Below, piece by piece: positions 1-64,000 of a stretch of DNA of 64,000 nucleotides (its first letter is position 1; each line of letters opens with the position of its first letter). Source of the stretch: Comamonadaceae bacterium OS-1 (lineage in GTDB: Bacteria; Pseudomonadota; Gammaproteobacteria; Burkholderiales; Burkholderiaceae_C); the NCBI GenBank assembly GCA_027923965.1, contig AP026969.1, positions 4,030,001-4,094,000 of the forward strand, read 5' to 3'. The notes under the pieces are model-generated. The model ran no database searches. It was not told the DNA's origin and worked only from the letters and a program-made list of their open reading frames with translations. The position numbers and the translations under genes were made by a program.

Positions 1-20
1 GGGTACGGCTTGAGGCAAAT

Positions 21-75
21 GCTATTGAATTAGTAGCTTCTTGCGCATATAGAATAAGCGCTGAATGCCGATTTG
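21..75 (+). repeat. Dispersed palindromic repeat, family A, copy 1
   Basis: About 55 bp matching the pattern seen across the window: GCTATTGAATTAGTAGCTTC, then TTGCGC, a short spacer, GAATAAGCGC and a tail ending GCCGATTTG. The first half can pair as GCTA/TAGC and the second as GCGC/GCGC, giving two small hairpins. It lies just before a strong terminator and outside any gene. Confidence 0.75.
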
Positions 76-81
76 ACAACT

Positions 82-109
82 AAAAATGGCACCTGCGGGT
101 GCCATTTTT
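82..109 (+). terminator. Bidirectional Rho-independent terminator
   Basis: A perfect 12-bp stem (AAAAATGGCACC pairing with GGTGCCATTTTT) closes a four-base TGCG loop. It ends in T runs on both strands, so it can stop transcription either way. It probably ends a plus-strand gene lying left of the window and could also stop leftward transcription from the fbp side. Confidence 0.85.
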
Positions 110-135
110 GATGGAAAAAGGATGTGGAGTCGTCC

Positions 136-190
136 ACTACTGAAATCGTAGCTTCCTGTGCTGGCTGGATAAGCACAAAGTGCTGATTTT
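136..190 (+). repeat. Family A repeat, copy 2 (diverged)
   Basis: CTAC, then AATCGTAGCTTCCTGTGCT, then GGATAAGCAC and a tail TGCTGATTTT follow the family A layout with several substitutions. It sits 60 bp from copy 1 in the same orientation, with the terminator between them. Confidence 0.5.
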
Positions 191-204
191 GTACCTCAAT
201 GCAA

Positions 205-226
205 AACGGCAGCCTAAGCTGCCGTT
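205..226 (-). terminator. Probable Rho-independent terminator
   Basis: A 9-bp perfect stem (AACGGCAGC/GCTGCCGTT) with a CTAA loop; on the minus strand it is followed by TTTTGC. It stands about 75 bp downstream of the minus-strand mini-gene ending at 300, and could end that transcript or read-through from the iron transporter operon. Confidence 0.55.
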
Positions 227-299
227 GTACGGGGGTCTCACCGCGCCGGGTCTACCGGGCCACCGGGAAAAAGCCCCTGGTGTTTGGAATTTCGGTCAA

Positions 300-377
300 T
301 CAGCGGGCTGGCATGCGGCGGCGATCACGGTCGTCGGAGGGCCAGTTGTATTCGGTGGTGTAGTGCATTGTGGTCAT
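300..377 (-). CDS. Mini-gene for a 25-residue protein
   Basis: An ATG at 377-375 is preceded, 7 nt away, by a perfect AAGGAG Shine-Dalgarno at 390-385, and the frame runs 25 codons to TGA at 302-300. The peptide begins MTTMHYTTEYNWPSDD and ends in an Arg-rich stretch (RDRRRMPAR); it has no membrane segment. A stem-loop terminator lies downstream at 205-226. The ribosome site, short frame and terminator together suggest a real small protein, but I do not recognise the family. The alternative is a chance frame behind an SD-like sequence. Confidence 0.45.
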   Translation of the reverse strand: MTTMHYTTEYNWPSDDRDRRRMPAR

Positions 378-438
378 CGGGAATCTCCTTGTGCATCTAC
401 AACGAGGCACCCGGGGATTCGGTTGACAACTTTTTTCA

Positions 439-600
439 GGCGACGCTGAATGAGTCTCCGCGAGGCGGCGCGCCCTGGATCGGGATGGGATGCAAGGCGC
501 AAACCGCAGACATAGCTTGGGCTATGACGAGGATTTGCAACGCCGCAGACCGCTCGAGGCCAGGGATGCGCAGACCGCGAGGGACTTGTTCAGCGTTGCC
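439..600. repeat. 162-bp palindromic MITE-like element
   Basis: The ends are inverted copies of each other: GGCGACGCTGAA at 439-450 against TTCAGCGTTGCC at 589-600, and the similarity continues inward for about 40 bp. The centre is a hairpin, CATAGC-TTGG-GCTATG (511-526), inside GCAAA/TTTGC (499-538). There is no coding capacity. Its right end abuts the fbpC stop codon (603-601) exactly. The shape fits a non-autonomous miniature element or a large REP-type sequence. No target-site duplication is evident by eye. Confidence 0.55.
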
Positions 601-1689
601 TCAAGCCACTGCATCCTCGAATACATGGGCCTGGCCCATCACGGTAATTTCCACGGTGGAACCTACGGGCGGGATGTGGATGGCCGGGCTGCGTACCAGC
701 AGCGGGGGGGTGGCCGATGGCGCGTCGGTCTGGGGATTGCCCAGCAGGCGCACCGTCAGGCCGCACAGCGCGCCGCCAAAGTCAATGTCTTCCACCACAC
801 CCAGGCAGGCCTCGGCATCGGTGTCCATGGGGTCCACCGGCACGGGGGTCAGTTGCAGCTGCTCAGGACGCAGCATGATCTGTACCGGGCCTTTGCGCTG
901 GCTGTCGTCGGCGGCGATCACGCCCAGGGCGCAGGTGGCCCAGCCTTGCGACAGTTGTGCGGGCAACACAATGGTTTCGCCCAAAAACTGGGCCGTGGCG
1001 GCATCGGTGGGGCGCAGGTACAGGCTGTGTGGCGGGCCCACCTGGGCCAGGCGGCCTGCGCGCATCACCGCCACCTGGTCGGCAAACGACAGGGCTTCGG
1101 CCTGGTCGTGGGTGACCAGAATGGTGGTGATACCGGCGGCACCGAGCAGCTGGGCCACGGCTTTGCGGGTGCTGGCGCGCAGGCCGGTGTCCAGGGCCGA
1201 AAAGGGTTCGTCCAGCAGCATCAGGCGCGGCCTTTGGGCCAGCGCACGGGCCAGGGCCACGCGCTGCTGCTGGCCACCGGAGAGTTCATGCGGGCGGCGG
1301 GTGAGCATGGCGGGGTCGAGCGCCACCATTTGCATCAGCTCGGTAATGCGCTGGGCGCGGTCGGGCGCGTTGCGGGCCAGGCCGAAGCCGACGTTATCGG
1401 CCACGCTCAAATGCGGAAACAGCGCACCTTCTTGCGGCACAAAGCCGATGCCGCGCCGGTGGGCGGGGATGGCGTTGGGGCCGTCGGCCAGCGTCTGGCT
1501 GCCCAGGGTGACGCGGCCCACGTCCGGGGCTTCAAAGCCCGCGATGATGCGCAACAGCGTGGTTTTGCCCGAGCCGGACGGGCCGACGATGGCGGTACGG
1601 CTGCCTGCGGTGACCTGCAGATCGACACCGGCCAGTGCCACTTGGGGGCCGTAGCTTTTGCGCACGGCGTGTAATTCGAGAAAACCCAT
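601..1689 (-). CDS. fbpC: Ferric iron ABC transporter, ATP-binding subunit
   Basis: Cytoplasmic ATPase that would drive Fe3+ import with the permease and binding protein encoded just upstream. Residues 36-43 are the Walker A (GPSGSGKT), about 136-140 the LSGGQ signature, and 156-161 the Walker B (LMLLDE). A C-terminal TOBE-like region of about 120 residues follows, giving 362 residues, normal for the FbpC/PotA class. The chosen ATG lies 6 nt after the permease stop codon, so the two are probably translationally coupled; an in-frame TTG at 1695 is the other possible start. The iron assignment rests on the binding protein, since ATPases of this class look alike for iron, spermidine and sulfate. 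Confidence 0.9.
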   Translation of the reverse strand: MGFLELHAVRKSYGPQVALAGVDLQVTAGSRTAIVGPSGSGKTTLLRIIAGFEAPDVGRVTLGSQTLADGPNAIPAHRRGIGFVPQEGALFPHLSVADNVGFGLARNAPDRAQRITELMQMVALDPAMLTRRPHELSGGQQQRVALARALAQRPRLMLLDEPFSALDTGLRASTRKAVAQLLGAAGITTILVTHDQAEALSFADQVAVMRAGRLAQVGPPHSLYLRPTDAATAQFLGETIVLPAQLSQGWATCALGVIAADDSQRKGPVQIMLRPEQLQLTPVPVDPMDTDAEACLGVVEDIDFGGALCGLTVRLLGNPQTDAPSATPPLLVRSPAIHIPPVGSTVEITVMGQAHVFEDAVA

Positions 1690-1695
1690 TGCCAA

Positions 1696-3291
1696 TTACC
1701 GTCCAGCAGTTCGTTTGGATTGCACGTAGAGAAGCCAGGTCATGGGCATGGACAGCAGCACCATCATCAGCGCGTAGGGGGCGGCGGCGGCGTAGTCGAT
1801 CTCGCTGCTGAAGGCCCAGAACGCGGTGGCCAGGGTTTGCGTGCCGGTGGGGGCCAGCAGCAGGGTGGCGGTGAGCTCGTTGGTAATGCCCAGCGCCACC
1901 ATCGCCATGCCCGCGGCAGCCCCGGGTGCGGCCAGCCGCAGGGTAATGGACCACAGCGCCTGGGTAGGCGTGCGGCCCAGACTGCGGGCGGCGTATTCCA
2001 GCTCCACCGGGGCCTGGGAGATGCCGGCACGCAGGCTGACCAGCGCACGCGGCAAAAACATCAGCATGTAGGCCAGCAAAATGGTGGCCACGGTTTGGTA
2101 CAGCGGCAGCGCCACCCGCACGGTGATGGTGACCAGGGCCAACGCCACCACCACGCCAGGCAGCGAGCCGACCATGTAGTTGCAGGCCTCCACCACACGC
2201 TGCAGCTTGCCGGGTTTGCGGATGGACAGCCAGGCCATGGGGACGGACACCACGGTGGTCAGCACACCGCCCAACACCGCCCACACCAGGGTCTGGCCCA
2301 GGGCCGCGCCCATCACGTCCAGCTGCCACACGCCCGCGCCACCGGCCACCAGCCAGCGCGCCAGGGTGTACAGCGGCACACCGAGCGCCAGCAGGCTGGT
2401 GAAAAACGGCAGCAGCCAGGCCAGCACCGTCCAGCGGCCCAGGCGGCTGCGCACCGGCATGCGGGCAGCCCCGGTGCCGACGCGGGCATAGCGCTCGTTG
2501 CCGCGCAGACGGTTTTCCAGCGCCAGCAAGACAAAGCAGCAGACCACCAGCACGCCCGCCAGCATATTGGCCGCCGGGCCGTTGTAGGTGGACTGGAACT
2601 GGTCGACGATGGCCGTGGTGAATGTGTCGTAGCGGATCATCACGTACAGGCCGTACTCGGCCAGCAGGTGCAGGCCCACCAGCAACCCGCCGCCGCACAG
2701 GGCCAGGCGCAACTGCGGCAACACCACGCGCATGAACACCGCCCAAGGCCCCAGGCCCAGGGACGCGGCCGCGTCTTCCATGCCCGGGTCGAGCCGCCGC
2801 AGCGCCGCCGACAAGGGCAAATACATGAACGGGAAATAGGCGATGGTGGACACCAGCACCGCGCCAAACAGGCCGTGCAGGCCGGGGGTGACCGTCATCC
2901 AGGCATAGCTGTGCACAAACGCGGGCACGGCCAGCGGCGCCACGGCCAGCGCGGCCCAGGTGCGGGCACCGGGCAGGTCGCTGCGCTCGGTGAGCCAGGC
3001 CAGCGCCAGGGCCAGCACGCCGCAGACCGGCACGGTGACCAGTTCCAGCAAGGCGGTGTTGACCAGCAACTCGCCAACCCGGCCGCGGAAAATCAGCGGT
3101 ACGGCGGCTTCCCAGCCGGTCTGCCAGGCCACCCAGACCACAAAGCCCAGTGGCAGCAGCGCAAACAGCGACACCAGCACCGCCGCCGCCCCCACCCACG
3201 ACAAGCGCCCGCCCCCGATGCGCTGCATGGCATCGGGCCGGGCCCCGGCCAGGGCCGGTGCTCGGGGAAGAGAGGATGGGACGGCGGACAC
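1696..3291 (-). CDS. fbpB: Ferric iron ABC transporter, fused permease
   Basis: Inner-membrane permease of 531 residues with two copies of the binding-protein-dependent transport domain in one chain, as in FbpB/SfuB. About twelve hydrophobic segments are visible, from around residue 33 ([20 protein letters not shown]) to the C-terminus. The EAA-type loops that contact the ATPase precede the last segments of each half (e.g. [10 protein letters not shown] near 175 and [10 protein letters not shown] near 430). It starts 7 nt after the binding-protein gene and ends 6 nt before the fbpC ATG, so the three form one operon. Confidence 0.9.
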
Positions 3292-3298
3292 GGTGGGT

Positions 3299-4315
3299 TT
3301 ACAGCAAGCCCGCCTGGGTCATCAGGTCGGAGACTTTTTTGCTGTTCAGGTTGGAGGGCTCGACCTTGGGCGACTGCAGATCGGCCAACGGCACCAGCTT
3401 GGCGTTGGACTGCGCGCCCACACCCACGGCGTATTCATACGAGTCGCCGGTTTTCAGAATCTCTTGGCCCGCCTTGCCGGTGACCCACTTCACAAAGGCC
3501 TGGGCTTCCTTGGCACGCTTGCTGGTGGCCAACACGCCGCCGCCGGAGATGCTGACAAAAGCGCCCGGATCTTCGTTGCGGAAGTAGTGCAACGCACTGT
3601 TGTTGCTGTTTTCCGCCGTCTTGGCCTGGTCGCCAAAGTAGTAGTAGTGGTAGATCACACCACCGTCGATCTGGCCGGCGTTGACGGCCTTCATCACCGT
3701 GCTGTTGCCCTTGTAGGCGGTGAAATTGTCTTTCATGCCCTTGAGCCAGGCGGCAGTGGCGGGTTCGCCCTTCATTTCCAGCATGGCGCTGACGATGGCC
3801 TGGAAGTCGGCACCGGCCTGTGATGCGGCCCAGCGGCCTTTCCAGGCGGGGCTGGCCAGGTCCATCATCGACTTAGGCAACTGCTCGGGCGTGAACTTCT
3901 TCTTGTTGTAGACAAACACCGTGCTGCGCGCGGCCACACCAATCCAGCGGCCCGTGGCGGGGCGGAAGTTGGCAGGCACCTGGGCCAGCGTAGCGGGATC
4001 CAGCGGCGCAAACAGGCCAGCCGACTCCACCAGGCCCATGGCGGGCGAGTTTTCGGTCAGGAACACATCGGCGGGCGAGGCCTTGCCTTCTTGCACCAGT
4101 TGGTTGCCCAGCTCGCTGTCGCCACCATTGCGCAGTACCACCGGAATGCCGGTTTCCTTGGTAAAGCCCTTGGCCCAGGCCTGGGTCAGGCTGACGTGCT
4201 GCGCGTTGTAGACCACCAGCGGCTCGGCGGTTTGCGCAGAGGCTCCCATGGAGACAACCAACACGCCGGTAGCCAGCGCCACGGCACGAACCAGGAAAGG
4301 GATGGAAATTTTCAT
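3299..4315 (-). CDS. fbpA: Periplasmic Fe3+-binding protein
   Basis: Solute-binding protein of the FbpA/FutA family, 338 residues. The N-terminus [17 protein letters not shown]... is a signal peptide, cleaved probably after GASA (mature [13 protein letters not shown]). The ligand motif [11 protein letters not shown] in the C-terminal half carries the adjacent tyrosines that coordinate ferric iron in this family. I chose the ATG at 4315 because it puts the signal peptide at the start; a longer frame from 4369 would add 18 atypical residues. First gene of the fbpABC operon. Confidence 0.9.
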
Positions 4316-4379
4316 AACAACACTTTGAATGAAGGGGTGCACCGGGGAATAGTCATCCTGGTGCCACATTGCGAACAGT

Positions 4380-4398
4380 GCAAATAAGAATTAATTGC
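4380..4398 (-). promoter_or_regulatory. Possible Fur box upstream of fbpA
   Basis: GCAAATAAGAATTAATTGC matches the classical 19-bp Fur consensus at 11 positions and is an imperfect palindrome (TGCAAAT...ATTGCA). It lies 65 bp before the fbpA ATG in an AT-rich patch within GC-rich surroundings. A fur gene is present in this window at 43264. Inference only; the match is modest. Confidence 0.35.
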
Positions 4399-4496
4399 AT
4401 CTGGATTCTAACCCCGCACTTTCCGTGGCCGGGGCAGCCCCTGCGGAACAGGGGGCTATTTGCAGATATTCAAGGCACTTCGTAGCCAGAGCGCAC

Positions 4497-5204
4497 TCAG
4501 GGCCGGGCTTTGCGCGTGCTGCTGGATCTGCGGTGCCTGCGCCTGCGTTCCGACTTGCGGCGGCTGAGGGCCAGTATGGCGCGCAGGCCTTGCGCGCAAC
4601 CCACCAGCACCGCCGCGCCCATAGCCCAGGGTATGACTTCGTGGGCCAGGGCCGATGCCAAAAAGGAGGCCTGCTCCTCGTCCAGCTTCATCTGCTCGGC
4701 CGAACGCACTGGCGCGTTGGCGTTGGCGGCATTGCCGCTGGTATCGCCGTTGGCGCGCCGACGCAGCACATTGTTGTCGGCTTCGGCATTGCCATCGGGT
4801 GCTTTGTCCGAGCCAAATTCGGTACTGAGGTATTGCTTGGCATCGACCGCACCGGTGTTGACCGCCAGGTCTTTGGCAGCCGTATGCAGGGTTTCACCTA
4901 AAGGTTGGGGATCGGATTTGCTGGCGGAAGCCGGACTGGCGGGTTTGGCTGTGGCATCGGTGCGGGGATCGGCGCTGGCCGCTTTGTCCGCAGACGCCTT
5001 GACAGGCATGGCAGACAGGGCTCGGAGCACCGAAGAACCGGAATGGGCATCGGCCATATCAGCCGCTTCCTGGGCATCCTGCGAAGTCCCCTCCGACAGA
5101 TTGGGCAGAAGCGCAGCTGCTGCGGGCAAGCCCCAGCCAACAACTGCCACTGCGCACAGGGCACATAGCACCGCCCGCAGCCTCTTGACACCACGCCATT
5201 CCAT
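4497..5204 (-). CDS. Hypothetical secreted or anchored protein, low complexity
   Basis: 235 residues of unknown function. A signal-like hydrophobic segment lies at about residues 10-31. A long Ala/Ser/Asp/Lys-rich middle follows, with little predicted fold. A second hydrophobic segment (HEVIPWAMGAAVLVGCAQGL, about 188-207) precedes a very basic Arg/Ser tail. The layout suggests a periplasmic linker with a C-terminal membrane anchor and a cytoplasmic basic tail. GGAG lies 8 nt before the ATG. It stands alone, about 180 bp upstream of and in line with the iron transporter operon, and no family is recognised. Confidence 0.55.
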   Translation of the reverse strand: MEWRGVKRLRAVLCALCAVAVVGWGLPAAAALLPNLSEGTSQDAQEAADMADAHSGSSVLRALSAMPVKASADKAASADPRTDATAKPASPASASKSDPQPLGETLHTAAKDLAVNTGAVDAKQYLSTEFGSDKAPDGNAEADNNVLRRRANGDTSGNAANANAPVRSAEQMKLDEEQASFLASALAHEVIPWAMGAAVLVGCAQGLRAILALSRRKSERRRRHRRSSSTRKARP

Positions 5205-5336
5205 AGCCTGTCTCCAACTCCAAAATACAAGCCCGCGCGCAACGCACGTAACAATTTGAATTAATTGATTTTATTTGCAATACGCATGGACTGGGGGCTT
5301 GTAGCGCACCCAGGGGAAACACTCTCCCCTCGCAAA

Positions 5337-5397
5337 TGCTACTTATTTTATAGCTACACATACATATGACAGCGGCGCAGGATAGCGTTCTTTTATA
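5337..5397 (+). repeat. Family A repeat, diverged copy
   Basis: GCTACTTATTTTATAGCTAC is the typical left half of the family; the right half (CATATGACAGCGGCGCAGGATAGCG) is altered and lacks the AATAAGCGC core. It lies in the 247-bp space between the divergent genes at 5204 and 5452. Confidence 0.45.
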
Positions 5398-5451
5398 TGC
5401 GTCTGGGTGTCAAACTGTTTCATTCGGTAATGAACGCCGGTACCATGGCCC

Positions 5452-5685
5452 ATGCCAAGTGCAGCCACCCCGCCCCGCCCCCAGACCGACCCTCAGCGCT
5501 GCCCGCTGTGTGGTCAGCCCAATCTTTGCGCCATGGAGCAAGCGCGTCGCACCGGACAGGCGCAGCCCCCGTGCTGGTGCCTGGCGGTGGATATCGCCCC
5601 GGCCACGCTGGCGGCCATTCCCCCTGCGGCGCGGGACCGGGCCTGCATCTGCTCTGCGTGCGCGGCGCAGGTGCCCACGGTCTAG
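5452..5685 (+). CDS. Cysteine-rich CWC-type small protein
   Basis: 77 residues with the CPLCG...NLCA...PCWC spacing of the cysteine-rich CWC family, followed by a C-terminal CICSACA. The arrangement suggests a small metal-binding fold. The biochemical role of the family is not established. It ends 21 nt before the mechanosensitive channel gene and may be cotranscribed with it. The ribosome site is weak, so the start is uncertain. Confidence 0.7.
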   Translation: MPSAATPPRPQTDPQRCPLCGQPNLCAMEQARRTGQAQPPCWCLAVDIAPATLAAIPPAARDRACICSACAAQVPTV

Positions 5686-5706
5686 GGCACCCCGCCACAC
5701 CCGCCC

Positions 5707-7215
5707 ATGACATCCTGGACCTCCGGACTGCTCTCCCCCGCTTTGCTGGCGCTGGCGCTGCTGGCCGCCCTGCTGGCCGGGGCCCTGCGCTTGCTGCGCC
5801 CCAACCACCAGCGGGCGCTGCGGGCCACCTGGGCCTTGCTCAACCTGACCTGGTGCGCCCAATTGCTGGCCCTGCTGGCGGCCAGCCAGGGCCACGCCCT
5901 GCTGGAGAGCATTTTGCGCAACACGGCCCATGTGTGCGCGGTGTGGGCCAGCATCCAGATCGGTACGCTGCTGGTGTTCCGGGTGCTGTTGCCCGCCCTG
6001 CGGGTGCACCTGCCGCAGATCGCCCAGGACCTCACCTTGACCGCGCTGACCCTGGCCTGGGGACTGGTATGGCTGCGGCTGGCCGGCGTAGACCCGACCC
6101 AGCTGTTTGCCACCTCGGCCATCATGACGGCGGTGGTGGCCTTTGCCATGCAGGACACGCTGGGCAATGTGATGGGTGGCGTGGCGCTGCAGTTGGACAA
6201 CTCGCTGCGGGTGGGCGAGTGGGTGCAGTTGGACGACCTCAGTGGCCGGGTGGCGGATGTGCGCTGGCGCTACACCGAGATCGTCACGCGCAACTGCGAA
6301 ACCGTAGTGGTGCCCAACAGCTGGCTGATGAAAAACCGCTTCAAGGTACTGCGCAAGCGCCCCGGTGAACCCCTGCTGTGGCGGCGTGTGCTGCACTTCC
6401 ACATCGACCAGAACGCCCCACCCAACCAGGTGCTGCGCGCGCTGGAGCAGGCCATCTCGGATGCCAGCATCGCCAACGTGGCCGCGCAGCCGGGGCCCAG
6501 CGCGGTGCTGATGGAGATGGGCGCGGGCTACCACCACTACAGCCTGCGCTACTGGCTGACCGATCCGCAGTTTGACGACCCCACCGACTCTGCCGTGCGG
6601 GTACACGCCCTCACCGGCCTGGCCCGCGAGGGTATCCGCCTGGGCGTGCCGCTGGCCGAGCGCCTGGTCACCCACGAAGACGAGCACTCGCGCAACGCCC
6701 GCGACCAGCGCGAGCTGGCCCGTCGCACCGCCGCCATCCGCAGCATCGCCCTGTTTGCCAGCCTGCCCGAAGCCGAGCAGCACACCTTGGCTGCGCACCT
6801 GGTGCACGCACCGTTTGTGGCGGGCAGCACCATCACCCGCCAGGGTTCGGTAGCGCATTGGCTCTACCTGATCCTGCGCGGCGAGGCCGAGGTGGTGGTG
6901 GACAGCAGCGCGGGCCGGACCACCGTGGCCCGCCTGCACGACGGCGAATTCTTCGGCGAAATGGGTCTGCTGACCGGTGAACCGCGCAGCGCCACCGTGC
7001 GGGCGGTAACCGATGTGGAGTGCTACCGGCTGGACAAGGAGGGCTTTGGCCTGGTACTGGCCGCCCGCCCCGCTCTGGCCGAGGACGTGGCCACCCTGCT
7101 GGCCCAACGCCGCGCCGAATTCGCCGCCCGCATACAAAAGACCGCCACCGCCGTGCCGCCAGTGCGCAGCAAAGACCTGCTGGCGCGGATGCAGGCGTTT
7201 TTCGGGATGGAATAA
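5707..7215 (+). CDS. MscS-type channel fused to a cyclic-nucleotide-binding domain
   Basis: 502 residues. Several N-terminal membrane helices (about 10-30, 40-65, 75-100, 110-135) lead into the MscS pore and beta domain, with the pore-lining AVVAFAMQDTLGNVMGGVAL near residues 140-160 and VPNSWLMKN near 200. From about 345 on there is a cNMP-binding domain whose phosphate-binding cassette reads FFGEMGLLTGEPRSATV, including the Arg-Ser pair that contacts the nucleotide phosphate. The expected role is an inner-membrane channel gated by tension and modulated by cAMP or another cyclic nucleotide. The N-terminal half is diagnostic; nucleotide specificity is inferred. Confidence 0.85.
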   Translation: MTSWTSGLLSPALLALALLAALLAGALRLLRPNHQRALRATWALLNLTWCAQLLALLAASQGHALLESILRNTAHVCAVWASIQIGTLLVFRVLLPALRVHLPQIAQDLTLTALTLAWGLVWLRLAGVDPTQLFATSAIMTAVVAFAMQDTLGNVMGGVALQLDNSLRVGEWVQLDDLSGRVADVRWRYTEIVTRNCETVVVPNSWLMKNRFKVLRKRPGEPLLWRRVLHFHIDQNAPPNQVLRALEQAISDASIANVAAQPGPSAVLMEMGAGYHHYSLRYWLTDPQFDDPTDSAVRVHALTGLAREGIRLGVPLAERLVTHEDEHSRNARDQRELARRTAAIRSIALFASLPEAEQHTLAAHLVHAPFVAGSTITRQGSVAHWLYLILRGEAEVVVDSSAGRTTVARLHDGEFFGEMGLLTGEPRSATVRAVTDVECYRLDKEGFGLVLAARPALAEDVATLLAQRRAEFAARIQKTATAVPPVRSKDLLARMQAFFGME

Positions 7216-7254
7216 CCCACCCACCGAGTGGGGGCCTGCCCGGGCCCGGCTACC

Positions 7255-8733
7255 ATGCACGGTTGTTTCTATGCCCACGCCATCTTGACCGCCCCCACCA
7301 CAACCGCTGAACTCCAGGCCCGCTACGGCGAACGCTACCGCTGGCTGCTGCTGTTGGCGGTGATGGTGGGCACCATGGCCTCGGTCATGTCGTCCACCAT
7401 CGTCAACGTGGCCATTCCCGACATGAGCCACCACTTCACCCTGGGGCCGTCACAGGCGCAGTGGGTCACTTCGGGCTTCATGGTGGCGATGACGGTGTCC
7501 ATGCTCACCACGCCCTGGCTGCTGGCCCGCCACGGCTACCGCCGCGTCTACGCCGGGGCCATGTGGCTGCTGCTGGCGGGTGGCATCACCGGCGGGCTGG
7601 CAAGCGATTACGGCCTGGTGCTGGTCGCCCGGGTGGCCGAGGGGCTGGCAGCGGGCGTGGTGCAACCCATTCCCGCCATCATCATCCTGCGGGCCTTCCA
7701 GCCGCACGAGCAGGGCCGGGCCAGCGGTCTGTTTGGCATGGGCGTGGTGCTGGCCCCGGCCATCGGGCCCAGCATTGGCGGCATTCTGGTGGATATGTTT
7801 GGCTGGCGCTCCATCTTCTTCATGGTGGTGCCGTTTTGCCTGCTGTCGCTGTGGCTGGCGCGTAAATTCGTGCCCACCACGGCCCCTGGCGGCGCTGTCG
7901 CCCAGCACAGCGTGGGTCTGGACTGGCGCGGTCTGCTGCTGGCCACCGCAGGTACGCTGTGCCTGCTCAACGGCATGGTGCAGTTGCGCGGCGGCAGCCC
8001 GTCCGTGGCAGGCACGCTGCTGTTGCTGGCGGTGCTGGCTCTGGTGGGATTTATTGGCTGGCAGCGCCGCCTGGCCGCCCAGGGTGGCGCACCGCTGATG
8101 GAACTGGCCCTGTTTGGCTACCGCCCGTTTGCCATGGGCAGCATCGTGGCGGTGATTTACGGCACGGCGCTGTTTGGCTCCACCTACCTGCTGCCGGTGT
8201 ACATGCAGGTGGGGCTGCAGCTGTCGCCCTCGTACGTGGGGGCCATCCTGCTGCCCGCCGGGCTGATGCTGGCCGCCACCATCGCAGTGGTGGGCCGGCT
8301 GGCTGACCGGCAGCCCACCTACCTGCTGGTCAGTACCGGGCTGGCACTGCTGGCCACCTCCTTCGGGCTGATGGCCACTATCGGGCTGGGTACCCCCATC
8401 TGGGTGCTGGCCGTGTGGGCGGTGCTGGGGCGCATCGGGCTGGGCTTCATCCTGCCGTCGCTCAACCTGGGGGCCATGCGGCCGCTGGACAAAGCCCTGA
8501 TCCCGCAAGGTGCCAGCGCCATCAACTTCTTGCGCATGCTGGGCGGGGCTACCGGCGTGAGCCTGTGCGCCATCGTGCTGGAGTGGCGGCTGGCCGCGCA
8601 CGGCGATACGCTGGACAACCCGCTGACCAGCCCGGCCCGGTTGGCAGCCTTTAACGAGTCATTTTTCATGCTGGCCGCCCTGTGCGCCCTGGCCCTGGGG
8701 GCCGCCTGGCAACTGAAATCCAACAAGGAATAA
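7255..8733 (+). CDS. MFS drug-type exporter, DHA2 (EmrB/QacA) family
   Basis: A 492-residue inner-membrane protein with about fourteen hydrophobic segments. It has the DHA2 features: the STIVNVAIPDM stretch in helix 1, a WVTSGFMVAM stretch at helix 2, and the antiporter motif GPSIGGILVD with GWRSIFF in helix 5. It probably exports a toxic organic compound using the proton gradient; the substrate cannot be read. I use the ATG at 7255; an in-frame GTG at 7228 would add nine residues. The next gene starts 2 nt after the stop. Confidence 0.85.
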   Translation: MHGCFYAHAILTAPTTTAELQARYGERYRWLLLLAVMVGTMASVMSSTIVNVAIPDMSHHFTLGPSQAQWVTSGFMVAMTVSMLTTPWLLARHGYRRVYAGAMWLLLAGGITGGLASDYGLVLVARVAEGLAAGVVQPIPAIIILRAFQPHEQGRASGLFGMGVVLAPAIGPSIGGILVDMFGWRSIFFMVVPFCLLSLWLARKFVPTTAPGGAVAQHSVGLDWRGLLLATAGTLCLLNGMVQLRGGSPSVAGTLLLLAVLALVGFIGWQRRLAAQGGAPLMELALFGYRPFAMGSIVAVIYGTALFGSTYLLPVYMQVGLQLSPSYVGAILLPAGLMLAATIAVVGRLADRQPTYLLVSTGLALLATSFGLMATIGLGTPIWVLAVWAVLGRIGLGFILPSLNLGAMRPLDKALIPQGASAINFLRMLGGATGVSLCAIVLEWRLAAHGDTLDNPLTSPARLAAFNESFFMLAALCALALGAAWQLKSNKE

Positions 8734-8735
8734 GC

Positions 8736-9506
8736 ATGTGCCAACTGCTGGGTATGAACTGCAACACCCCCACCGACGTGGTGTTCAGCTTTAGCGGCTT
8801 TGCCGAGCGCGGTGGCCGCACCGACCACCACAGCGACGGCTGGGGCATTGCCTTTTTTGAAGGCCGCGGCCTGCGCCATTTTGTCGACCACCAGGCCGCC
8901 TGCGATTCGCCAGTGGCCGCGCTGATCCGCAACTACCCCATCAAAAGCCGCAACGTCATTGCCCACATCCGCAAGGCCACGCAGGGCGTGGTGGCGCTGG
9001 AAAACTGCCACCCGTTCGTGCGCGAGCTGTGGGGCCGCTACTGGGTGTTTGCCCACAACGGCGACCTGAAAAACTTCCACCCGCGCCTGCACAGCAGCTT
9101 TCGGCCCGTGGGCAACACCGACAGCGAACGCGCGTTTTGCTGGATCATGCAAGAGCTGGCCAAGTCGCACGCCGGGGTGCCCAGCGTGGCCGAGTTGACG
9201 CTGACCCTGCGCGAGCTGAGCCAACGCATCGCCCGCCACGGCACCTTCAACTTCCTGCTCAGCAACGGCGAAGCGCTGTGGGCGCACGCCAGCACCCAGC
9301 TGCACTACGTGGAGCGCAAACACCCGTTTGCCCATGCTTCGCTGAAAGACGAAGACCTGAGCATCAACTTCGCCGAACACACCAGCGCCCACGACCGCGT
9401 GGCCATGGTAGCCACCGCGCCCCTGACCACCAACGAGGCCTGGACGGCGTTTGCGCCCGGGGAACTGAAGGTGTTTGTGGACGGCGCCTTGCTATTGATT
9501 GAATAG
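8736..9506 (+). CDS. Class II glutamine amidotransferase (YafJ-like)
   Basis: 256 residues starting MCQLLGMNCN. Cys2 becomes the N-terminal nucleophile after Met removal, which fixes the start at 8736 (AAGGA upstream, 2 nt after the MFS stop). Other landmarks are GRTDHHSDGWGIAFF, HIRKAT and FAHNGDL, as in Ntn-type glutaminase domains. There is no synthase domain, so the acceptor of the released ammonia is unknown. The last residues (LLIE) and the TAG stop are encoded by a family A repeat. Confidence 0.8.
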   Translation: MCQLLGMNCNTPTDVVFSFSGFAERGGRTDHHSDGWGIAFFEGRGLRHFVDHQAACDSPVAALIRNYPIKSRNVIAHIRKATQGVVALENCHPFVRELWGRYWVFAHNGDLKNFHPRLHSSFRPVGNTDSERAFCWIMQELAKSHAGVPSVAELTLTLRELSQRIARHGTFNFLLSNGEALWAHASTQLHYVERKHPFAHASLKDEDLSINFAEHTSAHDRVAMVATAPLTTNEAWTAFAPGELKVFVDGALLLIE

Positions 9507-9550
9507 CTCGTTGCGCTTATGGAATAAGCGCTGGAGGCCGATTTGGCTTA
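9491..9550 (+). repeat. Family A repeat supplying two stop codons
   Basis: A well-conserved copy: GCTATTGATTGAATAGCTCG, TTGCGCTTATGGAATAAGCG, then a tail ending GGCCGATTTGGCTTA. It joins two convergent genes. Its left half encodes the C-terminus and TAG stop (9504-9506) of the amidotransferase, and its right end supplies the TAA stop of gshB (9550-9548). GCGCTTAT/ATAAGCGC forms a hairpin that could help separate the transcripts. Confidence 0.8.
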
Positions 9551-10534
9551 AGCCTTCAACGCCGCTTCCAACGCATCAATAAACAGCGCCGCCACGTCGC
9601 AGCCGGTCTGGTCGAAGATCTCCTGGAAGCAGGTGGGACTGGTCACGTTGATCTCGGTCACACAGTCGCCGATCACGTCCACGCCCACCAGCAGCAGGCC
9701 GCGTGCGGCCAGGATGGGGCCCAGGGTTTCGCCGATTTCGCGGTCGCGCGCGGAGAGCGGCTGCGCCACCCCCTTGCCGCCCACCGCCAGGTTGCCACGC
9801 ACCTCGCCGCCCTGCGGAATGCGCGCCAGGCAAAACGGCACCGGCTTGCCGCCGATCACCAGCACCCGTTTGTCGCCCAGGGCGATTTCGGGCAGAAACT
9901 TTTGCACCATCACGCTCTGGGCACCGTCCTTGTTCAGCGTCTCGATGATGCCGCCCAGGTTCAGGCCGTCGTCCTTCACCCGGAAGATGCCCATGCCGCC
10001 CATGCCGTCCAGCGGCTTCAAGATGATGTCGCGGTGCGTGGCGTGGAAGGCGCGGATGGCCTCGGCGCTGCGCGTGACCAGCGTGGGGCCGCTGAACTGC
10101 GGGAACTCCATGATGGCCAATTTTTCCGGGTGGTCGCGCAAGGCCCGTGGCTTGTTGAACACCCGGGCCCCCTCGCGCTCGGCCTGCTCCAGCAGGTGGG
10201 TGGCGTAGAAGAATTCCGAATCGAACGGCGGGTCCTTGCGCATGATGACCGCGCCAAAGTCCTTGAGTGCGCGCGGGCTGCCCGCAAACAGCGGCTGGGC
10301 CACGCTGAACCAGGCGGTCTTGTCGCCCGCGGCATGGGACTCACCGGATTTACCGGTGAGGTGGATATCCCGCACCTGTGCCGTCACCACGCCGCCGGTC
10401 TGCCACTGCAAATCCTGCGGCTCGCAGGCCGAAATGGTGTGCCCGCGCCGCTGCGCCTCGCGCATCATCACAAAGGTGGTGTCCTTGTAGATCTTGAAAG
10501 ATTCCAGGGGGTCGGCAACGAAGAGGATATTCAT
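9548..10534 (-). CDS. gshB: Glutathione synthetase
   Basis: ATP-grasp enzyme joining gamma-glutamylcysteine and glycine, 328 residues, the usual GshB length. The N-terminus MNILFVADPLESFKIYKDTT is typical. The ATP-grasp landmarks DIILKPLDGMGGMGIFRV and the C-terminal VTEINVTSPTCFQEI are present. The ATG at 10534 follows the BenE-type gene by 8 nt. The partner gshA lies 22 kb away at 33021, so the two steps are not in one operon here. Confidence 0.95.
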   Translation of the reverse strand: MNILFVADPLESFKIYKDTTFVMMREAQRRGHTISACEPQDLQWQTGGVVTAQVRDIHLTGKSGESHAAGDKTAWFSVAQPLFAGSPRALKDFGAVIMRKDPPFDSEFFYATHLLEQAEREGARVFNKPRALRDHPEKLAIMEFPQFSGPTLVTRSAEAIRAFHATHRDIILKPLDGMGGMGIFRVKDDGLNLGGIIETLNKDGAQSVMVQKFLPEIALGDKRVLVIGGKPVPFCLARIPQGGEVRGNLAVGGKGVAQPLSARDREIGETLGPILAARGLLLVGVDVIGDCVTEINVTSPTCFQEIFDQTGCDVAALFIDALEAALKA

Positions 10535-10542
10535 GAAAACCT

Positions 10543-11736
10543 TCAAACAGTGGAACGGCGGTACTGTTGCACAAACAGGGCAATGGCACCGGCCACCACC
10601 CCCCAAAACGCTGAGCCCACCCCGGCTATCACCACGCCGCTGAGCGTGACCAGGAAAGTGATGGTAGCGGCCTCGCGGTGCTGCGGGTCGTGCAGGGCTG
10701 TGGACAGCGCGCCGCCGATGGTGCCCAGCAGCGCCAGCCCGGCGATGGCGGCAATCAGCTCGCGCGGAAAGGCCGTCAGTACGCCGGTGATGGCCGCGCC
10801 AAAGATGCCGATCAGCACGTAAAAGATGCCGCAGGCGGCGGCGGCGGTGTAGCGCTTGGCCTTGTCGCTATGCGCCTCGGGGCCCATGCAGATGGCGGCG
10901 GTGATGGAGCTCAGGCACAGCGCAAACGCGCCGAACGGGGCCAGCACCAGCGTGGCCAGGCCGGTGATGGTGATGAGTTTGGAGATCGGCATGGCATAGC
11001 CCGCCGCGCGTATGGCCGCCACGCCCGGCAGGTTCTGCGATGCCATGGTCACCACGAACAGCGGCAGCGCCATGCTGACGGTGGCGGCCCAGCTGAACAC
11101 CGGCACCACCAGCTCTGGTTTTGCCAAGGAAAATACGATGCCTGTGCTCACCAGCTGGCCACGGGCAGCTACGTAAACAATAGCAACCAGCAAGGTCAAC
11201 ACCACCGCAAAGCGCGGCAACCAGCGCTTGGCCAGCAGGTAGCAGCCCAGCATCAGCAGTACCAGCGGCAAGGCGGTCTGGGCGGCGGCAAAGCCGTTCA
11301 GCCCGAAGCGCGCCAGCACCCCGGCCAGCAGCGCAGCCGCCACCGCCACCGGGATGCGGTCCATCACTTTTTCAAACAGCCCGGTCACGCCGCAGAGCAC
11401 GATCAGGGCCGCGCTGACCATGAACGCGCCAATCGCCTCGGGCATGCCAAAGCCGCCCGCCAGCGCCGCCGTGGCCACCACCGCCGCGCCGGGCGTGGAC
11501 CAGGCCACCATCACCGGCTGGCGCAGCCACAGCGAGGGCAGCAAGGTGCACAACCCCATGCCCAGGCCCAGCGCCCACATCCACGAGGTGAGCTGCTCCG
11601 GCGTGGCGTGCAGGGCCTGCGCGGCCTGGAAAACAATGGCGACCGAACTGGTGAAACCGACCAGCACGGCCACAAAACCGGCGGTGGTAGCAGAGAGATT
11701 GATATCTTTGAAAAACGTCATGGACGCATTGTCCAT
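10543..11736 (-). CDS. benE: BenE-family benzoate/H+ symporter
   Basis: 397 residues with about twelve membrane segments. Family landmarks include VGFTSSVAIVFQAAQAL near the start, a WSTPGAAVVATAALAGG segment, and the conserved second half with LCLSSITAAICMGPEAH. The family moves benzoate or related aromatic acids across the inner membrane. No benzoate catabolic genes are nearby, so the actual substrate is uncertain. Start at 11736, or at Met6 (11721). Confidence 0.8.
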   Translation of the reverse strand: MDNASMTFFKDINLSATTAGFVAVLVGFTSSVAIVFQAAQALHATPEQLTSWMWALGLGMGLCTLLPSLWLRQPVMVAWSTPGAAVVATAALAGGFGMPEAIGAFMVSAALIVLCGVTGLFEKVMDRIPVAVAAALLAGVLARFGLNGFAAAQTALPLVLLMLGCYLLAKRWLPRFAVVLTLLVAIVYVAARGQLVSTGIVFSLAKPELVVPVFSWAATVSMALPLFVVTMASQNLPGVAAIRAAGYAMPISKLITITGLATLVLAPFGAFALCLSSITAAICMGPEAHSDKAKRYTAAAACGIFYVLIGIFGAAITGVLTAFPRELIAAIAGLALLGTIGGALSTALHDPQHREAATITFLVTLSGVVIAGVGSAFWGVVAGAIALFVQQYRRSTV

Positions 11737-11851
11737 GACACAAAAATTCCATCACCGCCCCAAAAAGTAGCCAACCAGGCGCACAGGCCGGGCGAACAGA
11801 TGGCGAGCCCCCACGCCGCACAGGTCACAAATTCGGGGAACGACTTTATGC

Positions 11852-11919
11852 CTTTATGGCTGCTTGCGCTCTACCAACCAGCACAGGCAGCTATTTAAAC
11901 CATAGCAAATGCTGCTACG
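11852..11919 (+). repeat. Family A-like repeat, rearranged
   Basis: GGCTGCTTGCGC followed by CAGGCAGCTATTTAAACCAT and AGCAAATGCTGCTACGG contains the pieces of family A in a shuffled order, as if two partial copies overlap. It fills part of the 233-bp space between benE and the small membrane protein gene. Confidence 0.4.
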
Positions 11920-11969
11920 GCGGGGTGCGCACCTATGCCATTGACCGCGGGAGGGGGGCCGGATGTCAA

Positions 11970-12212
11970 TCACTTGCTGGCCCCTTTGTCGGCCATGCGC
12001 TGGGCGCGACGGCGATCTGCCTGTTTTTGGGCGCGGCGCTCGATGCCTTGCAGCGCATTTTTCTCTCTGGCTTCTACATGCGCCCGCAACGCCATGATCT
12101 GGGACTGCGTTTCCTCGTCGTAGGGCGGTTTGCGCTTACGGCCCACGAGGACCATGTACACCACTGCGATACCCACCAAGGCAAGTCCACAAGCCACCAG
12201 CAAACTCTCCAT
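11970..12212 (-). CDS. Small single-pass membrane protein
   Basis: 80 residues starting MESLLVACGLALVG. One N-terminal membrane helix (about 3-25) is followed by a basic stop (GRKRK) and a highly charged helix-forming tail ending KQADRRRAQRMADKGASK. A strong GGAGG precedes the ATG at 12212, which decides this start over the longer frame from 12353. The topology, a short anchor with a cytoplasmic coiled tail, fits a regulatory or complex-stabilising small protein. No family is recognised. Confidence 0.6.
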   Translation of the reverse strand: MESLLVACGLALVGIAVVYMVLVGRKRKPPYDEETQSQIMALRAHVEAREKNALQGIERRAQKQADRRRAQRMADKGASK

Positions 12213-12394
12213 CACCGCCTCCCACTGTTCGTCCGTCGTCCCTCTTTCTACGGCGTGAAACGCGACTGGCACCTTTCTAAATATGACTTTTGTTGTAACC
12301 CATGTATCTTCCGGCACAAGAAAAAAACACGGTAAAAAATGCCTCCAGCGCAATATCTCTCAGCACAAGAAGCTCTTATTTATATAGCAAACAC

Positions 12395-13807
12395 TCAGTG
12401 CCGCCCACCCAGCCAGCGCAGCAATTTCTGCAGGCGCGGCGTGTACGGCGGATACACCAGGCCGCCGCCCGACCAGCGCGACTGCTGGAACACCGGCTTC
12501 TCATGGCTGAACCGGCGAAAGCCCCATTCGCCGTGGTAATGCCCCTGGCCCGACGGCCCCACGCCGCCAAACGGCAGACCGTCTTGCGCCAGGTGCACCA
12601 GGGTGTCGTTGGTGCTCACCCCACCCGACTGCGTGTGTGCCAGCACCTGGTCGCGGTGGGCGGTGTTGCGGCCAAACCAGTACAGGGCCAGCGGCTTGTC
12701 GCGGGCGTTGATAAAGGCAATGGCCTCTTCCAGCGTGTCGTAGGGCACGATGGGCAGCACCGGGCCAAAGATTTCTTCTTGCAGCACGCGCATGCTGCTG
12801 TGCCCGCCTAGCAGCAGCACCGGAGGCATCTGGCGGCCCCCGTTTGACGGCTCCAGTTCTACCAGCCTTGCGCCCTGCGCCCGGGCATCGGCCACCAGGG
12901 CCTGCAGGCGCGCCAAGTGCCGGTCGCTGGCGATGCTGGTGTAGTCGGGGTTGCCCTGGAACGCCGGGTACAGCCGCAGCATGCTGGCGCGCAGGGCATC
13001 CACGAAGGCACTAACCAGGGGACGCGGCACCAGGGCGTAGTCGGGGGCGATGCAGGTCTGGCCTGCGTTGATCAGCTTGCCCCAGGCCAGCCGGTCCAGC
13101 GTCTTGCCCAGATCGCAGGATGTGTCCACCACTACCGGCGACTTGCCGCCCAGCTCCAGCGTTACCGGGGTCAGGTTCTTGGCCGCAGCCTGCGCCACCA
13201 GGCGGCCCACGGCGGTGGAGCCGGTGAACACCAGGTGGTCGAAGGGCTGGGCGCAAAACGCCTGGCCCAGCGCGGCATCGCCGGTGAGCACCGCCACCTC
13301 TTCGGCGGAAAAGAATTCGGCCACCGCCAGGCGCAGGCCCTCGGCAAAGCGCGGGGTGAGCTCCGACGGCTTGAGCAGCGCCCGGTTGCCCGCCGCCAGC
13401 ACGTCCACCAGCGGCGACAAGGCCAGCAGCAGCGGGTAGTTCCAGGGGCTGACGATGCCCACCACGCCCAGCGGCTGGCGCAGCAACCGGCTGCGGCCCG
13501 GCCAAAACATCCAGCCGGTGGCCACGCGCCGGGGCCGCATCCACGCCCGCAGGTGCCCGAGCGCGTGGCGCAGGGCGCTGCGCACCGGCACGATTTCGGT
13601 CAGGGTGATCTCGGCGGCGGCGCGGGTGCCGAAGTCCTGGCCAATCTGGGTGGTGAAGGCTTCAGCGTGCTTGTCCAGCAAGGCCCCCAGGCGCTGCAGG
13701 CGGTCCCGGCGGGCGGCCTCGCGGGGCGCGGGGTCGGCGGCATGGGCCTGGCGCTGCAGGGCCAGCAGGCGCGAAAGTTCGGTTTCAGAGGTGTCCATAA
13801 CCCCCAT
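12395..13807 (-). CDS. Coniferyl-aldehyde-dehydrogenase-like ALDH
   Basis: NAD(P)-dependent aldehyde dehydrogenase of 470 residues. The cofactor loop GVVGIVSPWNYPL, the FTGSTAVGRLV segment, the catalytic-base motif LELGGKSPV and the nucleophile in NAGQTCIAPDY are all present. The overall pattern, including the C-terminal HYHGEWGFRRFSHEKPVF, resembles the coniferyl aldehyde dehydrogenase group, which oxidises aromatic or fatty aldehydes to acids. The start is either 13807 or the ATG at 13798. Divergent from nadC. Confidence 0.8.
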   Translation of the reverse strand: MGVMDTSETELSRLLALQRQAHAADPAPREAARRDRLQRLGALLDKHAEAFTTQIGQDFGTRAAAEITLTEIVPVRSALRHALGHLRAWMRPRRVATGWMFWPGRSRLLRQPLGVVGIVSPWNYPLLLALSPLVDVLAAGNRALLKPSELTPRFAEGLRLAVAEFFSAEEVAVLTGDAALGQAFCAQPFDHLVFTGSTAVGRLVAQAAAKNLTPVTLELGGKSPVVVDTSCDLGKTLDRLAWGKLINAGQTCIAPDYALVPRPLVSAFVDALRASMLRLYPAFQGNPDYTSIASDRHLARLQALVADARAQGARLVELEPSNGGRQMPPVLLLGGHSSMRVLQEEIFGPVLPIVPYDTLEEAIAFINARDKPLALYWFGRNTAHRDQVLAHTQSGGVSTNDTLVHLAQDGLPFGGVGPSGQGHYHGEWGFRRFSHEKPVFQQSRWSGGGLVYPPYTPRLQKLLRWLGGRH

Positions 13808-13890
13808 AGTGCCAGTACACGCAAACTACGGCGAAAATCAGCACGCCCCACTTTGACAGGTAGCGCGCGCGCCTCCAAGAACACCGCAGA

Positions 13891-13966
13891 ACTGGCTTTG
13901 CCAGGCTGCTGGTGTTGCCCCCTGCAAGGGGGTTGGCGAAAACACGCAGTGTGTAGCCTGGGGGTG
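13891..13966 (+). repeat. Dispersed GC-rich repeat, family B, copy 1
   Basis: Contains GCCCCCTGCAAGGGGGTTGG followed by CGAA, a variable spacer and GTAGCCTGGGGGTG. A second copy at 43791-43871 shares the same order and spacing. CCCC/GGGG forms a hairpin. It lies in the divergent ALDH-nadC space, ending about 50 bp before the nadC start, so it is probably in the nadC leader. Confidence 0.7.
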
Positions 13967-14018
13967 AGCCGTGACTACAGATGTGACACACTTCGGACCC
14001 CCGCCTGAGAGAGCTGTA

Positions 14019-14897
14019 ATGACGACCCCGTTTTTTGACTTTTCCCCCGCCAGCATCGCCACCCTGGCCGCGGCCGACGTAGCCCGTGCCCTGGCCGAAG
14101 ATGTTGGCCCCGGCGACCTGACCGCCGCGCTGATAGCCCCCGACCGCCACACCCGGGCCCGCATCCTGGCCCGCGAGGCCGCGGTGGTCTGCGGCGCGCC
14201 CTGGGTGGAAGCGACGCTGCGCCAGATCGCCCCCACCGCCACCTGGACCTGGCTGGTCCACGAGGGCAAAACCTGCGCCGCCGACCAGGTGGTGCTGGAA
14301 CTGGAGGGCCCGGCCCAGGCCCTGCTGACCGCCGAGCGCACGGCGCTGAACTTCCTGCAACTGCTCAGCGCCGTGGCCAGCCGCACGGCGCTGCACGTGC
14401 AAGCGGTGGCCGGCACCGGCACCCACATCGTGGACACCCGCAAAACCCTGCCCGGCCTGCGCCTGGCGCAGAAGTACGCGGTACGCATCGGCGGCGGCAC
14501 CAACCACCGCATCGGCCTGTATGACGCGGTGCTGATCAAGGAAAACCACATCGCCGCCGCCGGGGGCGTGACCGCCGTGCTGCAGCGCGCCCAGGCCCTG
14601 GCGCAGCAGGCCCGTTTCATCGAGATCGAAGTCGAAACCCTGGCCCAGCTCGACGAAGCCCTGGATGCCGGTGCCCGCATGGTGCTGCTGGACAACATGG
14701 ACCTGCCCACGCTGCAGGAGGCGGTTCGGCGCAACACCGCGCGGGGTGACAAAAAGGCGGTGCTGGAAATCTCCGGCGGCGTGACGCTGCAAGGCCTGCG
14801 CACCCTGGCCGAAACCGGCGTAGACCGTATCTCCATCGGCGGCCTGACCAAGGACGTGAAGGCCACCGATTACTCCATGCGTTTCCAGGACCTGTGA
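14019..14897 (+). CDS. nadC: Nicotinate-nucleotide pyrophosphorylase
   Basis: Quinolinate phosphoribosyltransferase, 292 residues, converts quinolinate and PRPP to NaMN in de novo NAD synthesis. Seen are [13 protein letters not shown] near the N-terminus, [22 protein letters not shown] (substrate-binding), [26 protein letters not shown] and [10 protein letters not shown], all typical. The ATG at 14019 (GAGAG upstream) gives the family's normal start; a GTG at 13971 would add 16 unusual residues. nadA follows 10 nt later. Confidence 0.95.
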
Positions 14898-14907
14898 GGA
14901 GCACCCC

Positions 14908-16032
14908 ATGACCACGATGATGATGGAAGTTGAATACGAGCAGCCCGCACCCGATGCAAGCCAGGGTGCCACCTGCGCCCCGCGCCACGCCTGGGCCCGG
15001 GTGCCCGTGGAGCCCAGCCCCAGCGAACGCCTGGCGCTGAAAGACCGCATCCGCCGCCTGCTCAAGGAGCGCAACGCGGTGATGGTGTCGCACTACTACG
15101 TGCACCCCGACCTGCAGGACCTGGCCGAAGAAACCGGCGGCCTGGTCAGCGACTCGCTGGAGATGGCCCGCTTTGGCCGCGACCACGCCGCGCAGACCCT
15201 GGTGGTCTCCGGCGTGCGCTTCATGGGCGAAACCGCCAAGATCTTGTCGCCCGAAAAGCGTATCCTCATGCCCGACTTGGATGCCACCTGCTCGCTCGAC
15301 CTGGGCTGCCCCAGCGCCGAGTTCAACGCCTTTTGCGATGCCCACCCCGACCGCACCGTGGTGGTTTACGCCAACACCAGCGCCGAGGTCAAAGCCCGCG
15401 CCGATTGGCTGGTCACCTCGGGCTGCGCGCTGGACGTGGTGCGCGCCCTGAAAGACCAGGGCCACAAGATCCTGTGGGCCCCCGACAAGCACCTGGGGGC
15501 CTACATCCAGAAGGAAACCGGGGCCGACATGGTGTTCTGGAACGGTGCCTGCATCGTGCACGACGAGTTCAAGGCCTTCGAGCTGCAAGCCCTGAAGGCC
15601 GAGCATCCCGAAGCCAAGGTGCTGGTGCATCCCGAATCGCCCGCCGACGTGATCGCCCTGGCCGATGCCGTGGGCTCCACCTCGGCCATCCTGGCGGCGG
15701 CGCGTACCCTGGATGCCACCACCTTCATCGTCGCCACCGACAACGGCATGCTGCACAAGCTGCGCACGCAAAACCCCGGCAAGGTCTTCATCGAGGCCCC
15801 CACTGCCGGTAACAGCGCCACCTGCAAGAGCTGCGCGCACTGCCCCTGGATGGCCATGAACGGCCTGGCCGGGCTGGCCCAAGTGTTGGAGCTGGGCACC
15901 AACGAAGTCCACATCGACCCCGCCCTGGGCCTGCGTGCCCGCCTGCCCATTGACCGCATGCTGGCTTTCACGGCGGCCCTCAAGAACGGCCAGCCCACCA
16001 CCGGCCTGGTGCCGAACATCGGCGCGGCCTGA
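14908..16032 (+). CDS. nadA: Quinolinate synthase
   Basis: 374-residue [4Fe-4S] enzyme condensing iminoaspartate with dihydroxyacetone phosphate. Visible are [32 protein letters not shown], and cysteines in [21 protein letters not shown] and [13 protein letters not shown], which include the cluster ligands. The N-terminus has about 25 extra residues, including a Met-rich start. The stop TGA overlaps the pabB ATG by one base. nadB, which supplies the iminoaspartate, is 13 kb away at 29400. Confidence 0.95.
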
Positions 16033-17753
16033 TGGAGGGCATCACCGCGCTGATCGACTTTGCCGACCCGCACGGTGGGGAGCGGGTGCGCCATGCGTTT
16101 GGCACACCGCTGCAGACGCTGGTGGCGCACACGCTGGAGCAGGTGAAGCCGCTGCTGGATGCCGTGCAGGCCGCGTCGGCACAGGGGCAGTGGTGCGTGG
16201 GCTATGTGCGCTACGAAGCTGCACCAGCATTTGACTCGGCGCTGAAGGTCCATCCTGCCGACGGCCCGCTCGCCTGGTTCGCAGTGTTTGACACCCCCCT
16301 GCCCTGGCCCGAACCCAGCACCGCCAGCGCGCAAATCGACTGGCACAGCTTCATCCCCAGGCCCGACTTCGACGCGGCCATGGACGCGCTGCACCAGGCC
16401 ATCCGCGCAGGCGAGCTGTACCAGGTGAATCTGACGGCGCAAATGGCAGGCGACTTCCAAGGCGACCCGCAGGCCCTGTTCGCCGCGCTGCAGCGCGCCC
16501 AGCCGGGCGGTTATGCGGCGCTGCTGGACACCGGCGATGCGCAAATCCTGTCCGTCTCGCCCGAGCTATTTTTCGACTGGCGCGACGGTGCCATCCTGGC
16601 CCGCCCCATGAAAGGCACGGCCCGCCGGGGTGCGGATGCGCAGGAAGACGTGGCCCTGTCGGCAGCGCTGCGCAGTTCGCCCAAGGAGCGGGCCGAAAAC
16701 GTGATGGTGGTCGATCTGCTGCGTAACGACATTTCGCGCATCGCAGAGCCCTTCAGCGTGCAGGTGCCGCGCCTGTTCCACACCGAGGCGCTGCCCACGG
16801 TGTGGCAAATGACCTCCGATGTCACCGCCCGCACCCGGCCCGGCTGCACGCTGGCCCAGGTCTTTGCCGCGCTATTCCCCTGCGGCTCGGTCACCGGCGC
16901 GCCCAAGGTGCAGGCCATGCGCATGGTCAAGGCGCTGGAGCCCACCCCGCGCGGCGTGTACTGCGGTGCCATCGGCGTGGTGCAGCCCGGTGGTGCCACC
17001 ACCTTCAACGTGCCCATCCGCACCGTCACCCTGCGCGGAACGCAAGCCCGCTGTGGCATCGGCAGCGGCATCACGTCCGATGCCCAGGCCGAAGGCGAAT
17101 GGCAGGAGTGGGCCGCCAAGCAGGCCTTTGTGCAGCGCGCCAGCGCGCCGTTTGCGCTGCTGGAGACGCTGGCCATGGTGGACGGCAGCTTGCGCCACCG
17201 CGAGGCCCACCTGGCCCGCATGCAAGCGGCGGCGGCGCACTTCGGCACACCATGGAATCTGGAACACGTCCACCAAACCCTGCAAGCCATCGCCCGCCCC
17301 CAAGGCGCATGGCGCGTGCGTCTGCTGCTGGACGCGCAAGGCCAGGCCACGGCCGAGGCCTACCCGCTGGAAGCCAGCCCGGAGCGCGTGCGCCTGCAGC
17401 TGGCCGACCGCCCTTTGCTGGAAGCGCACAGCGAATTCGTCCGCTTCAAAACCACCCGCCGCGCCCACTACGATGCGTTCACCCCCACCCAGCCGGGCGT
17501 GTTCGACACCCTGCTGTGGAACACGGCCGGTGAAATCACAGAATGCACGCGCGGCAACATCGCCCTGCGACTGGACGGTCGCTGGGTCACCCCGCCGCTG
17601 GCCTGCGGGCTGCTGGGCGGCATTGGACGTGCAAACGCCCTGCAAGCAGGGCGTTTGGAAGAGGCAGTAGTGCGGGTAGCCGACCTGCCGCAGGTAGAAG
17701 CCCTGGCCTTCGTCAACAGCCTGCGTGGCTGGTTGGCGGCAGACCTGGGCTGA
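16032..17753 (+). CDS. pabB: Fused aminodeoxychorismate synthase I / lyase
   Basis: 573 residues in two parts. Residues 1 to about 380 are the chorismate-binding PabB domain. Its PMKGTARRG motif has the Lys that distinguishes aminodeoxychorismate synthase from anthranilate synthase, and it carries FPCGSVTGAPK and GIGSGITSDA near the end. From about 385 on there is a class IV PLP-dependent PabC-like domain (ETLAMVDGSLRHREAHLARM, GEITECTRGNIAL). Together they make 4-aminobenzoate for folate, needing a separate glutaminase PabA. It overlaps nadA by 1 nt. Confidence 0.9.
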   Translation: MEGITALIDFADPHGGERVRHAFGTPLQTLVAHTLEQVKPLLDAVQAASAQGQWCVGYVRYEAAPAFDSALKVHPADGPLAWFAVFDTPLPWPEPSTASAQIDWHSFIPRPDFDAAMDALHQAIRAGELYQVNLTAQMAGDFQGDPQALFAALQRAQPGGYAALLDTGDAQILSVSPELFFDWRDGAILARPMKGTARRGADAQEDVALSAALRSSPKERAENVMVVDLLRNDISRIAEPFSVQVPRLFHTEALPTVWQMTSDVTARTRPGCTLAQVFAALFPCGSVTGAPKVQAMRMVKALEPTPRGVYCGAIGVVQPGGATTFNVPIRTVTLRGTQARCGIGSGITSDAQAEGEWQEWAAKQAFVQRASAPFALLETLAMVDGSLRHREAHLARMQAAAAHFGTPWNLEHVHQTLQAIARPQGAWRVRLLLDAQGQATAEAYPLEASPERVRLQLADRPLLEAHSEFVRFKTTRRAHYDAFTPTQPGVFDTLLWNTAGEITECTRGNIALRLDGRWVTPPLACGLLGGIGRANALQAGRLEEAVVRVADLPQVEALAFVNSLRGWLAADLG

Positions 17754-17755
17754 AA

Positions 17756-17813
17756 ACTATCGTTTTGATAGCTGCTTGTGCTGACTCCATCGGCACGGGA
17801 GGCCCATTTAATG
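17756..17813 (+). repeat. Family A repeat after pabB
   Basis: ACTATCGTTTTGATAGCTGC, then TTGTGCTGACTCCATCGGCA, then GGGAGGCCCATTTAATG. The left hairpin is intact; the AATAAGCGC half has decayed. It begins 3 nt after the pabB stop, between convergent genes. Confidence 0.6.
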
Positions 17814-17836
17814 CATAAATTGGCCCTGTCCCCAGC

Positions 17837-19978
17837 TTAGCGCTCGTAAGCCACAAACTTCAGGTTGTTACCCCCTGTGGAAGTAACCACCCAGTTGGTA
17901 TCGTCAAACACATTGACCCAGCCATAACCACTGGTCACGATGGGCAGGGTGTACTTGCTGCGGGGCAGTAGCCAGGTGACATCGGTCAGCGAGGTGGGGT
18001 TGTTGGCCACAAACGTGCTCAGGCCAAACAAATTGGTACTGCTGCTCCAGGTGGTCTTGATGCGGCGCTGGTTGAAGTCGGCAATCTGGGACATGGTGTA
18101 CCAGTTGAAACGACCGCCGTTCTTCAGGTTTTCAGCCCGGTTAACAAAGGTTTTCAACACATTCAAGTGGTTGCGCACACCTGGGGGGTGGTTGTAGAAC
18201 AGGCGGTTGGTGCGGTTGTTGACCACAAAACTTTGCAAGTCCACCAGCCACTGGGCCGATTGCCCATCGGTCACACCAGTGTCATCAAACTCCTCGAAGG
18301 TGGCCGAAACGCCACGGGGAGATACCGGCAAGGCCCACATGGTGTTGGCGACACGTGCACCGCTGCGCCATTCACGGGTGGATGCCGTGCCGGTGTTGCT
18401 GGCCGAATACATGCCCACAACGCCGTAGCTTTCCAGCCACTTGATAGCCCACAACGGATTGTTCCCCATGGGTGCCGAATACGAGCGGCTCTGCTTGCCC
18501 ATGACGTTCTGCACCACGCCGACGTTGGCCTGTACCCAAGGCAAATAGGTGCTGGCATTGGTCTCGTTGGCGTTTGCGCCATAGATGTTGTGTATCCAGC
18601 CACCATGGGCACCCATCTCGTGCGTCAGGCTGCCGTTCGGGCGACCGATGTAGCGCACCAGCGCTTGGCCGGAGGGGTTATTCGCCAGGTTCATGCCCTC
18701 GCCGTCGCCGATTACGTTCACATCCGGACCTGCCGTGAATTCAAAGTTGAACGGGCCTTTGCCTTGCATGAACCACTGGCCCATGACATAGCCCAGGTCG
18801 CTATTCAGCGCCTGTCCGTCATCCACGTGCCAGTCGTAGACCAGGCCGCCCACACCCTTGGGCTGAACGGATATTTGCGGCATGACCACCTGGTCACGTG
18901 CGAAGTGGTTCAGGAAGCCGTGCAACAGCATGCCGTCGGATCCCACGGCGGTGAAGTAGCCCAGGGGGATGTTGACAAACAAAACCTTGCCGTTGCCGTA
19001 GGTACGCTCGCCGGCGACCAGGCCGTGGTCTGGCGATGACAGGAACACGTTGCCTGGAAAGGTGCCCGTGGTCACGTAAGAGTAGTAGCTCAGCGATGCA
19101 AACACATAGCCGCTGATGGTTTGCAAGGACTTGTCGTCTTCGGTCAACTGGGTAGAGACCCAACCCGTGGGTTTTTCTTGCCAGTAGCTACCGGTGCTAT
19201 CTACCGTGGCCCCCACATCGTCGGAGTAGCGGTACGGGTAGCTGCCGGGCTGGCGCAAAGCGGGGGTGGCCGAAGCCACGCGTTGGTCGTAACGCAGCGG
19301 ATTGAATGGCTGCGACCAGCCATTGCGGGCCCGGCCTTCCACCATGGCACGCATCGCATCCGCACCGCCCGGGTCCAACCGGCTGGTCGGCACAAAGGCG
19401 GTGGTCGCCGCAGCCACCGTGGGGGCGACGTAGGGCAGATATTTGCCAGGCGGCACCAGCAGATTGGTCAAGCGGGCCTTGCTGCCCACGATGGGGCCAA
19501 AGCCCACCACGCGGTCACGCAGGGCTTCGTACTGCACGTAGTCCACGCCCACCATATCGGAGAAGCGGGACTTGCCCGACAGGGCGTAGAAGCCTCCGTC
19601 GGTGAGTGCACCGGCATCGTAGGTCAGCATCAATTTTCCGCCGCCCGACACGTACTGCTTTACTGCCGCCACCAGCGCGTCACTGGCCTGGATGTGGGCG
19701 CTGTCGGGCATCACCAGTCCGGCAATCTTGCTGGCGGCTGTGGTGCCCAGTGCCAGGAAGGCCGAGTCGGTGATGGTCTTGATTTGGATGCCCTCCTCGG
19801 CCGCGGCATCGGTCCACACCTGGACCTGCCAGCTAGTGAGAACTGCGTTGTCGGGGATGAGCAGCGTCAGGTTGTCGCGCGAGGGCGCGGCCCAGGCAGA
19901 AGCCGTGGCCGCCGACAAGGCCACCAGGGCGAATGACACAGCCGCAAAACGCCGCCGCGCAAGAGAAAACAATTGCAT
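17837..19978 (-). CDS. Periplasmic polysaccharide-deacetylase-like protein (paralogue 1)
   Basis: 713 residues, last gene of the exopolysaccharide operon. A signal peptide is cleaved probably near AWA (about 27). Residues about 30-370 form an alpha/beta region resembling class I amidotransferase-type folds. The C-terminal half looks like a carbohydrate esterase family 4 (NodB) fold: WHVDDGQ near 381 (two aspartates), HGGWIHN near 456 (two metal-type histidines), YSAPMGNNP and a late HPPG. It would N-deacetylate an amino-sugar polymer in the periplasm. The layout recalls PelA, but I cannot show homology. GGAGG sets the ATG at 19978, 51 nt after the preceding gene. Confidence 0.6.
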   Translation of the reverse strand: MQLFSLARRRFAAVSFALVALSAATASAWAAPSRDNLTLLIPDNAVLTSWQVQVWTDAAAEEGIQIKTITDSAFLALGTTAASKIAGLVMPDSAHIQASDALVAAVKQYVSGGGKLMLTYDAGALTDGGFYALSGKSRFSDMVGVDYVQYEALRDRVVGFGPIVGSKARLTNLLVPPGKYLPYVAPTVAAATTAFVPTSRLDPGGADAMRAMVEGRARNGWSQPFNPLRYDQRVASATPALRQPGSYPYRYSDDVGATVDSTGSYWQEKPTGWVSTQLTEDDKSLQTISGYVFASLSYYSYVTTGTFPGNVFLSSPDHGLVAGERTYGNGKVLFVNIPLGYFTAVGSDGMLLHGFLNHFARDQVVMPQISVQPKGVGGLVYDWHVDDGQALNSDLGYVMGQWFMQGKGPFNFEFTAGPDVNVIGDGEGMNLANNPSGQALVRYIGRPNGSLTHEMGAHGGWIHNIYGANANETNASTYLPWVQANVGVVQNVMGKQSRSYSAPMGNNPLWAIKWLESYGVVGMYSASNTGTASTREWRSGARVANTMWALPVSPRGVSATFEEFDDTGVTDGQSAQWLVDLQSFVVNNRTNRLFYNHPPGVRNHLNVLKTFVNRAENLKNGGRFNWYTMSQIADFNQRRIKTTWSSSTNLFGLSTFVANNPTSLTDVTWLLPRSKYTLPIVTSGYGWVNVFDDTNWVVTSTGGNNLKFVAYER

Positions 19979-20029
19979 AAAAAAACCTCCAAAGTGAAGT
20001 GAAGAAACCAATAACGAACACGAGAACAC

Positions 20030-21319
20030 TTACAAACCAGTCCCCCCCGGCGCGGGCACGGGGTCGGCCAACCACAGCAGCCACTGCAAATCCGCCACCT
20101 GGAACGGCCAGGCAAACGGCGCATCCGGGCGCATCCAGGCGCTGCGGGCCCGGGCGACCCACGCCGCTGCAGCCGTGTCGTCACCCACGCAGCGCGCGGC
20201 CACCGCTACCGCAGGCCACCAGAAACCTTCCGGGTCCACATTGCGCTGCGGCCAACCCGCCGCCCCTTGCCACGGCGCGACCGCTTGTTTCCACACGGCT
20301 TGGGCACGCGCCGCGGCAGCAGGGCCCTCGGGAGGGGTGGCTGTAGCTGTAGCTGTAGCTGTAGCGGTGGCGGTGGCATCCATCCACAGCAGCGGCCAGG
20401 CCTGGGCCACGGTGTCGGGGTACCAGTGCCGGAAGTCGGGCTTGGCGGCATCCAGGCTGACCCGCCAGGTGTGGCTGGGGGCGTGCCAAAGGTTCTTGTG
20501 GATGGCTGCATCGGTGCGCTGCGCCATGGCCAGGCTGTTCTTGGCCGCCTGGGGGATGCCGTAGATGTCGCGCTGGAGCTGCGCCCAGGCGCGCCAGCCC
20601 GCCGACACCTCCACCGCATCCATCAGATAGGCCACCTGGTGGTCGGGCTTGGCCCAGGGCAGGCCGTTGGGCTGGGTGAGCCGCGCCAGGGTGGCCGCAG
20701 CCTCTTCCAAGGCCCGGCGCAGACTGGGTTCCCGCAGCAAGGGGCTATCGGGCACCGCCTGGGCGTAGGCCTGGGCCATCAGCAACAACGCTGCGGCCGT
20801 GCTGTCATAGGCATCCACCTGGGGGCACGCGCGCGGACTTTTGCCGGGTGGACAGGTGGACTCCTGCAAGTCACCGGCCCGCACCCAGTGGTCGAACACG
20901 ACGCTCTCGGACGGTCCGGTGGGGGTAGTATGCGCAGCCTGCCAGCGCAGCCACTGGGCCGCGGTGGGTGCGAGCGCAGGGTTCACCCGCAAAGCCCCGA
21001 TCAAGCCCAGATTGACCTGGTAAGCCGATACGTAGTGCCATACCCCGCCCTGCGGGTCCAGGTGTGCAGGCGAGTGGTGCACCTTGATGGCACCGTCGGC
21101 ACTTTTGCCGGGGGCGCGCACCACCAGCCGGTCCAGCGCCTGCAAGGCCGCATCCCTAAACGCGGCATCCACCAGTGCCCCCGGGCGGCACGCCGCTGTA
21201 CCGGCAGGTGCATCGACGGCCCCCGCAGCACCTACCCAGACCGCCAGCGATACCGTCACCGATACCGCCACCGATACCGCCACCGATACCGCCAGCTTGC
21301 ACACCGCAGGTTTACGCAT
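20030..21319 (-). CDS. Exported alpha/alpha-toroid-like carbohydrate enzyme, putative
   Basis: 429 residues with a signal-like N-terminus whose core (VAVSVAVSVTVSLAV) is encoded by a 12-bp tandem repeat. The rest is helix-rich with aromatic motifs such as VWHYVSAYQVNLGLIGAL, VDAYDSTAAALLLMAQAY and FRHWYPDTVAQAWPLLWM, the style of six-hairpin glycosidases or polysaccharide lyases. It would trim or degrade the exopolysaccharide in the periplasm. A (Ala-Thr)n run near residues 315-328 comes from a 6-bp microsatellite. The ATG overlaps the upstream gene by 8 nt. The enzyme class is inferred from general pattern only. Confidence 0.55.
   Translation of the reverse strand: MRKPAVCKLAVSVAVSVAVSVTVSLAVWVGAAGAVDAPAGTAACRPGALVDAAFRDAALQALDRLVVRAPGKSADGAIKVHHSPAHLDPQGGVWHYVSAYQVNLGLIGALRVNPALAPTAAQWLRWQAAHTTPTGPSESVVFDHWVRAGDLQESTCPPGKSPRACPQVDAYDSTAAALLLMAQAYAQAVPDSPLLREPSLRRALEEAAATLARLTQPNGLPWAKPDHQVAYLMDAVEVSAGWRAWAQLQRDIYGIPQAAKNSLAMAQRTDAAIHKNLWHAPSHTWRVSLDAAKPDFRHWYPDTVAQAWPLLWMDATATATATATATATPPEGPAAAARAQAVWKQAVAPWQGAAGWPQRNVDPEGFWWPAVAVAARCVGDDTAAAAWVARARSAWMRPDAPFAWPFQVADLQWLLWLADPVPAPGGTGL
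20335..20376 (-). repeat. Microsatellite, 6-bp units coding Ala-Thr
   Basis: On the plus strand CTGTAG occurs four times (20341-20364), followed by two CGGTGG units. They translate in frame to an alternating Ala-Thr run inside the toroid-like protein. Unit gain or loss would keep the reading frame. Confidence 0.85.
21249..21296 (-). repeat. Tandem repeat, 12-bp units in the signal peptide
   Basis: GATACC recurs at 21249, 21261, 21273 and 21285, alternating with GTCACC/GCCACC. It encodes the Val-Ala-Val-Ser repeats of the signal-peptide hydrophobic core. Changes in copy number would lengthen or shorten the core in steps of four residues. Confidence 0.85.
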
Positions 21320-22145
21320 GTGCCGCCCCTGGCATTTTCCAGCCCATGGCCCAGCCGTAGATCGCTACAAAGCCGATGATGTCCAGCATCACACCAAACA
21401 GCAGATGCAGCAGCGGCATCACCAGCAGCCCCATGTGCTGGACCAGGGCCACATGCAGGGCATATTGCAGCGGGGTCAGTACCAACAAAAACAGCCAGCT
21501 CAGCAGCGTCACCAGCACGCGCTGCCACAGCGCAAACGGAAACAGGTAGTAGGTGGCGAAGTGGATCCAGGGTGCCAGCAGCATCAGATGCCAGGCCTGG
21601 CGCAGCCCGCTGCCGGTGTGCAGGTCCACCGAGTGCGGGAAGCTGGCGGGCCAGAACAGGAAGAACAACACCGATGCGCCGTGGATCAGCACCGCAAAGC
21701 GCAGCAGATAGGCCACCGGCTTGGCCGCATCCGACATCCGCCCTGCGGCCCACCACACGCACAAGACCACTAAAGCGTGCCACACCGGCACCCAGCCATT
21801 GGGGGCGGCTAGCTGCACGTCGATGAAGGGCACGGCCAGCGCCAGCGCGCCGTCACCCCCGCGCCCTTGCACGTCAAAGTGCCCGGGCAGCTCCAGCGCC
21901 CGCAGCCACCACACGATCTCCACCGCCCAGGCCTGCGCCACCCAGGGGCGCAGCACCAGCAACAACGCGGTCAAGCCGCTCGCCAGGACCAGGCCCACCC
22001 ACAGGCGTTGCAGCGGCAGGTGCAGGCGCGAGATCGCCCGGTGCTGCGCAATCGCGCCGCCCAGATGGCCGCGCAGGTGCAGGCCCAGGATCGGCCTCCC
22101 AGGCGTGGCGGGGTGGGGGTGGTCGGTCTGGTGGGGCTTGGACAT
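21312..22145 (-). CDS. Six-TM inner-membrane protein of the exopolysaccharide operon
   Basis: 277 residues with a His-rich cytosolic-type N-terminus and about six membrane helices: LWVGLVLASGLTALLLVL, WHALVVLCVWWA, LRFAVLIHGASVLFFLFW, LMLLAPWIHFATYYLFPFAL, LLSWLFLLVLTPLQYAL and the last at about 245-270. Several helices carry histidines. No known family was recognised. Its place between the YaiO-like barrel and the toroid-like gene suggests a role in polymer modification or export. AGGA sets the ATG at 22145; a GTG at 22160 overlaps the preceding stop. Confidence 0.6.
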   Translation of the reverse strand: MSKPHQTDHPHPATPGRPILGLHLRGHLGGAIAQHRAISRLHLPLQRLWVGLVLASGLTALLLVLRPWVAQAWAVEIVWWLRALELPGHFDVQGRGGDGALALAVPFIDVQLAAPNGWVPVWHALVVLCVWWAAGRMSDAAKPVAYLLRFAVLIHGASVLFFLFWPASFPHSVDLHTGSGLRQAWHLMLLAPWIHFATYYLFPFALWQRVLVTLLSWLFLLVLTPLQYALHVALVQHMGLLVMPLLHLLFGVMLDIIGFVAIYGWAMGWKMPGAAHA

Positions 22146-22153
22146 TGCCAGTC

Positions 22154-22981
22154 CTACCACTGGGCAAACAGTCCCACACCCAGGGTTTTACGCTGGTAGG
22201 TGGGGTTGCGGTAGTGCTCGGCCTGGGCGGTAAAGCCCCACTGCGGGCCGATCCACTGCCGCCAGGTGGCACTTTGGCTGCGGCTGCGGAAGTTGACCAA
22301 CTGGGTCTGCAAGCCGATGGCCTGGTAGGCCTCGGAGCCGCTGGTGGCGCGCAGGCTGAGGTATTGCTGGCCCGCGCGGCCCACAGTGGCGCTCACGTAG
22401 GGCATCGCGGAGTGGACGCGGCCCGGCTGGCTGACGTTAAAGGTGGTTCCCGCCTCCAGCACCGCAGGCAGCACCGTGGGCAGTACCGCAGGCAGCTCTG
22501 TGTACCAGGTGGCGGCCAGGCGCAGCCCGGAGTCACTGCGGCCCGCATCGAACTCGGCCCGGTACAGCGCCGCCGAAGTCACCAGTTGGCGCTGCTCCAG
22601 CCATTTGGTGGAGACCTGCGCATCGGCCCGCGCATTGGCCCAGTTGGGGCCGCCATTGCCGCCCACCAGCGTGCCCGTGGCGAACCAGTCCGGACCCAGG
22701 GTTGCGGTGTAGGCCAGTGCCACGACACCGCCCTTGGCACCGAATTTGCGCTCCTGCATCAGCTCGGCATTCAAGCTGCTGCCTTGCGGCAGCGCCACGC
22801 TGGCACGCACCGACAGGGATTCACCGTCCGGTAGCCCCGCGGTCAGCTGGCTGTGGGTGGCGGCCACATCCCAGACCACCGGCGGCAAGGCTTGCGCCCG
22901 CACTGCGCCAGTGCCCAGGGCCAGGGTCAGGGCCAGGGTCAGAGCCAAGCCGCCCCCTGTGGAGATGGGGTTTACACGCAT
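22154..22981 (-). CDS. YaiO-like outer-membrane beta-barrel
   Basis: 275 residues with a signal peptide cleaved probably after VRA (about 28). The body is made of alternating amphipathic strands rich in aromatic and Gly residues and ends GVGLFAQW with a C-terminal aromatic, the mark of outer-membrane barrels. The pattern resembles the YaiO family, which in Escherichia coli lies beside a glycosyltransferase (YaiP) and a deacetylase (YaiS). It could be the outer-membrane exit or anchor for the polymer. Two in-frame tandem repeats lie in the gene. It overlaps wecB by 10 nt. Confidence 0.6.
   Translation of the reverse strand: MRVNPISTGGGLALTLALTLALGTGAVRAQALPPVVWDVAATHSQLTAGLPDGESLSVRASVALPQGSSLNAELMQERKFGAKGGVVALAYTATLGPDWFATGTLVGGNGGPNWANARADAQVSTKWLEQRQLVTSAALYRAEFDAGRSDSGLRLAATWYTELPAVLPTVLPAVLEAGTTFNVSQPGRVHSAMPYVSATVGRAGQQYLSLRATSGSEAYQAIGLQTQLVNFRSRSQSATWRQWIGPQWGFTAQAEHYRNPTYQRKTLGVGLFAQW
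22458..22493 (-). repeat. Tandem repeat, three 12-bp units (LPAV/LPTV)
   Basis: Units AGCACCGCAGGC, AGCACCGTGGGC and AGTACCGCAGGC stand head to tail. They encode the LPAVLPTVLPAVL segment in the middle of the outer-membrane barrel, probably a loop. Confidence 0.75.
22914..22946 (-). repeat. Tandem repeat in the barrel's signal peptide
   Basis: CCAGGGCCAGGGT and CAGGGCCAGGGTCAG form about 2.5 units of 12 bp, encoding the LALTLALTLAL hydrophobic core. It is the same kind of signal-peptide repeat as at 21249. Confidence 0.75.
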
Positions 22982-24249
22982 GTGGGGCTTTCCAGGTCGC
23001 TGGTGGAGGCGGTGTGCGGGGTGTGCGGGGTGTGTGGGATGTGTGGGATGTGTGGGATGTGAAGGTGCAGGTCACGGGCCAGCACATCGGCGATACGGGC
23101 GGCGGTCTGCCCATCGCCAAACGGGTTGACAGCCTGGCGCATGCACTCCAGCAAGCGGCCATCGCCCAGCAGTTGGTCTACGGTGCGCACGATGCGCTCG
23201 GTGTCGGTGCCCACAATCATCCCGGCACCGGCCTCGACCAGTTCGGGGCGCTCGGTGGTGTCGCGCAGCACCAGCACCGGGCAGGACAGGGCCGCGCCCT
23301 CTTCCTGGATACCGCCCGAGTCGGTCAGGGCCAGCGCGCTGCGGTGCAGGCACCACAGCAGGGCCGGGTAGTCCAGCGGCGGGCACAGGGTGAGCCGCCC
23401 ACCCAGCTGCTCGGCCAGGCCGCCCAGCTCGGCGTGCACGGCATCGCGCACCGCCGGGTTGCCGTGGACCGGCCAGACCACGGCCAGGTCATCGTGCTGC
23501 AGGAGCAACTGGGCCACGGCACGGGCGATGTTGGTGATGCCTTCGCCCCAGTTCTCGCGCCGGTGGGCGGTGACGGTCATGAGTTGGCAGTGCGCCAGGT
23601 GGGGCTGTAGGGCTTGCAGTTCGGCAGGCAGAGCCAGCGTGCCATCGGCCAGCAACTGCTCCAGGCGGGCAGTGCCTGCCAGGGCGGCATCCACGGCGGA
23701 GTTGCCTACGGTGTGCACCGCAGGGGCGGGTACACCTTCTTTGGCCAGGTTGGCTGCCGCTCCGGCGGTGGGGGCAAAGTGCCAGCGGGCCAACCGGGCG
23801 GTGAGTTCGCGGTTCTTCTCTTCGGGGAAGGGCTCGCGCGGGTTGCCGGTGCGCAGACCGGCTTCCACGTGGCCAATCGGGATGTCCAGGTAGAAGGCAG
23901 CCTGGGCCGAGGCCAGGGTGCTGGTGGTGTCGCCGTGCACCAGCACCGCGCAGGGCTGGACCCGCTCAAACACCTCGGACAGGCCTTCGAGCAGCAAGGC
24001 GTTCAGATGCGCCAGGCTGGCGTTGCGCCGCTCCAGCACCACTTCGTGCTGGGGCTGGATGCCGAAGAAGGTGTACAGGGTGTCGGCCATTTCTCGGTGC
24101 TGGCCGGTGTGCACCCAGGCCACGGGCAGGCCGCGGCGGTGCAGCTCGGCGTACACCGGGGCCATTTTGATAATCTCCGGGCGGGTGCCCACTGAGATGA
24201 GGATGGGGCGCTGGGGAGGGCGCGAGTAGGCGAGGTCGGGGGTGGTCAT
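22972..24249 (-). CDS. wecB: UDP-N-acetylglucosamine 2-epimerase (non-hydrolysing)
   Basis: Converts UDP-GlcNAc to UDP-ManNAc in the cytoplasm. Catalytic landmarks are present: SVGTRPEIIKMAPV, VHGDTTST, HVEAGLRTGNPREPFPEEKN with the two active-site glutamates, VTAHRRENWGEG, and DSGGIQEE. 425 residues is about 50 longer than usual; the excess is a C-terminal tail with His-Ile-Pro/His-Thr-Pro repeats encoded by a 9-bp microsatellite. The ATG shares ATGA with the upstream deacetylase-like gene. Its presence suggests the polymer contains ManNAc or a derivative. Confidence 0.93.
   Translation of the reverse strand: MTTPDLAYSRPPQRPILISVGTRPEIIKMAPVYAELHRRGLPVAWVHTGQHREMADTLYTFFGIQPQHEVVLERRNASLAHLNALLLEGLSEVFERVQPCAVLVHGDTTSTLASAQAAFYLDIPIGHVEAGLRTGNPREPFPEEKNRELTARLARWHFAPTAGAAANLAKEGVPAPAVHTVGNSAVDAALAGTARLEQLLADGTLALPAELQALQPHLAHCQLMTVTAHRRENWGEGITNIARAVAQLLLQHDDLAVVWPVHGNPAVRDAVHAELGGLAEQLGGRLTLCPPLDYPALLWCLHRSALALTDSGGIQEEGAALSCPVLVLRDTTERPELVEAGAGMIVGTDTERIVRTVDQLLGDGRLLECMRQAVNPFGDGQTAARIADVLARDLHLHIPHIPHIPHTPHTPHTASTSDLESPTCV
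23012..23065 (-). repeat. Microsatellite, six 9-bp units in the wecB tail
   Basis: Units GTGTGCGGG (twice), GTGTGTGGG, ATGTGTGGG (twice) and ATGTGAAGG stand head to tail. On the minus strand they encode repeated His-Ile-Pro and His-Thr-Pro at the end of WecB. All unit changes keep the frame. Confidence 0.9.
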
Positions 24250-26219
24250 GGTTGTTTCAAAGGTGCGGAAAGGGGTTGGCTGGCGGGGACCGTCTGTGCA
24301 GGTGCCGTCTGTGCAGGTGCCATGTTTGCGGGTGCGATGTTTGTGGGTGACTGCAGGCGCAAGGTGGCCGAGTCCCCGGCCACCACACGCCAGTAGCTGC
24401 CGTCGTTATCGATCTGGGCCGTGCCTTCGAGCACGACGGGCTGGGCGTAGCGCTGCATCGGCAACAGCCAGGCCATATGGGCCAGCGATTGCGGGTGGCT
24501 GGCGCGGAGCTGCTGGGCTCCCGGAGTCTGTGTACCGGAGTCCTGTGCATCCGGGGTGATCGCCCACTGCACCTGCAGCCGCTGGTTGGCAAAGTCGGCG
24601 TACTGGGCCATGGTGATCCAGCGCAGGGTTTTGCTGCGCAGCAGGCTGGCCGTGTGTTGCATCCACTCCTTGAAGGCGAGCGGAAACATGGCGATGCCGG
24701 GGGGGTGGAAGTACACCAGGCGCACGGTGCGGTACTGGGCGCAGTAGTCGGCCACGTCTTTGAGCCAGGCGGCAATGTCGCGCTCGGACTGCTGCGCGGC
24801 CTGGGCGTCTTCAAAGGTGCCGTAGGTGCCGTAGCTGAGCACCGGGAAGGCCCACATGTCGCCCGGGCCGCGCTGTTCGCCCTGGTAGCTGCGGGTGGGG
24901 GCCATGCCGATGTCGCCGGTGGAGTAGTAGGCGCGGATGCCTTGGTTGTGCAGCCACTGGGTGACCCAGGCCGGGTGGTTGCCCACCGGGGCCGAGTATT
25001 CGCGCACGGGTTTGCCGCTGGCGGCCTGCACGCTGGCCACATTCTTTTGGATCAAGGGAATCGACACGGCCTGCGGTTGTTTGTCCACCTGCTGGCCAAA
25101 GGCGTTGTGGATCCAGCCGCCGTGGCTGCCGACTTCGTCACCACGCTCGGCAAAGCGGCGTACCCAGGCCTGCATGCGGGGGTTGTTATCCAGGTCCATG
25201 CCGTCGCCGTCGCCTTCGGTGTCCACGTCGGGTCCGGCAGTCAGGTCCACGGAGTACGGGCCTTGCTCGAAGATGCCCAGGGCTTGCAGCTTCTCCATCG
25301 CGGGCTCGGCTTTGGCCGAGTCGATGTGCCAGTTCATGATGAGCGCGCCTTGGGCTTCGGGCAGGGCCGAGAGCTGGGGCAACTGGGCCATGTCCTGCGC
25401 AAAGTAGCGCAGGAAGCTGTGCAGGAAGAAGCCGTCGGTGCGCAGCTTCAGGTAGCCCAGCGGCAGGTTGACGAACAGTACTTTGCCCTGGCCCAGGGTG
25501 TGCACCCCGGCCAGCAGGCCACCGCCTTCAAAGTGCATCAGGCGCTGGCCGTCAAACGCGCCGCTGGTGGCAAACACCGGGTAGCGCAAGCGCCCGTAGT
25601 TGTAGCTGACCACGGCCAGTTCTTCGTCGGCCTGGGGGGCGGGCTGGGTGCTGACCAAGGGGCTTTCGCTGCCTTCGCGCATGAGTTTGCCCGGGGGCAG
25701 GCGCAGCAGCGGCACCGCCGCGCCATCGACCCAGGCGACCTGTTCGCTGAGCATGTCCGGCCCGAGCTTCTCGTACAGCCCGTAGCCCACCCCGGCCAGG
25801 GTGGACAGGCGGGACTGTACGGGGTGGTAGTTGCCGTCCATGTCGGAGACACCGGCGTCGTGCACCAGCATGAGCTGTGCACCGGCCCGCACCCGGGCTT
25901 CCAGGTGGGCCACCAACGTGCTGTTCATTCGGCGGTGCACGGTGTCGGGCACTACCAGGGCGGCATCCAGCGGGTAGCCGCCCGGGCGCAGCAGGGCCGA
26001 GGCCCGTACCACGGCCAGGGGGAAGCCGGTTTCTGCCGCCGCGTCCTGCCAGGCCTGCACCACGGGGTCGTCGCTGGCCACGTCGTCGGGCACCAGCAAG
26101 GCCAGGTGGGTCAGTGCCGTGGCCTGGGGCGCACCCCATTGCCACCAGGCCCACAGCGCCAGCCAGGCCAGCAGGCCGGCCCCAATCGCTGCGCGCACTA
26201 TCCGCCACACGCCGGTCAT
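24246..26219 (-). CDS. Membrane-anchored deacetylase-like protein (paralogue 2)
   Basis: 657 residues, a paralogue of the protein at 17837-19978 along its whole length: the same LLVPDD start, GQGKVLFVNLPLGYL, TAGPDVDTEGDGDGMDLDNN, SHGGWIHN, YSAPVGNHP and FHPPGI. It has an N-terminal anchor helix (about 8-27) instead of a cleaved signal. The motif that reads WHVDDG in paralogue 1 is WHIDSA here, so the second aspartate, expected to bind metal in the NodB family, is a serine. It may be inactive or a binding or scaffold subunit. ATG at 26219 overlaps the upstream stop as ATGA. Confidence 0.6.
   Translation of the reverse strand: MTGVWRIVRAAIGAGLLAWLALWAWWQWGAPQATALTHLALLVPDDVASDDPVVQAWQDAAAETGFPLAVVRASALLRPGGYPLDAALVVPDTVHRRMNSTLVAHLEARVRAGAQLMLVHDAGVSDMDGNYHPVQSRLSTLAGVGYGLYEKLGPDMLSEQVAWVDGAAVPLLRLPPGKLMREGSESPLVSTQPAPQADEELAVVSYNYGRLRYPVFATSGAFDGQRLMHFEGGGLLAGVHTLGQGKVLFVNLPLGYLKLRTDGFFLHSFLRYFAQDMAQLPQLSALPEAQGALIMNWHIDSAKAEPAMEKLQALGIFEQGPYSVDLTAGPDVDTEGDGDGMDLDNNPRMQAWVRRFAERGDEVGSHGGWIHNAFGQQVDKQPQAVSIPLIQKNVASVQAASGKPVREYSAPVGNHPAWVTQWLHNQGIRAYYSTGDIGMAPTRSYQGEQRGPGDMWAFPVLSYGTYGTFEDAQAAQQSERDIAAWLKDVADYCAQYRTVRLVYFHPPGIAMFPLAFKEWMQHTASLLRSKTLRWITMAQYADFANQRLQVQWAITPDAQDSGTQTPGAQQLRASHPQSLAHMAWLLPMQRYAQPVVLEGTAQIDNDGSYWRVVAGDSATLRLQSPTNIAPANMAPAQTAPAQTVPASQPLSAPLKQP
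24286..24345 (-). repeat. Tandem repeat, four 15-bp units (Ala-Pro-rich tail)
   Basis: 15-bp units related to GGTGCCGTCTGTGCA are repeated with drift, encoding the APANMAPAQTAPAQTVPA tail of the second deacetylase-like protein. Confidence 0.75.
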
Positions 26220-27346
26220 ACCACCACCCCCAGCACTGCGGATGGGGACAGCTCTGTCCATGCAGCCTGGTCCGGCGCGGCATCGGCTGCCATGGTGGTC
26301 TGGCCTTTTTCTTCGGCCCAGAGGGTGCCGTAGACGGTGGCCCCCGGCGCGATGGCGAGGCGCGGCGCGGTGACAGTTGCCAGGGTGCCGGGCGCGCCCA
26401 CGGTGCAGTCGGACCCGAGCACGATCGCGGTCTCGGACAGGACCGAGCCCCGCACCACACATCCCGCGCCCAGGTGGATGGCTCCCCCGGCCACGACGTT
26501 GCCGCGGATGTAGCTGCCCGGGCCCACGTGCAGGTCGCCGCGCGCCTTCAGGCTGCCGTCTGCCTGGCAATGCCCGCCCAAGGCCAGGTCGGCCAGGCAC
26601 ACCACGTCACCGTGCCAGGCCCGCCGGGCCTCGATCTGCAGCGCAGACCGCGCAAAGGCGCGGCGCACCTGCGGGTTCCACACCACACCGGCTGGCCAGT
26701 CGCTGGGGGCCAAGGTGGTGGAAGTCCATTCGGTAGACACCGAATCGGTGAGCGTTTTGCGGGACGACTCCGCAAAGTCGATGCGCGGCGCATGCAACAG
26801 CATGAAGGACACTTGCGGCGCAACGCGCAGGGTGTGCTGGGCCGTGACCCGGCCGGCCAGGTGGCAGCCCGTGCCGACATGCACCTCCTGGCCATGGGCC
26901 CAGCGCAATACGGTGCAGAAGGGGGCCAGGGTGGCCCGGCCACCGGCCCACACGGCGCGGTAGAGGCTGTGCGCGGCCGTGTGCAGGTCGGCCGAGGCCG
27001 ATACTTCGGCATAAAAGCCCATGCCTTCGGGCAGCTGGACATCGCCCTCGATGTGCCACAGGCGGTCGGTGCGTCCAGCCGCCACTTCGGCCGCCAACAA
27101 GGTCACACCACCCACCCTACTCGCCTCATGCGCAATAACCGAGCCGCCCAGGTGCGTGGCTCCCGCCTGGACAGCCTCGGCCAGCAGGGCTGCAAAACGC
27201 TGGGCCAGATAGGGCGGGTCCAGGGCATCGGCCTCGTCGATCTGCAGCGGCACCACATCCTGGGGCCGCAGCCATTCCCGCAGCGCGGGGATCAGCGGCA
27301 CCGCCAGCACCGACACGGTCAGCACAACCAGCAAGGCCAGCATCAT
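26216..27346 (-). CDS. Membrane-anchored beta-helix (bactofilin-like) protein
   Basis: 376 residues. One N-terminal membrane helix (MMLALLVVLTVSVLAVPL) is followed by a middle region of unknown fold. A C-terminal third then shows short repeats with regular Gly and Val (DLHVGPGSYIRGNVVAGGA, IHLGAGCVVRGSVL, IVLGSDCTVGA, ATVYGTLWAEE), typical of left-handed or bactofilin-type beta-helices. It may scaffold the synthase in the membrane. It overlaps both neighbours by ATGA. No enzyme motif is seen. Confidence 0.55.
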   Translation of the reverse strand: MMLALLVVLTVSVLAVPLIPALREWLRPQDVVPLQIDEADALDPPYLAQRFAALLAEAVQAGATHLGGSVIAHEASRVGGVTLLAAEVAAGRTDRLWHIEGDVQLPEGMGFYAEVSASADLHTAAHSLYRAVWAGGRATLAPFCTVLRWAHGQEVHVGTGCHLAGRVTAQHTLRVAPQVSFMLLHAPRIDFAESSRKTLTDSVSTEWTSTTLAPSDWPAGVVWNPQVRRAFARSALQIEARRAWHGDVVCLADLALGGHCQADGSLKARGDLHVGPGSYIRGNVVAGGAIHLGAGCVVRGSVLSETAIVLGSDCTVGAPGTLATVTAPRLAIAPGATVYGTLWAEEKGQTTMAADAAPDQAAWTELSPSAVLGVVV

Positions 27347-28878
27347 GGGTGCATCTCTGCCGCGACCGGCGTGTGGGTAGATACGGGTATGGCTACAGGC
27401 ACCGGTGCGGGCATCGGTGCGGGCGTAGCCATAGATGCCGATGCCGACATCGCCGCAGCCGCCACCGGCACCGCCGCACGCCGGTAGCGCACGGTCTTGT
27501 CCCAGTGGAAGCCGCGCCCGGGCAGGCGGTCCCACAGCAGTTGCTCCAGCACCGACTGGGCGATGGCCACTGCGCTGACGATGAAGCCCATGAAGGTGAA
27601 GGCCAGCAGGTGGATGCGCTGGCGCGAGCGGTCCAGGTGGACGGCGGTGGCGATCTCGAAGAAGGCCGCAAAGTTGCCCAGCGCACTATGGGCCATGAAG
27701 GCGATTAACAGGAAGGCCGGGGCCAGCACCTGCATGGAGACGGTGAAGTACATCAGCAGGCTGAGCACCCAGCCAAACAGCAGGATGGGCGACATCATGT
27801 ACACGCCCAGCAACAGGAATCCGTCCACCCGCTCGGTCAGGCTGAGTGCGGGGTTGCGCAGCAAGGCCCCGCTATGGCGCACCAGGGCCTGGTTGTGGCC
27901 TTTGGACCAGCGTTTGATCTGGCGCATGCGCACAGCCCAGTTTTGCGGGACCTCTTCGTAGCATTCGGCCCGGTTGTGGTAGACGGTGAGCCAGCCCCCC
28001 AGCAGCAGCCGGTAGGTGAGGTCGGTGTCTTCGGCCAGTACGTCGTCGTGCCAGCCGCCCACCGATTCCAGGGCGCTGATGCGGATGCCGCCCACCGTGC
28101 CGCCGTATTGGGGGACCAGGCCCAGGTTCATGCGGGCTTGTTGGTCGACCTGGTAGCCGCCAGAGCGCTCCAGATCCAGCAGCCGGGTGAGCAGGTTGGC
28201 ACCGACGTTGTGCGGGACCACGCGGCCCATCACCGCGCCGACTTCGGGGTCGAAGAAGGGGGCCATGAGGCGGCGGATGAGGCCGCGTGAGGGCATGTAG
28301 TCGGCATCGAAGACGATGATGAAGTCGGTGTCGATCAGCGCCGTGGCATCTTTGAGGGCGGCGGCCTTGCCGGGCTTGCCGCTGACCCGGTGGAACGGGG
28401 TGATGCGCCCCGGAAAGCGCGCCACCACCGCATCAATGATCTCGCGGGTGCGGTCGCTGGAGCGGTCGTTGACCGGCATGATGACCATGCGGTCCGCCGG
28501 GTAGTCCACCCGCATCAGGTTCTCCAGGCAGTCCTGGATCACGTCTTCTTCGTTGTGCGCGGCCACAAAGATGGTCACCCTGGGCCAGTCGGCGCTGACG
28601 ATGCTGGCGTACGGGTGGCGTTGCTTGCCAAACAGCCGGTTCAGCGAGAACACGTAATGCCGCAGCGTGTACACCGTCAGCAGCACCATCACCAACCCCA
28701 TCAAGCCCACCAAACTCCACGCCCATACCGCACCGAATGGGCTCGCCAAGGCGTAGCCCATGCCACCGCCTGCGGCGGCCTGTGCGCCAGAGGCGGCGAA
28801 GCCAACCGCCAGCACCGTACGCAATACACCCATGGCAGCCTTAGCGAGCGGACGAGCCAAGGCAAGATAAAAAGTCAT
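27343..28878 (-). CDS. Processive family 2 glycosyltransferase (polysaccharide synthase)
   Basis: First gene of the operon, 511 residues. Two N-terminal membrane helices, a cytosolic GT-A domain and about four C-terminal membrane helices match the BcsA/PgaC/HasA class. The catalytic set is complete: VNDRSSD near 145, FDADYM (DxD) near 190, LAEDTDL near 250 and QIKRW (QxxRW) near 320. It would polymerise a nucleotide sugar and extrude the chain. No PilZ domain is seen. The Ala/Pro/Ser-rich tail is low complexity. The start at 28878 has no clear SD; ATG at 28833 (TAAGG upstream) is the alternative. Confidence 0.85.
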   Translation of the reverse strand: MTFYLALARPLAKAAMGVLRTVLAVGFAASGAQAAAGGGMGYALASPFGAVWAWSLVGLMGLVMVLLTVYTLRHYVFSLNRLFGKQRHPYASIVSADWPRVTIFVAAHNEEDVIQDCLENLMRVDYPADRMVIMPVNDRSSDRTREIIDAVVARFPGRITPFHRVSGKPGKAAALKDATALIDTDFIIVFDADYMPSRGLIRRLMAPFFDPEVGAVMGRVVPHNVGANLLTRLLDLERSGGYQVDQQARMNLGLVPQYGGTVGGIRISALESVGGWHDDVLAEDTDLTYRLLLGGWLTVYHNRAECYEEVPQNWAVRMRQIKRWSKGHNQALVRHSGALLRNPALSLTERVDGFLLLGVYMMSPILLFGWVLSLLMYFTVSMQVLAPAFLLIAFMAHSALGNFAAFFEIATAVHLDRSRQRIHLLAFTFMGFIVSAVAIAQSVLEQLLWDRLPGRGFHWDKTVRYRRAAVPVAAAAMSASASMATPAPMPAPVPVAIPVSTHTPVAAEMHP

Positions 28879-29399
28879 CGTGGAACAAAGTAGGTGAACG
28901 AAACCCCGCCCACCCTTGGAGCACACAGGACGGACCCCATGCAAGGCGGTACCGACGGGTGTGCCGCCTTTGAAAGTGGAGAGGATGGAATGCAGAAAAT
29001 GCCGCAGAGCTGAAGCCCGGCAGACAAACCAATAACTAACTACATTGACTTTATCAACATGATAAAAAATGTAAATGACATTTCTTAATGTAAATTGTGT
29101 ACAACGTGATTAATTTAACAATTTGCCCACCAAGAACAATCTGAAAAATTCACCCCCCGCCCACAACCGTCCAAATCGGTGCCTGAATGTGGGTGTGCAG
29201 TTTGCAATCAAAATTTACTTTTGCTATTCATTTTGAAGCAAACAATACAGAAAGGACTGGCGTACAGCGACATCCAGGCTCAAAAACTGGATAACTGGCC
29301 TGCGTTTGACACGGCGTGGCAGCCCCATCCCAAGGCCAAGACGGAGCACGCGTACGTGAGCCTTTTTAAGAAAGCAGGCTCAAAAATACTTCTCAAGAG
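28879..29399. other. AT-rich intergenic region, likely exopolysaccharide operon promoter
   Basis: About 520 bp without a convincing gene between the divergently placed ends of the GT2 gene (start) and nadB (stop). The part 29030-29170 is strikingly AT-rich beside GC-rich genes and contains a spaced direct repeat. A plus-strand frame of about 90 codons at 29179-29457 runs into nadB antisense and lacks family features. The base composition may mark a regulatory region or the edge of transferred DNA. Confidence 0.5.
29068..29095 (-). promoter_or_regulatory. Spaced direct repeat AATGTAAAT, candidate regulator site
   Basis: AATGTAAAT occurs at 29068-29076 and again at 29087-29095, 19 bp apart, about two helical turns. 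That spacing suits a dimeric DNA-binding protein on one face of the helix. It is about 190 bp upstream of the GT2 start. Confidence 0.3.
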
Positions 29400-30995
29400 T
29401 TACGATTTTTCCGGCACCAGGACCGTGGCTTCGGCTGTGGCGGCCAGCTCCGGGTAGTCACGGCTGAAGTGCAGGCCCCGGCTTTCCTGGCGGGCACGGG
29501 CGCTGCGCACGATCAGGTCGGCCACCTGGACCAGGTTGCGCAGTTCCAGCAGGTCGCGGGTGACGTGGTGGCGGGCGTAGAACTCGTCGATCTCGCTTTG
29601 CAGCAGGGCGATGCGGTGGGCGGCGCGGTCCAGTCGTTTGTTGGTGCGCACGATGCCCACGTAGTCCCACATGAAGCGGCGCAGCTCGTCCCAGTTGTGC
29701 GAGATGACCACCAGCTCATCGCTGTCGATCACCTGGCTGTCGTCCCAGGCGGGGAGCTGGGGCGCTGGGGCGCGGTTCACCGCGGCCATGGCCTGGGCGG
29801 CGGCGCGGGCAAACACCATGCATTCCAGCAGCGAGTTGCTGGCCAGCCGGTTGGCACCGTGCAGGCCGGTGCAGGCGGCCTCGCCCAGGGCGTACAGGCC
29901 GGGCACGTCGGTGCGGCCTTCCAAATCCGTCAGTACGCCGCCGCAGGTGTAGTGGGCAGCGGGCACCACGGGGATGGGCTGGCGGGCGATGTCGATGCCC
30001 AGCTCCAGGCAGCGGGCGTAGATGTTGGGAAAGTGCTCCAGCAAAAAGGCCTTGGGCTGGTGCGAGATGTCGAGGTAGACGCAGTCGAAGCCGCCCTTTT
30101 TCATCTCGAAGTCGATGGCGCGGGCCACCACGTCGCGCGGGGCCAGCTCGGCGCGCGCATCGTGTTCGGGCATGAAGCGGCTGCCGTCGGGGCGCAGCAG
30201 GCGGCCGCCTTCGCCGCGCACGGCCTCGGAGATCAAAAACGACTTGGCGTGCGGGTGGTACAGACAGGTCGGGTGGAACTGGATGAATTCCATGTTCGCG
30301 GCCCGGCAACCCGCGCGCCAGGCGGCGGCAATGCCGTCGCCGGTGGCGGTGTCGGGGTTGGTGGTGTAGAGGTAGACCTTGCCTGCGCCGCCGGTGGCCA
30401 GGATGGTGTTGGGGGCGCTGAAGGTGAGCACCTGGTCGGTATCCGCGTCCAGCGCGTACAGACCCACGCAGCCCTGCTGGGGCAGGCCGAGCTTGCTGCC
30501 AATGATCAGGTCCACCAGGGTGTGGTTTTCAAACAGGGTGATCTGCGGATGGCTGCGCACCTGGGCCATCATGGTGGCCTGCACGGCCGCGCCGGTGGCA
30601 TCGGTGGCGTGGACGATGCGGCGGTGGCTATGGCCGCCTTCGCGGGTCAGGTGCAGCGCGCCGTCTTCCTGCGAGAACGGCACGCCCAGGGACTGCAGCC
30701 AGGCGATGCATTCGGGCGCGTGCTCGACCACGAAACGGGTGGCCTCCACATCGCACAGACCGCCGCCCGCGACCAGGGTGTCGTCCACATGCGAGGCAAA
30801 GCTGTCGCCCTGGCCCAGCACGGCGGCAATGCCGCCCTGGGCCCAGGCGCTGGCACCGTCGGCCATACCGCGTTTGGTGAGCACTGCGACGCGGTGGGTG
30901 GGGGCCAGCAGCAGCGCGGCACTGAGGCCTGCCAGGCCACTGCCCACGATCAACACATCAAAATTCAGGTGGGTAGGAGCATCGGAAGCGGACAA
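29400..30995 (-). CDS. nadB: L-aspartate oxidase
   Basis: FAD enzyme converting L-aspartate to iminoaspartate, the first step of de novo NAD synthesis; 531 residues. The FAD-binding [17 protein letters not shown] starts at residue 14. Also present are [19 protein letters not shown], the flavin-covering [17 protein letters not shown], and [14 protein letters not shown] with [21 protein letters not shown]. The start is a TTG at 30995, one base after the kup stop, suggesting coupling with kup. Confidence 0.93.
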
Positions 30996-30996
30996 T

Positions 30997-32913
30997 TTAT
31001 ATCTCTATTTTGGAACCCAGCTCCACTACCGCGTTATTGGGTAGGCGCAAAAAGTCGGCTGCGGCGCTGGCATTGTGGTGCATTTGCGCAAACAGCTTTT
31101 CGCGCCAGGGGGCCATGCCTCCGCCCAGGGTGGGAATAACGGTATCGCGTGACAGGAAATAGCTGGTGGTCATGACCTCCAGCTCGCAGCCCCGGCCCCG
31201 GATGTGCTGCAGCGCCTTGGGGATGTCGGGGGTGTTTTTGAAGCCGTAGTGGATGATGACCTGCCAGCATTTGTGGCCCAGGGCTTCGACTTCGATGCGC
31301 TTGCCCATACCGATCCAGGGGATGGGGTGGTTATTGACGGTAACGAACAGGTTGTGCTCGTGCAGCACCTTGTTGTGCTTGAGGTTATGCAGCAGGGCGT
31401 TGGGCACGGTGGAGGCTTCGGCGGTCAAAAACACGGCCGTGCCTTCGACGCGCACCGGAGGGCTGATGAAGACCGAGTCCAGAAATTCCTTCAGGTCCAT
31501 GGCGCTTTCACGCTGCTTTTCGGCCAGCAGGCGGCGGCCATCCTTCCAGGTGGACATCACCACGTACAGGCCCAGCGCCATCGCCAGGGGGAACCAGCCG
31601 CCCTGCAGTATCTTGAGCGAGTTGGAGGCCAAAAACACGGTGTCCACCAGCAAGAAGAAGCCGGTGGCCGCAATGCACAGAGGCAGCGAATAACCCCAGC
31701 CGTAGCGCACCACGTAGAAGGTCAGTATTGTGGTGATCACCATTAGCAAGCTGACCGAGATACCGTAGGCAGCGGCCAGGGCGTCCGACGAGCCAAACAT
31801 CAGCACCGCGGCGATCACCCCGGCCAGCAGCAGCCAGTTGACGGCAGGCACGTAGATCTGCCCGGTGTCGCGCACGGAGGTGTGCAGGATGGTCAGACGC
31901 GGCAGGTAGCCCATCTGGATGGTTTGCTTGGTGGCCGAAAAGGCCCCCGAGATCAGCGCCTGCGAAGCGATCACGGTGGCGGCGGTGGCCAGCACCACGG
32001 TGGGGATGAGCGCCCAGTCGGGGAACATCAAAAAGAACGGGTTTTCGGCCGCGGTAGGGTCCAGCAGCACCAGGGCGCCCTGGCCAAAATAGTTCAGCAC
32101 CAGGGCGGGCATGACCACTGCAAACCAGGCCAGCCGGATCGGGTTCTTGCCGAAGTGGCCCATGTCGGCATACAGCGCCTCGGCCCCGGTCAGACACAGG
32201 AACACCGCGCCCAGAGTAATGAAGGCTATGTGCAGGTTGGCAAAGGCAAATTGCAGTGCGTACACCGGCGATAGTGCCCACAGCACCACCGGGTTGCGCA
32301 CGATCTGGTGGATGCCGGCGATAGCCAGGACCGCAAACCACAGCAGGGTGATGGGACCAAAAAACTTGCCAATATCGCCCGTGCCACGGCGCTGCACCAT
32401 GAACAGCAGCACCAGCACCACCAGCGCGATGGGCTTCACATACGGAGCCGCACCGGGGGTGATGATTTCCATACCCTCCACCGCCGACAGCACCGAGATG
32501 GCGGGGGTGATGACCCCATCGCCAAAAAACAGCGCCAGGCCAAAGATGCCCAGCATCAGCAGGCCGCGCCGCAAGCGGGGGCTGTCCTTGACCGATTCCG
32601 CCGCCAGCGCCAGCAGGGCCATCAGGCCGCCCTCGCCCTCGTTGTCGGCGCGCATGATGAGCACCACGTACTTGAGCGACACCACCACCATCAACGCCCA
32701 GAAGAAGAGCGACAGCACGCCAATCACATTGGCCTCGGTGACCTGGACATGGCCGTGGGCGAATACTTCTTTGAAAGCGTAAAGGGCCGAGGTGCCAATA
32801 TCGCCGTACACCACACCTAGCGCACCCAAGGTGAGCGCGGGCAGCGAAGATTTTGAACTTTGCACAAACGAGGCCCCGTCTGAATGACCCCAGAGGGGTC
32901 GGCGGGGTTCCAT
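30997..32913 (-). CDS. kup: Low-affinity potassium transporter Kup
   Basis: Inner-membrane K+/H+ symporter of about 638 residues with twelve membrane helices and a C-terminal cytosolic domain. The diagnostic start [20 protein letters not shown] is present, with GTSA where most members have GTSP. The annotated ATG is at 32913. A GTG at 32865 would give the common [11 protein letters not shown] start and leave a perfect hairpin (GACCCC-AGA-GGGGTC, 32886-32900) in the untranslated leader; I think this is a real alternative. Confidence 0.92.
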
Positions 32914-33020
32914 GAACTTTGGGAAACGTATTTTGCGCTCCAGAATCCCGCGTGCAAGCGGAGTGGAGCCCCTAGAGCCGATTTATGTTGCGGTGCAGCA
33001 ACTTATTCAAATTGTGTTAT

Positions 33021-34310
33021 TTAGTCGTAAATTTCGGCATCGGGATCGGTGGCTTCCAGCTCGTAACTGGCCGCAGCCATGGCCAGGCGGCCCACCACGC
33101 CGTACATGTAAAACCGGTTCGGCGCACTGGCACCGGGGCGCATGCCAACCTGCGGCAGGTGGGCGTTTTCGGCAAACGCCAGCGGCACGTAGCTGGAGCC
33201 CGGGGCGTTGAGGCTCTCATCCACCCCGCGCTCGGCGTGGATGCGGTAGAAACCGCCCACGACGTAGCGGTCCATCATGTAGACCACCGGCTCGGCCACC
33301 GCGTCGTTGATGCGCTCGTTGGTCAGCACGCCTTCTTGGATGATGGCATCCAGCACCTGGGGCGCGCCCTTGGTCAACGTGGTTTTGGCCCGGTGGTGCA
33401 GCACCGCCAGGTCTTTCACGTCGCGCACCGTCATGATGCCCATGCCGGGCGCGCCGCTGTCGGACTTGACGATCACAAACGGCTTCTCGTTGATGCCGTA
33501 TTCCTTGTATTTGCGGCGGATCTTGCCCAGCAGCGCGTCCACGTTGGTGGTCAGGCATTCCAGGCCCTGGCCCTGCGCCATGTCCACCGCGCCGCACTGG
33601 TTGAACATCGGGTTGATCAGCCAGGGGTCTATGCCCAGCAGCTTGCCAAGGCGCTTGGCCAGCTCTTCGTAGCTGCGGAAATGCTTGCTTTTGCGGCGCA
33701 CCGAGCCCCCGGCGTGCAGCGGCGGCAGCAGGTACTGCTCGTGCAGCTCTTCCAGGATGCCGGGCGGGCCCGCCATCAGGCTGTTATTCAGCAAGATGGT
33801 GCAGGGGTCAAAGTCTTTCAACCCCAGGCGGCGCTTGGTGCGGATCACCGGCTCCAGCGTCACCTGTTCGCCATTGGGCAGGTTGATGACCGTGGTTTCC
33901 TTGATGTCGGGATTGATCGAGCCCACCCGCACGTTCAGCCCGGCCATGTGGAAGATGCGCTGCAACTGCGCTACGTTGGACAGGTAAAAGGTGCTGCGGG
34001 TGTCGTTTTCGGGGATCAGCAGCAGGTTTTTGGCCTCGGGGCAGATCTTCTCGATGGCCGCCATGGCAGATTGCACCGCCAGCGGCAGCATTTGCGGGGT
34101 CAGGTTGTTCCAGCCGTGGGGGGCCAGGCTGGTGTCTACCGGCGCCAGCTTGAAGCCCGCGTTGCGGATGTCCACCGCGCTGTAGAACGGCGGCGTGTGC
34201 TCCATCCACTCCAGCCGGAACCAGCGTTCGATAGCGGGCATGGAGTCGAGGATGCGCTGTTCCAGTTCGTTGATCGGGCCGGTGAGCGCAGTGATGAGAT
34301 GGGGAACCAT
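33021..34310 (-). CDS. gshA: Glutamate-cysteine ligase, ferrooxidans type
   Basis: 429 residues matching the distinct GshA family first defined in Acidithiobacillus ferrooxidans: PPFYSAVDIRNAGFKLAPVD, NLLLIPENDTRSTFY, KSDSGAPGMGIMTVRD and a C-terminal RFYMYGVVGRLA. It makes gamma-glutamylcysteine for the GshB encoded at 9548. About 80 bp downstream of proA on the same strand. Confidence 0.9.
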   Translation of the reverse strand: MVPHLITALTGPINELEQRILDSMPAIERWFRLEWMEHTPPFYSAVDIRNAGFKLAPVDTSLAPHGWNNLTPQMLPLAVQSAMAAIEKICPEAKNLLLIPENDTRSTFYLSNVAQLQRIFHMAGLNVRVGSINPDIKETTVINLPNGEQVTLEPVIRTKRRLGLKDFDPCTILLNNSLMAGPPGILEELHEQYLLPPLHAGGSVRRKSKHFRSYEELAKRLGKLLGIDPWLINPMFNQCGAVDMAQGQGLECLTTNVDALLGKIRRKYKEYGINEKPFVIVKSDSGAPGMGIMTVRDVKDLAVLHHRAKTTLTKGAPQVLDAIIQEGVLTNERINDAVAEPVVYMMDRYVVGGFYRIHAERGVDESLNAPGSSYVPLAFAENAHLPQVGMRPGASAPNRFYMYGVVGRLAMAAASYELEATDPDAEIYD

Positions 34311-34391
34311 GGAGGCCCTCTGGAAACTGAATGAGTTACGGGATGTAAGGGCAGTTCGCCCAATCTCAAGAGCCGGTCAAGACCTGCTTGG

Positions 34392-35684
34392 CTAAATGCG
34401 CACTTCGCCCTGGCCCAGCACGACGTATTTCAACGATGTCAGCCCCGCCAGACCTACCGGCCCACGGGCGTGGAACTTGTCGGTGCTGATGCCGATTTCC
34501 GCCCCCAGGCCGTATTCGAAGCCGTCGGCAAACCGGGTGCTGGTGTTGACCATCACACTGGCCGAGTCCACCTCGCGCAAAAACTGCTGGGCGTGCATGT
34601 GGTCGCGCGTGAGGATGGCATCGGTGTGGTGGCTGCTGTATTTGTTGATGTGGGCAATCGCCTCGTCCAAGCCTTCCACCACCTTGATGCTGATGATGGG
34701 TGCAAGGTATTCCTCGTACCAGTCGTGTTCGGTGGCGGGCACAATTTTCGCTACATCTTTAATAGCTGCTTGCGCCGACAGGATAAGGGCCGCAGCCGGA
34801 TCGCATCGCATTTCCACCCCTTTGGCGGCGTAGATGGCACCGATCAACGGCAGGAACTCGGCCGCCACGGCACGGGCCACCAGCAGGCCCTCGGTGGCGT
34901 TGCAGGGGCTGTATTTGCTGGTCTTGGCGTTGTCGGCCACTTTGACGGCCATGGCGATGTCGCAGGGGTCGTCCACGTACACATGGCAGTTGCCGTCCAG
35001 ATGCTTGATCACCGGCACCTTGGCATCGCGGCTGATGCGCTCGATCAGGCTCTTGCCGCCGCGCGGGATGATCACGTCCACATACTGCGGCATGGCGATG
35101 AGCTGGCCCACCACCTCGCGGTCGGTGGTTTGCACCAGTTGCACCGCGTCGGCGGGCAAACCGGCTTCCAGCAGCGCCTGTTGCACCAGCAGTGCCAGCG
35201 CCTTGTTGGAGTCGATCGCCTCCGAGCCGCCACGCAAAATACAGGCGTTGCCGCTCTTGATCGACAGGCTGGCGGCCTCGATGGTCACATTCGGGCGGCT
35301 CTCGAAAATCATGCCAAACACGCCAATCGGCACCCGCATCTGGCCCACGCGGATACCGCTGGGCTGCTGCTGCAGGCCGATGATCTCGCCAATGCTGTCG
35401 GCCATGGCGGCCAGCTGCTCACAGCCCTGGGCGCAGGTTTCCAGCGTCTGCGGGCTGAGCTTGAGCCGGTCTACCAGGGGCGCGGCCAGCCCGGCGGCGC
35501 GGGCACGGTCCAGGTCTTTGGCGTTCTCGGCCTGCAGTGCAACAGTGTTCTCGCGCAGTAAGCGGGCCAGGCTACGCAGCGCTACATTTTTGGTAGCTGC
35601 CGTCGCCCTAGCCATAAGCGCAGAGGCCGCTTTTGCTTGTAAACCTAGAGCGTGGGTGTATTCGGCGATGTTCAGGGCGTTCAT
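34392..35684 (-). CDS. proA: Gamma-glutamyl phosphate reductase
   Basis: NADPH-dependent reduction of glutamyl phosphate in proline synthesis; 430 residues. Visible are [45 protein letters not shown], the catalytic Cys in [10 protein letters not shown], and [20 protein letters not shown]. Two stretches, residues about 16-34 and 295-311, are encoded by DNA closely resembling family A repeats read in frame. The second adds roughly ten residues (AAIKDVAKI) before the conserved [10 protein letters not shown]. Confidence 0.95.
34750..34801 (+). repeat. Family A repeat inside proA (C-terminal half)
   Basis: GCTACATCTTTAATAGCTGC, TTGCGCCGACAGGATAAGGG, then CCGCAGCCGGAT follow family A nearly throughout. 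The copy is translated from its minus strand within ProA without breaking the frame, just before a conserved active-site-proximal segment. Confidence 0.6.
35581..35635 (+). repeat. Family A-like sequence inside proA (N-terminal)
   Basis: GCTACATTTTTGGTAGCTGC, then CGTCGCCCTAGCCATAAGCG, then CAGAGGCCGCTTTTGC follow the family pattern. It encodes residues about 16-34 of ProA. Family members have the same length here, so either the repeat replaced native sequence or the resemblance arose by conversion. Confidence 0.45.
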
Positions 35685-35732
35685 AGCGGTATTTTGTCAC
35701 GGCCTACACGCCCGGCGGGCATCAAGAATGTC

Positions 35733-36794
35733 CTAACGCCCCGCCGGTACCGCACATGCCGCGCACAGCATGCTCGCCAGACGGTGCAGGGCCTGCCAGG
35801 GGTCGGCGGGCCAGTCGGGCTGCTTCAAACCTTTGACAATGCCGTCCACCAAGTGGGCCGACTGCAGCAGCTGGGCGATCAACGGGCTGGGCATGCGTGG
35901 CAGCACGCGTTCGAACAGGCGCTCCTTGGCTCCCCAGACGCGGTTTTCACGCAGGGCCATGGGCAAGGGCTTGCCCGCGTCCATGGCGGTTTTGACGCGT
36001 TGCAGGGCGCGGATGTCTTCGGCCAGGGCCCAGTGCACCAGCACCTCGGCCTCGCCCTCGGCCTGCAGGCCGTCGAGCATGCGCTGCACCCGCAGCCGCT
36101 GGCCGCCCAGCACGGCTTCGGACAGCTTGAACACGTCGTAACGGGCCACGTTCAGCACGGCGGATTCCACCTGCGCCCACTGCAGCTCGCCCGCCGGGTA
36201 CAGCAGGGCCAGCTTTTGGATCTCTTGGTGCGCGGCCAGCAGGTTGCCTTCGACCCGGTCGGCAAAGAATTGCAGGGTTTGCTGGCCTTCCACCCCGGCC
36301 TGCACCCGCTGGCCCTGGGCCTGCAGGCGCTGGGCGATCCACTGCGGCAGCGCGCCGCGCTCCACCGGCTCGACCTGGATGGTCACGCCAAATTTCTCCA
36401 GCGCCACAAACCAGGCGGCGGATTTGGCCAGTTTGTCCAGCCGGGGCAGCACCACCAGGGTCAGGGTGTCGGTATTGCCCTCGGCCTGCTGGGCCAGGTG
36501 CTGCAAGGCGGTGCTGCCGTCTTTGCCGGGCTTGCCGGACGGCACACGCACTTCCAGGATTTGCTTGTCGGCAAACAGGCTGAGCGAGCCGCCTGCCGCC
36601 AGCACCTCGCTCCAATCGAAATGCGCCCCCGCCACCACATGCACCGTGCGCTCGGTAAAGCCCTGGGCGCGGGCGGTGGCACGGATGGCATCCAGCGCCT
36701 CCTGCACCAGCAGCGGCTCGTCGCCGTGCAGGGTGTAGAGCGAGCGCTGGCCTTTGGAGAGCTGCGCGGCAAGCTGGCCGGGGGCGAGTTGCAT
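35733..36794 (-). CDS. holA: DNA polymerase III subunit delta
   Basis: Clamp-loader subunit, 353 residues. The N-terminal YTLHGDEPLLVQEALDAIRA is the usual HolA start, followed by the AAA+-like core and a C-terminal collar region (GGQRLRVQRMLDGLQAEGE). The ATG is immediately after the lptE stop codon with no spacer, so the two are coupled as in many proteobacteria. Confidence 0.9.
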   Translation of the reverse strand: MQLAPGQLAAQLSKGQRSLYTLHGDEPLLVQEALDAIRATARAQGFTERTVHVVAGAHFDWSEVLAAGGSLSLFADKQILEVRVPSGKPGKDGSTALQHLAQQAEGNTDTLTLVVLPRLDKLAKSAAWFVALEKFGVTIQVEPVERGALPQWIAQRLQAQGQRVQAGVEGQQTLQFFADRVEGNLLAAHQEIQKLALLYPAGELQWAQVESAVLNVARYDVFKLSEAVLGGQRLRVQRMLDGLQAEGEAEVLVHWALAEDIRALQRVKTAMDAGKPLPMALRENRVWGAKERLFERVLPRMPSPLIAQLLQSAHLVDGIVKGLKQPDWPADPWQALHRLASMLCAACAVPAGR

Positions 36795-37301
36795 TTACAG
36801 CGCTTGTACAGCCGACAGCCTGCGCATGATCTGCTGCACGATGTCGGTCTGCATGTTGCGGTACAGCAGTTGCTCTTCGGCTTCTTTGGACAAGGCCTGG
36901 GTTTCGGTGTAGCTGATGTCGCGCTGCTGCAGGATTTCGGTGTCCGGAATCAGTTCCTTGCCCTGCGGCGTGCGCAGGCGGAACTTGACGCGTACGCGCA
37001 GCTGGAATTCCCGCACCTGGCCCGCAGACGTGGTGGATGCCACGCTCTTCTCGCGCTGGTCGGTGGTGATTTCCAGCACCACCTCGACGCTGTCCAGGCG
37101 TTTCGGGTCGGCCACCACCTCCAGCTTGCCGCCGCTGGCCAGGTTGCGCTTGAGCTCGTTGCCCAGGGCCGAGGCTTCGGCCACGCGCACGAAGATGGTG
37201 GCAAACGGGTAGTTGGGGGCCTGGCGCAGGGCAAAACCGCAGGCGCTCAGGCCCACGGCGGAGATGGCGGGCACGCTGAGGAGGAAGGCGCGGCGCAGCA
37301 T
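36795..37301 (-). CDS. lptE: LPS-assembly lipoprotein LptE
   Basis: 168 residues beginning [23 protein letters not shown], a lipoprotein signal with the lipobox LSAC. The mature protein is the outer-membrane plug of LptD that delivers lipopolysaccharide to the cell surface. The body (FATIFVRVAEASALGNELKR, QREKSVASTTSAGQVREFQL) is typical. The leuS stop and lptE start overlap as TGATG, and holA follows directly. Confidence 0.9.
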   Translation of the reverse strand: MLRRAFLLSVPAISAVGLSACGFALRQAPNYPFATIFVRVAEASALGNELKRNLASGGKLEVVADPKRLDSVEVVLEITTDQREKSVASTTSAGQVREFQLRVRVKFRLRTPQGKELIPDTEILQQRDISYTETQALSKEAEEQLLYRNMQTDIVQQIMRRLSAVQAL

Positions 37302-39958
37302 CACAGCACCAGGTTCACCAGGCGCCCAGGCACCACGATGACTTTCTTCGGCGTAGCCCCGGCCGCCGCCTTGGTAAAGGCTTCGCAGGCCACTGCGGCG
37401 GCTTCGATCTCGGCCTTGCTGGCGGTGGCGGGAACAAAGATGGAGCCGCGCAGCTTGCCGTTGACCTGCAGCATCAGCTCGATCTCGTCCTGCACCAGGG
37501 CCAGCGGGTCCACCGCCGGCCAGGGCGCGTCGAGCAGGTCGCCGAAACGGTCGGCATACCCCAGCTCGGTCCACAGCGCGTGGGTGATGTGCGGCGTGGC
37601 CGGGTACAGGCAGCGCAGCAGAATGCCGAAGCTCTCAATCAGCGCCACCTGGGCACCGGCAGTGTCCAGCGCCTTGAAGTCTTCCAGGGCGTTGAGCAGC
37701 TTCATGCCGCCGGAGACCACGGTGTTGTACTGCATGCGCTGGTAGTCGTAGTCCACCTGCTTGAGCACGGTGTGGACCTCAAAGCGCAGGGCCTTGGCTT
37801 CTTTGCTGAATTCAACATCTTCCAGGCTGCTTGCGCTCACTGCGCTTGCGTGGGCAGCTGCGAAATCTGTAGCAGCCAGCTTGACGCCGAAGTTCCACAC
37901 CCGGCGCAGGAAGCGGTAGCTGCCTTCGACCGACGCGTCGTTCCACTCCAGCGTGGCCTCGGGCGGCGCGGTGAACATGGTGTACAGGCGGGCGGTGTCG
38001 GCACCGTATTTTTCAATCAGGTCTTGCGGATCGACACCGTTGCTCTTGCTCTTGCTCATGGTGGTGAGCTCGTAGTTCAGCACCGTGCCGTCGGCCTTAA
38101 GCGTGCCGCCGACGATCTGGTCGCGCTCGTTGCGGGCCACATCGACTTCGCTTTCCCAGTGGTACTGCACACCGCCGCCCGCGGGCTTGTGTGAGAACGC
38201 CCCGTTGAGCACCATGCCCTGGGTCAGCAGTTTGCTGAAGGGCTCGTCGCACTTCACCAGGTCCAGATCGCGCATGACCTTGGTCCAGAAGCGGGCGTAC
38301 AGCAGGTGCAGGATGGCATGCTCGATGCCGCCGATGTACTGGTCCATGGGCATCCAGTAGTCTGCGCCCTCGCCCACCATGCCGTCCGTCTTGTGCGGGT
38401 CGCAATAGCGCATGAAGTACCAGCTGGAATCGACAAAGGTGTCCATGGTGTCGGTTTCGCGCCGGGCGGGCTTGCCGCAGACCGGGCAGACCACACCGGC
38501 GTGGAAACCTTCGTGCTTGTGCAGCGGGTTGCCCGAGCCGTCGGGGATGCAGTCCTGCGGCAGCACCACGGGCAAATCCTTCTCGGGTACCGGCACCGCG
38601 CCATGTTCTTCGCAGTGGATGATGGGGATGGGCGTGCCCCAATAGCGCTGGCGGCTCACGCCCCAGTCGCGCAGGCGCCAGGTGGTCTTTTTCTCGCCCA
38701 GGCCCTTGACCTGCAGCGCGTGGGCCACGGCGTTCACCGCATCCTGGAAGGCCAGGCCGCTGAAGCTGTCGGAGTTGATGGTGACACCGCGCTGTTTGTC
38801 ACCGTACCAGTCGTTCCAGTGGTGGTAGTCGTAGTGCAGGTGGTCTACATGCACCACCTGGACGATGGGCAGGTCGTATTTCAGGGCGAAAGCGAAGTCG
38901 CGCTCGTCATGGGCCGGAACGCCCATCACCGCGCCGTCGCCATAGCCCATCAGCACATAGTTACCGACCCACACGTCGATCAGGTGGCCGTTCAGCGGGT
39001 GGATGACCTGCAGGCCGGTGGGCATGCCTTCTTTCTCGCGCACCGCCAGCTCGGCCTCGGTGGTGCCGCCCTGCTTGCAGGCTTCGATGAAGGCGGCCAG
39101 TTTCGGGTTAGTCTGCGCCGCGTGGGTGGCCAGCGGGTGCTCGGGGGCCACAGCGCAGAAGGTCACGCCCATGATGGTGTCGGCACGGGTGGTGAAGACA
39201 TACATCTTGCCGCCGTCGATCAACTGGCCCTTGCTGTTCTTGATGGTGTGCGGGAACGCAAAGCGCACGCCCTCGCTCTTGCCGATCCAGTTTTCCTGCA
39301 TCAGCTTGACGCGCTCGGGCCAGCCGGGCAAGGCATCCTTGACCTGGCCCAGCAGCTCTTCGGCGTAGTCGGTGATCTTCAGGTAGTAACCTGGGATTTC
39401 GCGCTTTTCCACCACCGCACCAGTGCGCCAGCCCTTGCCGTCGATCACCTGCTCGTTGGCCAGCACGGTCATGTCCACCGGGTCCCAGTTGACGACCTGG
39501 GTCTTGCGGTAGGCAATGCCTTTGTCCAGCATCTTCAAAAACAGCCACTGGTTCCACTTGTAATACTCAGGGGTGCAAGTGGCGACCTCGCGGCTCCAGT
39601 CGATGGCCAGGCCCATGGCCTGCATCTGCTGCTTCATGTAGGCGATGTTGTCGAAGGTCCATTGCGCGGGCGGCACGCCGTTTTTCAGCGCGGCGTTTTC
39701 GGCCGGCAGGCCAAACGCATCCCAGCCCATGGGCATGAGCACGTTGTAGCCCTGCATGCGCAGCTGGCGCGCCAGCATGTCGTTGATGGTGTAGTTGCGC
39801 ACGTGGCCCATGTGCAGCTTGCCACTGGGGTAAGGCAGCATGGAGCAGGCGTAGAACTTCTTTTTGGACCGGTCTTCGGTAACGCGGTACGCATCGGCAG
39901 CGGTCCAATGGGTTTGGGCGGCGGCTTCGATTTCGAGGTGGTTGTATTTTTCGAGCAT
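37301..39958 (-). CDS. leuS: Leucyl-tRNA synthetase
   Basis: Class I synthetase, 885 residues. HIGH-type motif [15 protein letters not shown] lies near residue 42 and the KMSKS-type motif [12 protein letters not shown] in the last third. The CP1 editing domain and the zinc-type [18 protein letters not shown] are present. The ATG at 39958 gives the common [11 protein letters not shown] start; an upstream GTG at 39976 is possible. A stretch near 694-710 ([16 protein letters not shown]) resembles a decayed repeat. Confidence 0.95.
37826..37877 (-). repeat. Family A-like segment inside leuS (weak)
   Basis: Read on the minus strand, GGCTGCTACAGATTTCGCAG and the later GCGCAAGCAGCC resemble decayed family A pieces. 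The segment encodes an Ala/Ser-rich linker of LeuS. It is the weakest of the coding matches. Confidence 0.25.
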
Positions 39959-39979
39959 GGGAAAATTCGGATGCACGCC

Positions 39980-40396
39980 TCAGGCGTGACGGAAAGGATT
40001 GCGGATAGAGAGCGTCAGGTCCCCAGCCATGGGGGGCATTTTGACATTGAGGCCGTCTTGCATGTCTTCGCTGTACAGCACCGCACAGCCCGACAGCCCT
40101 GCCGCCGCCACAATATTTGCATCATAAAGCGACAAGCTGTAGCGGCCCATCAGTGCCAGCGCGGCCTGGTGGGTGCGCAGACCCAGATCAAAGACCGTGC
40201 AAATCTCCACCAGGGTATCGCTCAGTTCTTGCACATCTGCCAGCGGCATCTTCCGCTTTTTCAGCAGCACATTGGCAAATTCGTTCAGTACCTGCACGCT
40301 GAGGGCGCAGTCGGCGGCCAGCAGTTGCTCTACCGTGTCGGCGCGCGGCCCGGCATCCACCCAATAAATCAGCACGTTGGTATCGAGAAACACCAT
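39980..40396 (-). CDS. vapC: PIN-domain toxin, VapC family
   Basis: 138 residues. The N-terminal MVFLDTNVLIYWVD gives the first acidic residue, NEFANVLL the second, LYDANIVAAA and LYSEDMQDG the rest of the metal-binding quartet typical of PIN ribonucleases. It would cleave RNA when freed from its antitoxin. The start ATG shares ATGA with the antitoxin stop. It ends only about 20 nt before leuS. Confidence 0.88.
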   Translation of the reverse strand: MVFLDTNVLIYWVDAGPRADTVEQLLAADCALSVQVLNEFANVLLKKRKMPLADVQELSDTLVEICTVFDLGLRTHQAALALMGRYSLSLYDANIVAAAGLSGCAVLYSEDMQDGLNVKMPPMAGDLTLSIRNPFRHA

Positions 40397-40641
40397 CACC
40401 GGGCATTCGCCTCGTCACGGTCAAACACAAAGTCAGCGGGCCAGGGCGCACGGTGGCGGCGCATGGCTTGCAGGCGTTCGAGCTTGCTGGGTTGGCGTTG
40501 CACAGCCACCGTGGGCATGCCGCCGCTGGACGGCAGGACAGCCCGCAACTGCACTTCGTCGCCGTCGCTGATGCCCAGCTCCTGCACCAGCGCCACGGGT
40601 AAACGTACGCCCAGGCTATTGCCCCATTTAGCGACTTGCAT
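40396..40641 (-). CDS. vapB: AbrB/MazE-type antitoxin of the vapBC pair
   Basis: 81 residues. MQVAKWGNSLGVRLPVALVQ is the swapped-hairpin AbrB-type DNA-binding fold, and the C-terminal half should wrap the toxin. GGAG lies 8 nt before the ATG. The gene is preceded by a perfect palindrome at 40657-40682, which fits autoregulation by the VapBC complex. Confidence 0.85.
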   Translation of the reverse strand: MQVAKWGNSLGVRLPVALVQELGISDGDEVQLRAVLPSSGGMPTVAVQRQPSKLERLQAMRRHRAPWPADFVFDRDEANAR

Positions 40642-40656
40642 GGCGGATCTCCAGAT

Positions 40657-40682
40657 GGATATACATTTTTATAAGTATATCC
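40657..40682 (-). promoter_or_regulatory. Palindromic operator/promoter of vapBC
   Basis: GGATATAC (40657-40664) and GTATATCC (40675-40682) are perfect inverted repeats 10 bp apart, 15 bp upstream of the vapB ATG. The AT-rich centre (TTATAA) could be the -10 region, so bound VapB/VapBC would block the promoter. Seen directly; function inferred from the family. Confidence 0.65.
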
Positions 40683-40695
40683 AGGAAACGCAATT

Positions 40696-41115
40696 TTAGG
40701 GCGCGGGCGGCTGGGCCACAAAGCCGATCTTGCTCAGCCCGGCCTTCTGCGCCACGCCCATCACTTCGACCACGCGGCCATAGGGCACGGTGGTGTCGGC
40801 GCGCAATTGCACCTCGGTGCCGGGGTTCTGGTCGGCAACCACGGCGAGCTGGATGGCCAGTTCGGCGGTGGTCACGGGCTGGTTGTCCAGAAAGAGGTGC
40901 CCGGTCTTGTCCACCACCAGGGTGACGAACTGGGGCGCGCTTTGCGACTTGGCGGCATCGGTTTGGGGCAGGTCCAGCGGGATGGAGCTGGACAGCAAGG
41001 GTGCGGTCAGGATGAAGATCACCACCAGCACCAACATCACATCGACCAGCGGGGTCATGTTGATGTCGCTCATGGGCTCGGAAGCCTTGGTGCGTTCGAG
41101 GCGACCGAAGGCCAT
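40696..41115 (-). CDS. exbD: ExbD/TolR-type biopolymer transport protein
   Basis: 139 residues with one N-terminal membrane helix (PLVDVMLVLVVIFILTAPLL) preceded by DINMTPLVD, whose Asp carries protons in the ExbBD motor, and a periplasmic domain. With ExbB it powers TonB- or Tol-dependent outer-membrane processes. It starts 1 nt after the exbB stop. Confidence 0.88.
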   Translation of the reverse strand: MAFGRLERTKASEPMSDINMTPLVDVMLVLVVIFILTAPLLSSSIPLDLPQTDAAKSQSAPQFVTLVVDKTGHLFLDNQPVTTAELAIQLAVVADQNPGTEVQLRADTTVPYGRVVEVMGVAQKAGLSKIGFVAQPPAP

Positions 41116-41116
41116 G

Positions 41117-41755
41117 TCAGGCCGCGCTCAGCAGTTCGCGCAGGTCGCGGGCAAAGCCTTCCAGGTCGGCTTCGATGCTGCCGATCAGGCGGCCATAGAC
41201 GTTGTAGGCCAGCACGGCGGGGATGGCCACGGCCAGGCCGGCGGCGGTCATCACCAGCGACTCGCCCACCGGGCCGGCCACTTTGTCGATGCTCATCTGG
41301 CCCGCCACTGCAATCGCGCCCAGCGCGTGGTAAATGCCCCAGACGGTGCCCAGCAGCCCCACAAACGGCGCGGTAGAACCCACGGTGGCCAGCATCACCT
41401 GGCCGAACTGCAGCTTGTGCAGCACGGCGTGCAAGGCGTTGCGCAGCACACGGGTGAGCTGCTGCGAGCGGTCGCCCGCGGCGGCCAAAGTGCCGGTTGC
41501 TTCTATTTTTGTAGCTAGAACCAAAGGCAGGACGAGCGCAAGGGGGTCAAAAGATGCCAAGCGCTGCTGGGCCTCGGCCACCGTGGGGGCCTGCCAGAAG
41601 GCGGCCACGCTGCGGGCCACGTCGGTGCGGGCGCGGCGCAGCATCCAGCCCTTCCAGACGATCACCGCCCAGCTGCCCACCGACATGGCCAGCAGCACCA
41701 GCGCCACCGCCCGGCTGACGACATCGCCCTGGGCCAGCAGCAGCAACGCGTCCAT
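41117..41755 (-). CDS. exbB: MotA/TolQ/ExbB proton channel protein
   Basis: 212 residues with three membrane helices (about 13-33, 113-135, 160-185) and the conserved VGLLGTVWGIYHALGAIA segment. It forms the proton channel with ExbD. Residues about 68-86 (ALVLPLVLATKIEATG) are an extra stretch encoded by DNA resembling a family A repeat. It begins 4 nt after dapB. Confidence 0.87.
   Translation of the reverse strand: MDALLLLAQGDVVSRAVALVLLAMSVGSWAVIVWKGWMLRRARTDVARSVAAFWQAPTVAEAQQRLASFDPLALVLPLVLATKIEATGTLAAAGDRSQQLTRVLRNALHAVLHKLQFGQVMLATVGSTAPFVGLLGTVWGIYHALGAIAVAGQMSIDKVAGPVGESLVMTAAGLAVAIPAVLAYNVYGRLIGSIEADLEGFARDLRELLSAA
41498..41551 (+). repeat. Family A-like repeat inside exbB
   Basis: GCTTCTATTTTTGTAGCTAG is a clear left half of family A; the right half (GGACGAGCGCAAGGGGGTC) is diverged. 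It is read in frame on the minus strand. Confidence 0.4.
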
Positions 41756-41759
41756 GGGT

Positions 41760-42602
41760 TTACTTCAGGCCCAGTACGTCGAACATGTCGAACAGGCCGG
41801 TGCGCTTGTGGGCCAGAAAGCGCACGGCGCGCAGGCTGCCCTGGGCGTAGGTGGCGCGGCTGGACGACTTGTGGCTGATCTCGATACGCTCGCCCGTGCC
41901 CGCGAACAGCACGGTGTGGTCGCCCACGATGTCGCCACCGCGGATGGTGGCAAAACCAATGCTGGACGGGTCGCGTTCGCCGGTGATGCCATAGCGCTCG
42001 TAGACGGCGCATTCCTTCAGGTCGCGGCCCATGGCCTCGGCGATCACTTCGCCCATTTTCAGCGCGGTACCCGAGGGTGCGTCGATCTTGTGGCGGTGGT
42101 GGGCTTCGACGATTTCGATGTCGTAGCCGGTGGACATGGCTTTGGCGGCCATCTCCAGCAGCTTGAGGGTGACGTTCACGCCCACACTCATATTGGGGGC
42201 CATCATGATGGCGATGTGCTGGGCGATCTCGGCAATCTCGGTCTTTTGGTCGTCGCTGAAACCGGTCGTGCCGACCACGGCGTTCACGCCCAGGCTGCGG
42301 CACATGCGCAGGTGCGCCAGCGTGCCTTCGGGGCGGGTGAAGTCGATCAGCACGCGGGCATCTTTCAGGCCCTGGTGCAGGTCGGCAGTGATGGCGACCC
42401 CGGTCTTGTGGCCCAAAAACGCGGCGGCATCGGCACCGATCTGCGGGCTGCTGGCGATGTCCAGCGCACCGGCCAGCACGCAGTCGTCGGCATCGCGGAT
42501 GGCTTCGATCAGCATGTGGCCCATGCGGCCCGAGGCTCCGGCTACGGCAATGGCGTGCGGCAGGGGCGCGGCTGCGCCCAGGGGGGATGAGGTGTCTGTC
42601 AT
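41760..42602 (-). CDS. dapB: 4-Hydroxy-tetrahydrodipicolinate reductase
   Basis: 280 residues of the lysine/diaminopimelate pathway. The NAD(P)-binding [18 protein letters not shown], the VVGTTGFSD segment, the catalytic [20 protein letters not shown] and a C-terminal GSLRAVRFL are all present. It lies 9 nt downstream of bamE. Confidence 0.95.
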
Positions 42603-42611
42603 GGCCGAAAC

Positions 42612-43163
42612 TTAGGGGGCAGAAGGGGCTTCAAGCGGGGGGTAGGAAGTGGCGGGCACTGCCGCAGTGGCCGCCGCCGTGGCCACGGGTGCCACCGGGG
42701 CGGCAAACGACTTCATGCGGTCTTCGCTGGCTTCCAGCAGGGGCACGGATTTGACGGGGTGCGACTTGGCCAGCAGGCCAACGAACTCGCTCTCGCTGGG
42801 CATGGTGTCGCCTTCCACGTGGTCCATCACGTCGGCCTTGAAGAACACGGTGAACTTGCGCGCCTGCGGCTCGGTGCCCTGGCGGCGCATGGTGAACACG
42901 TAGTCCCAGCGGTCGGCATGGAACACGTCTTGCAGCAGCGAGGTGCCCAGAATGTCTTTCACCTGCTCACGGGCCATGCCGGGCTTGAGGGCTTCAACCT
43001 GCTCTTTGGAGACGAAGTTGCCTTGCACCACTTCCATCTTGTACGGGGCCAGCGAACCGACGAATTGCCGGGTGCGGGTGTCGATGCTGCTGCAGGCCCC
43101 GAGGGCCGCGCACGCCACGAGGGCCAGGACGGTCACGGAGCCGCGCAAGGAGGGTTCAAACAT
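42612..43163 (-). CDS. bamE: Outer-membrane assembly lipoprotein BamE
   Basis: 183 residues with a lipoprotein signal and lipobox LGAC. The SmpA/OmlA domain (VVQGNFVSKEQVEALKPGMA, DRWDYVFTMRRQG) follows, and then an Ala/Pro-rich tail longer than in enterobacteria. It is part of the BAM complex that inserts outer-membrane proteins. Divergent from fur, a common proteobacterial arrangement. Confidence 0.92.
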   Translation of the reverse strand: MFEPSLRGSVTVLALVACAALGACSSIDTRTRQFVGSLAPYKMEVVQGNFVSKEQVEALKPGMAREQVKDILGTSLLQDVFHADRWDYVFTMRRQGTEPQARKFTVFFKADVMDHVEGDTMPSESEFVGLLAKSHPVKSVPLLEASEDRMKSFAAPVAPVATAAATAAVPATSYPPLEAPSAP

Positions 43164-43263
43164 AGGGTGAGACTCAGGCGATATGATCCGACGATTGTAC
43201 TGGGAGCCTTAGAACGTACTTGCGTTCCTACGCCGCCGCCCGACTCCTGAAAGACCTGCCTCC

Positions 43264-43680
43264 ATGGCCAATATCGACGAACTCAAGAACACCGGCCTGA
43301 AAGCCACCCTGCCCCGCCTGAAAATTCTGGAGATTTTCCAGACTGGCGAACTGCGCCACATGACGGCGGAAGACGTGTTCCGGGTGCTGCTGCTAGAGCA
43401 CTCCGACATCGGCCTGGCCACGGTGTACCGGGTGCTGACGCAGTTCGAGCAGGCGGGCATTTTGTCGCGCAGCCATTTTGAATCGGGCAAGTCGGTGTAC
43501 GAGCTGAACGAAGGCCGCCACCACGACCACTTTGTCTGCACGTCCTGCGGCAAGGTGGAAGAGTTTTTTGATGCCGAGATCGAGCAGCGCCAGCAGATCG
43601 TGGCCAAGGCCATGGGCTGGACGGTGCAGGACCACGCGATGTCGTTGTACGGCCTGTGCGCGGATTGCTCGGCTAAATAA
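43264..43680 (+). CDS. fur: Ferric uptake regulator Fur
   Basis: 138-residue iron-responsive repressor. The N-terminal winged helix ([34 protein letters not shown]) is followed by the metal-binding [20 protein letters not shown]. The second Cys pair ends as CADC near the C-terminus. It could control the fbpABC genes of this window. Confidence 0.95.
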
Positions 43681-43694
43681 CTCCCCCGCAACAC

Positions 43695-43750
43695 GCTATT
43701 TATTAGATAGCTGCCACCGCATATGGAATAAGCGCCAACAGCCTAAAGAG
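43695..43750 (+). repeat. Family A repeat after fur
   Basis: GCTATTTATTAGATAGCTGC, then CACCGCATATGGAATAAGCG, then CCAACAGCCTAAAG form a well-preserved copy. It begins 14 nt after the fur stop and sits next to a family B copy between convergent fur and hprK. Confidence 0.75.
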
Positions 43751-43790
43751 CCAAAACCCAAGGTAGATGCATCCCTTCCAGGGATACCGT

Positions 43791-43871
43791 GGAACCGGCT
43801 CCGCCGGGCCACTGGTATCGCCCCCTGCAAGGGGGTTGGCGAAAGATGCGAAGCACTGCAGCCTGGGGGTG
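43791..43871 (+). repeat. Family B GC-rich repeat, copy 2
   Basis: It shares CTGGT...GCCCCCTGCAAGGGGG, TTGGCGAAA and GCAGCCTGGGGGTG with the copy at 13891 in the same order. It ends 5 nt before the hprK stop codon. Confidence 0.7.
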
Positions 43872-43875
43872 TGCC

Positions 43876-44826
43876 CTATTCCGCAGCTTCCATCGCCTTG
43901 CGGTGGCGCTCGACGAATTCCTGGTAGGTGTCGATGCCACGCAGCTGCAAAATCGTGTTGCGCACCGCGGCTTCCACCAGCACGGCGATGTTGCGGCCAG
44001 CCACCACCTGGATGATGACCTTGCGCACCGCCACGCCCAGCACGTCCTGGGTCAGCGGCTCGTAGGGCAGGCGCTCGTACTCGCGCTCCATGGTTTCCTT
44101 GCGCACCAGGTGTACGATGAGCTTCAGGCGCATCTTGCGGCGCACGGCGGTTTCGCCAAAGATGCCGCGGATGTCCAGCAGGCCGATGCCCCGCACTTCC
44201 AGCAGGTTTTGCAGCAGCTCGGGGCAGCGGCCTTCGATGGTGGTCTGGTTGATGCGGTACAGATCGACCGCGTCGTCGGCCACCAGACCGTTGCCGCGCG
44301 AGATCAGCTCCAGGCCCAGCTCGCTCTTGCCCAGGCCGGATTCGCCGGTGATCATCACCCCCAGGCCCAGAATGTCCATGAACACGCCGTGCATCGAGGT
44401 GCGGTCGGCAAAATGCTTGGACAGGTAGGCGCGCAGCACGTCGATCACAAAGGCCGACGAGTCCTGCGTGGCAAACATCGGGATCTGGGCCCTCTCGCAC
44501 ATCGACAGCAGCGCATCGGGGGCGACCTGGCCGTCGGCCATGATCAGCACCGGCGGCTCCAGCGTGACGATGCGGGCGATGCGGCGGGCGCAGTCTTCGG
44601 GCGTGGCGCTGGTCAGGTAGGCGATTTCGCGCTCGCCCATGATCTGCACGCGGTAGGGATGGATGTAGTTGAGATAGCCGACCAGATCGGCACCGGAGCG
44701 CGCAGCGCGTACCGCGATTTCGTCAAAGCGCCGCTCGGAAGCGCCCAGGCCCGCCACCCACTCCCAGCGCAGCAGGGAGCGGAAGGCCTCGAACAGAACG
44801 TCGGCACTGACGACGGTGGGCTTCAA
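43876..44826 (-). CDS. hprK: HPr kinase/phosphorylase
   Basis: 316 residues. Walker [15 protein letters not shown] lies near residue 160 and the HprK signature near 210 ([20 protein letters not shown]). It phosphorylates HPr on a serine and reverses this, in the nitrogen-type PTS of betaproteobacteria. The ptsN gene ends about 40 nt upstream. Confidence 0.93.
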
Positions 44827-44863
44827 AGCAGTCTGGGCTCTGGAAAATCAGGCCGTTAAGCGG

Positions 44864-45331
44864 TTAAGCAGGCTGGGCCGACTGCCAGCCGCAGATCAGA
44901 CCGTGCAGGGCTTCGGCATCGGCGGCGCCCTTGATTTTTTCGCGCAGGGGCGCATCGCTGAGCAGCTCGGCGATTTCCGACAGGATTTCCAGATGCTTCT
45001 GGGTCGCCGCCTCGGGCACCAGCAAAAAGATCAGCAGACCCACGGGCTGCTCATCGGGCGCGTCAAAGCCAATCGGCTGGGCCAGTTGCACCACGGCGGC
45101 CATCGGGGCTTTCAAGCCCTTGATGCGGCCATGCGGAATCGCCACTCCGTGGCCCAAACCGGTAGAGCCCAGGCGTTCGCGGGCGAACAGGCTGTCGGTG
45201 ATCAGGGCCCGGCTCAGACCATGCAGGTTTTCAAACAGCAAACCGGCTTCTTCAAAAGCACGTTTTTTGCTGGACGCATCGACGCTCACGAGCACTTGAG
45301 CGGAGGGCAGGATGGAGGCGAGGCGGTTCAT
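44864..45331 (-). CDS. ptsN: PTS IIA-like nitrogen regulatory protein
   Basis: 155 residues. The phospho-acceptor His is in GHGVAIPHGRIKGL, and FLLVPEAATQKHLEILSEIA is typical of EIIA-Ntr. It acts in a phosphorylation cascade that tunes potassium and nitrogen responses. The ATG at 45331 gives the standard MNRLASILP start. A terminator separates it from hpf, so it probably has its own promoter. Confidence 0.9.
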   Translation of the reverse strand: MNRLASILPSAQVLVSVDASSKKRAFEEAGLLFENLHGLSRALITDSLFARERLGSTGLGHGVAIPHGRIKGLKAPMAAVVQLAQPIGFDAPDEQPVGLLIFLLVPEAATQKHLEILSEIAELLSDAPLREKIKGAADAEALHGLICGWQSAQPA

Positions 45332-45381
45332 AGAGAGGCGAATTATGCACGTGCGCTTGGCTGTCGGCATGCGCCAACAAA

Positions 45382-45409
45382 AAAGCCGCCCCGTGGAACA
45401 GGCGGCTTT
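45382..45409 (-). terminator. Rho-independent terminator of hpf
   Basis: On the minus strand AAAGCCGCC and GGCGGCTTT form a 9-bp stem around a 10-base loop, followed by TTTTTT. It lies 25 nt after the hpf stop and would end the hpf transcript before ptsN. Confidence 0.85.
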
Positions 45410-45434
45410 GGCAGTGGGCGCGATTGCGCAGAGC

Positions 45435-45764
45435 TTACATCAGGCGCTTGGGCGCTTCATGGTGGTGGTCTTGCACCCGGTCTTTGTGGCGGACCACCTG
45501 GCGGTCCAGCTTGTCGACCAATTCGTCTACTGCGGCGTACAAATCCGCGTGAGAGCTTTCGGCGAACATGTCATTGCCTTTGACATGGATGTTGCATTCT
45601 GCGCGTTGTCGGCCTTGCTTTTCCTTTTGCTTTTCAATCGTCAGTAGCACCTTGACATCTACCAACTGGTCGAAATGGCGGGTTATTCGGTCCAGTTTGG
45701 TGGTCACATAGGTACGCAAGGCGGGGGTCACATCCAGATGGTGTCCGCTGATCGTCAAGTTCAT
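45435..45764 (-). CDS. hpf: Ribosome hibernation promoting factor (short type)
   Basis: 109 residues. [20 protein letters not shown] and the later [19 protein letters not shown] define the HPF/RaiA fold that binds the 30S decoding region in resting cells. The strong TAGGAGG is 6 nt upstream of the ATG. rpoN, which usually precedes it in related clusters, is not adjacent. Confidence 0.92.
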
Positions 45765-46069
45765 GTAGTTCCTCCTAGAGCAATACTTTCACCGTTGAAA
45801 GTCATTTCACTATGCGCCCGATATCCCCTGAACGCAACCCTTTCCCAGGCCTTTCGAATGGGTGTTACCCCGTGTAACCAGCGGCCCAGAGACTGAGCCT
45901 CACCTGTATAGATCGGCGGCAGCGGTGCCATAATTCAGGCCTTCGCCACGTCCGAGAAAACCCCATGGAAAGCGCCCCTAGTCGCTAGCTTTCACCTCCC
46001 TGCGTTGCACGGGGGCTGAAAGCCTAGCCCCACCCCCCGTCTTTGCCTATCCACCCCAGGGAGTGCCCC
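45765..46069. other. Divergent leader region between hpf and corA
   Basis: 305 bp without a gene. The hpf side has a small hairpin CTTTCA-CCGT-TGAAAG at 45786-45801 and a loose promoter-like pair on the minus strand. The corA side has a longer structured hairpin at 45985-46027, listed separately. No conserved small gene was seen. Confidence 0.5.
45985..46027 (+). promoter_or_regulatory. Hairpin leader upstream of corA
   Basis: CTAGCTTTCA (45985-45994) pairs with TGAAAGCCTAG (46017-46027) apart from one bulged base. Inside, CTCCC-type bases pair with GGGGG, and TGC/GCA can close the top. It ends 42 nt before the corA ATG, a position suited to a regulatory leader RNA. No known riboswitch class was recognised. 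Confidence 0.4.
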
Positions 46070-47059
46070 ATGCTGAATATTTTCTCGCTGGCCAATGGCC
46101 GATTGTTTCAAGAAGAGATCGAGTCGCTCGAAGAGCTTTCGCGCTTCCAGCCCATCTGGGTAGACCTGGAATCGCCCACGCTGGAAGAAAAACGCTGGAT
46201 CAAACAGTATTACGGCCTGTCCATCCCCGAAGACGCGATGGACGAAGATATTGAAGAATCGGCCCGCTTTTACGAAGAAGACAACGGCGAACTGCACATC
46301 CGCAGCGACTTTTTGGTGGCTGACGAGTCCGACCCGCGCACGGTACGCGTCGCCTTCATCCTGAACCAGCACAACGCCGAGCTCAAAAGCCGCGGCGTGC
46401 TGTTCTCCATCCACGACGAAGACGTGCCGGTGTTCCGCCTGCTGCGCATGCGCGCGCGCCGGGCGCCAGGACTGATCGAAGACGCCAAGGAAGTTTTACT
46501 CAAACTTTTCGATGCCGATGCCGAATACTCCGCCGACACGCTGGAAGACATCTACGTGGACCTGGAAAAGGTCAGTCGCCGGGTGCTGGCCGGCAACATG
46601 ACCGACGCGCTGGCCGGGGAGGTGCTGGGCTCCATCGCCCGCCACGAGGATTTGAACGGCCGTATCCGCCGCAACATGATGGACACCCGCCGCGCCCTGA
46701 GCTTCATGATGCGCAGCAAGATGCTCAACGCCGAACAGTTCGAAGAAGCCCGCCAGATCCACCGCGACATCGATTCGCTGGACTCGCACACGGCCTTTTT
46801 GTTCGACAAGATCAACTTTTTGATGGATGCCACCGTCGGTTTCATCAACATCAACCAGAACAAGATCATCAAGATCTTCTCGGTGGCCAGCGTGGCCCTG
46901 CTGCCGCCCACCCTGGTAGCCAGCATTTACGGCATGAACATGAAATTCCCCGAGCTGGAGTTTCTGGGCAGCTGGTCGTACCCCTATGTGGTGGCCATGA
47001 TGACGGCCAGTGCGCTGGTGCCCATGTGGTACTTTTACAAGCGCGGCTGGCTCTCCTGA
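46070..47059 (+). CDS. corA: Magnesium/cobalt transporter CorA
   Basis: 329 residues. A large cytosolic acidic domain is followed by two C-terminal membrane helices with the selectivity motif YGMNMKFPELEF between them. It forms a pentameric divalent-cation channel. GGGAG lies 6 nt before the ATG at 46070. Confidence 0.93.
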   Translation: MLNIFSLANGRLFQEEIESLEELSRFQPIWVDLESPTLEEKRWIKQYYGLSIPEDAMDEDIEESARFYEEDNGELHIRSDFLVADESDPRTVRVAFILNQHNAELKSRGVLFSIHDEDVPVFRLLRMRARRAPGLIEDAKEVLLKLFDADAEYSADTLEDIYVDLEKVSRRVLAGNMTDALAGEVLGSIARHEDLNGRIRRNMMDTRRALSFMMRSKMLNAEQFEEARQIHRDIDSLDSHTAFLFDKINFLMDATVGFININQNKIIKIFSVASVALLPPTLVASIYGMNMKFPELEFLGSWSYPYVVAMMTASALVPMWYFYKRGWLS

Positions 47060-47082
47060 AGCCACACCACGGAAGGCACACC

Positions 47083-47385
47083 ATGCGCGACATCCTGGTA
47101 CTGTTGGAAACCGGGGCCGACGGCCAGCCCACGGCGCTGGCCCAGCGGCTGCGCAGCCAGTGGCAGGTGGCGGCATCGTTGCCGCCGCGCCTGCTGGTGT
47201 TGCGGCTGCCCTCTTACAAGGTGGCGGCCATCCCGGGTGTGCTGCCATTGGCCCAAGCCGATCCACCGCTGACCGAGAGCGAGCAGCTGTTTGCCGCCGC
47301 CTGGGCCGCGCAGGGGCATAAATCCGCCCCGCGCCCCGGCGATGGCGCGGATTGGGACGCGCCAGGCTTCACGCCACCGGGTTAA
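47083..47385 (+). CDS. Hypothetical 100-residue protein
   Basis: Starts MRDILVLLETGADGQPTALA, then moderately hydrophobic with LLVLRLPSYKVAAIPGVLPL and a Gly/Pro-rich end. There is no signal peptide or clear membrane helix. GGAAGG lies about 9 nt upstream of the ATG. It is convergent with the metallopeptidase-lectin gene, 8 nt between their stops, which hints at a possible partner such as an inhibitor or chaperone; this is only an inference. Confidence 0.45.
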   Translation: MRDILVLLETGADGQPTALAQRLRSQWQVAASLPPRLLVLRLPSYKVAAIPGVLPLAQADPPLTESEQLFAAAWAAQGHKSAPRPGDGADWDAPGFTPPG

Positions 47386-47393
47386 TAGGCCCC

Positions 47394-49523
47394 CTAAACC
47401 CCCATCGGCCACCAGCCGTGCCACCAGTCGGTGAAGGCCGGTTCCCAGGCCGCCGTGTAGATACGGCTGTCGCCCCCCACCACAAACGCATCCAGCTTGT
47501 TCGGCGCACGCGATACCGCGGTGACCGCCGCACCCAGCGCCGCCGCCCCACCATTCAGCCGCCACCAGCCGTGCCAGCCATCGGTAAACGCGGGCTCCCA
47601 GGCCGCGGTGTAGATGCCCCGGTCGGTACCGGTGACAAAAATATCCAGCTTGTTGGCCGAGCGGGACACCGCGTGGAGGGGCGCACCAGGCCGCCCGCGC
47701 CCGCCCTGGATATGCCACCAGCCATGCCAGCCATCGGTAAACGCGGGTTCCCAGGCGGCGGTCAAGGTCTCGCCGCCGTTGGCCACTGCAAAAATATCCA
47801 GCTTGTTGGCGCTGCGCGATACCGCGTTGATATGGCCGCCCGCCGGGAAGCGCGCCGCGCCCACCCGCCACCAGCCATGCCAGCCGTCGCTGAACGAGGG
47901 TTGCCAGGCGGCGGTATAGGCAAAACCATCCATACCCACCACAAAAATATCCAGCTGGTTCGGCCCGCGCACCGCCGCCCCCACGGGCGCACCCGGGGCC
48001 GCCATGCCGCCCTGGATGTGCCACCAGCCGTGCCAGCCATCGGCAAAGCTGGGCTGCCAGGCGGCCGACATCACCCGGCCCGACGTGTCGGTGGCAAAAA
48101 TGTCCAGATGGTCGGCGCTGCGCGACACCGCGCTGATCTGGCTGCGGTGCGGCACGCTGATGTCGCCGATACGCCACCAGCCCCGCCAGCCCGTGTCGGG
48201 CCGCCACGCGGCGGTATAGACGTGGTTGTCCATGCCCACCACAAAGATGTCCAGCTTGTCAGCCCCGCGGCTGACCGCCGTCACCGGCGCGCCCGCCGCC
48301 GCCATGCCGCCCTGGATATGCCAGAAACCCTGCCACCAGTTGGGCATGGCCGGCTCCCAGGCAGCGGACATGACGCGCCCGTCCTGGTCGGCAAAGAAGA
48401 TGTCCAGCTTGTTGGCCGAGCGGGATACCGCGTGCACCGGTGCGCCCTGTGGCACGCGGGTGCTGCTCAGCCCCCAGCCCAGGTGGCGGCGGGTCGAGGC
48501 GCACATGGCCCAGTCGTTGGCCTTCATCAGGCAGGCAATGCCGCCGCCGGGCGCACAGGTGGCGCAGTTGCGGTTGGGCTCGTTGTAGATGCCGTGGGTG
48601 CTGGTGCAGTTGCAATTGGCGGCGGTGTATTCATCCGGGCATGAAAAGATGTGGCCGGTTTCGTGGGCCACCACGCGGTCGATGTTGTCCGGCCCCCAGC
48701 CATCATTGGCGTAGTCCATCACGATGCGCGGCACGCTGGCGTAGGCAAAGTGCCACAGCGGATAGCCTTTCACGAAAAAGATGCAGTAAGCCCAGCGCGT
48801 GCCCAGCCGGGTGCGCAAAGCGCTGACGTAGTTCACCACGCCCTGCCAGTTCTGCGTCTGGCCCAGCGCGCCCATGGCGGGGTTGCGCCAGCGGGATTCA
48901 TCGTCGGCGGCCGTGGCCGTGGTGCTGGTGGAAATGCTGACGTTGTTGATCTCGTAGTGCCAGCTCACCCCGGAGGCCGGGTCCTGGTTGCCCAACCAGG
49001 TCAGCCCGGCTTGCACCTCGGCCACCACCTTGACCCGCTCGGCCGCGCTGAACCGGGTGGCTGCCGTGGGACCGTTGACGATGATGATGCCCACCGCCAC
49101 CGAGCCCGCCAAAAACGCATCGCCCACGCCCCGCTGGCCGGGCGCGGCGGCACCGATGGCCTCCAGCGCATCCCGGCCCACGGGCGCTTCGGGCGCGCAG
49201 CCGTGCATGTCCCAGTCTTCGCCGTCACGGGGGCGCTTGGCCTTGGCGGCGCGGTACTTGGCGCTACGGCGCAGGGTAAAGGCCGACAGCCCCAGCTTCT
49301 CGGTCAGGTTCAACACGGCCGTCGTGGCTTTGGGCAAGGTAGTGACGGCAAAGGGCTGGCCACCGATCTCGGCGGGCTGGGCGCGGCGGATTTGCACATT
49401 CGGCCCGTAATCGTGCAGCAGGCCGCCATCGTTATCGGGCGGCTGCCCGGCGCTGCGGGCCTTGGTGATGCTCCGCGTGCCCGGCGTGGCCAAGCGCTCG
49501 TACGCGGTGTTGATTTCGGTCAT
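47394..49523 (-). CDS. Zinc metallopeptidase with seven lectin-like propeller repeats
   Basis: 709 residues in two parts. Residues about 100-360 hold a metzincin-like active site, VVAHETGHIFSCPDEY near 285 (HExxH with a downstream Asp), and many cysteines in CNCTSTHG, CATCAPGG and CLMKANDWAMC. From about 362 on there are seven repeats of roughly 48 residues, each with AVSR-x3-LDIF-x7-AAW and GWHGWW, suggesting a seven-bladed propeller resembling PLL/fucose-lectin modules. No signal peptide is visible. Possibly an exported or delivered protease that binds glycans. Confidence 0.7.
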   Translation of the reverse strand: MTEINTAYERLATPGTRSITKARSAGQPPDNDGGLLHDYGPNVQIRRAQPAEIGGQPFAVTTLPKATTAVLNLTEKLGLSAFTLRRSAKYRAAKAKRPRDGEDWDMHGCAPEAPVGRDALEAIGAAAPGQRGVGDAFLAGSVAVGIIIVNGPTAATRFSAAERVKVVAEVQAGLTWLGNQDPASGVSWHYEINNVSISTSTTATAADDESRWRNPAMGALGQTQNWQGVVNYVSALRTRLGTRWAYCIFFVKGYPLWHFAYASVPRIVMDYANDGWGPDNIDRVVAHETGHIFSCPDEYTAANCNCTSTHGIYNEPNRNCATCAPGGGIACLMKANDWAMCASTRRHLGWGLSSTRVPQGAPVHAVSRSANKLDIFFADQDGRVMSAAWEPAMPNWWQGFWHIQGGMAAAGAPVTAVSRGADKLDIFVVGMDNHVYTAAWRPDTGWRGWWRIGDISVPHRSQISAVSRSADHLDIFATDTSGRVMSAAWQPSFADGWHGWWHIQGGMAAPGAPVGAAVRGPNQLDIFVVGMDGFAYTAAWQPSFSDGWHGWWRVGAARFPAGGHINAVSRSANKLDIFAVANGGETLTAAWEPAFTDGWHGWWHIQGGRGRPGAPLHAVSRSANKLDIFVTGTDRGIYTAAWEPAFTDGWHGWWRLNGGAAALGAAVTAVSRAPNKLDAFVVGGDSRIYTAAWEPAFTDWWHGWWPMGV
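47397..48440 (-). repeat. Seven tandem repeats of about 145-150 bp in the lectin region
   Basis: Seven head-to-tail units encode the propeller blades. The core on the plus strand (e.g. AAATATCCAGCTTGTTGGCC, and CCACCAGCCATGCCAGCC) recurs every 140-155 bp. Close identity between units suggests recent duplication or conversion. Confidence 0.8.
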
Positions 49524-49618
49524 GGATGGGGCTCCTGTGGGTGCTCCACATCTGCGGAGCGCACTTCAGAATAGGTGCCCGATGCGCAGACCGCATCATC
49601 GAAAAGGGGGAAAACCCG

Positions 49619-50362
49619 CTACAGCCGCTGCACCAGTTCCGCCAACACAGCCTGGGCATAGCGGCTGGCCACCGTGCGCACGAAGCCGGCAAAGTCGGTG
49701 TGGGCCGTGTCGTCGGCCCGGTCGGAGATGCTGCGCATGGCGGCGAAAGGCACGCCGTAGTCATGGCAGACCTGGGCCACCGCCGCCCCCTCCATTTCCA
49801 CCGCCAGGGCCTCATGGCCATGCGCGCGCAGGGCAGATTGCAAGGCCTGCACTTCGCTGGCGGCAGACACAAAACGGTCGCCGCTGGCCACCAGGCCGTG
49901 GTGGATGCGCGGCGGCAGAGGATTTAAGCCAAATCGACCTCCAGCGCTTATTCCACTGGCGTTAGCAGCTATCAAAAGTGTAGTAGTGAGGTTTTCATCG
50001 CAGGCAAAGCGCGCCTGGCCGTACAGGGGCACTTCATACGGTGGGAACAGCGGCGCGGCGTTCATGTCGTGCTGGATGAAATCTGCCGCCACCACCACGT
50101 CGCCCGCCTGCACGCCCGCGCCCACCCCACCGGCCACGCCGGTGAACACGATGCGGCTGGCACCAAACTTCTCGATCAAGGCCGTGGCCGTGGTAGCCGC
50201 CGCCACCTTGCCGATGCGCGACAGCGCCAGCACCACCGGCTGGCCGTGCCACAGGCCCAGGCCGAAGCTGCGCCCGGCGTGCTGCACGCGACGGGGTTGC
50301 TCCAGTTGCTCGTAAATGCCCTGCTGTTCTTCGGCCAGGGCACTCAAAATCGCCAAGTTCAT
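49619..50362 (-). CDS. mtnN: 5'-Methylthioadenosine/S-adenosylhomocysteine nucleosidase
   Basis: 247 residues. The nucleosidase fold shows MNLAILSALAEEQQGI, FTGVAGGVGAGVQAGDVVVA and the base-binding AVEMEGAAVAQVC, with SDRADD near the C-terminus. It removes adenine from MTA and SAH. Family members are usually about 230-236 residues; the extra is at about 126-146 (LIAANASGISAGGRFGLNP), encoded exactly by a family A repeat. It overlaps fadD by ATGA. Confidence 0.88.
   Translation of the reverse strand: MNLAILSALAEEQQGIYEQLEQPRRVQHAGRSFGLGLWHGQPVVLALSRIGKVAAATTATALIEKFGASRIVFTGVAGGVGAGVQAGDVVVAADFIQHDMNAAPLFPPYEVPLYGQARFACDENLTTTLLIAANASGISAGGRFGLNPLPPRIHHGLVASGDRFVSAASEVQALQSALRAHGHEALAVEMEGAAVAQVCHDYGVPFAAMRSISDRADDTAHTDFAGFVRTVASRYAQAVLAELVQRL
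49925..49986 (-). repeat. Family A repeat translated inside mtnN
   Basis: On the minus strand it reads CTACTACACTTTTGATAGCT, GCTAACGCCAGTGGAATAAG, then CGCTGGAGGTCGATTTGGCT plus TA, a near-consensus copy. It is in frame with no stop codon and accounts for the extra residues of MtnN. Confidence 0.8.
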
Positions 50363-52035
50363 GCCTTGGTGCGCAGTTCTCGACGCAGGATTTTGCCCAC
50401 CGGGGTTTTCGGCAAGTCGGCGCGGAACTCCACCACGCGGGGCTGCTTGTAGCCGGTGAGGTTGGCCTTGCAGTAGGCGCGCACCTGCTCCTCGGTCAGG
50501 GCCGGGTCTTTCTTGACGATCACCACCTTCACCGCTTCGCCGGTTTTCTCGTCCGGCACGCCCACGCAGGCGCATTCCAGCACGCCAGGCATGGCGGCCA
50601 CCACGTCTTCGATCTCGTTCGGGTAGACGTTGAAGCCGCTGACCAGCACCATGTCTTTCTTGCGGTCCACGATCTTGAAATACCCCATCGCGTCCATGGT
50701 GCCGATGTCGCCGGTCTTGAAGTAGCCGTCGGCTGTCATGGCCTGGGCGGTTTCATCCGGGCGCAGCCAATAGCCCGCCATCACCTGCGGGCCCTTGATG
50801 GCGATTTCGCCGGGCTGGCCCATGGGCACTTCTGCGCCTGCATCGTCCAGCAGCTTGAAATAGGTGCTGGACAGCGGCACGCCGATGGTGCCGGTGTAGT
50901 CGGTACGCGTGGGCGGGTTGCAGCTGGCGGTGGGCGAGGTTTCGCTCAGGCCGTAGCCCTCACAGATCGGGCAGCCGGTTTTCTCCAGCCACAGCTTGGC
51001 CACGGCGGCCTGCACCGCCATGCCGCCGCCGATAGACACCTTCAGGTGGCTCCAGTCCACGGTCTTGAAATCGGGGTGGTTGGCCAGGCCGTTGAACAGC
51101 GTGTTGACCGCAGGCAGGCTGTGAATGCGGTGCTGGGACAGTTCTTTCAACACGGCCTTCAAGTCGCGCGGATTGGGGATCAGGATCAGCTTGCCGCCGG
51201 TGCGCATGGACAGCATCATGCCCACGGTGAAGGCGAAGATGTGGTACAGCGGCAGCGCGCACACGCTGGTGGGCTGCTCGCCTTTGGGCACCTTGTCCAT
51301 CACCGGCTGGTTCCAGGCCTCGGACTGCAGCACGTTGGCGATCACGTTGCGGTGCAGCAGCACGGCCCCTTTGGAGACACCGGTGGTGCCGCCGGTGTAC
51401 TGCAGCACGGCGATGTCGTCCGGCTGCACCGGTACCGGCGTGAACACGCCACGTCGGCCCCGCGCCAGCGCCGTGTTGAAGCGCACCGCGCCGGGCAACT
51501 GGAAGGGCGGCACCAGCTTCTTGACCTTGCGCACCACGTAGTTGACCAGCGCGCCCTTGAGCAGCCCGAGCTGATCGCCCATGGCGCACAGCACGATGTG
51601 CTTGACGGGCGTGTTGGCCAGGCATTGCTGCAAGGTGGCACAGAAGTTTTCCAGAATCACGATGGCCTTGGCCCCCGAGTCTTTCAACTGGTGCTCCAGC
51701 TCGCGCGGGGTGTACAGCGGGTTCACATTGACCAGCACCAGCCCGGCGCGGAGCAAGGCAGCCACCGCCACCGGGTACTGCGGCACATTGGGCATCATCA
51801 CCGCCACGCGGTCGCCCTTGGCCAGGCCCAGGCTTTGCAGGTAGGCGGCAAACTGGCGGCTCAGCGTGTCGGCCTCACCGTAGCGCAGGTCCTTGCCCAT
51901 GAAGCTGTAGGCAGTGCGGTCGGCATACTTCTGAAAGCTTTCTTCCAACAGCGCCTGCAGCGACGCGTAGCGCGACGGGTCGATGTCCGCGGGCACGCCC
52001 GGGGGGTAGCTGCTGAGCCAGATGCGCTCGGTCAT
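50359..52035 (-). CDS. fadD: Long-chain fatty-acid-CoA ligase
   Basis: 558-residue AMP-forming acyl-CoA synthetase. Motifs include LQYTGGTTGVSKGAVLLHRN (P-loop), GYGLSETSP and GYFKTGDIGTMDAMGYFKIV. The C-terminal Lys region is present (PKTPVGKILRRELR). It activates fatty acids for beta-oxidation or export. The ATG at 52035 (GGAGAA upstream) is preferred over 21 extra upstream codons. Confidence 0.93.
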   Translation of the reverse strand: MTERIWLSSYPPGVPADIDPSRYASLQALLEESFQKYADRTAYSFMGKDLRYGEADTLSRQFAAYLQSLGLAKGDRVAVMMPNVPQYPVAVAALLRAGLVLVNVNPLYTPRELEHQLKDSGAKAIVILENFCATLQQCLANTPVKHIVLCAMGDQLGLLKGALVNYVVRKVKKLVPPFQLPGAVRFNTALARGRRGVFTPVPVQPDDIAVLQYTGGTTGVSKGAVLLHRNVIANVLQSEAWNQPVMDKVPKGEQPTSVCALPLYHIFAFTVGMMLSMRTGGKLILIPNPRDLKAVLKELSQHRIHSLPAVNTLFNGLANHPDFKTVDWSHLKVSIGGGMAVQAAVAKLWLEKTGCPICEGYGLSETSPTASCNPPTRTDYTGTIGVPLSSTYFKLLDDAGAEVPMGQPGEIAIKGPQVMAGYWLRPDETAQAMTADGYFKTGDIGTMDAMGYFKIVDRKKDMVLVSGFNVYPNEIEDVVAAMPGVLECACVGVPDEKTGEAVKVVIVKKDPALTEEQVRAYCKANLTGYKQPRVVEFRADLPKTPVGKILRRELRTKA

Positions 52036-52054
52036 AACAGGGTTCTCCACACGG

Positions 52055-53491
52055 CTACTCAATCGCCTTGCCCATGTCTTCGACAACCTTTTTGGCATCG
52101 CCGAAGACCATCATGGTCTTGTCCATGTAGAACAGCTCGTTGTCCAGCCCGGCGTAGCCTGCGGCCATGCTGCGCTTGTTGACGATGATGGTCTTGGCCT
52201 TGTAGGCCTCCAGGATGGGCATGCCGTAGATGGGGCTGCCCTTGACGTGCGCGGCGGGGTTTACCACGTCGTTCGCGCCCAGGATGATGGCCACATCGAC
52301 CTGGCCGAATTCGCCATTGATGTCTTCCATTTCAAACACCTGGTCATAAGGCACCTCGGCCTCGGCCAGCAGCACGTTCATGTGGCCCGGCATGCGTCCG
52401 GCCACCGGGTGGATGGCGTACTTGACGATGATGCCCTTGTCGGTGAGCTTTTGCGCCAGCTCTTTCACCGCATGCTGGGCGCGCGCCACGGCCAGGCCGT
52501 AGCCGGGCACGATGACCACGGTTTCGGCATTGCCCAGCACAAAGGCCGCGTCGTCGGCGCTGCCGCTCTTGACCGCGCGCTGCACGGCAGAACCCGCTGC
52601 TGCGGCCGTGGCATCACCGCCAAAGCCGCCACCGATCACGTTGAAGAACGATCGGTTCATGGCCTTGCACATGATGTAGCTCAGGATGGCACCAGAGCTG
52701 CCCACCAGCGACCCGGCAATGATCAGCATGCTGTTGTTCAGGCTGAAGCCGATGCCCGCCGCCGCCCAGCCCGAGTAGCTGTTCAGCATGGACACCACCA
52801 CCGGCATGTCGGCCCCACCGATCGGGATGATCAGCAGCACCCCCAGGGCAAAGCCCAGCCCAATCACCAGGCACATGTCGGTCCAGCTCTGCGAATGCCA
52901 GAAGCCAAACACAAAGAACACCGCCGCCAGGCCCAGCACCAGGTTCAGCTTGTGCTGGCCGGGAAAGCTCACCGGCGTGCCCTGGAACAGGCGGAACTTG
53001 TACTTGCCCGACAGCTTGCCAAACGCAATCACCGAGCCGCTGAAGGTGACCGCGCCGATGAAGGCACCCAGCGCCAGCTCGATCCGGTTGCCGCCGGGAA
53101 TGGCCATGCCCTTGGCGGCAATCGCGAACGCCCAGGGTTCGGCCACGGCCGCCACGGCGATGAACACCGCGGCCAGGCCGATCATGCTGTGCATGAAGGC
53201 CACCAGCTCGGGCATCTTGGTCATCTCGACCCGCTTGGCCATGATGGTGCCCACCGAGCCTCCGACCAGCAGCGCGCCCAGTACCCAGGCCATGCCCTCC
53301 ATGCCGTTCTGTCCCATCTGGCCTGCCAGCTTGAAGATCAGCGCAATGGTGGTAACCACCGCCACCGCCATGCCCAGCATGCCGAAGAAGTTGCCCCGGA
53401 TCGAGGTGGTGGGATGGCTCAAGCCCTTGAGCGCCTGGATGAAGCAGACGCTGGCGAACAAATACAAAAGTGTGACGAGGTTAAGGCTCAT
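52055..53491 (-). CDS. pntB: NAD(P) transhydrogenase subunit beta
   Basis: 478 residues. About nine membrane helices and a C-terminal NADP-binding domain (VVIVPGYGLAVARAQHAV, IHPVAGRMPGHMNVLLAEA, GANDVVNPAA). It uses the proton gradient to reduce NADP+ with NADH. It overlaps pntAB by ATGA. Confidence 0.94.
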   Translation of the reverse strand: MSLNLVTLLYLFASVCFIQALKGLSHPTTSIRGNFFGMLGMAVAVVTTIALIFKLAGQMGQNGMEGMAWVLGALLVGGSVGTIMAKRVEMTKMPELVAFMHSMIGLAAVFIAVAAVAEPWAFAIAAKGMAIPGGNRIELALGAFIGAVTFSGSVIAFGKLSGKYKFRLFQGTPVSFPGQHKLNLVLGLAAVFFVFGFWHSQSWTDMCLVIGLGFALGVLLIIPIGGADMPVVVSMLNSYSGWAAAGIGFSLNNSMLIIAGSLVGSSGAILSYIMCKAMNRSFFNVIGGGFGGDATAAAAGSAVQRAVKSGSADDAAFVLGNAETVVIVPGYGLAVARAQHAVKELAQKLTDKGIIVKYAIHPVAGRMPGHMNVLLAEAEVPYDQVFEMEDINGEFGQVDVAIILGANDVVNPAAHVKGSPIYGMPILEAYKAKTIIVNKRSMAAGYAGLDNELFYMDKTMMVFGDAKKVVEDMGKAIE

Positions 53492-53805
53492 TTGGCTTCC
53501 TTCGCGGGAGTCTTTTTCTCTTTCTTCTTGAACATCTCCAGCATGCGCCGGGTGACCATGAAGCCACCGAACACATTGACGGCAGCCAGCGCCACGGCCA
53601 GCACGCCCATGGTTTTGCCCAGCGTGGTTTCGGTTAAAGCGGCGGCCAGCATGGCCCCGATGATGACGATGGCCGAGATGGCGTTGGTCACCGCCATCAG
53701 CGGCGTGTGCAGTGCAGGCGTGACGGTCCAGACCACGTGGTAACCCACGTAGATGGCCAGCACAAAAATGATCAGGTTGGTGACCGTGGGGGAAAGTATG
53801 TCCAT
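53488..53805 (-). CDS. pntAB: NAD(P) transhydrogenase alpha, membrane part
   Basis: 105 residues with three membrane helices and a Lys-rich tail, the separate membrane segment of the alpha subunit in three-gene transhydrogenases. VGYHVVWTVTPALHTPLMAV is typical. It lies between pntAA and pntB. Confidence 0.92.
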   Translation of the reverse strand: MDILSPTVTNLIIFVLAIYVGYHVVWTVTPALHTPLMAVTNAISAIVIIGAMLAAALTETTLGKTMGVLAVALAAVNVFGGFMVTRRMLEMFKKKEKKTPAKEAK

Positions 53806-53828
53806 GGTGTGGTTTCCTTGTGTGGGGC

Positions 53829-54956
53829 TTATTTGCGCGTGACAGCACCGGCCTGGGTGACGAGGCAGGCGGCCACGATGTCGTCGGCCATGTCCACGTT
53901 CAGCGTGCCTTCTTTGGTCAGCACCAGCTTCAAAAAGTCGAGGATGTTGCGGGCGTACAGGGCGGACGCATCGGCGGCCACCAGCGCGGGCAGGTTGGTT
54001 TCGCCAATCAGCGTCACGCCATGTTTAACCACGGTTTTGTCGGCCTCGGACAGCGGGCAATTGCCGCCGCCGTTCGGGCCCTTGCCTGCGGCGATGTCCA
54101 CGATCACCGAGCCGGGCTTCATGCTTTTGACCATGTCTTCCGTGATCAGCGTGGGCGCGGCGCGACCAGGGATGAGCGCGGTGGAGATCACCACATCGGC
54201 CTGGGCCACGCGCTTGGCCACTTCCACCTGCTGGCGAGCCAGCCAGCTCGGCGGCATGGGCTTGGCGTAGCCCCCCACGCCCACGGCGGCTTCCTTTTCT
54301 TCGGGTGTGTCGTACGACACCTCGATGAACTTGCCGCCCAGCGACTCGACCTGCTCCTTGACGCTGGGGCGCACGTCGGATGCTTCGATCACCGCGCCCA
54401 GGCGCTTGGCGGTGGCAATGGCCTGCAGGCCCGCCACACCCACGCCCAGAATCACCACGCGGGCGGCCTTGACGGTGCCCGCAGCGGTCATCAGCATGGG
54501 GAAGAAGCGCTGGTATTTGTCGGCGGCCATCATCACCGCCTTGTACCCGGCGATGTTGGCCTGGCTGGAGAGCACGTCCATGCTCTGGGCGCGGCTGGTG
54601 CGGGGGGCGGCTTCCAGCGCAAAGCTGGTCAGGCCCGCCGTGGCCAGGCGTTGCAGGCCCTCGGCATCAAAGGGGTTGAGCATGCCCACCAGGGTGGTGC
54701 CGGGGCGCATCTGCGCAGCCTCTGCATCCGACGGGTTGCGCACCTTGAGCACCAGGTCGCAGGCCAAAGCGCCTGCGGCATCGGTGATCTCGGCACCGGC
54801 TGCCGTGTAGGCCGCGTCGGTGGCACTGGCGGCAACGCCAGCCCCCGATTGGATGCGGACCGTATGGCCCTGGGCTGCCAGCTTTTTGGCGGTTTCGGGG
54901 GTGACTGCGACGCGGGTTTCACCGGTCGCCGTCTCTAGCGGCACACCAATCAGCAT
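53829..54956 (-). CDS. pntAA: NAD(P) transhydrogenase alpha, NAD-binding part
   Basis: 375 residues, soluble NAD(H)-binding domain resembling alanine dehydrogenase: MLIGVPLETATGETRVAVTP, ILGVGVAGLQAIATAKRLGA and the domain III-contacting PMPPSWLARQQVEVAKR. First gene of the pntAA-pntAB-pntB operon. GAGGAG lies 5 nt upstream of the ATG. Confidence 0.93.
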   Translation of the reverse strand: MLIGVPLETATGETRVAVTPETAKKLAAQGHTVRIQSGAGVAASATDAAYTAAGAEITDAAGALACDLVLKVRNPSDAEAAQMRPGTTLVGMLNPFDAEGLQRLATAGLTSFALEAAPRTSRAQSMDVLSSQANIAGYKAVMMAADKYQRFFPMLMTAAGTVKAARVVILGVGVAGLQAIATAKRLGAVIEASDVRPSVKEQVESLGGKFIEVSYDTPEEKEAAVGVGGYAKPMPPSWLARQQVEVAKRVAQADVVISTALIPGRAAPTLITEDMVKSMKPGSVIVDIAAGKGPNGGGNCPLSEADKTVVKHGVTLIGETNLPALVAADASALYARNILDFLKLVLTKEGTLNVDMADDIVAACLVTQAGAVTRK

Positions 54957-55113
54957 GGGGTCTCCTCGATGGTTTTAAATATTCTTGAAAATGTGCGACT
55001 TTTGGCTTGAAAAATCGGAATCTTTGCCTTCCAAGCTTAACTGACTTTACCCAGGCCCCTTCCGCCCACAAACGCCTGGGCGACAGAGCCAAGACCTTCT
55101 CCATAATGCGGGC

Positions 55114-55560
55114 ATGAAGCATCGATGGAAACCCAGCGTCACGGTGGCTGCCGTGGTGGAGCACGAGGGCCGGTTCCTGCTGGTCGAGGAACACACGCCC
55201 GAGGGGCTGCGGCTGAACAACCCCGCGGGGCACCTGGAGCCCGGCGAATCCCTGGCCCAGGCCTGCGCCCGCGAAACCCTGGAAGAAGCCGCCTACACCT
55301 TCACCCCCACCGCGCTGGTCGGCGTGTACCAGGCCGCTCTGGGCGACACCACCTACCTGCGCTTTGCCTTTTGCGGCACGCTGGGCGACTTTCACCCCGA
55401 CAGGCGACTGGACCACGGCATCAAACGCACCCTGTGGATGACCCCCGCCGAGATCCGCGCCAGTACCCACCGGCACCGCAGCCCCATGCTGCTGCGCGGC
55501 ATAGAGGATTACCTGGCCGGGCGGCGGTTCCCGCTGGACCTGGTGTACACCGCCCCATAG
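55114..55560 (+). CDS. NUDIX hydrolase (NudJ-like)
   Basis: 148 residues with the NUDIX box GHLEPGESLAQACARETLEE followed by AA in place of the usual G. Its metal-binding glutamates are intact. Members hydrolyse nucleoside diphosphate derivatives such as HMP-PP or NTPs. It is followed by a repeat and then mnmA. Confidence 0.85.
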   Translation: MKHRWKPSVTVAAVVEHEGRFLLVEEHTPEGLRLNNPAGHLEPGESLAQACARETLEEAAYTFTPTALVGVYQAALGDTTYLRFAFCGTLGDFHPDRRLDHGIKRTLWMTPAEIRASTHRHRSPMLLRGIEDYLAGRRFPLDLVYTAP

Positions 55561-55573
55561 ACTTTAAGTTTTA

Positions 55574-55642
55574 AGGCCATTTTTCTAGCATTGAATTGGC
55601 ATCCGGTGCTTATTCAATAAGCGCAAGCAGCTCTCATTTTTA
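55574..55642 (-). repeat. Family A repeat before mnmA (reversed)
   Basis: On the minus strand AGCTGCTTGCGCTTATTGAA, then TAAGCACCGGATGCCAATTC, with a further AAATGGCC piece. GCTTAT/ATAAGC forms a hairpin. It lies 13 nt after the NUDIX stop. Confidence 0.6.
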
Positions 55643-55696
55643 ACATCGAAAATAAGAGCAAACACAGCAACGCGGCCAGGTTTTTACAATCGGGGC

Positions 55697-56812
55697 ATGG
55701 GAACACACAGCAAACAACGGGTCGTGGTCGGGTTGAGCGGCGGGGTGGATTCGGCCGTCAGCGCCTATCTGCTCAAGCAACAGGGCTATGAGGTCATCGG
55801 TATCTTCATGAAAAACTGGGAGGACGACGACGACAGCGCGTACTGCTCCAGCAACATCGACTTCGTGGATGCCGCCGCCGTGGCCGACGTGATCGGCATC
55901 GAGATCGAGCACGTCAACTTCGCCGCCGAGTACAAAGACCGGGTGTTTGCCGAGTTTCTGCGCGAATACCAGGCGGGCCGCACGCCCAACCCCGACATCC
56001 TGTGCAACGCCGAGATCAAGTTCAAGGCCTTTCTGGACCACGCCATCCGCCTGGGTGCGGAGAAAATCGCCACCGGCCACTACGCCCGGGTGCGCGAAAT
56101 GAATGGCCAGTTCCAGCTCCTCAAGGGGCTGGATCCCAGCAAGGACCAAAGCTACTTCCTGCACCGCCTGAACCAGGCGCAGCTGGGCAAAACCCTGTTC
56201 CCGGTGGGCGAGCTGCACAAGACCGAGGTGCGCCGCATCGCGTCCGAGATGGCGCTGCCCAACGCGGCCAAGAAGGACTCCACCGGCATCTGCTTCATCG
56301 GCGAGCGCCCGTTCCGCGATTTTCTGAACCGCTACATCGCCAAGGAGCCCGGCCCCATCAAGGACGAAAAAGGCCGGGTGCTGGGCAAGCACGTGGGCCT
56401 GAGCTTCTACACCCTGGGCCAGCGCCAGGGCCTGGGCATCGGCGGCATCAAGGAAAAAGGCGCACAGCGCGGCGGCGGCGAGCACGCGCCCTGGTTCGTG
56501 GCCCGCAAGGACATGGAACGCAACACCCTGTGGGTGGTGCAAGGCCACGACCATCCCTGGCTGCAGTCGCACACCCTGGTGGCCGACGACGTGAGCTGGG
56601 TGGCGGGCCATGCGCCCGCCCCCGGCACCTATGCCGCCAAAAGCCGCTACCGGCAGGCCGATGCGCCGTGCACCCTGGCAGCAGCAGAAAGCGGCTTCCG
56701 CCTGGACTTCCCGGACGCGCAGTGGGCCGTGACACCGGGGCAGTCGGCGGTGGTGTATGACGGGGAGGTGTGCCTGGGTGGTGGGGTGATTGGGGTGGCC
56801 CCAGGGGTTTAA
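55697..56812 (+). CDS. mnmA: tRNA-specific 2-thiouridylase MnmA
   Basis: 371 residues. The PP-loop [18 protein letters not shown], the cysteines in [12 protein letters not shown] and [13 protein letters not shown], and the C-terminal beta domain are present. It thiolates U34 in tRNAs for Lys, Glu and Gln. Convergent with the LysR-type gene. Confidence 0.94.
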
Positions 56813-56845
56813 TGGGCACCCCCTTCGACCTGGATGGCTGCCGCC

Positions 56846-57745
56846 TCAAGCCCCCCAGGAACGCCCGCGAAACGCCTCGACCAGAAAGTCCACCAAAGCC
56901 CGCACTTTAGGGGTGAGGTGCTTGCGGCTCGGGTACAGGGCATAGACCCCTAGTTCGACCGCGCGGTATTGCGGCAGCACCTCGACCAGCGCACCCGAGG
57001 CCAGATGCGTCTCGACCATGAATGCGGGCTGCAGCACGATGCCCTGGTGCCCCAGGGCTGCAGCGCAGCAGGTGTCGCCGCTGTTGGTGCGCATGCGCGG
57101 CTGCACCTTGACCTTGACCGGGCCCTGCGGCCCCTCGAACTCCCAGTAGTCGCCCGAGGCCAGCAAGGTGTAGGTGATGACGGCGTGGTGCGCAATTTCG
57201 GATGGATGGGTCGGCGTGCCCTGGCGCCGCAGGTATTCGGGGGAGGCGCACACCACCAGGCGTGTGGAGGTGAGAGAACGGCTGACCAGAGATGAACTCG
57301 GCAGCCTGGCGATGCGCACCGCCAGGTCGTAGCCCTCCTCCACCAAATCCACCATGCGGTCGGCCAGCGACACCTCCAGCACCACCTTCGGGTGCAAGGC
57401 CATGAATTGCGGCCACAGGGGGGACAGGTGCACCATGCCGAAACTGACCGGCGCGTTGACGCGCAGCTGGCCAATGGCCTCGCCGGTGTGCGTGCTGAGC
57501 TCGGCCTCGGCTTCTTCGATGCCGTCCAGCAGTTCCTTGCAGCGCTCGTAGAAAACCTCACCTTCTTGCGTCAGGGAGAGCTTGCGGGTGGTCCGCTGCA
57601 GCAGGCGCGTGCCCAGGCGGGCCTCCAGATCGCCCACCAACCGGGACACCGCCGTCTTGGAAAGATCCAAGGCGTCCGCCGCACGCACAAAGCTGCCCTC
57701 GTGGACCACGTGGGCGAAAGCGCGCATTTCCTGGAATTTGTCCAT
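56846..57745 (-). CDS. LysR-family transcriptional regulator
   Basis: 299 residues with the N-terminal helix-turn-helix (MDKFQEMRAFAHVVHEGSFV, KTAVSRLVGDLEARLGTRLL) and a substrate-binding domain. It is divergent from the F420-type oxidoreductase at 57865 with 119 bp between, so those genes are its likely targets. The effector is unknown. Confidence 0.9.
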   Translation of the reverse strand: MDKFQEMRAFAHVVHEGSFVRAADALDLSKTAVSRLVGDLEARLGTRLLQRTTRKLSLTQEGEVFYERCKELLDGIEEAEAELSTHTGEAIGQLRVNAPVSFGMVHLSPLWPQFMALHPKVVLEVSLADRMVDLVEEGYDLAVRIARLPSSSLVSRSLTSTRLVVCASPEYLRRQGTPTHPSEIAHHAVITYTLLASGDYWEFEGPQGPVKVKVQPRMRTNSGDTCCAAALGHQGIVLQPAFMVETHLASGALVEVLPQYRAVELGVYALYPSRKHLTPKVRALVDFLVEAFRGRSWGA

Positions 57746-57864
57746 GGCCCAATTGTGCCGATATTCGGGATTATGTGTGCAATGAATAGCCGTTTATCTT
57801 TTAAACCGGGCCTTTTACAGTTCACTCCACCGCAGCGTTTCGCTGTAATCACTAGGAGAAAACC

Positions 57865-58497
57865 ATGAAAGTAACTGTTATTGGTGCCGGCAATATGGGC
57901 TCGGCCTTCGTCAAACAACTCGTCCGTGCGGGCCACCAGGTCAGCGTAACGGCCCGCGATGCAGCCCGGGCCGCGCTGGTGGCCGCCAACCACCCCGGTG
58001 CCCGGGCCGTTGCCACGGCGGGTGCTGCCGCCGATGCGGATGCCATCGTGCTGGCCACCGGCTACGCCGATGCCACCAGCGCCTTGCGGGCCGTGGGCGA
58101 TCTGCAAGGCAAGGTGGTGATTGACATCACCAACCCCCTGACACCCGACTACATGGGCTTGACCCTGGGCTACGACACGTCGGCTTCCGAAGAAATCGCC
58201 AAGGCCGTGCCGGGTGCCGAAGTGGTCAAAGGCTTCAACACCGTGTTTGCCCAGGTACTGGCCGAAGGTGCCGATTTCGGCAACGGCCAAAAGGTCAGTG
58301 TGTTCGTTGCCAGCGACAGCACCCGCGCCAAGCAGACCGCCACCGCACTGGCCCAAAGCATGGGTTTCGAGGTGGTGGATGCCGGTGGCCTGCGCAACGC
58401 GCGCTACCTCGAACCGCTGGCCGGTTTGAACATTTACCTGGGCTACGGCGCAGGCCTGGGCACGGCGATCGCGCCGACCTGGATCCACAAAGCCTGA
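57865..58497 (+). CDS. F420-dependent-type NADP oxidoreductase
   Basis: 210 residues with the nucleotide-binding MKVTVIGAGNMGSAFVKQL and the family segments IDITNPLTPDYMGL and KGFNTVFAQVL. In organisms without F420 this fold acts as an NADPH-binding reductase of unknown substrate. AGGAG lies upstream of the ATG. The SnoaL-like gene follows 32 nt later, probably in one operon under the divergent LysR protein. Confidence 0.8.
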   Translation: MKVTVIGAGNMGSAFVKQLVRAGHQVSVTARDAARAALVAANHPGARAVATAGAAADADAIVLATGYADATSALRAVGDLQGKVVIDITNPLTPDYMGLTLGYDTSASEEIAKAVPGAEVVKGFNTVFAQVLAEGADFGNGQKVSVFVASDSTRAKQTATALAQSMGFEVVDAGGLRNARYLEPLAGLNIYLGYGAGLGTAIAPTWIHKA

Positions 58498-58529
58498 AGA
58501 CCTTTTAACCCATGCATCGAAAGCACACT

Positions 58530-59087
58530 ATGACCATCCGTACCATTGCCACCACCGCACTCGCCGGCCTGGCCTTTGCCGCCCTCAGCGCCAGCGCACA
58601 AACGCCCGCCGAAAACCCCACCACGCCGCCGCCCGCCCATGAGCACCAGGCACCCAGCGTAGAAAAGAAGCTGAAGACCTTCGACACCCTCGATTTCGAT
58701 GTTTTCAGCAACCAGAAGTGGGACCGCCTGCGCGAAAGCCACGCCAAGGACATCGTCGTGACCTGGCCCGATGGCCACGAGACGCGGGGCATCGACAAAC
58801 ACATCGACGACCTGAAAGCGATGTTCGTGTTTGCGCCCGACATCGCCATCAAGACGCACCCCATCCGCTTCGGCTCGGGCACATGGACCACGGTCACCGG
58901 CGTGATGACCGGCACCTTCACCCAACCCATGCCGCTGCCCGACGGCAAGTCGATCCCGCCCACCGGCAAGCGCTTCGCCATCGGCATGGCCACCATCGGC
59001 CACTGGAAGAACGGCACCATGGACCATGAATGGCTGTTCTGGGACAACCAGGACTTCATGAACCAGCTGGGCCTGGGCGGCAAATAG
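58530..59087 (+). CDS. Exported SnoaL-like (NTF2-fold) protein
   Basis: 185 residues with a signal peptide (cleaved probably after ASA) and a SnoaL/ester-cyclase-like core: DIVVTWPDGHETRGIDKHID, VTGVMTGTFTQPM and a Trp-rich end. The fold holds small ligands or acts as a cyclase; the substrate is unknown. An in-frame ATG at 58512 would add six residues before the signal. Confidence 0.75.
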   Translation: MTIRTIATTALAGLAFAALSASAQTPAENPTTPPPAHEHQAPSVEKKLKTFDTLDFDVFSNQKWDRLRESHAKDIVVTWPDGHETRGIDKHIDDLKAMFVFAPDIAIKTHPIRFGSGTWTTVTGVMTGTFTQPMPLPDGKSIPPTGKRFAIGMATIGHWKNGTMDHEWLFWDNQDFMNQLGLGGK

Positions 59088-59136
59088 GCCTCCAGGAGCC
59101 AGGTCGGCCGCAATGGGACGGTCCAGGATGGCGTGT

Positions 59137-62100
59137 TTACCGCGCCTGCTCCAGCCGTTCCAGTGCGGTTTCAAAGTCGTACTGCGCCACCGCCGTCTCG
59201 ATCTCGGCGTAAGTGCCGTGCAGCGCCTGCTGGAGCAGCGAGGCGTGCTCTTGCAGCAGCTCGATGGATTCCGCATCGTCTTCGCGCAGCAGGTCGGCCA
59301 GCCGGGTGCAGATGGCATCGGCCTGGGCCACATCAAAGGAACCGGCGGCCTCCACCACCGCGATGGGCGCAGGCAGCTGCCGGTCGATGGCAACCACCAG
59401 CGGGCCCAGCAGTTGGGCCGTGCGTTCGGCCTGGGCCTGTATCTCGTGCAACGGCTCTTGCAGGTGGATGGCGCGCTCCAGTTGGGCGGCGCTGGCCTGC
59501 AGCAGGCTGGCACCGATGTTGCCCGCCACGCCCTTCAGGGTGTGGGCGGTGCGCTCGGCGCTGGTGGGGTCGCCGCTGTCCAGGCTGTGCAGCAGGTCGG
59601 CCACGGCACTGGCCTGCCCGGCGGCAAACTTGCGCAACATATCCTGGTACAGCGGCTGCTTGCCCATGATGCGGCGCAGGCCCTGGGCCACGTCCAGGCC
59701 GGGAATGCGGCGCAGGCCATCCATGGTGGCCTCGGTGTGCGGGGCTTTGGCGGGATTGGAGGCGGTACCGGCGTGCGGCACCCCGCCCAGGCCGCTGTGG
59801 GGCGCGATCCACTGGGCCAGGGCCCGCCACAACGCCTCGGGTTCGATGGGTTTGGTGACAAAGTCGTTCATGCCCGCATCCAGGCAGCGCTGGCGGTCCG
59901 CGGCCATGGCGTTGGCGGTCATGGCGACGATGGGCAGGTCTGCGTTACGACGGTCCTGGCGCAGCAGGCGGGTGGCGGTCACCCCGTCCATCACCGGCAT
60001 CTGCATATCCATCAGCACCAGGTCGTAACCTGCGCCGGTGTGCAGATGGCTCTTGGCCACCATGTCCACGGCGATCTCGCCATTGTCGGCAATCTCGACC
60101 ACGCAACCCGCCTCGAACAGCAGCTCGCAAGCGACTTGTTGGTTGAGCTCGTTGTCTTCCACCAGCAGGATGCGCGCACCGCTGAGCGGCACCATGGCCT
60201 CCAGCGCCGAAGCCTCGCTCGCACCCGCCGCCGCGCCGGGCGCGGTGCCCCGGCCTATGGCCGCCAGCATGGTGTTGAACAGCAGCGAGGCGTTCACCGG
60301 CTTGACCAGCAGATCCTGAATGCCCGCGGCCTGCGCCCCCTGCACCACTTCTTCGCGCCCGTACGCCGTCACCAGGATCGGCTTCGGCGCGGGCTGCAGC
60401 CCCAGCGCGGTGATGGCGTGCGCGGTCTGCAGACCGTCCATGCCCGGCATCTGCCAGTCCAGCATGGTGATGTCAAACGGGTAGCCCCCGGCGGCGGCGG
60501 CGCGCACCGCCGCCACGGCTTTGGCCCCTGAATCGACCGAGGCCACTTCAAAGCCCATGCTGCGCAGCATGTCGACCAGCACCAGGGCGGCGTGGGCGTT
60601 GTCGTCCACCACCAGCACGCGCTTGCCCCGCATGTCCAGGTCGGCCAGGGCCGGGCGCTGGATGGCCTCGCCCAGGCCGAGCTGCGCGGTGAACCAGAAG
60701 CAGGAGCCTTGGCCGTAGCTGCTTTGCACCCCCACGCTGCCGCCCATGGCTTCGGCCAGGGCTTTGCTGATGGCCAGGCCCAGCCCGGTGCCGCCGTATT
60801 TGCGGGTGATGGAGCTGTCGGCCTGTTGGAAGCTTTGGAACAGGCGGCCGATTTGTTCTTCGGTCAGGCCGATGCCGGTGTCGCGCACTTCAAAGCGCAG
60901 CAGGGCGCTGTCGTCGGAGCCCGCCTGCAGGCGCACGGCCATGCTGATTTCGCCGCGTTCGGTGAATTTGATGGCGTTGTTGGCGAAGTTGATGAGAACC
61001 TGGCCCAGGCGCAGCGGGTCGCCGCGCAGGCTTTGCGGGACTTCGGGGGCCACGTCGCAGACCAGTTCCAGACCTTTGGCGGCGGCTTTCTCGGCGACCA
61101 CGTTGGCCACGTTTTCCAGCAGTTTGTCCAGCGCGAAGGGCAGGCTTTCGATGGACAGCTTGCCGGCTTCGACCTTGGAGAAGTCCAGGATGTCGTTGAT
61201 CACGCCCAGCAGGTGCTGGCCGGACTGGCGGATCTTGGCCACGTAGTCGCGCTGGCGCGGGTTGAGCTCGGTTTTGAGGGCCAGGTAGGACATGCCGATG
61301 ATGGCGTTCATGGGGGTGCGGATTTCGTGGCTCATGTTGGCCAGGAAGTCGGTTTTGAAGCGGTTGGCTTCTTCGGCCAGGTCTTTGGCCCGGCGCAGTT
61401 CGGCTTCGGCGTGTTTGCGCTCGCTGATGTCTTCCAGCACCCAGATGGCGGCCTCTTCGAAGGCGGCCACCGCCAGGCGCTGGCCCACCAGGCGGCCATC
61501 AAACCGGCTGCCGTCGGCACGGCGCAAGCTGCACTCCTGCACCACGCGCTGACCCTGGCCAAGCGCGGTATCTACACCGGCATGGAAAGCCATGTGGTCT
61601 TGGGGCGTGGGAAACAGCATGGCGAAGGTGCGCAGCACGCCGTCTTGCAGGTTCAGCCCAGGCAGACCAACGATGGCCGCAAACCCGGCATTGCACTGGC
61701 GGATCTGCCCGTCGGCCCAAAAGATCAGACCCGAGGGGATGTTGTCAAAGATCACCTGCTGCTGCTGCGTGACTTCGTGCAGGCGGTTTTCACGCTCCTT
61801 GATGCCGTCGATCACCTGCAGGTAGCCGGTAGACAGCACCGAGCCATCGGGCAGCGCCCGCGGCACCGACGCGCAGTGCACCCAGTGCACCTGGCCATCC
61901 GGGCGGCGGATGCGGAAGTCGCAGGCAAACACCTGCATGGCCTGCAGCGCCTCGGCCGAGGTGCGCAGCATATCGGCCCGGTCGTCCTCGTGCACCGGGG
62001 CATCCATGGCACGAAAGTCCTGCAACACGGCCGTGGCAGAGATGCCCAAAATTTCTTCCACCCGGGTGCTGATGTAGGTGTAGCGGCTGCGGCCATCGGG

Positions 62101-62868
62101 GTAGCGCTGCAGCCGGTACACCACCAGGGGCAGGGCCGAAGTGATTTCGGAAAGGTCATCCTGCGCGGCACGCTGCACCGCCTCGGTCTCCAGTTTGGCA
62201 CCGGCCTCCAGCAGGCGCAGTTGCTGGGCCTGGGCCTGGGCCCCGGCGGCTTCGCGCTGGCGGTATTGCAGGTACAAGGCCACCACCAGGCCCAGCGTCA
62301 GCAGGCCCTGGAAGATGGTCAGCCAGCGGGTGGTGGCCACCTGGCGCTGCACCTCGACGGTGCGCCGGTCCACCATGGCCGACGAGGACTGGCTGGACTC
62401 CAGCGACAGGCCCCGGATGGGGTCGCGCAGCTCGGCCAACCGCGCCTGCACCATGCGCAATTGGTCCGGGGTGGGCGGGTGGGCGGCATCGCGGTCAAAC
62501 ACCGGGTCGGCCACCACCAGAAACTCCCGGATCGCCATGCGCACCGATTTGAGCAACGTTTGGTCGTGCAACAGGATCGCCGACTGGCCCAGGTCCAGCG
62601 CGGCCACCCGGCTGTAAAACAGGTCGTAGCGCAGTTGCAGGTCTTCGGTGCTCAGGGTCTCGGAACCCAGCAGGCGGGCATCCAGCGCCCCGGCCAGGCG
62701 GAAGTACTCCACCTCCAACTGCACCACGTTCCACACCACATCGCGGTCGGTGCGGCGGCTGACCTGGTTCAAGCCCTCTTGCTGGTAGTACTGAAAGACC
62801 GCAATGGCCGCGTACACAGACACCAGCACGGCCACCAACAGGGCCAGGAGTTTGCTGCTTCGGGTCAT
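59137..62868 (-). CDS. Hybrid sensor histidine kinase with two receiver domains and Hpt
   Basis: 1243 residues. Membrane helices lie at about 7-25 and 183-203, flanking a helical periplasmic sensor. Two PAS-type domains (about 250-365 and 370-490) precede HisKA with FLANMSHEIRTPMNAIIGMS (His near 513) and a HATPase (NAIKFT, GTGLGLAISK). Receiver 1 has MLDWQMPGMDG, receiver 2 has LMDMQMPVMDG, and the Hpt has AHTLKGVAGNIGAS. The full phosphorelay is in one chain. No response regulator is adjacent, so its target is unknown. Confidence 0.9.
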   Translation of the reverse strand: MTRSSKLLALLVAVLVSVYAAIAVFQYYQQEGLNQVSRRTDRDVVWNVVQLEVEYFRLAGALDARLLGSETLSTEDLQLRYDLFYSRVAALDLGQSAILLHDQTLLKSVRMAIREFLVVADPVFDRDAAHPPTPDQLRMVQARLAELRDPIRGLSLESSQSSSAMVDRRTVEVQRQVATTRWLTIFQGLLTLGLVVALYLQYRQREAAGAQAQAQQLRLLEAGAKLETEAVQRAAQDDLSEITSALPLVVYRLQRYPDGRSRYTYISTRVEEILGISATAVLQDFRAMDAPVHEDDRADMLRTSAEALQAMQVFACDFRIRRPDGQVHWVHCASVPRALPDGSVLSTGYLQVIDGIKERENRLHEVTQQQQVIFDNIPSGLIFWADGQIRQCNAGFAAIVGLPGLNLQDGVLRTFAMLFPTPQDHMAFHAGVDTALGQGQRVVQECSLRRADGSRFDGRLVGQRLAVAAFEEAAIWVLEDISERKHAEAELRRAKDLAEEANRFKTDFLANMSHEIRTPMNAIIGMSYLALKTELNPRQRDYVAKIRQSGQHLLGVINDILDFSKVEAGKLSIESLPFALDKLLENVANVVAEKAAAKGLELVCDVAPEVPQSLRGDPLRLGQVLINFANNAIKFTERGEISMAVRLQAGSDDSALLRFEVRDTGIGLTEEQIGRLFQSFQQADSSITRKYGGTGLGLAISKALAEAMGGSVGVQSSYGQGSCFWFTAQLGLGEAIQRPALADLDMRGKRVLVVDDNAHAALVLVDMLRSMGFEVASVDSGAKAVAAVRAAAAGGYPFDITMLDWQMPGMDGLQTAHAITALGLQPAPKPILVTAYGREEVVQGAQAAGIQDLLVKPVNASLLFNTMLAAIGRGTAPGAAAGASEASALEAMVPLSGARILLVEDNELNQQVACELLFEAGCVVEIADNGEIAVDMVAKSHLHTGAGYDLVLMDMQMPVMDGVTATRLLRQDRRNADLPIVAMTANAMAADRQRCLDAGMNDFVTKPIEPEALWRALAQWIAPHSGLGGVPHAGTASNPAKAPHTEATMDGLRRIPGLDVAQGLRRIMGKQPLYQDMLRKFAAGQASAVADLLHSLDSGDPTSAERTAHTLKGVAGNIGASLLQASAAQLERAIHLQEPLHEIQAQAERTAQLLGPLVVAIDRQLPAPIAVVEAAGSFDVAQADAICTRLADLLREDDAESIELLQEHASLLQQALHGTYAEIETAVAQYDFETALERLEQAR

Positions 62869-62974
62869 AGGAGGGGGATCAACGACATCACAATGCGCTT
62901 ACAAAAAAACACATTGTGGCGCATTTAAACCTGCTAAGCCACCGCCCCCACCGGTGCACGACGTCCGTTCTTTT

Positions 62975-63030
62975 GCTATGCTTTACAGAGCTGCTTACGC
63001 TGTAAGCATAAGCGTGAAAGGCACTTTTTA
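62975..63030 (+). repeat. Family A repeat before the kinase
   Basis: GCTATGCTTTACAGAGCTGC, then TTACGCTGTAAGCATAAGCG, then TGAAAGGCACTTTTTA. GCTTAC/GTAAGC pairs. It fills much of the 172 bp between the two minus-strand genes. Confidence 0.6.
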
Positions 63031-63040
63031 TATAAAATTT

Positions 63041-64000
63041 TTAAAGCTGTCGCGCCTGCAGCACCACGCAGTGGATGAACTGCAGCTTGGCCACCACCGG
63101 GGTGGTGAGCACAAAGGGGTAGAAGTCGTGCTCGCCCATGCTGCGCGACATCTCGTTGAGCACGCCGGTCAGCTCGACCCAGGCGTTGGCGATTTTCAGG
63201 AAGCTGTCGGCGCTGGGGTCGTCGGGCCGCCACAGGGCTTCGCGGGTGAAGGGGGCGTAGGGCAGCTCCACGTCCTCGGCATCCAGGCCAAAGCGCATGG
63301 CGGTGCCCAGGGTGTCCACCATGTGCAGGTAGTGGGCCCAGGTTTCGGCCCAGTCTTCCCAGGGATGGGTGCTGGCGTAGGTGCTCACATAGCGCTGCGC
63401 CCAGTCGGCGGGCGGGCCTTCTTCGTAATGGTGCTTGAGGGCGGCGGCGTAGTCGGCACGCTCGTCGCCAAACAGGGCACGGTAGTCGTTCAGCCAGGGG
63501 GTATCCACCACCAGCCGGTCCCAGTAGTAGTGCCCCACCTCGTGGCGGAAGTGCCCCAGCAGCGTGCGGTAGGACTCGCCCATCTGCGTGCGCACCTGCT
63601 CGCGGCGGGCATCGTCGGCCTCGTCCATGTTCAGGGTGATCAGGCCGTGGTCGTGGCCGGTGAGCACCGGTTTGTCGGGGGCCGGGCGCAAGAAGTCGAA
63701 GGCCAGGCCCAGCACTTCGGGCTGGTGCGCCAGGCGCGGCTCCACCGGCAGACCCATCACCATCAGCTGGGCCACCAGGTGGCGCTTGGCGATTTCCAAG
63801 GCCCGCCAGGCGGCCAGGTTCTCGGGCACGGTGGGGTCGGAGACGGTGCGGTTCAGGCTACAGGCCAGGCACACCGCACCGGCGTTGGCCTCGCCGGACA
63901 GCAGCCAGTTGCAGCCAATGGCGTGCAGGTTGGCACAGCGCCGGTAACGGGGGCCGTCGGGGGCCTTCCACAGCGTCCACAGGTCGGGCTGGTCCGCTAC
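63041..64000 (-). CDS. Zinc-ribbon metallopeptidase, 5' end beyond window
   Basis: The frame stays open to the window edge, so the start is missing; 319 residues are visible. Upstream of the in-frame GTG at 63874 the translation continues as YRRCANLHAIGCNWLLSG and then CLACSLNRT, a zinc ribbon. The catalytic motif HFRHEVGHYYWD (HExxH) follows near the middle. This matches the putative zinc-binding metallopeptidase (DUF2248/Peptidase_Mx) family. The substrate is unknown. Confidence 0.85.
   Translation of the reverse strand, partial: VADQPDLWTLWKAPDGPRYRRCANLHAIGCNWLLSGEANAGAVCLACSLNRTVSDPTVPENLAAWRALEIAKRHLVAQLMVMGLPVEPRLAHQPEVLGLAFDFLRPAPDKPVLTGHDHGLITLNMDEADDARREQVRTQMGESYRTLLGHFRHEVGHYYWDRLVVDTPWLNDYRALFGDERADYAAALKHHYEEGPPADWAQRYVSTYASTHPWEDWAETWAHYLHMVDTLGTAMRFGLDAEDVELPYAPFTREALWRPDDPSADSFLKIANAWVELTGVLNEMSRSMGEHDFYPFVLTTPVVAKLQFIHCVVLQARQL

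Follow-up and report, generated by a model that had tools for sequence, protein, structure and literature searches.

A conserved gene cluster combining a predicted processive GT2 synthase, WecB and a bactofilin-like protein, proposed to form a synthase-dependent exopolysaccharide system

Five synthase-dependent exopolysaccharides are covered in the portions of a 2020 survey available to us, which list the parts of such systems as typical and not as defining (PMC7112194). The Nfr system of Escherichia coli (NfrB, NfrA, WecB/NfrC and YbcH), which makes the NGR glycan that serves as the phage N4 receptor, was added by two 2021 papers, in whose excerpts the sugar is still inferred (PMC8669469, PMC8669472). 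ManNAc is the monomer proposed there, and wecB adjoins nfrB where a species has no other wecB, according to excerpts of the first of these (PMC8669469). In fungal galactosaminogalactan (GAG), an epimerase, a deacetylase and also hydrolases accompany the synthase, as given in part of a further paper (PMC7229062). The locus analyzed here shares with Nfr a GT2 synthase accompanied by WecB and an outer-membrane partner; with PNAG (PgaABCD) a GT2 synthase, a de-N-acetylase (here a predicted one) and an outer-membrane barrel; with the E. coli yai locus (yaiO, yaiP and yaiS) a YaiO barrel, a GT2 and a deacetylase (again predicted here); and with Pel (PelA) and GAG (Agd3, CE18) the order of folds in a multidomain deacetylase-like protein.

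The window, a 64,000-nucleotide stretch from Comamonadaceae bacterium OS-1, a relative of Rhodoferax, carries eight open reading frames on the minus strand between 28878 and 17837, and all eight genes of the operon described in the initial annotation were confirmed (Table 1). The overlaps are, in gene order, 4, 4, 4, 10, 7 and 8 bases. The 7-base value holds if the polytopic gene starts with GTG at 22160; were the ATG at 22145 its start, a gap of 8 bases would take the place of the overlap. With the GTG start, the initial statement that seven of the eight genes are coupled is right. The gene for deacetylase-like B is set off by 51 bases and has GGAGG ahead of its ATG. A second complete copy of the cluster is present in the same genome. 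A search of Rfam over 14000-33000 gave no match. Upstream, a sigma-70 scan yielded two 9-of-12 sites on the minus strand at 29048-29088 (0.3 expected), which were not used as evidence. In the flanking ORFs (20 scanned), two clusters had CRP-type genes as neighbors and one had a GGDEF-EAL gene, which is too sporadic for a claim about regulation.

Table 1. Genes of the operon, with coordinates in the window and the evidence for each assignment
Predicted product	Position	Strand	Evidence
GT2 polysaccharide synthase, predicted processive	27343..28878	-	PF13641 106.3 bits; AHNE, FDADY, AEDTD, QxxRW
Bactofilin-like beta-helix protein, one N-terminal TM segment	26216..27346	-	PF04519 30.1 bits vs 27.9
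Deacetylase-like A	24246..26219	-	Conserved residues, AF2 model, VIA-align matches
WecB, non-hydrolysing UDP-GlcNAc 2-epimerase (UDP-ManNAc supply)	22972..24249	-	TIGR00236 371.7 bits
YaiO-type outer-membrane beta-barrel, candidate exit pore	22154..22981	-	TIGR04390 116.5 bits, PF19413 44.3 bits
Polytopic inner-membrane protein, no named family	21312..22160 (or start 22145)	-	Hydropathy; 20/20 complete clusters
Exported protein with (alpha/alpha)6-toroid fold; candidate glycoside hydrolase or epimerase-fold enzyme of the periplasm	20030..21319	-	
Deacetylase-like B, A paralogue, N-terminal hydrophobic segment (predicted exported)	17837..19978	-	Alignment with A, motifs, hydropathy

Profile searches found six core families (the processive GT2, bactofilin-like beta-helix protein, WecB, YaiO barrel, polytopic membrane protein and alpha/alpha-toroid protein) side by side in each of the 20 complete clusters, which come from 19 genomes or records. 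The first profiles were built from 12 of the 20 loci, and some toroid, polytopic and bactofilin-like members in L038, L039 and L041 had first been chosen by position and appearance. The search was therefore rerun with profiles built on only the nine closest loci. Five families again held in all 20 clusters, and the toroid was recovered in 18 of them; the L039 toroid was missed and that of L097 reached only E 0.068. The expectation of a conserved neighborhood was thus borne out, and the co-occurrence of the families is not chance, because they recur together in every complete cluster. Not counted were L001 and L003, which by their length duplicate the contigs of L035 and L046, and two contig-cut loci, L002 (4.4 kb, with four of the genes) and L126 (3.8 kb, at a contig end).

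The deacetylase-like genes were less constant. They lie within 15 of the 20 clusters, elsewhere in the genome in three cases and were not found in the genomes of two; the core therefore cannot depend on deacetylation. L040, L042 and L098 hold a deacetylase-like gene only, and the clusters of the same genomes are L121, L122 and L125. Of the eight-gene set first described, six genes form the stable core and the deacetylases are optional. In the samples searched outside Burkholderiales, no full-length deacetylase and no clear polytopic relative were found. Protein searches returned at least 163 toroid, at least 105 polytopic and at least 83 A4 proteins, counts that do not bound the families since only candidates sharing most words were scored. 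Alignment A1 holds 17 of 25 deacetylase-like genes (two with chosen in-frame starts), A2 combines 9 of the 15 toroids from the loci with 7 of the 120 proteins listed, and A3, A4 and A5 hold 11 of 12, 15 of 20 and 20 of 21 (minus L045), respectively. The dS of the toroid pair L036/L046 covered only 38 codons and was not used.

The names GT2, WecB and YaiO were confirmed by Pfam and NCBIfam. Processive GT2 motifs were found in 21 of 21 cluster GT2s, and by hydropathy transmembrane segments flank the catalytic domain at its N- and C-terminal sides, the features of the inner-membrane processive synthase of synthase-dependent systems. WecB scored 371.7 bits against a TIGR00236 cut-off of 210.15, which places it among the non-hydrolysing 2-epimerases, and its gene is present in 20 of 20 complete clusters. 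The Nfr synthase depends on WecB, and the GT2 here may do so too. Because of the constancy of WecB and the E. coli Nfr precedent, UDP-ManNAc is the best guess for the substrate. A single GT2 with WecB could also yield a mixed polymer.

If the polymer were based on GlcNAc or GalNAc, similar to PNAG or Pel, the UDP-ManNAc from WecB would go into a linker or a minor unit alone. The best curated synthase model for the GT2 is indeed NCBIfam PgaC_IcaA, and the protein shares 26% identity with E. coli PgaC over 300 amino acids; the score of 122.8 bits, however, is far below the cut-off of 422.3 for a PgaC equivalog. The model of deacetylase-like A matches PelA and Agd3 over the greater part of its length, and the polymers of both are GalNAc-rich in the sections available of PMC7229062. 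On the other hand, Pfam and NCBIfam detected no C4-epimerase family among the eight proteins, and a WecB in every complete cluster is more than a minor role would need. A GlcNAc- or GalNAc-based product is thus considered unlikely. A tree of the 21 cluster GT2s with PgaC, YaiP and NfrB had reference branches of 8-10 changes per column, at which placement is meaningless.

Deacetylase-like A consists of an N-terminal membrane segment, a Rossmann/GATase-like domain, a CE4-like domain and a C-terminal beta domain. Residues H298, D300, H366, H371, Y408-P411 and H505 are conserved across the 17 aligned rows. VIA-align matched the AF2 model (pLDDT 86.1) with CE4 enzymes, and its matches with PelA and Agd3 extend over model residues 29-627. 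Much of the model is likewise covered by GH42 enzymes and by a fucosidase (6tvk), with fewer residues (238-262). B carries the motifs YDWHVD, GAHGGWIH, YSAPMGNNP and NHPP. The motifs of the deacetylase-like proteins resemble, in altered form, those of CE4 enzymes, for which the standard order is MT1, MT2, MT3 and MT5. They are nonclassical, with NWHxD and H-x4-H versus DD and H-x3-H, and the NWHxD spacing is absent from the relatives in L099 and L120. Both proteins fall below all curated Pfam and NCBIfam cut-offs; for CE4 (PF01522, cut-off 23.1), A scored 18.1 bits and B gave no match. Sequence alignment did not recover the DD pair and HxxxH of Agd3-like CE18 enzymes, as these motifs are defined in part of PMC7229062. 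A PDB sequence search with the A1 and A2 profiles gave no match under E 0.3.

The protein initially described as a membrane beta-helix protein does have a beta-helix and a transmembrane segment, but its type is now given as bactofilin-like, and the charge pattern predicts that its helix domain lies on the cytoplasmic side, next to the synthase. PF04519 was matched above its cut-off in the window protein and at E<=0.01 in 18 of 20 cluster members, some of which lie below the cut-off (e.g., L120, 22.2 bits). The top PDB sequence match was bactofilin 6ria (E 1.8e-4), with ice-binding proteins a close second. Bactofilins are polymer-forming cytoskeletal proteins. The protein shares their PF04519 domain and beta-helix and differs from them in its N-terminal membrane segment, a conserved PAxxEWRRPxD motif and its setting in a polysaccharide operon.

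This protein raises the question of whether the product is an anchored surface layer or sheath and not free slime, in that a bactofilin-like scaffold would order the synthases and parallel chains would form fibers. Its presence in 20 of 20 complete clusters and its predicted orientation agree with such an arrangement, and the matches listed for the polytopic protein include two relatives whose names place them in Sphaerotilus, which forms sheaths. The other named carriers are Rhodoferax and Cupriavidus, which are not known to form sheaths, and bactofilin-type folds have other roles too. Moreover, a Sphaerotilus-Leptothrix paper proposes other genes for the sheath in the sections available (wza, wzb and wzc together with glycosyltransferases) and describes the genes behind it as little understood (PMC13386937). 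An anchored layer or sheath is regarded as improbable.

The polytopic and toroid proteins matched no family in Pfam or NCBIfam. A simple hydropathy scan gave the polytopic protein five hydrophobic segments in the window copy and three to seven in relatives, so that the description as a six-TM protein is approximate. It has no known relative by sequence. PgaD or BcsB acts as the membrane partner of the synthase in other systems, and the polytopic protein could be an unrecognized partner of this kind. Among the eight proteins, PilZ, MshEN, BcsB and PgaD gave no match in Pfam or NCBIfam, so the typical c-di-GMP and co-polymerase parts were not detected; nor was a TPR protein at the Pfam level, in agreement with the missing PilZ and TPR parts noted initially, and the typical pairing of TPR and pore is represented by the barrel alone. 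The barrel itself scored well above the TIGR04390 cut-off of 32, and its C-terminal residue is aromatic, as it is in 16 of 20 clusters; it is small for a pore. Since these parts are only typical, a missing one lowers the likeness, and the cluster is classed as a variant that would work like a synthase-dependent exopolysaccharide system.

The small barrel and the lack of a TPR protein and a dedicated co-polymerase would also fit a short glycan or glycolipid as the product in place of a secreted polymer. This is very improbable in view of QxxRW, the transmembrane layout of a processive synthase, the outer-membrane barrel and the predicted periplasmic location of the deacetylase and toroid proteins.

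Direct support covers which genes are present, their order and conservation, their catalytic motifs and the matches at the level of folds. With moderate confidence, we propose that the eight genes encode a synthase-dependent machine. WecB would make UDP-ManNAc for the GT2, which would polymerize it while passing the chain through the inner membrane with the polytopic protein as its membrane partner. The bactofilin-like protein could scaffold synthases together on the cytoplasmic face. The predicted periplasmic A and B may de-N-acetylate the chain, which would become partly cationic, like PNAG and Pel. The toroid protein may trim the chain in the periplasm before it leaves through the YaiO barrel, the putative pore. 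A more specific version is possible but doubtful: a poly-ManNAc/ManN factory in which the membrane-anchored bactofilin arrays WecB-fed GT2s on the cytoplasmic face, and a new cationic mannosamine polymer forms ordered fibers that exit a TPR-free YaiO pore. If true, this would define a novel type of synthase system; we know of no earlier one with a bactofilin-type scaffold in the same operon.

To the described systems the cluster adds a constant core, two nameless protein families and a partner of bactofilin type that is always present. It offers a compact locus for the question of ManNAc-based matrix polymers and bears on whether a bacterial cytoskeletal protein can organize an exopolysaccharide synthase. 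A literature search found no paper describing this machine. The Rubrivivax PEP-CTERM/Wzy cluster has a UDP-GlcNAc 2-epimerase and a deacetylase but is a different gene set in the sections available of PMC3684757, and the Sphaerotilus-Leptothrix sheath genes were set aside because the available text names others (PMC13386937).

Direct comparison with the pga, nfr and yai clusters of E. coli gave no gene-for-gene match. The initial interpretation is supported overall, with ManNAc and partial deacetylation as predictions, but it did not name E. coli Nfr, the real precedent for a GT2 with WecB. Nfr differs in that NfrB has MshEN, NfrA has TPR and NfrA_C, and YbcH has DUF4434, none of which occurs in this operon, and nfrBA-ybcH is without a bactofilin, toroid, polytopic or CE4-like gene. 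The GT2 has 25% identity to NfrB over 286 amino acids (BLASTP E 1.0), and NfrA_C (PF13283) was found in none of the 18 cluster genomes searched, with the E. coli positive control matched. These parts rule out Nfr as the same system. Pga, yai and Pel are each ruled out by their parts as well. PgaA, PgaB and PgaD have no significant BLASTP counterpart in the operon (best E 0.025), and WecB and the bactofilin-like and toroid proteins are additions relative to PNAG. In the yai region read, genes for WecB, a bactofilin, a toroid and a polytopic protein are all missing, its YaiS is a PIG-L protein unrelated to A and B, and the GT2 shares 27% identity with YaiP over 208 amino acids. PelF, PelG, PelB, PelC and GH114-type families gave no match among the eight proteins in Pfam or NCBIfam, and the CM1/CM2 catalytic motifs of Agd3 are unlike those of A and B. 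Judged by the sequence of the parts tested, the cluster is a separate line, apart from Pga, Pel, Nfr and yai.

The operon is regarded here as a real and conserved exopolysaccharide system of the synthase type, belonging to Burkholderiales and built on a core of six genes (GT2, bactofilin-like, WecB, YaiO, polytopic and toroid genes). The eight genes proposed in the initial annotation are present on the minus strand, and their tight coupling was borne out: six junctions share 4, 4, 4, 10, 7 and 8 bases, the 7-base overlap requiring a GTG start at 22160 for the polytopic inner-membrane protein. A gap of 51 bases precedes the last gene, which encodes B, one of two paralogous deacetylase-like proteins (A and B). 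Profile searches backed the GT2 synthase, the YaiO barrel (116.5 bits for a cut-off of 32) and WecB (371.7 bits for a cut-off of 210.15), and placed the beta-helix protein, at 30.1 bits, narrowly over the bactofilin threshold of 27.9. Scores for A and B stayed below all curated cut-offs, and the polytopic protein and the exported toroid protein matched no family. Neither a PilZ nor a TPR domain was detected among the eight proteins, as had been claimed, nor was MshEN. Genes recognised by reading flank the operon (see table).

Regions around matches were read with profiles from 12 loci, leaving out clusters that meet a contig end. As the initial annotation would predict, the neighbourhood was conserved in Burkholderiales, with the entire core present in 20 of 20 complete clusters (19 genomes or records). 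As a control, profiles restricted to the nine closest loci were run against 1844 ORFs. The toroid was found in 9 of the 11 distant clusters (L039 was missed and L097 had an E value of 0.068), and the other five families in all 11 (E 1e-197 to 5e-9). The top non-family ORF stood at E 0.013-0.57 per family, GT2 being the exception (E. coli YaiP, 1.3e-11); PgaC was placed among the GT2s in this tally. Therefore, five families are firm in 20/20 clusters and the toroid in 18/20.

The GT2 and bactofilin-like genes adjoin in every cluster. The gene order of the window is kept in nine clusters (the window, L034-L037 and L043-L046, some with an extra gene). Because the order is rearranged in the other 11, the comparison speaks for selection on gene content rather than for a single block inherited recently. 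The deacetylase family lies inside the cluster in 15 cases and elsewhere in the genome in three (L121/L040, L122/L042, L125/L098); it was not found for two (L123, L124). Contigs ending within a cluster hold four (L002) and three (L126) genes of the set. The cluster of Cupriavidus sp. P-10 is carried on a 1.6 Mb plasmid.

Protein A matched 13 of 250 family genomes, including the host, all of which belong to the 15 of 250 with the polytopic protein (alignment A3; hypergeometric p 6e-20, assuming that the same 250 genomes were drawn in both searches). Among 349 order genomes, A3 matched six and the alignment of deacetylase-like proteins (A1) matched 44, most of the protein being covered in only five (G000, G087, G256, G265, G527). 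Of the other 39 matches, 38 were limited to parts of the region surrounding the CE4-like His motif (model positions 415-583); the remaining one, G390, covered positions 76-147. A1 matched 15 of 321 class genomes, over its whole length in the host only. A second polytopic alignment (A4) matched 4 of 299 phylum genomes: three Burkholderiales already known and G1151, a weak match (62 positions, E 8.3e-4).

The host genome contains a second complete eight-gene copy, L034, which lies about 470 kb from the first, between genes for a lytic transglycosylase and a histidine kinase (Cache- and PAS-like domains). Between the copies, dS was 0.16-0.35 for the GT2, bactofilin-like, A and WecB genes and 0.56-0.79 for the YaiO, polytopic, toroid and B genes. 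Between the window and L035, from a different genome of the same genus, the values were 0.82-1.11 and 0.52-0.74, respectively. Low dS in the first half of the two copies and high dS in the second make the synthesis half look homogenised and the export half not, as after gene conversion. Since dN/dS was below 0.4 for all eight genes, both copies seem, from their sequences, to be retained in use.

In L045, stops break gene A into two ORFs, B and the rest being open, indicating a pseudogene or an assembly error. The lone deacetylase-like gene of L098 adjoins, by eye, genes for a PEP-CTERM-tail-like protein and a sugar-phosphate-transferase-type protein, and the core cluster of that genome is on a separate contig (L125). 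A second toroid gene adjoins four clusters; by eye, its start is lipoprotein-like in L044 and has an RR motif in L038. CRP-type regulators adjoin two clusters and a PAS-GGDEF-EAL protein one. A c-di-GMP link is possible through these neighbours; the other flanking ORFs scanned did not show one.

Coordinates of the operon copies and of neighbouring features
Locus	Coordinates	Strand	Feature
Window	17837-28878	minus	eight-gene operon
Window	14908-17753		nadA, aminodeoxychorismate synthase
Window	29400-32913		nadB, Kup potassium transporter
L034	contig 1, 4526000-4544500		region read
L034	4529876-4540701		second eight-gene copy
L045	5778-7769		interrupted gene A
L098	8395-12982		lone deacetylase-like gene and neighbours
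L121	6584-7303, 14387-17002		regulator neighbours
L038	16829-18304		regulator neighbour
L120	18948-20975		galactose/glyoxal-oxidase-like kelch protein, adjoining the Cupriavidus plasmid cluster
L123	15617-16573		glucosamine-6-phosphate isomerase/6-phosphogluconolactonase-family gene, immediately beside GT2
L044	14655-15941		second toroid gene
L045	14245-15531		second toroid gene
L122	10606-11709		second toroid gene
L038	4936-6168		second toroid gene

The system may use ManNAc as monomer and deacetylate its product; the toroid protein would be a cutting enzyme, YaiO the pore and the bactofilin-like protein a scaffold. The system is apparently not previously described, as initially suggested: among the open-licence PMC papers that searches listed on YaiO, bactofilin with EPS, Nfr, synthase-dependent operons, poly-ManNAc and Rhodoferax/Comamonadaceae EPS, no title or abstract described the set. 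It matched none of the E. coli loci compared directly (nfrBA-ybcH, yai and pga) gene for gene. The GT2 shares 26% identity with PgaC (300 aa aligned), 27% with YaiP (208 aa) and 25% with NfrB (286 aa, E 1.0). YaiS of the yai locus is a PIG-L protein, which the operon lacks. In Nfr, NfrB carries MshEN, NfrA TPR and NfrA_C, and YbcH DUF4434, whereas the operon has none of these; NfrA_C was found in none of the 18 cluster genomes searched. The host genome gave no match to the next ECA-type transferase, WecG. According to two papers, phage N4 infection requires NfrB and WecB, inactive WecB cannot substitute, and wecB adjoins nfrB where the genome has no other wecB (PMC8669472; PMC8669469). The WecB linkage is stronger here, being kept in 20/20 complete clusters despite a third wecB in the host genome, and Nfr is, by analogy, a functional precedent for the operon.
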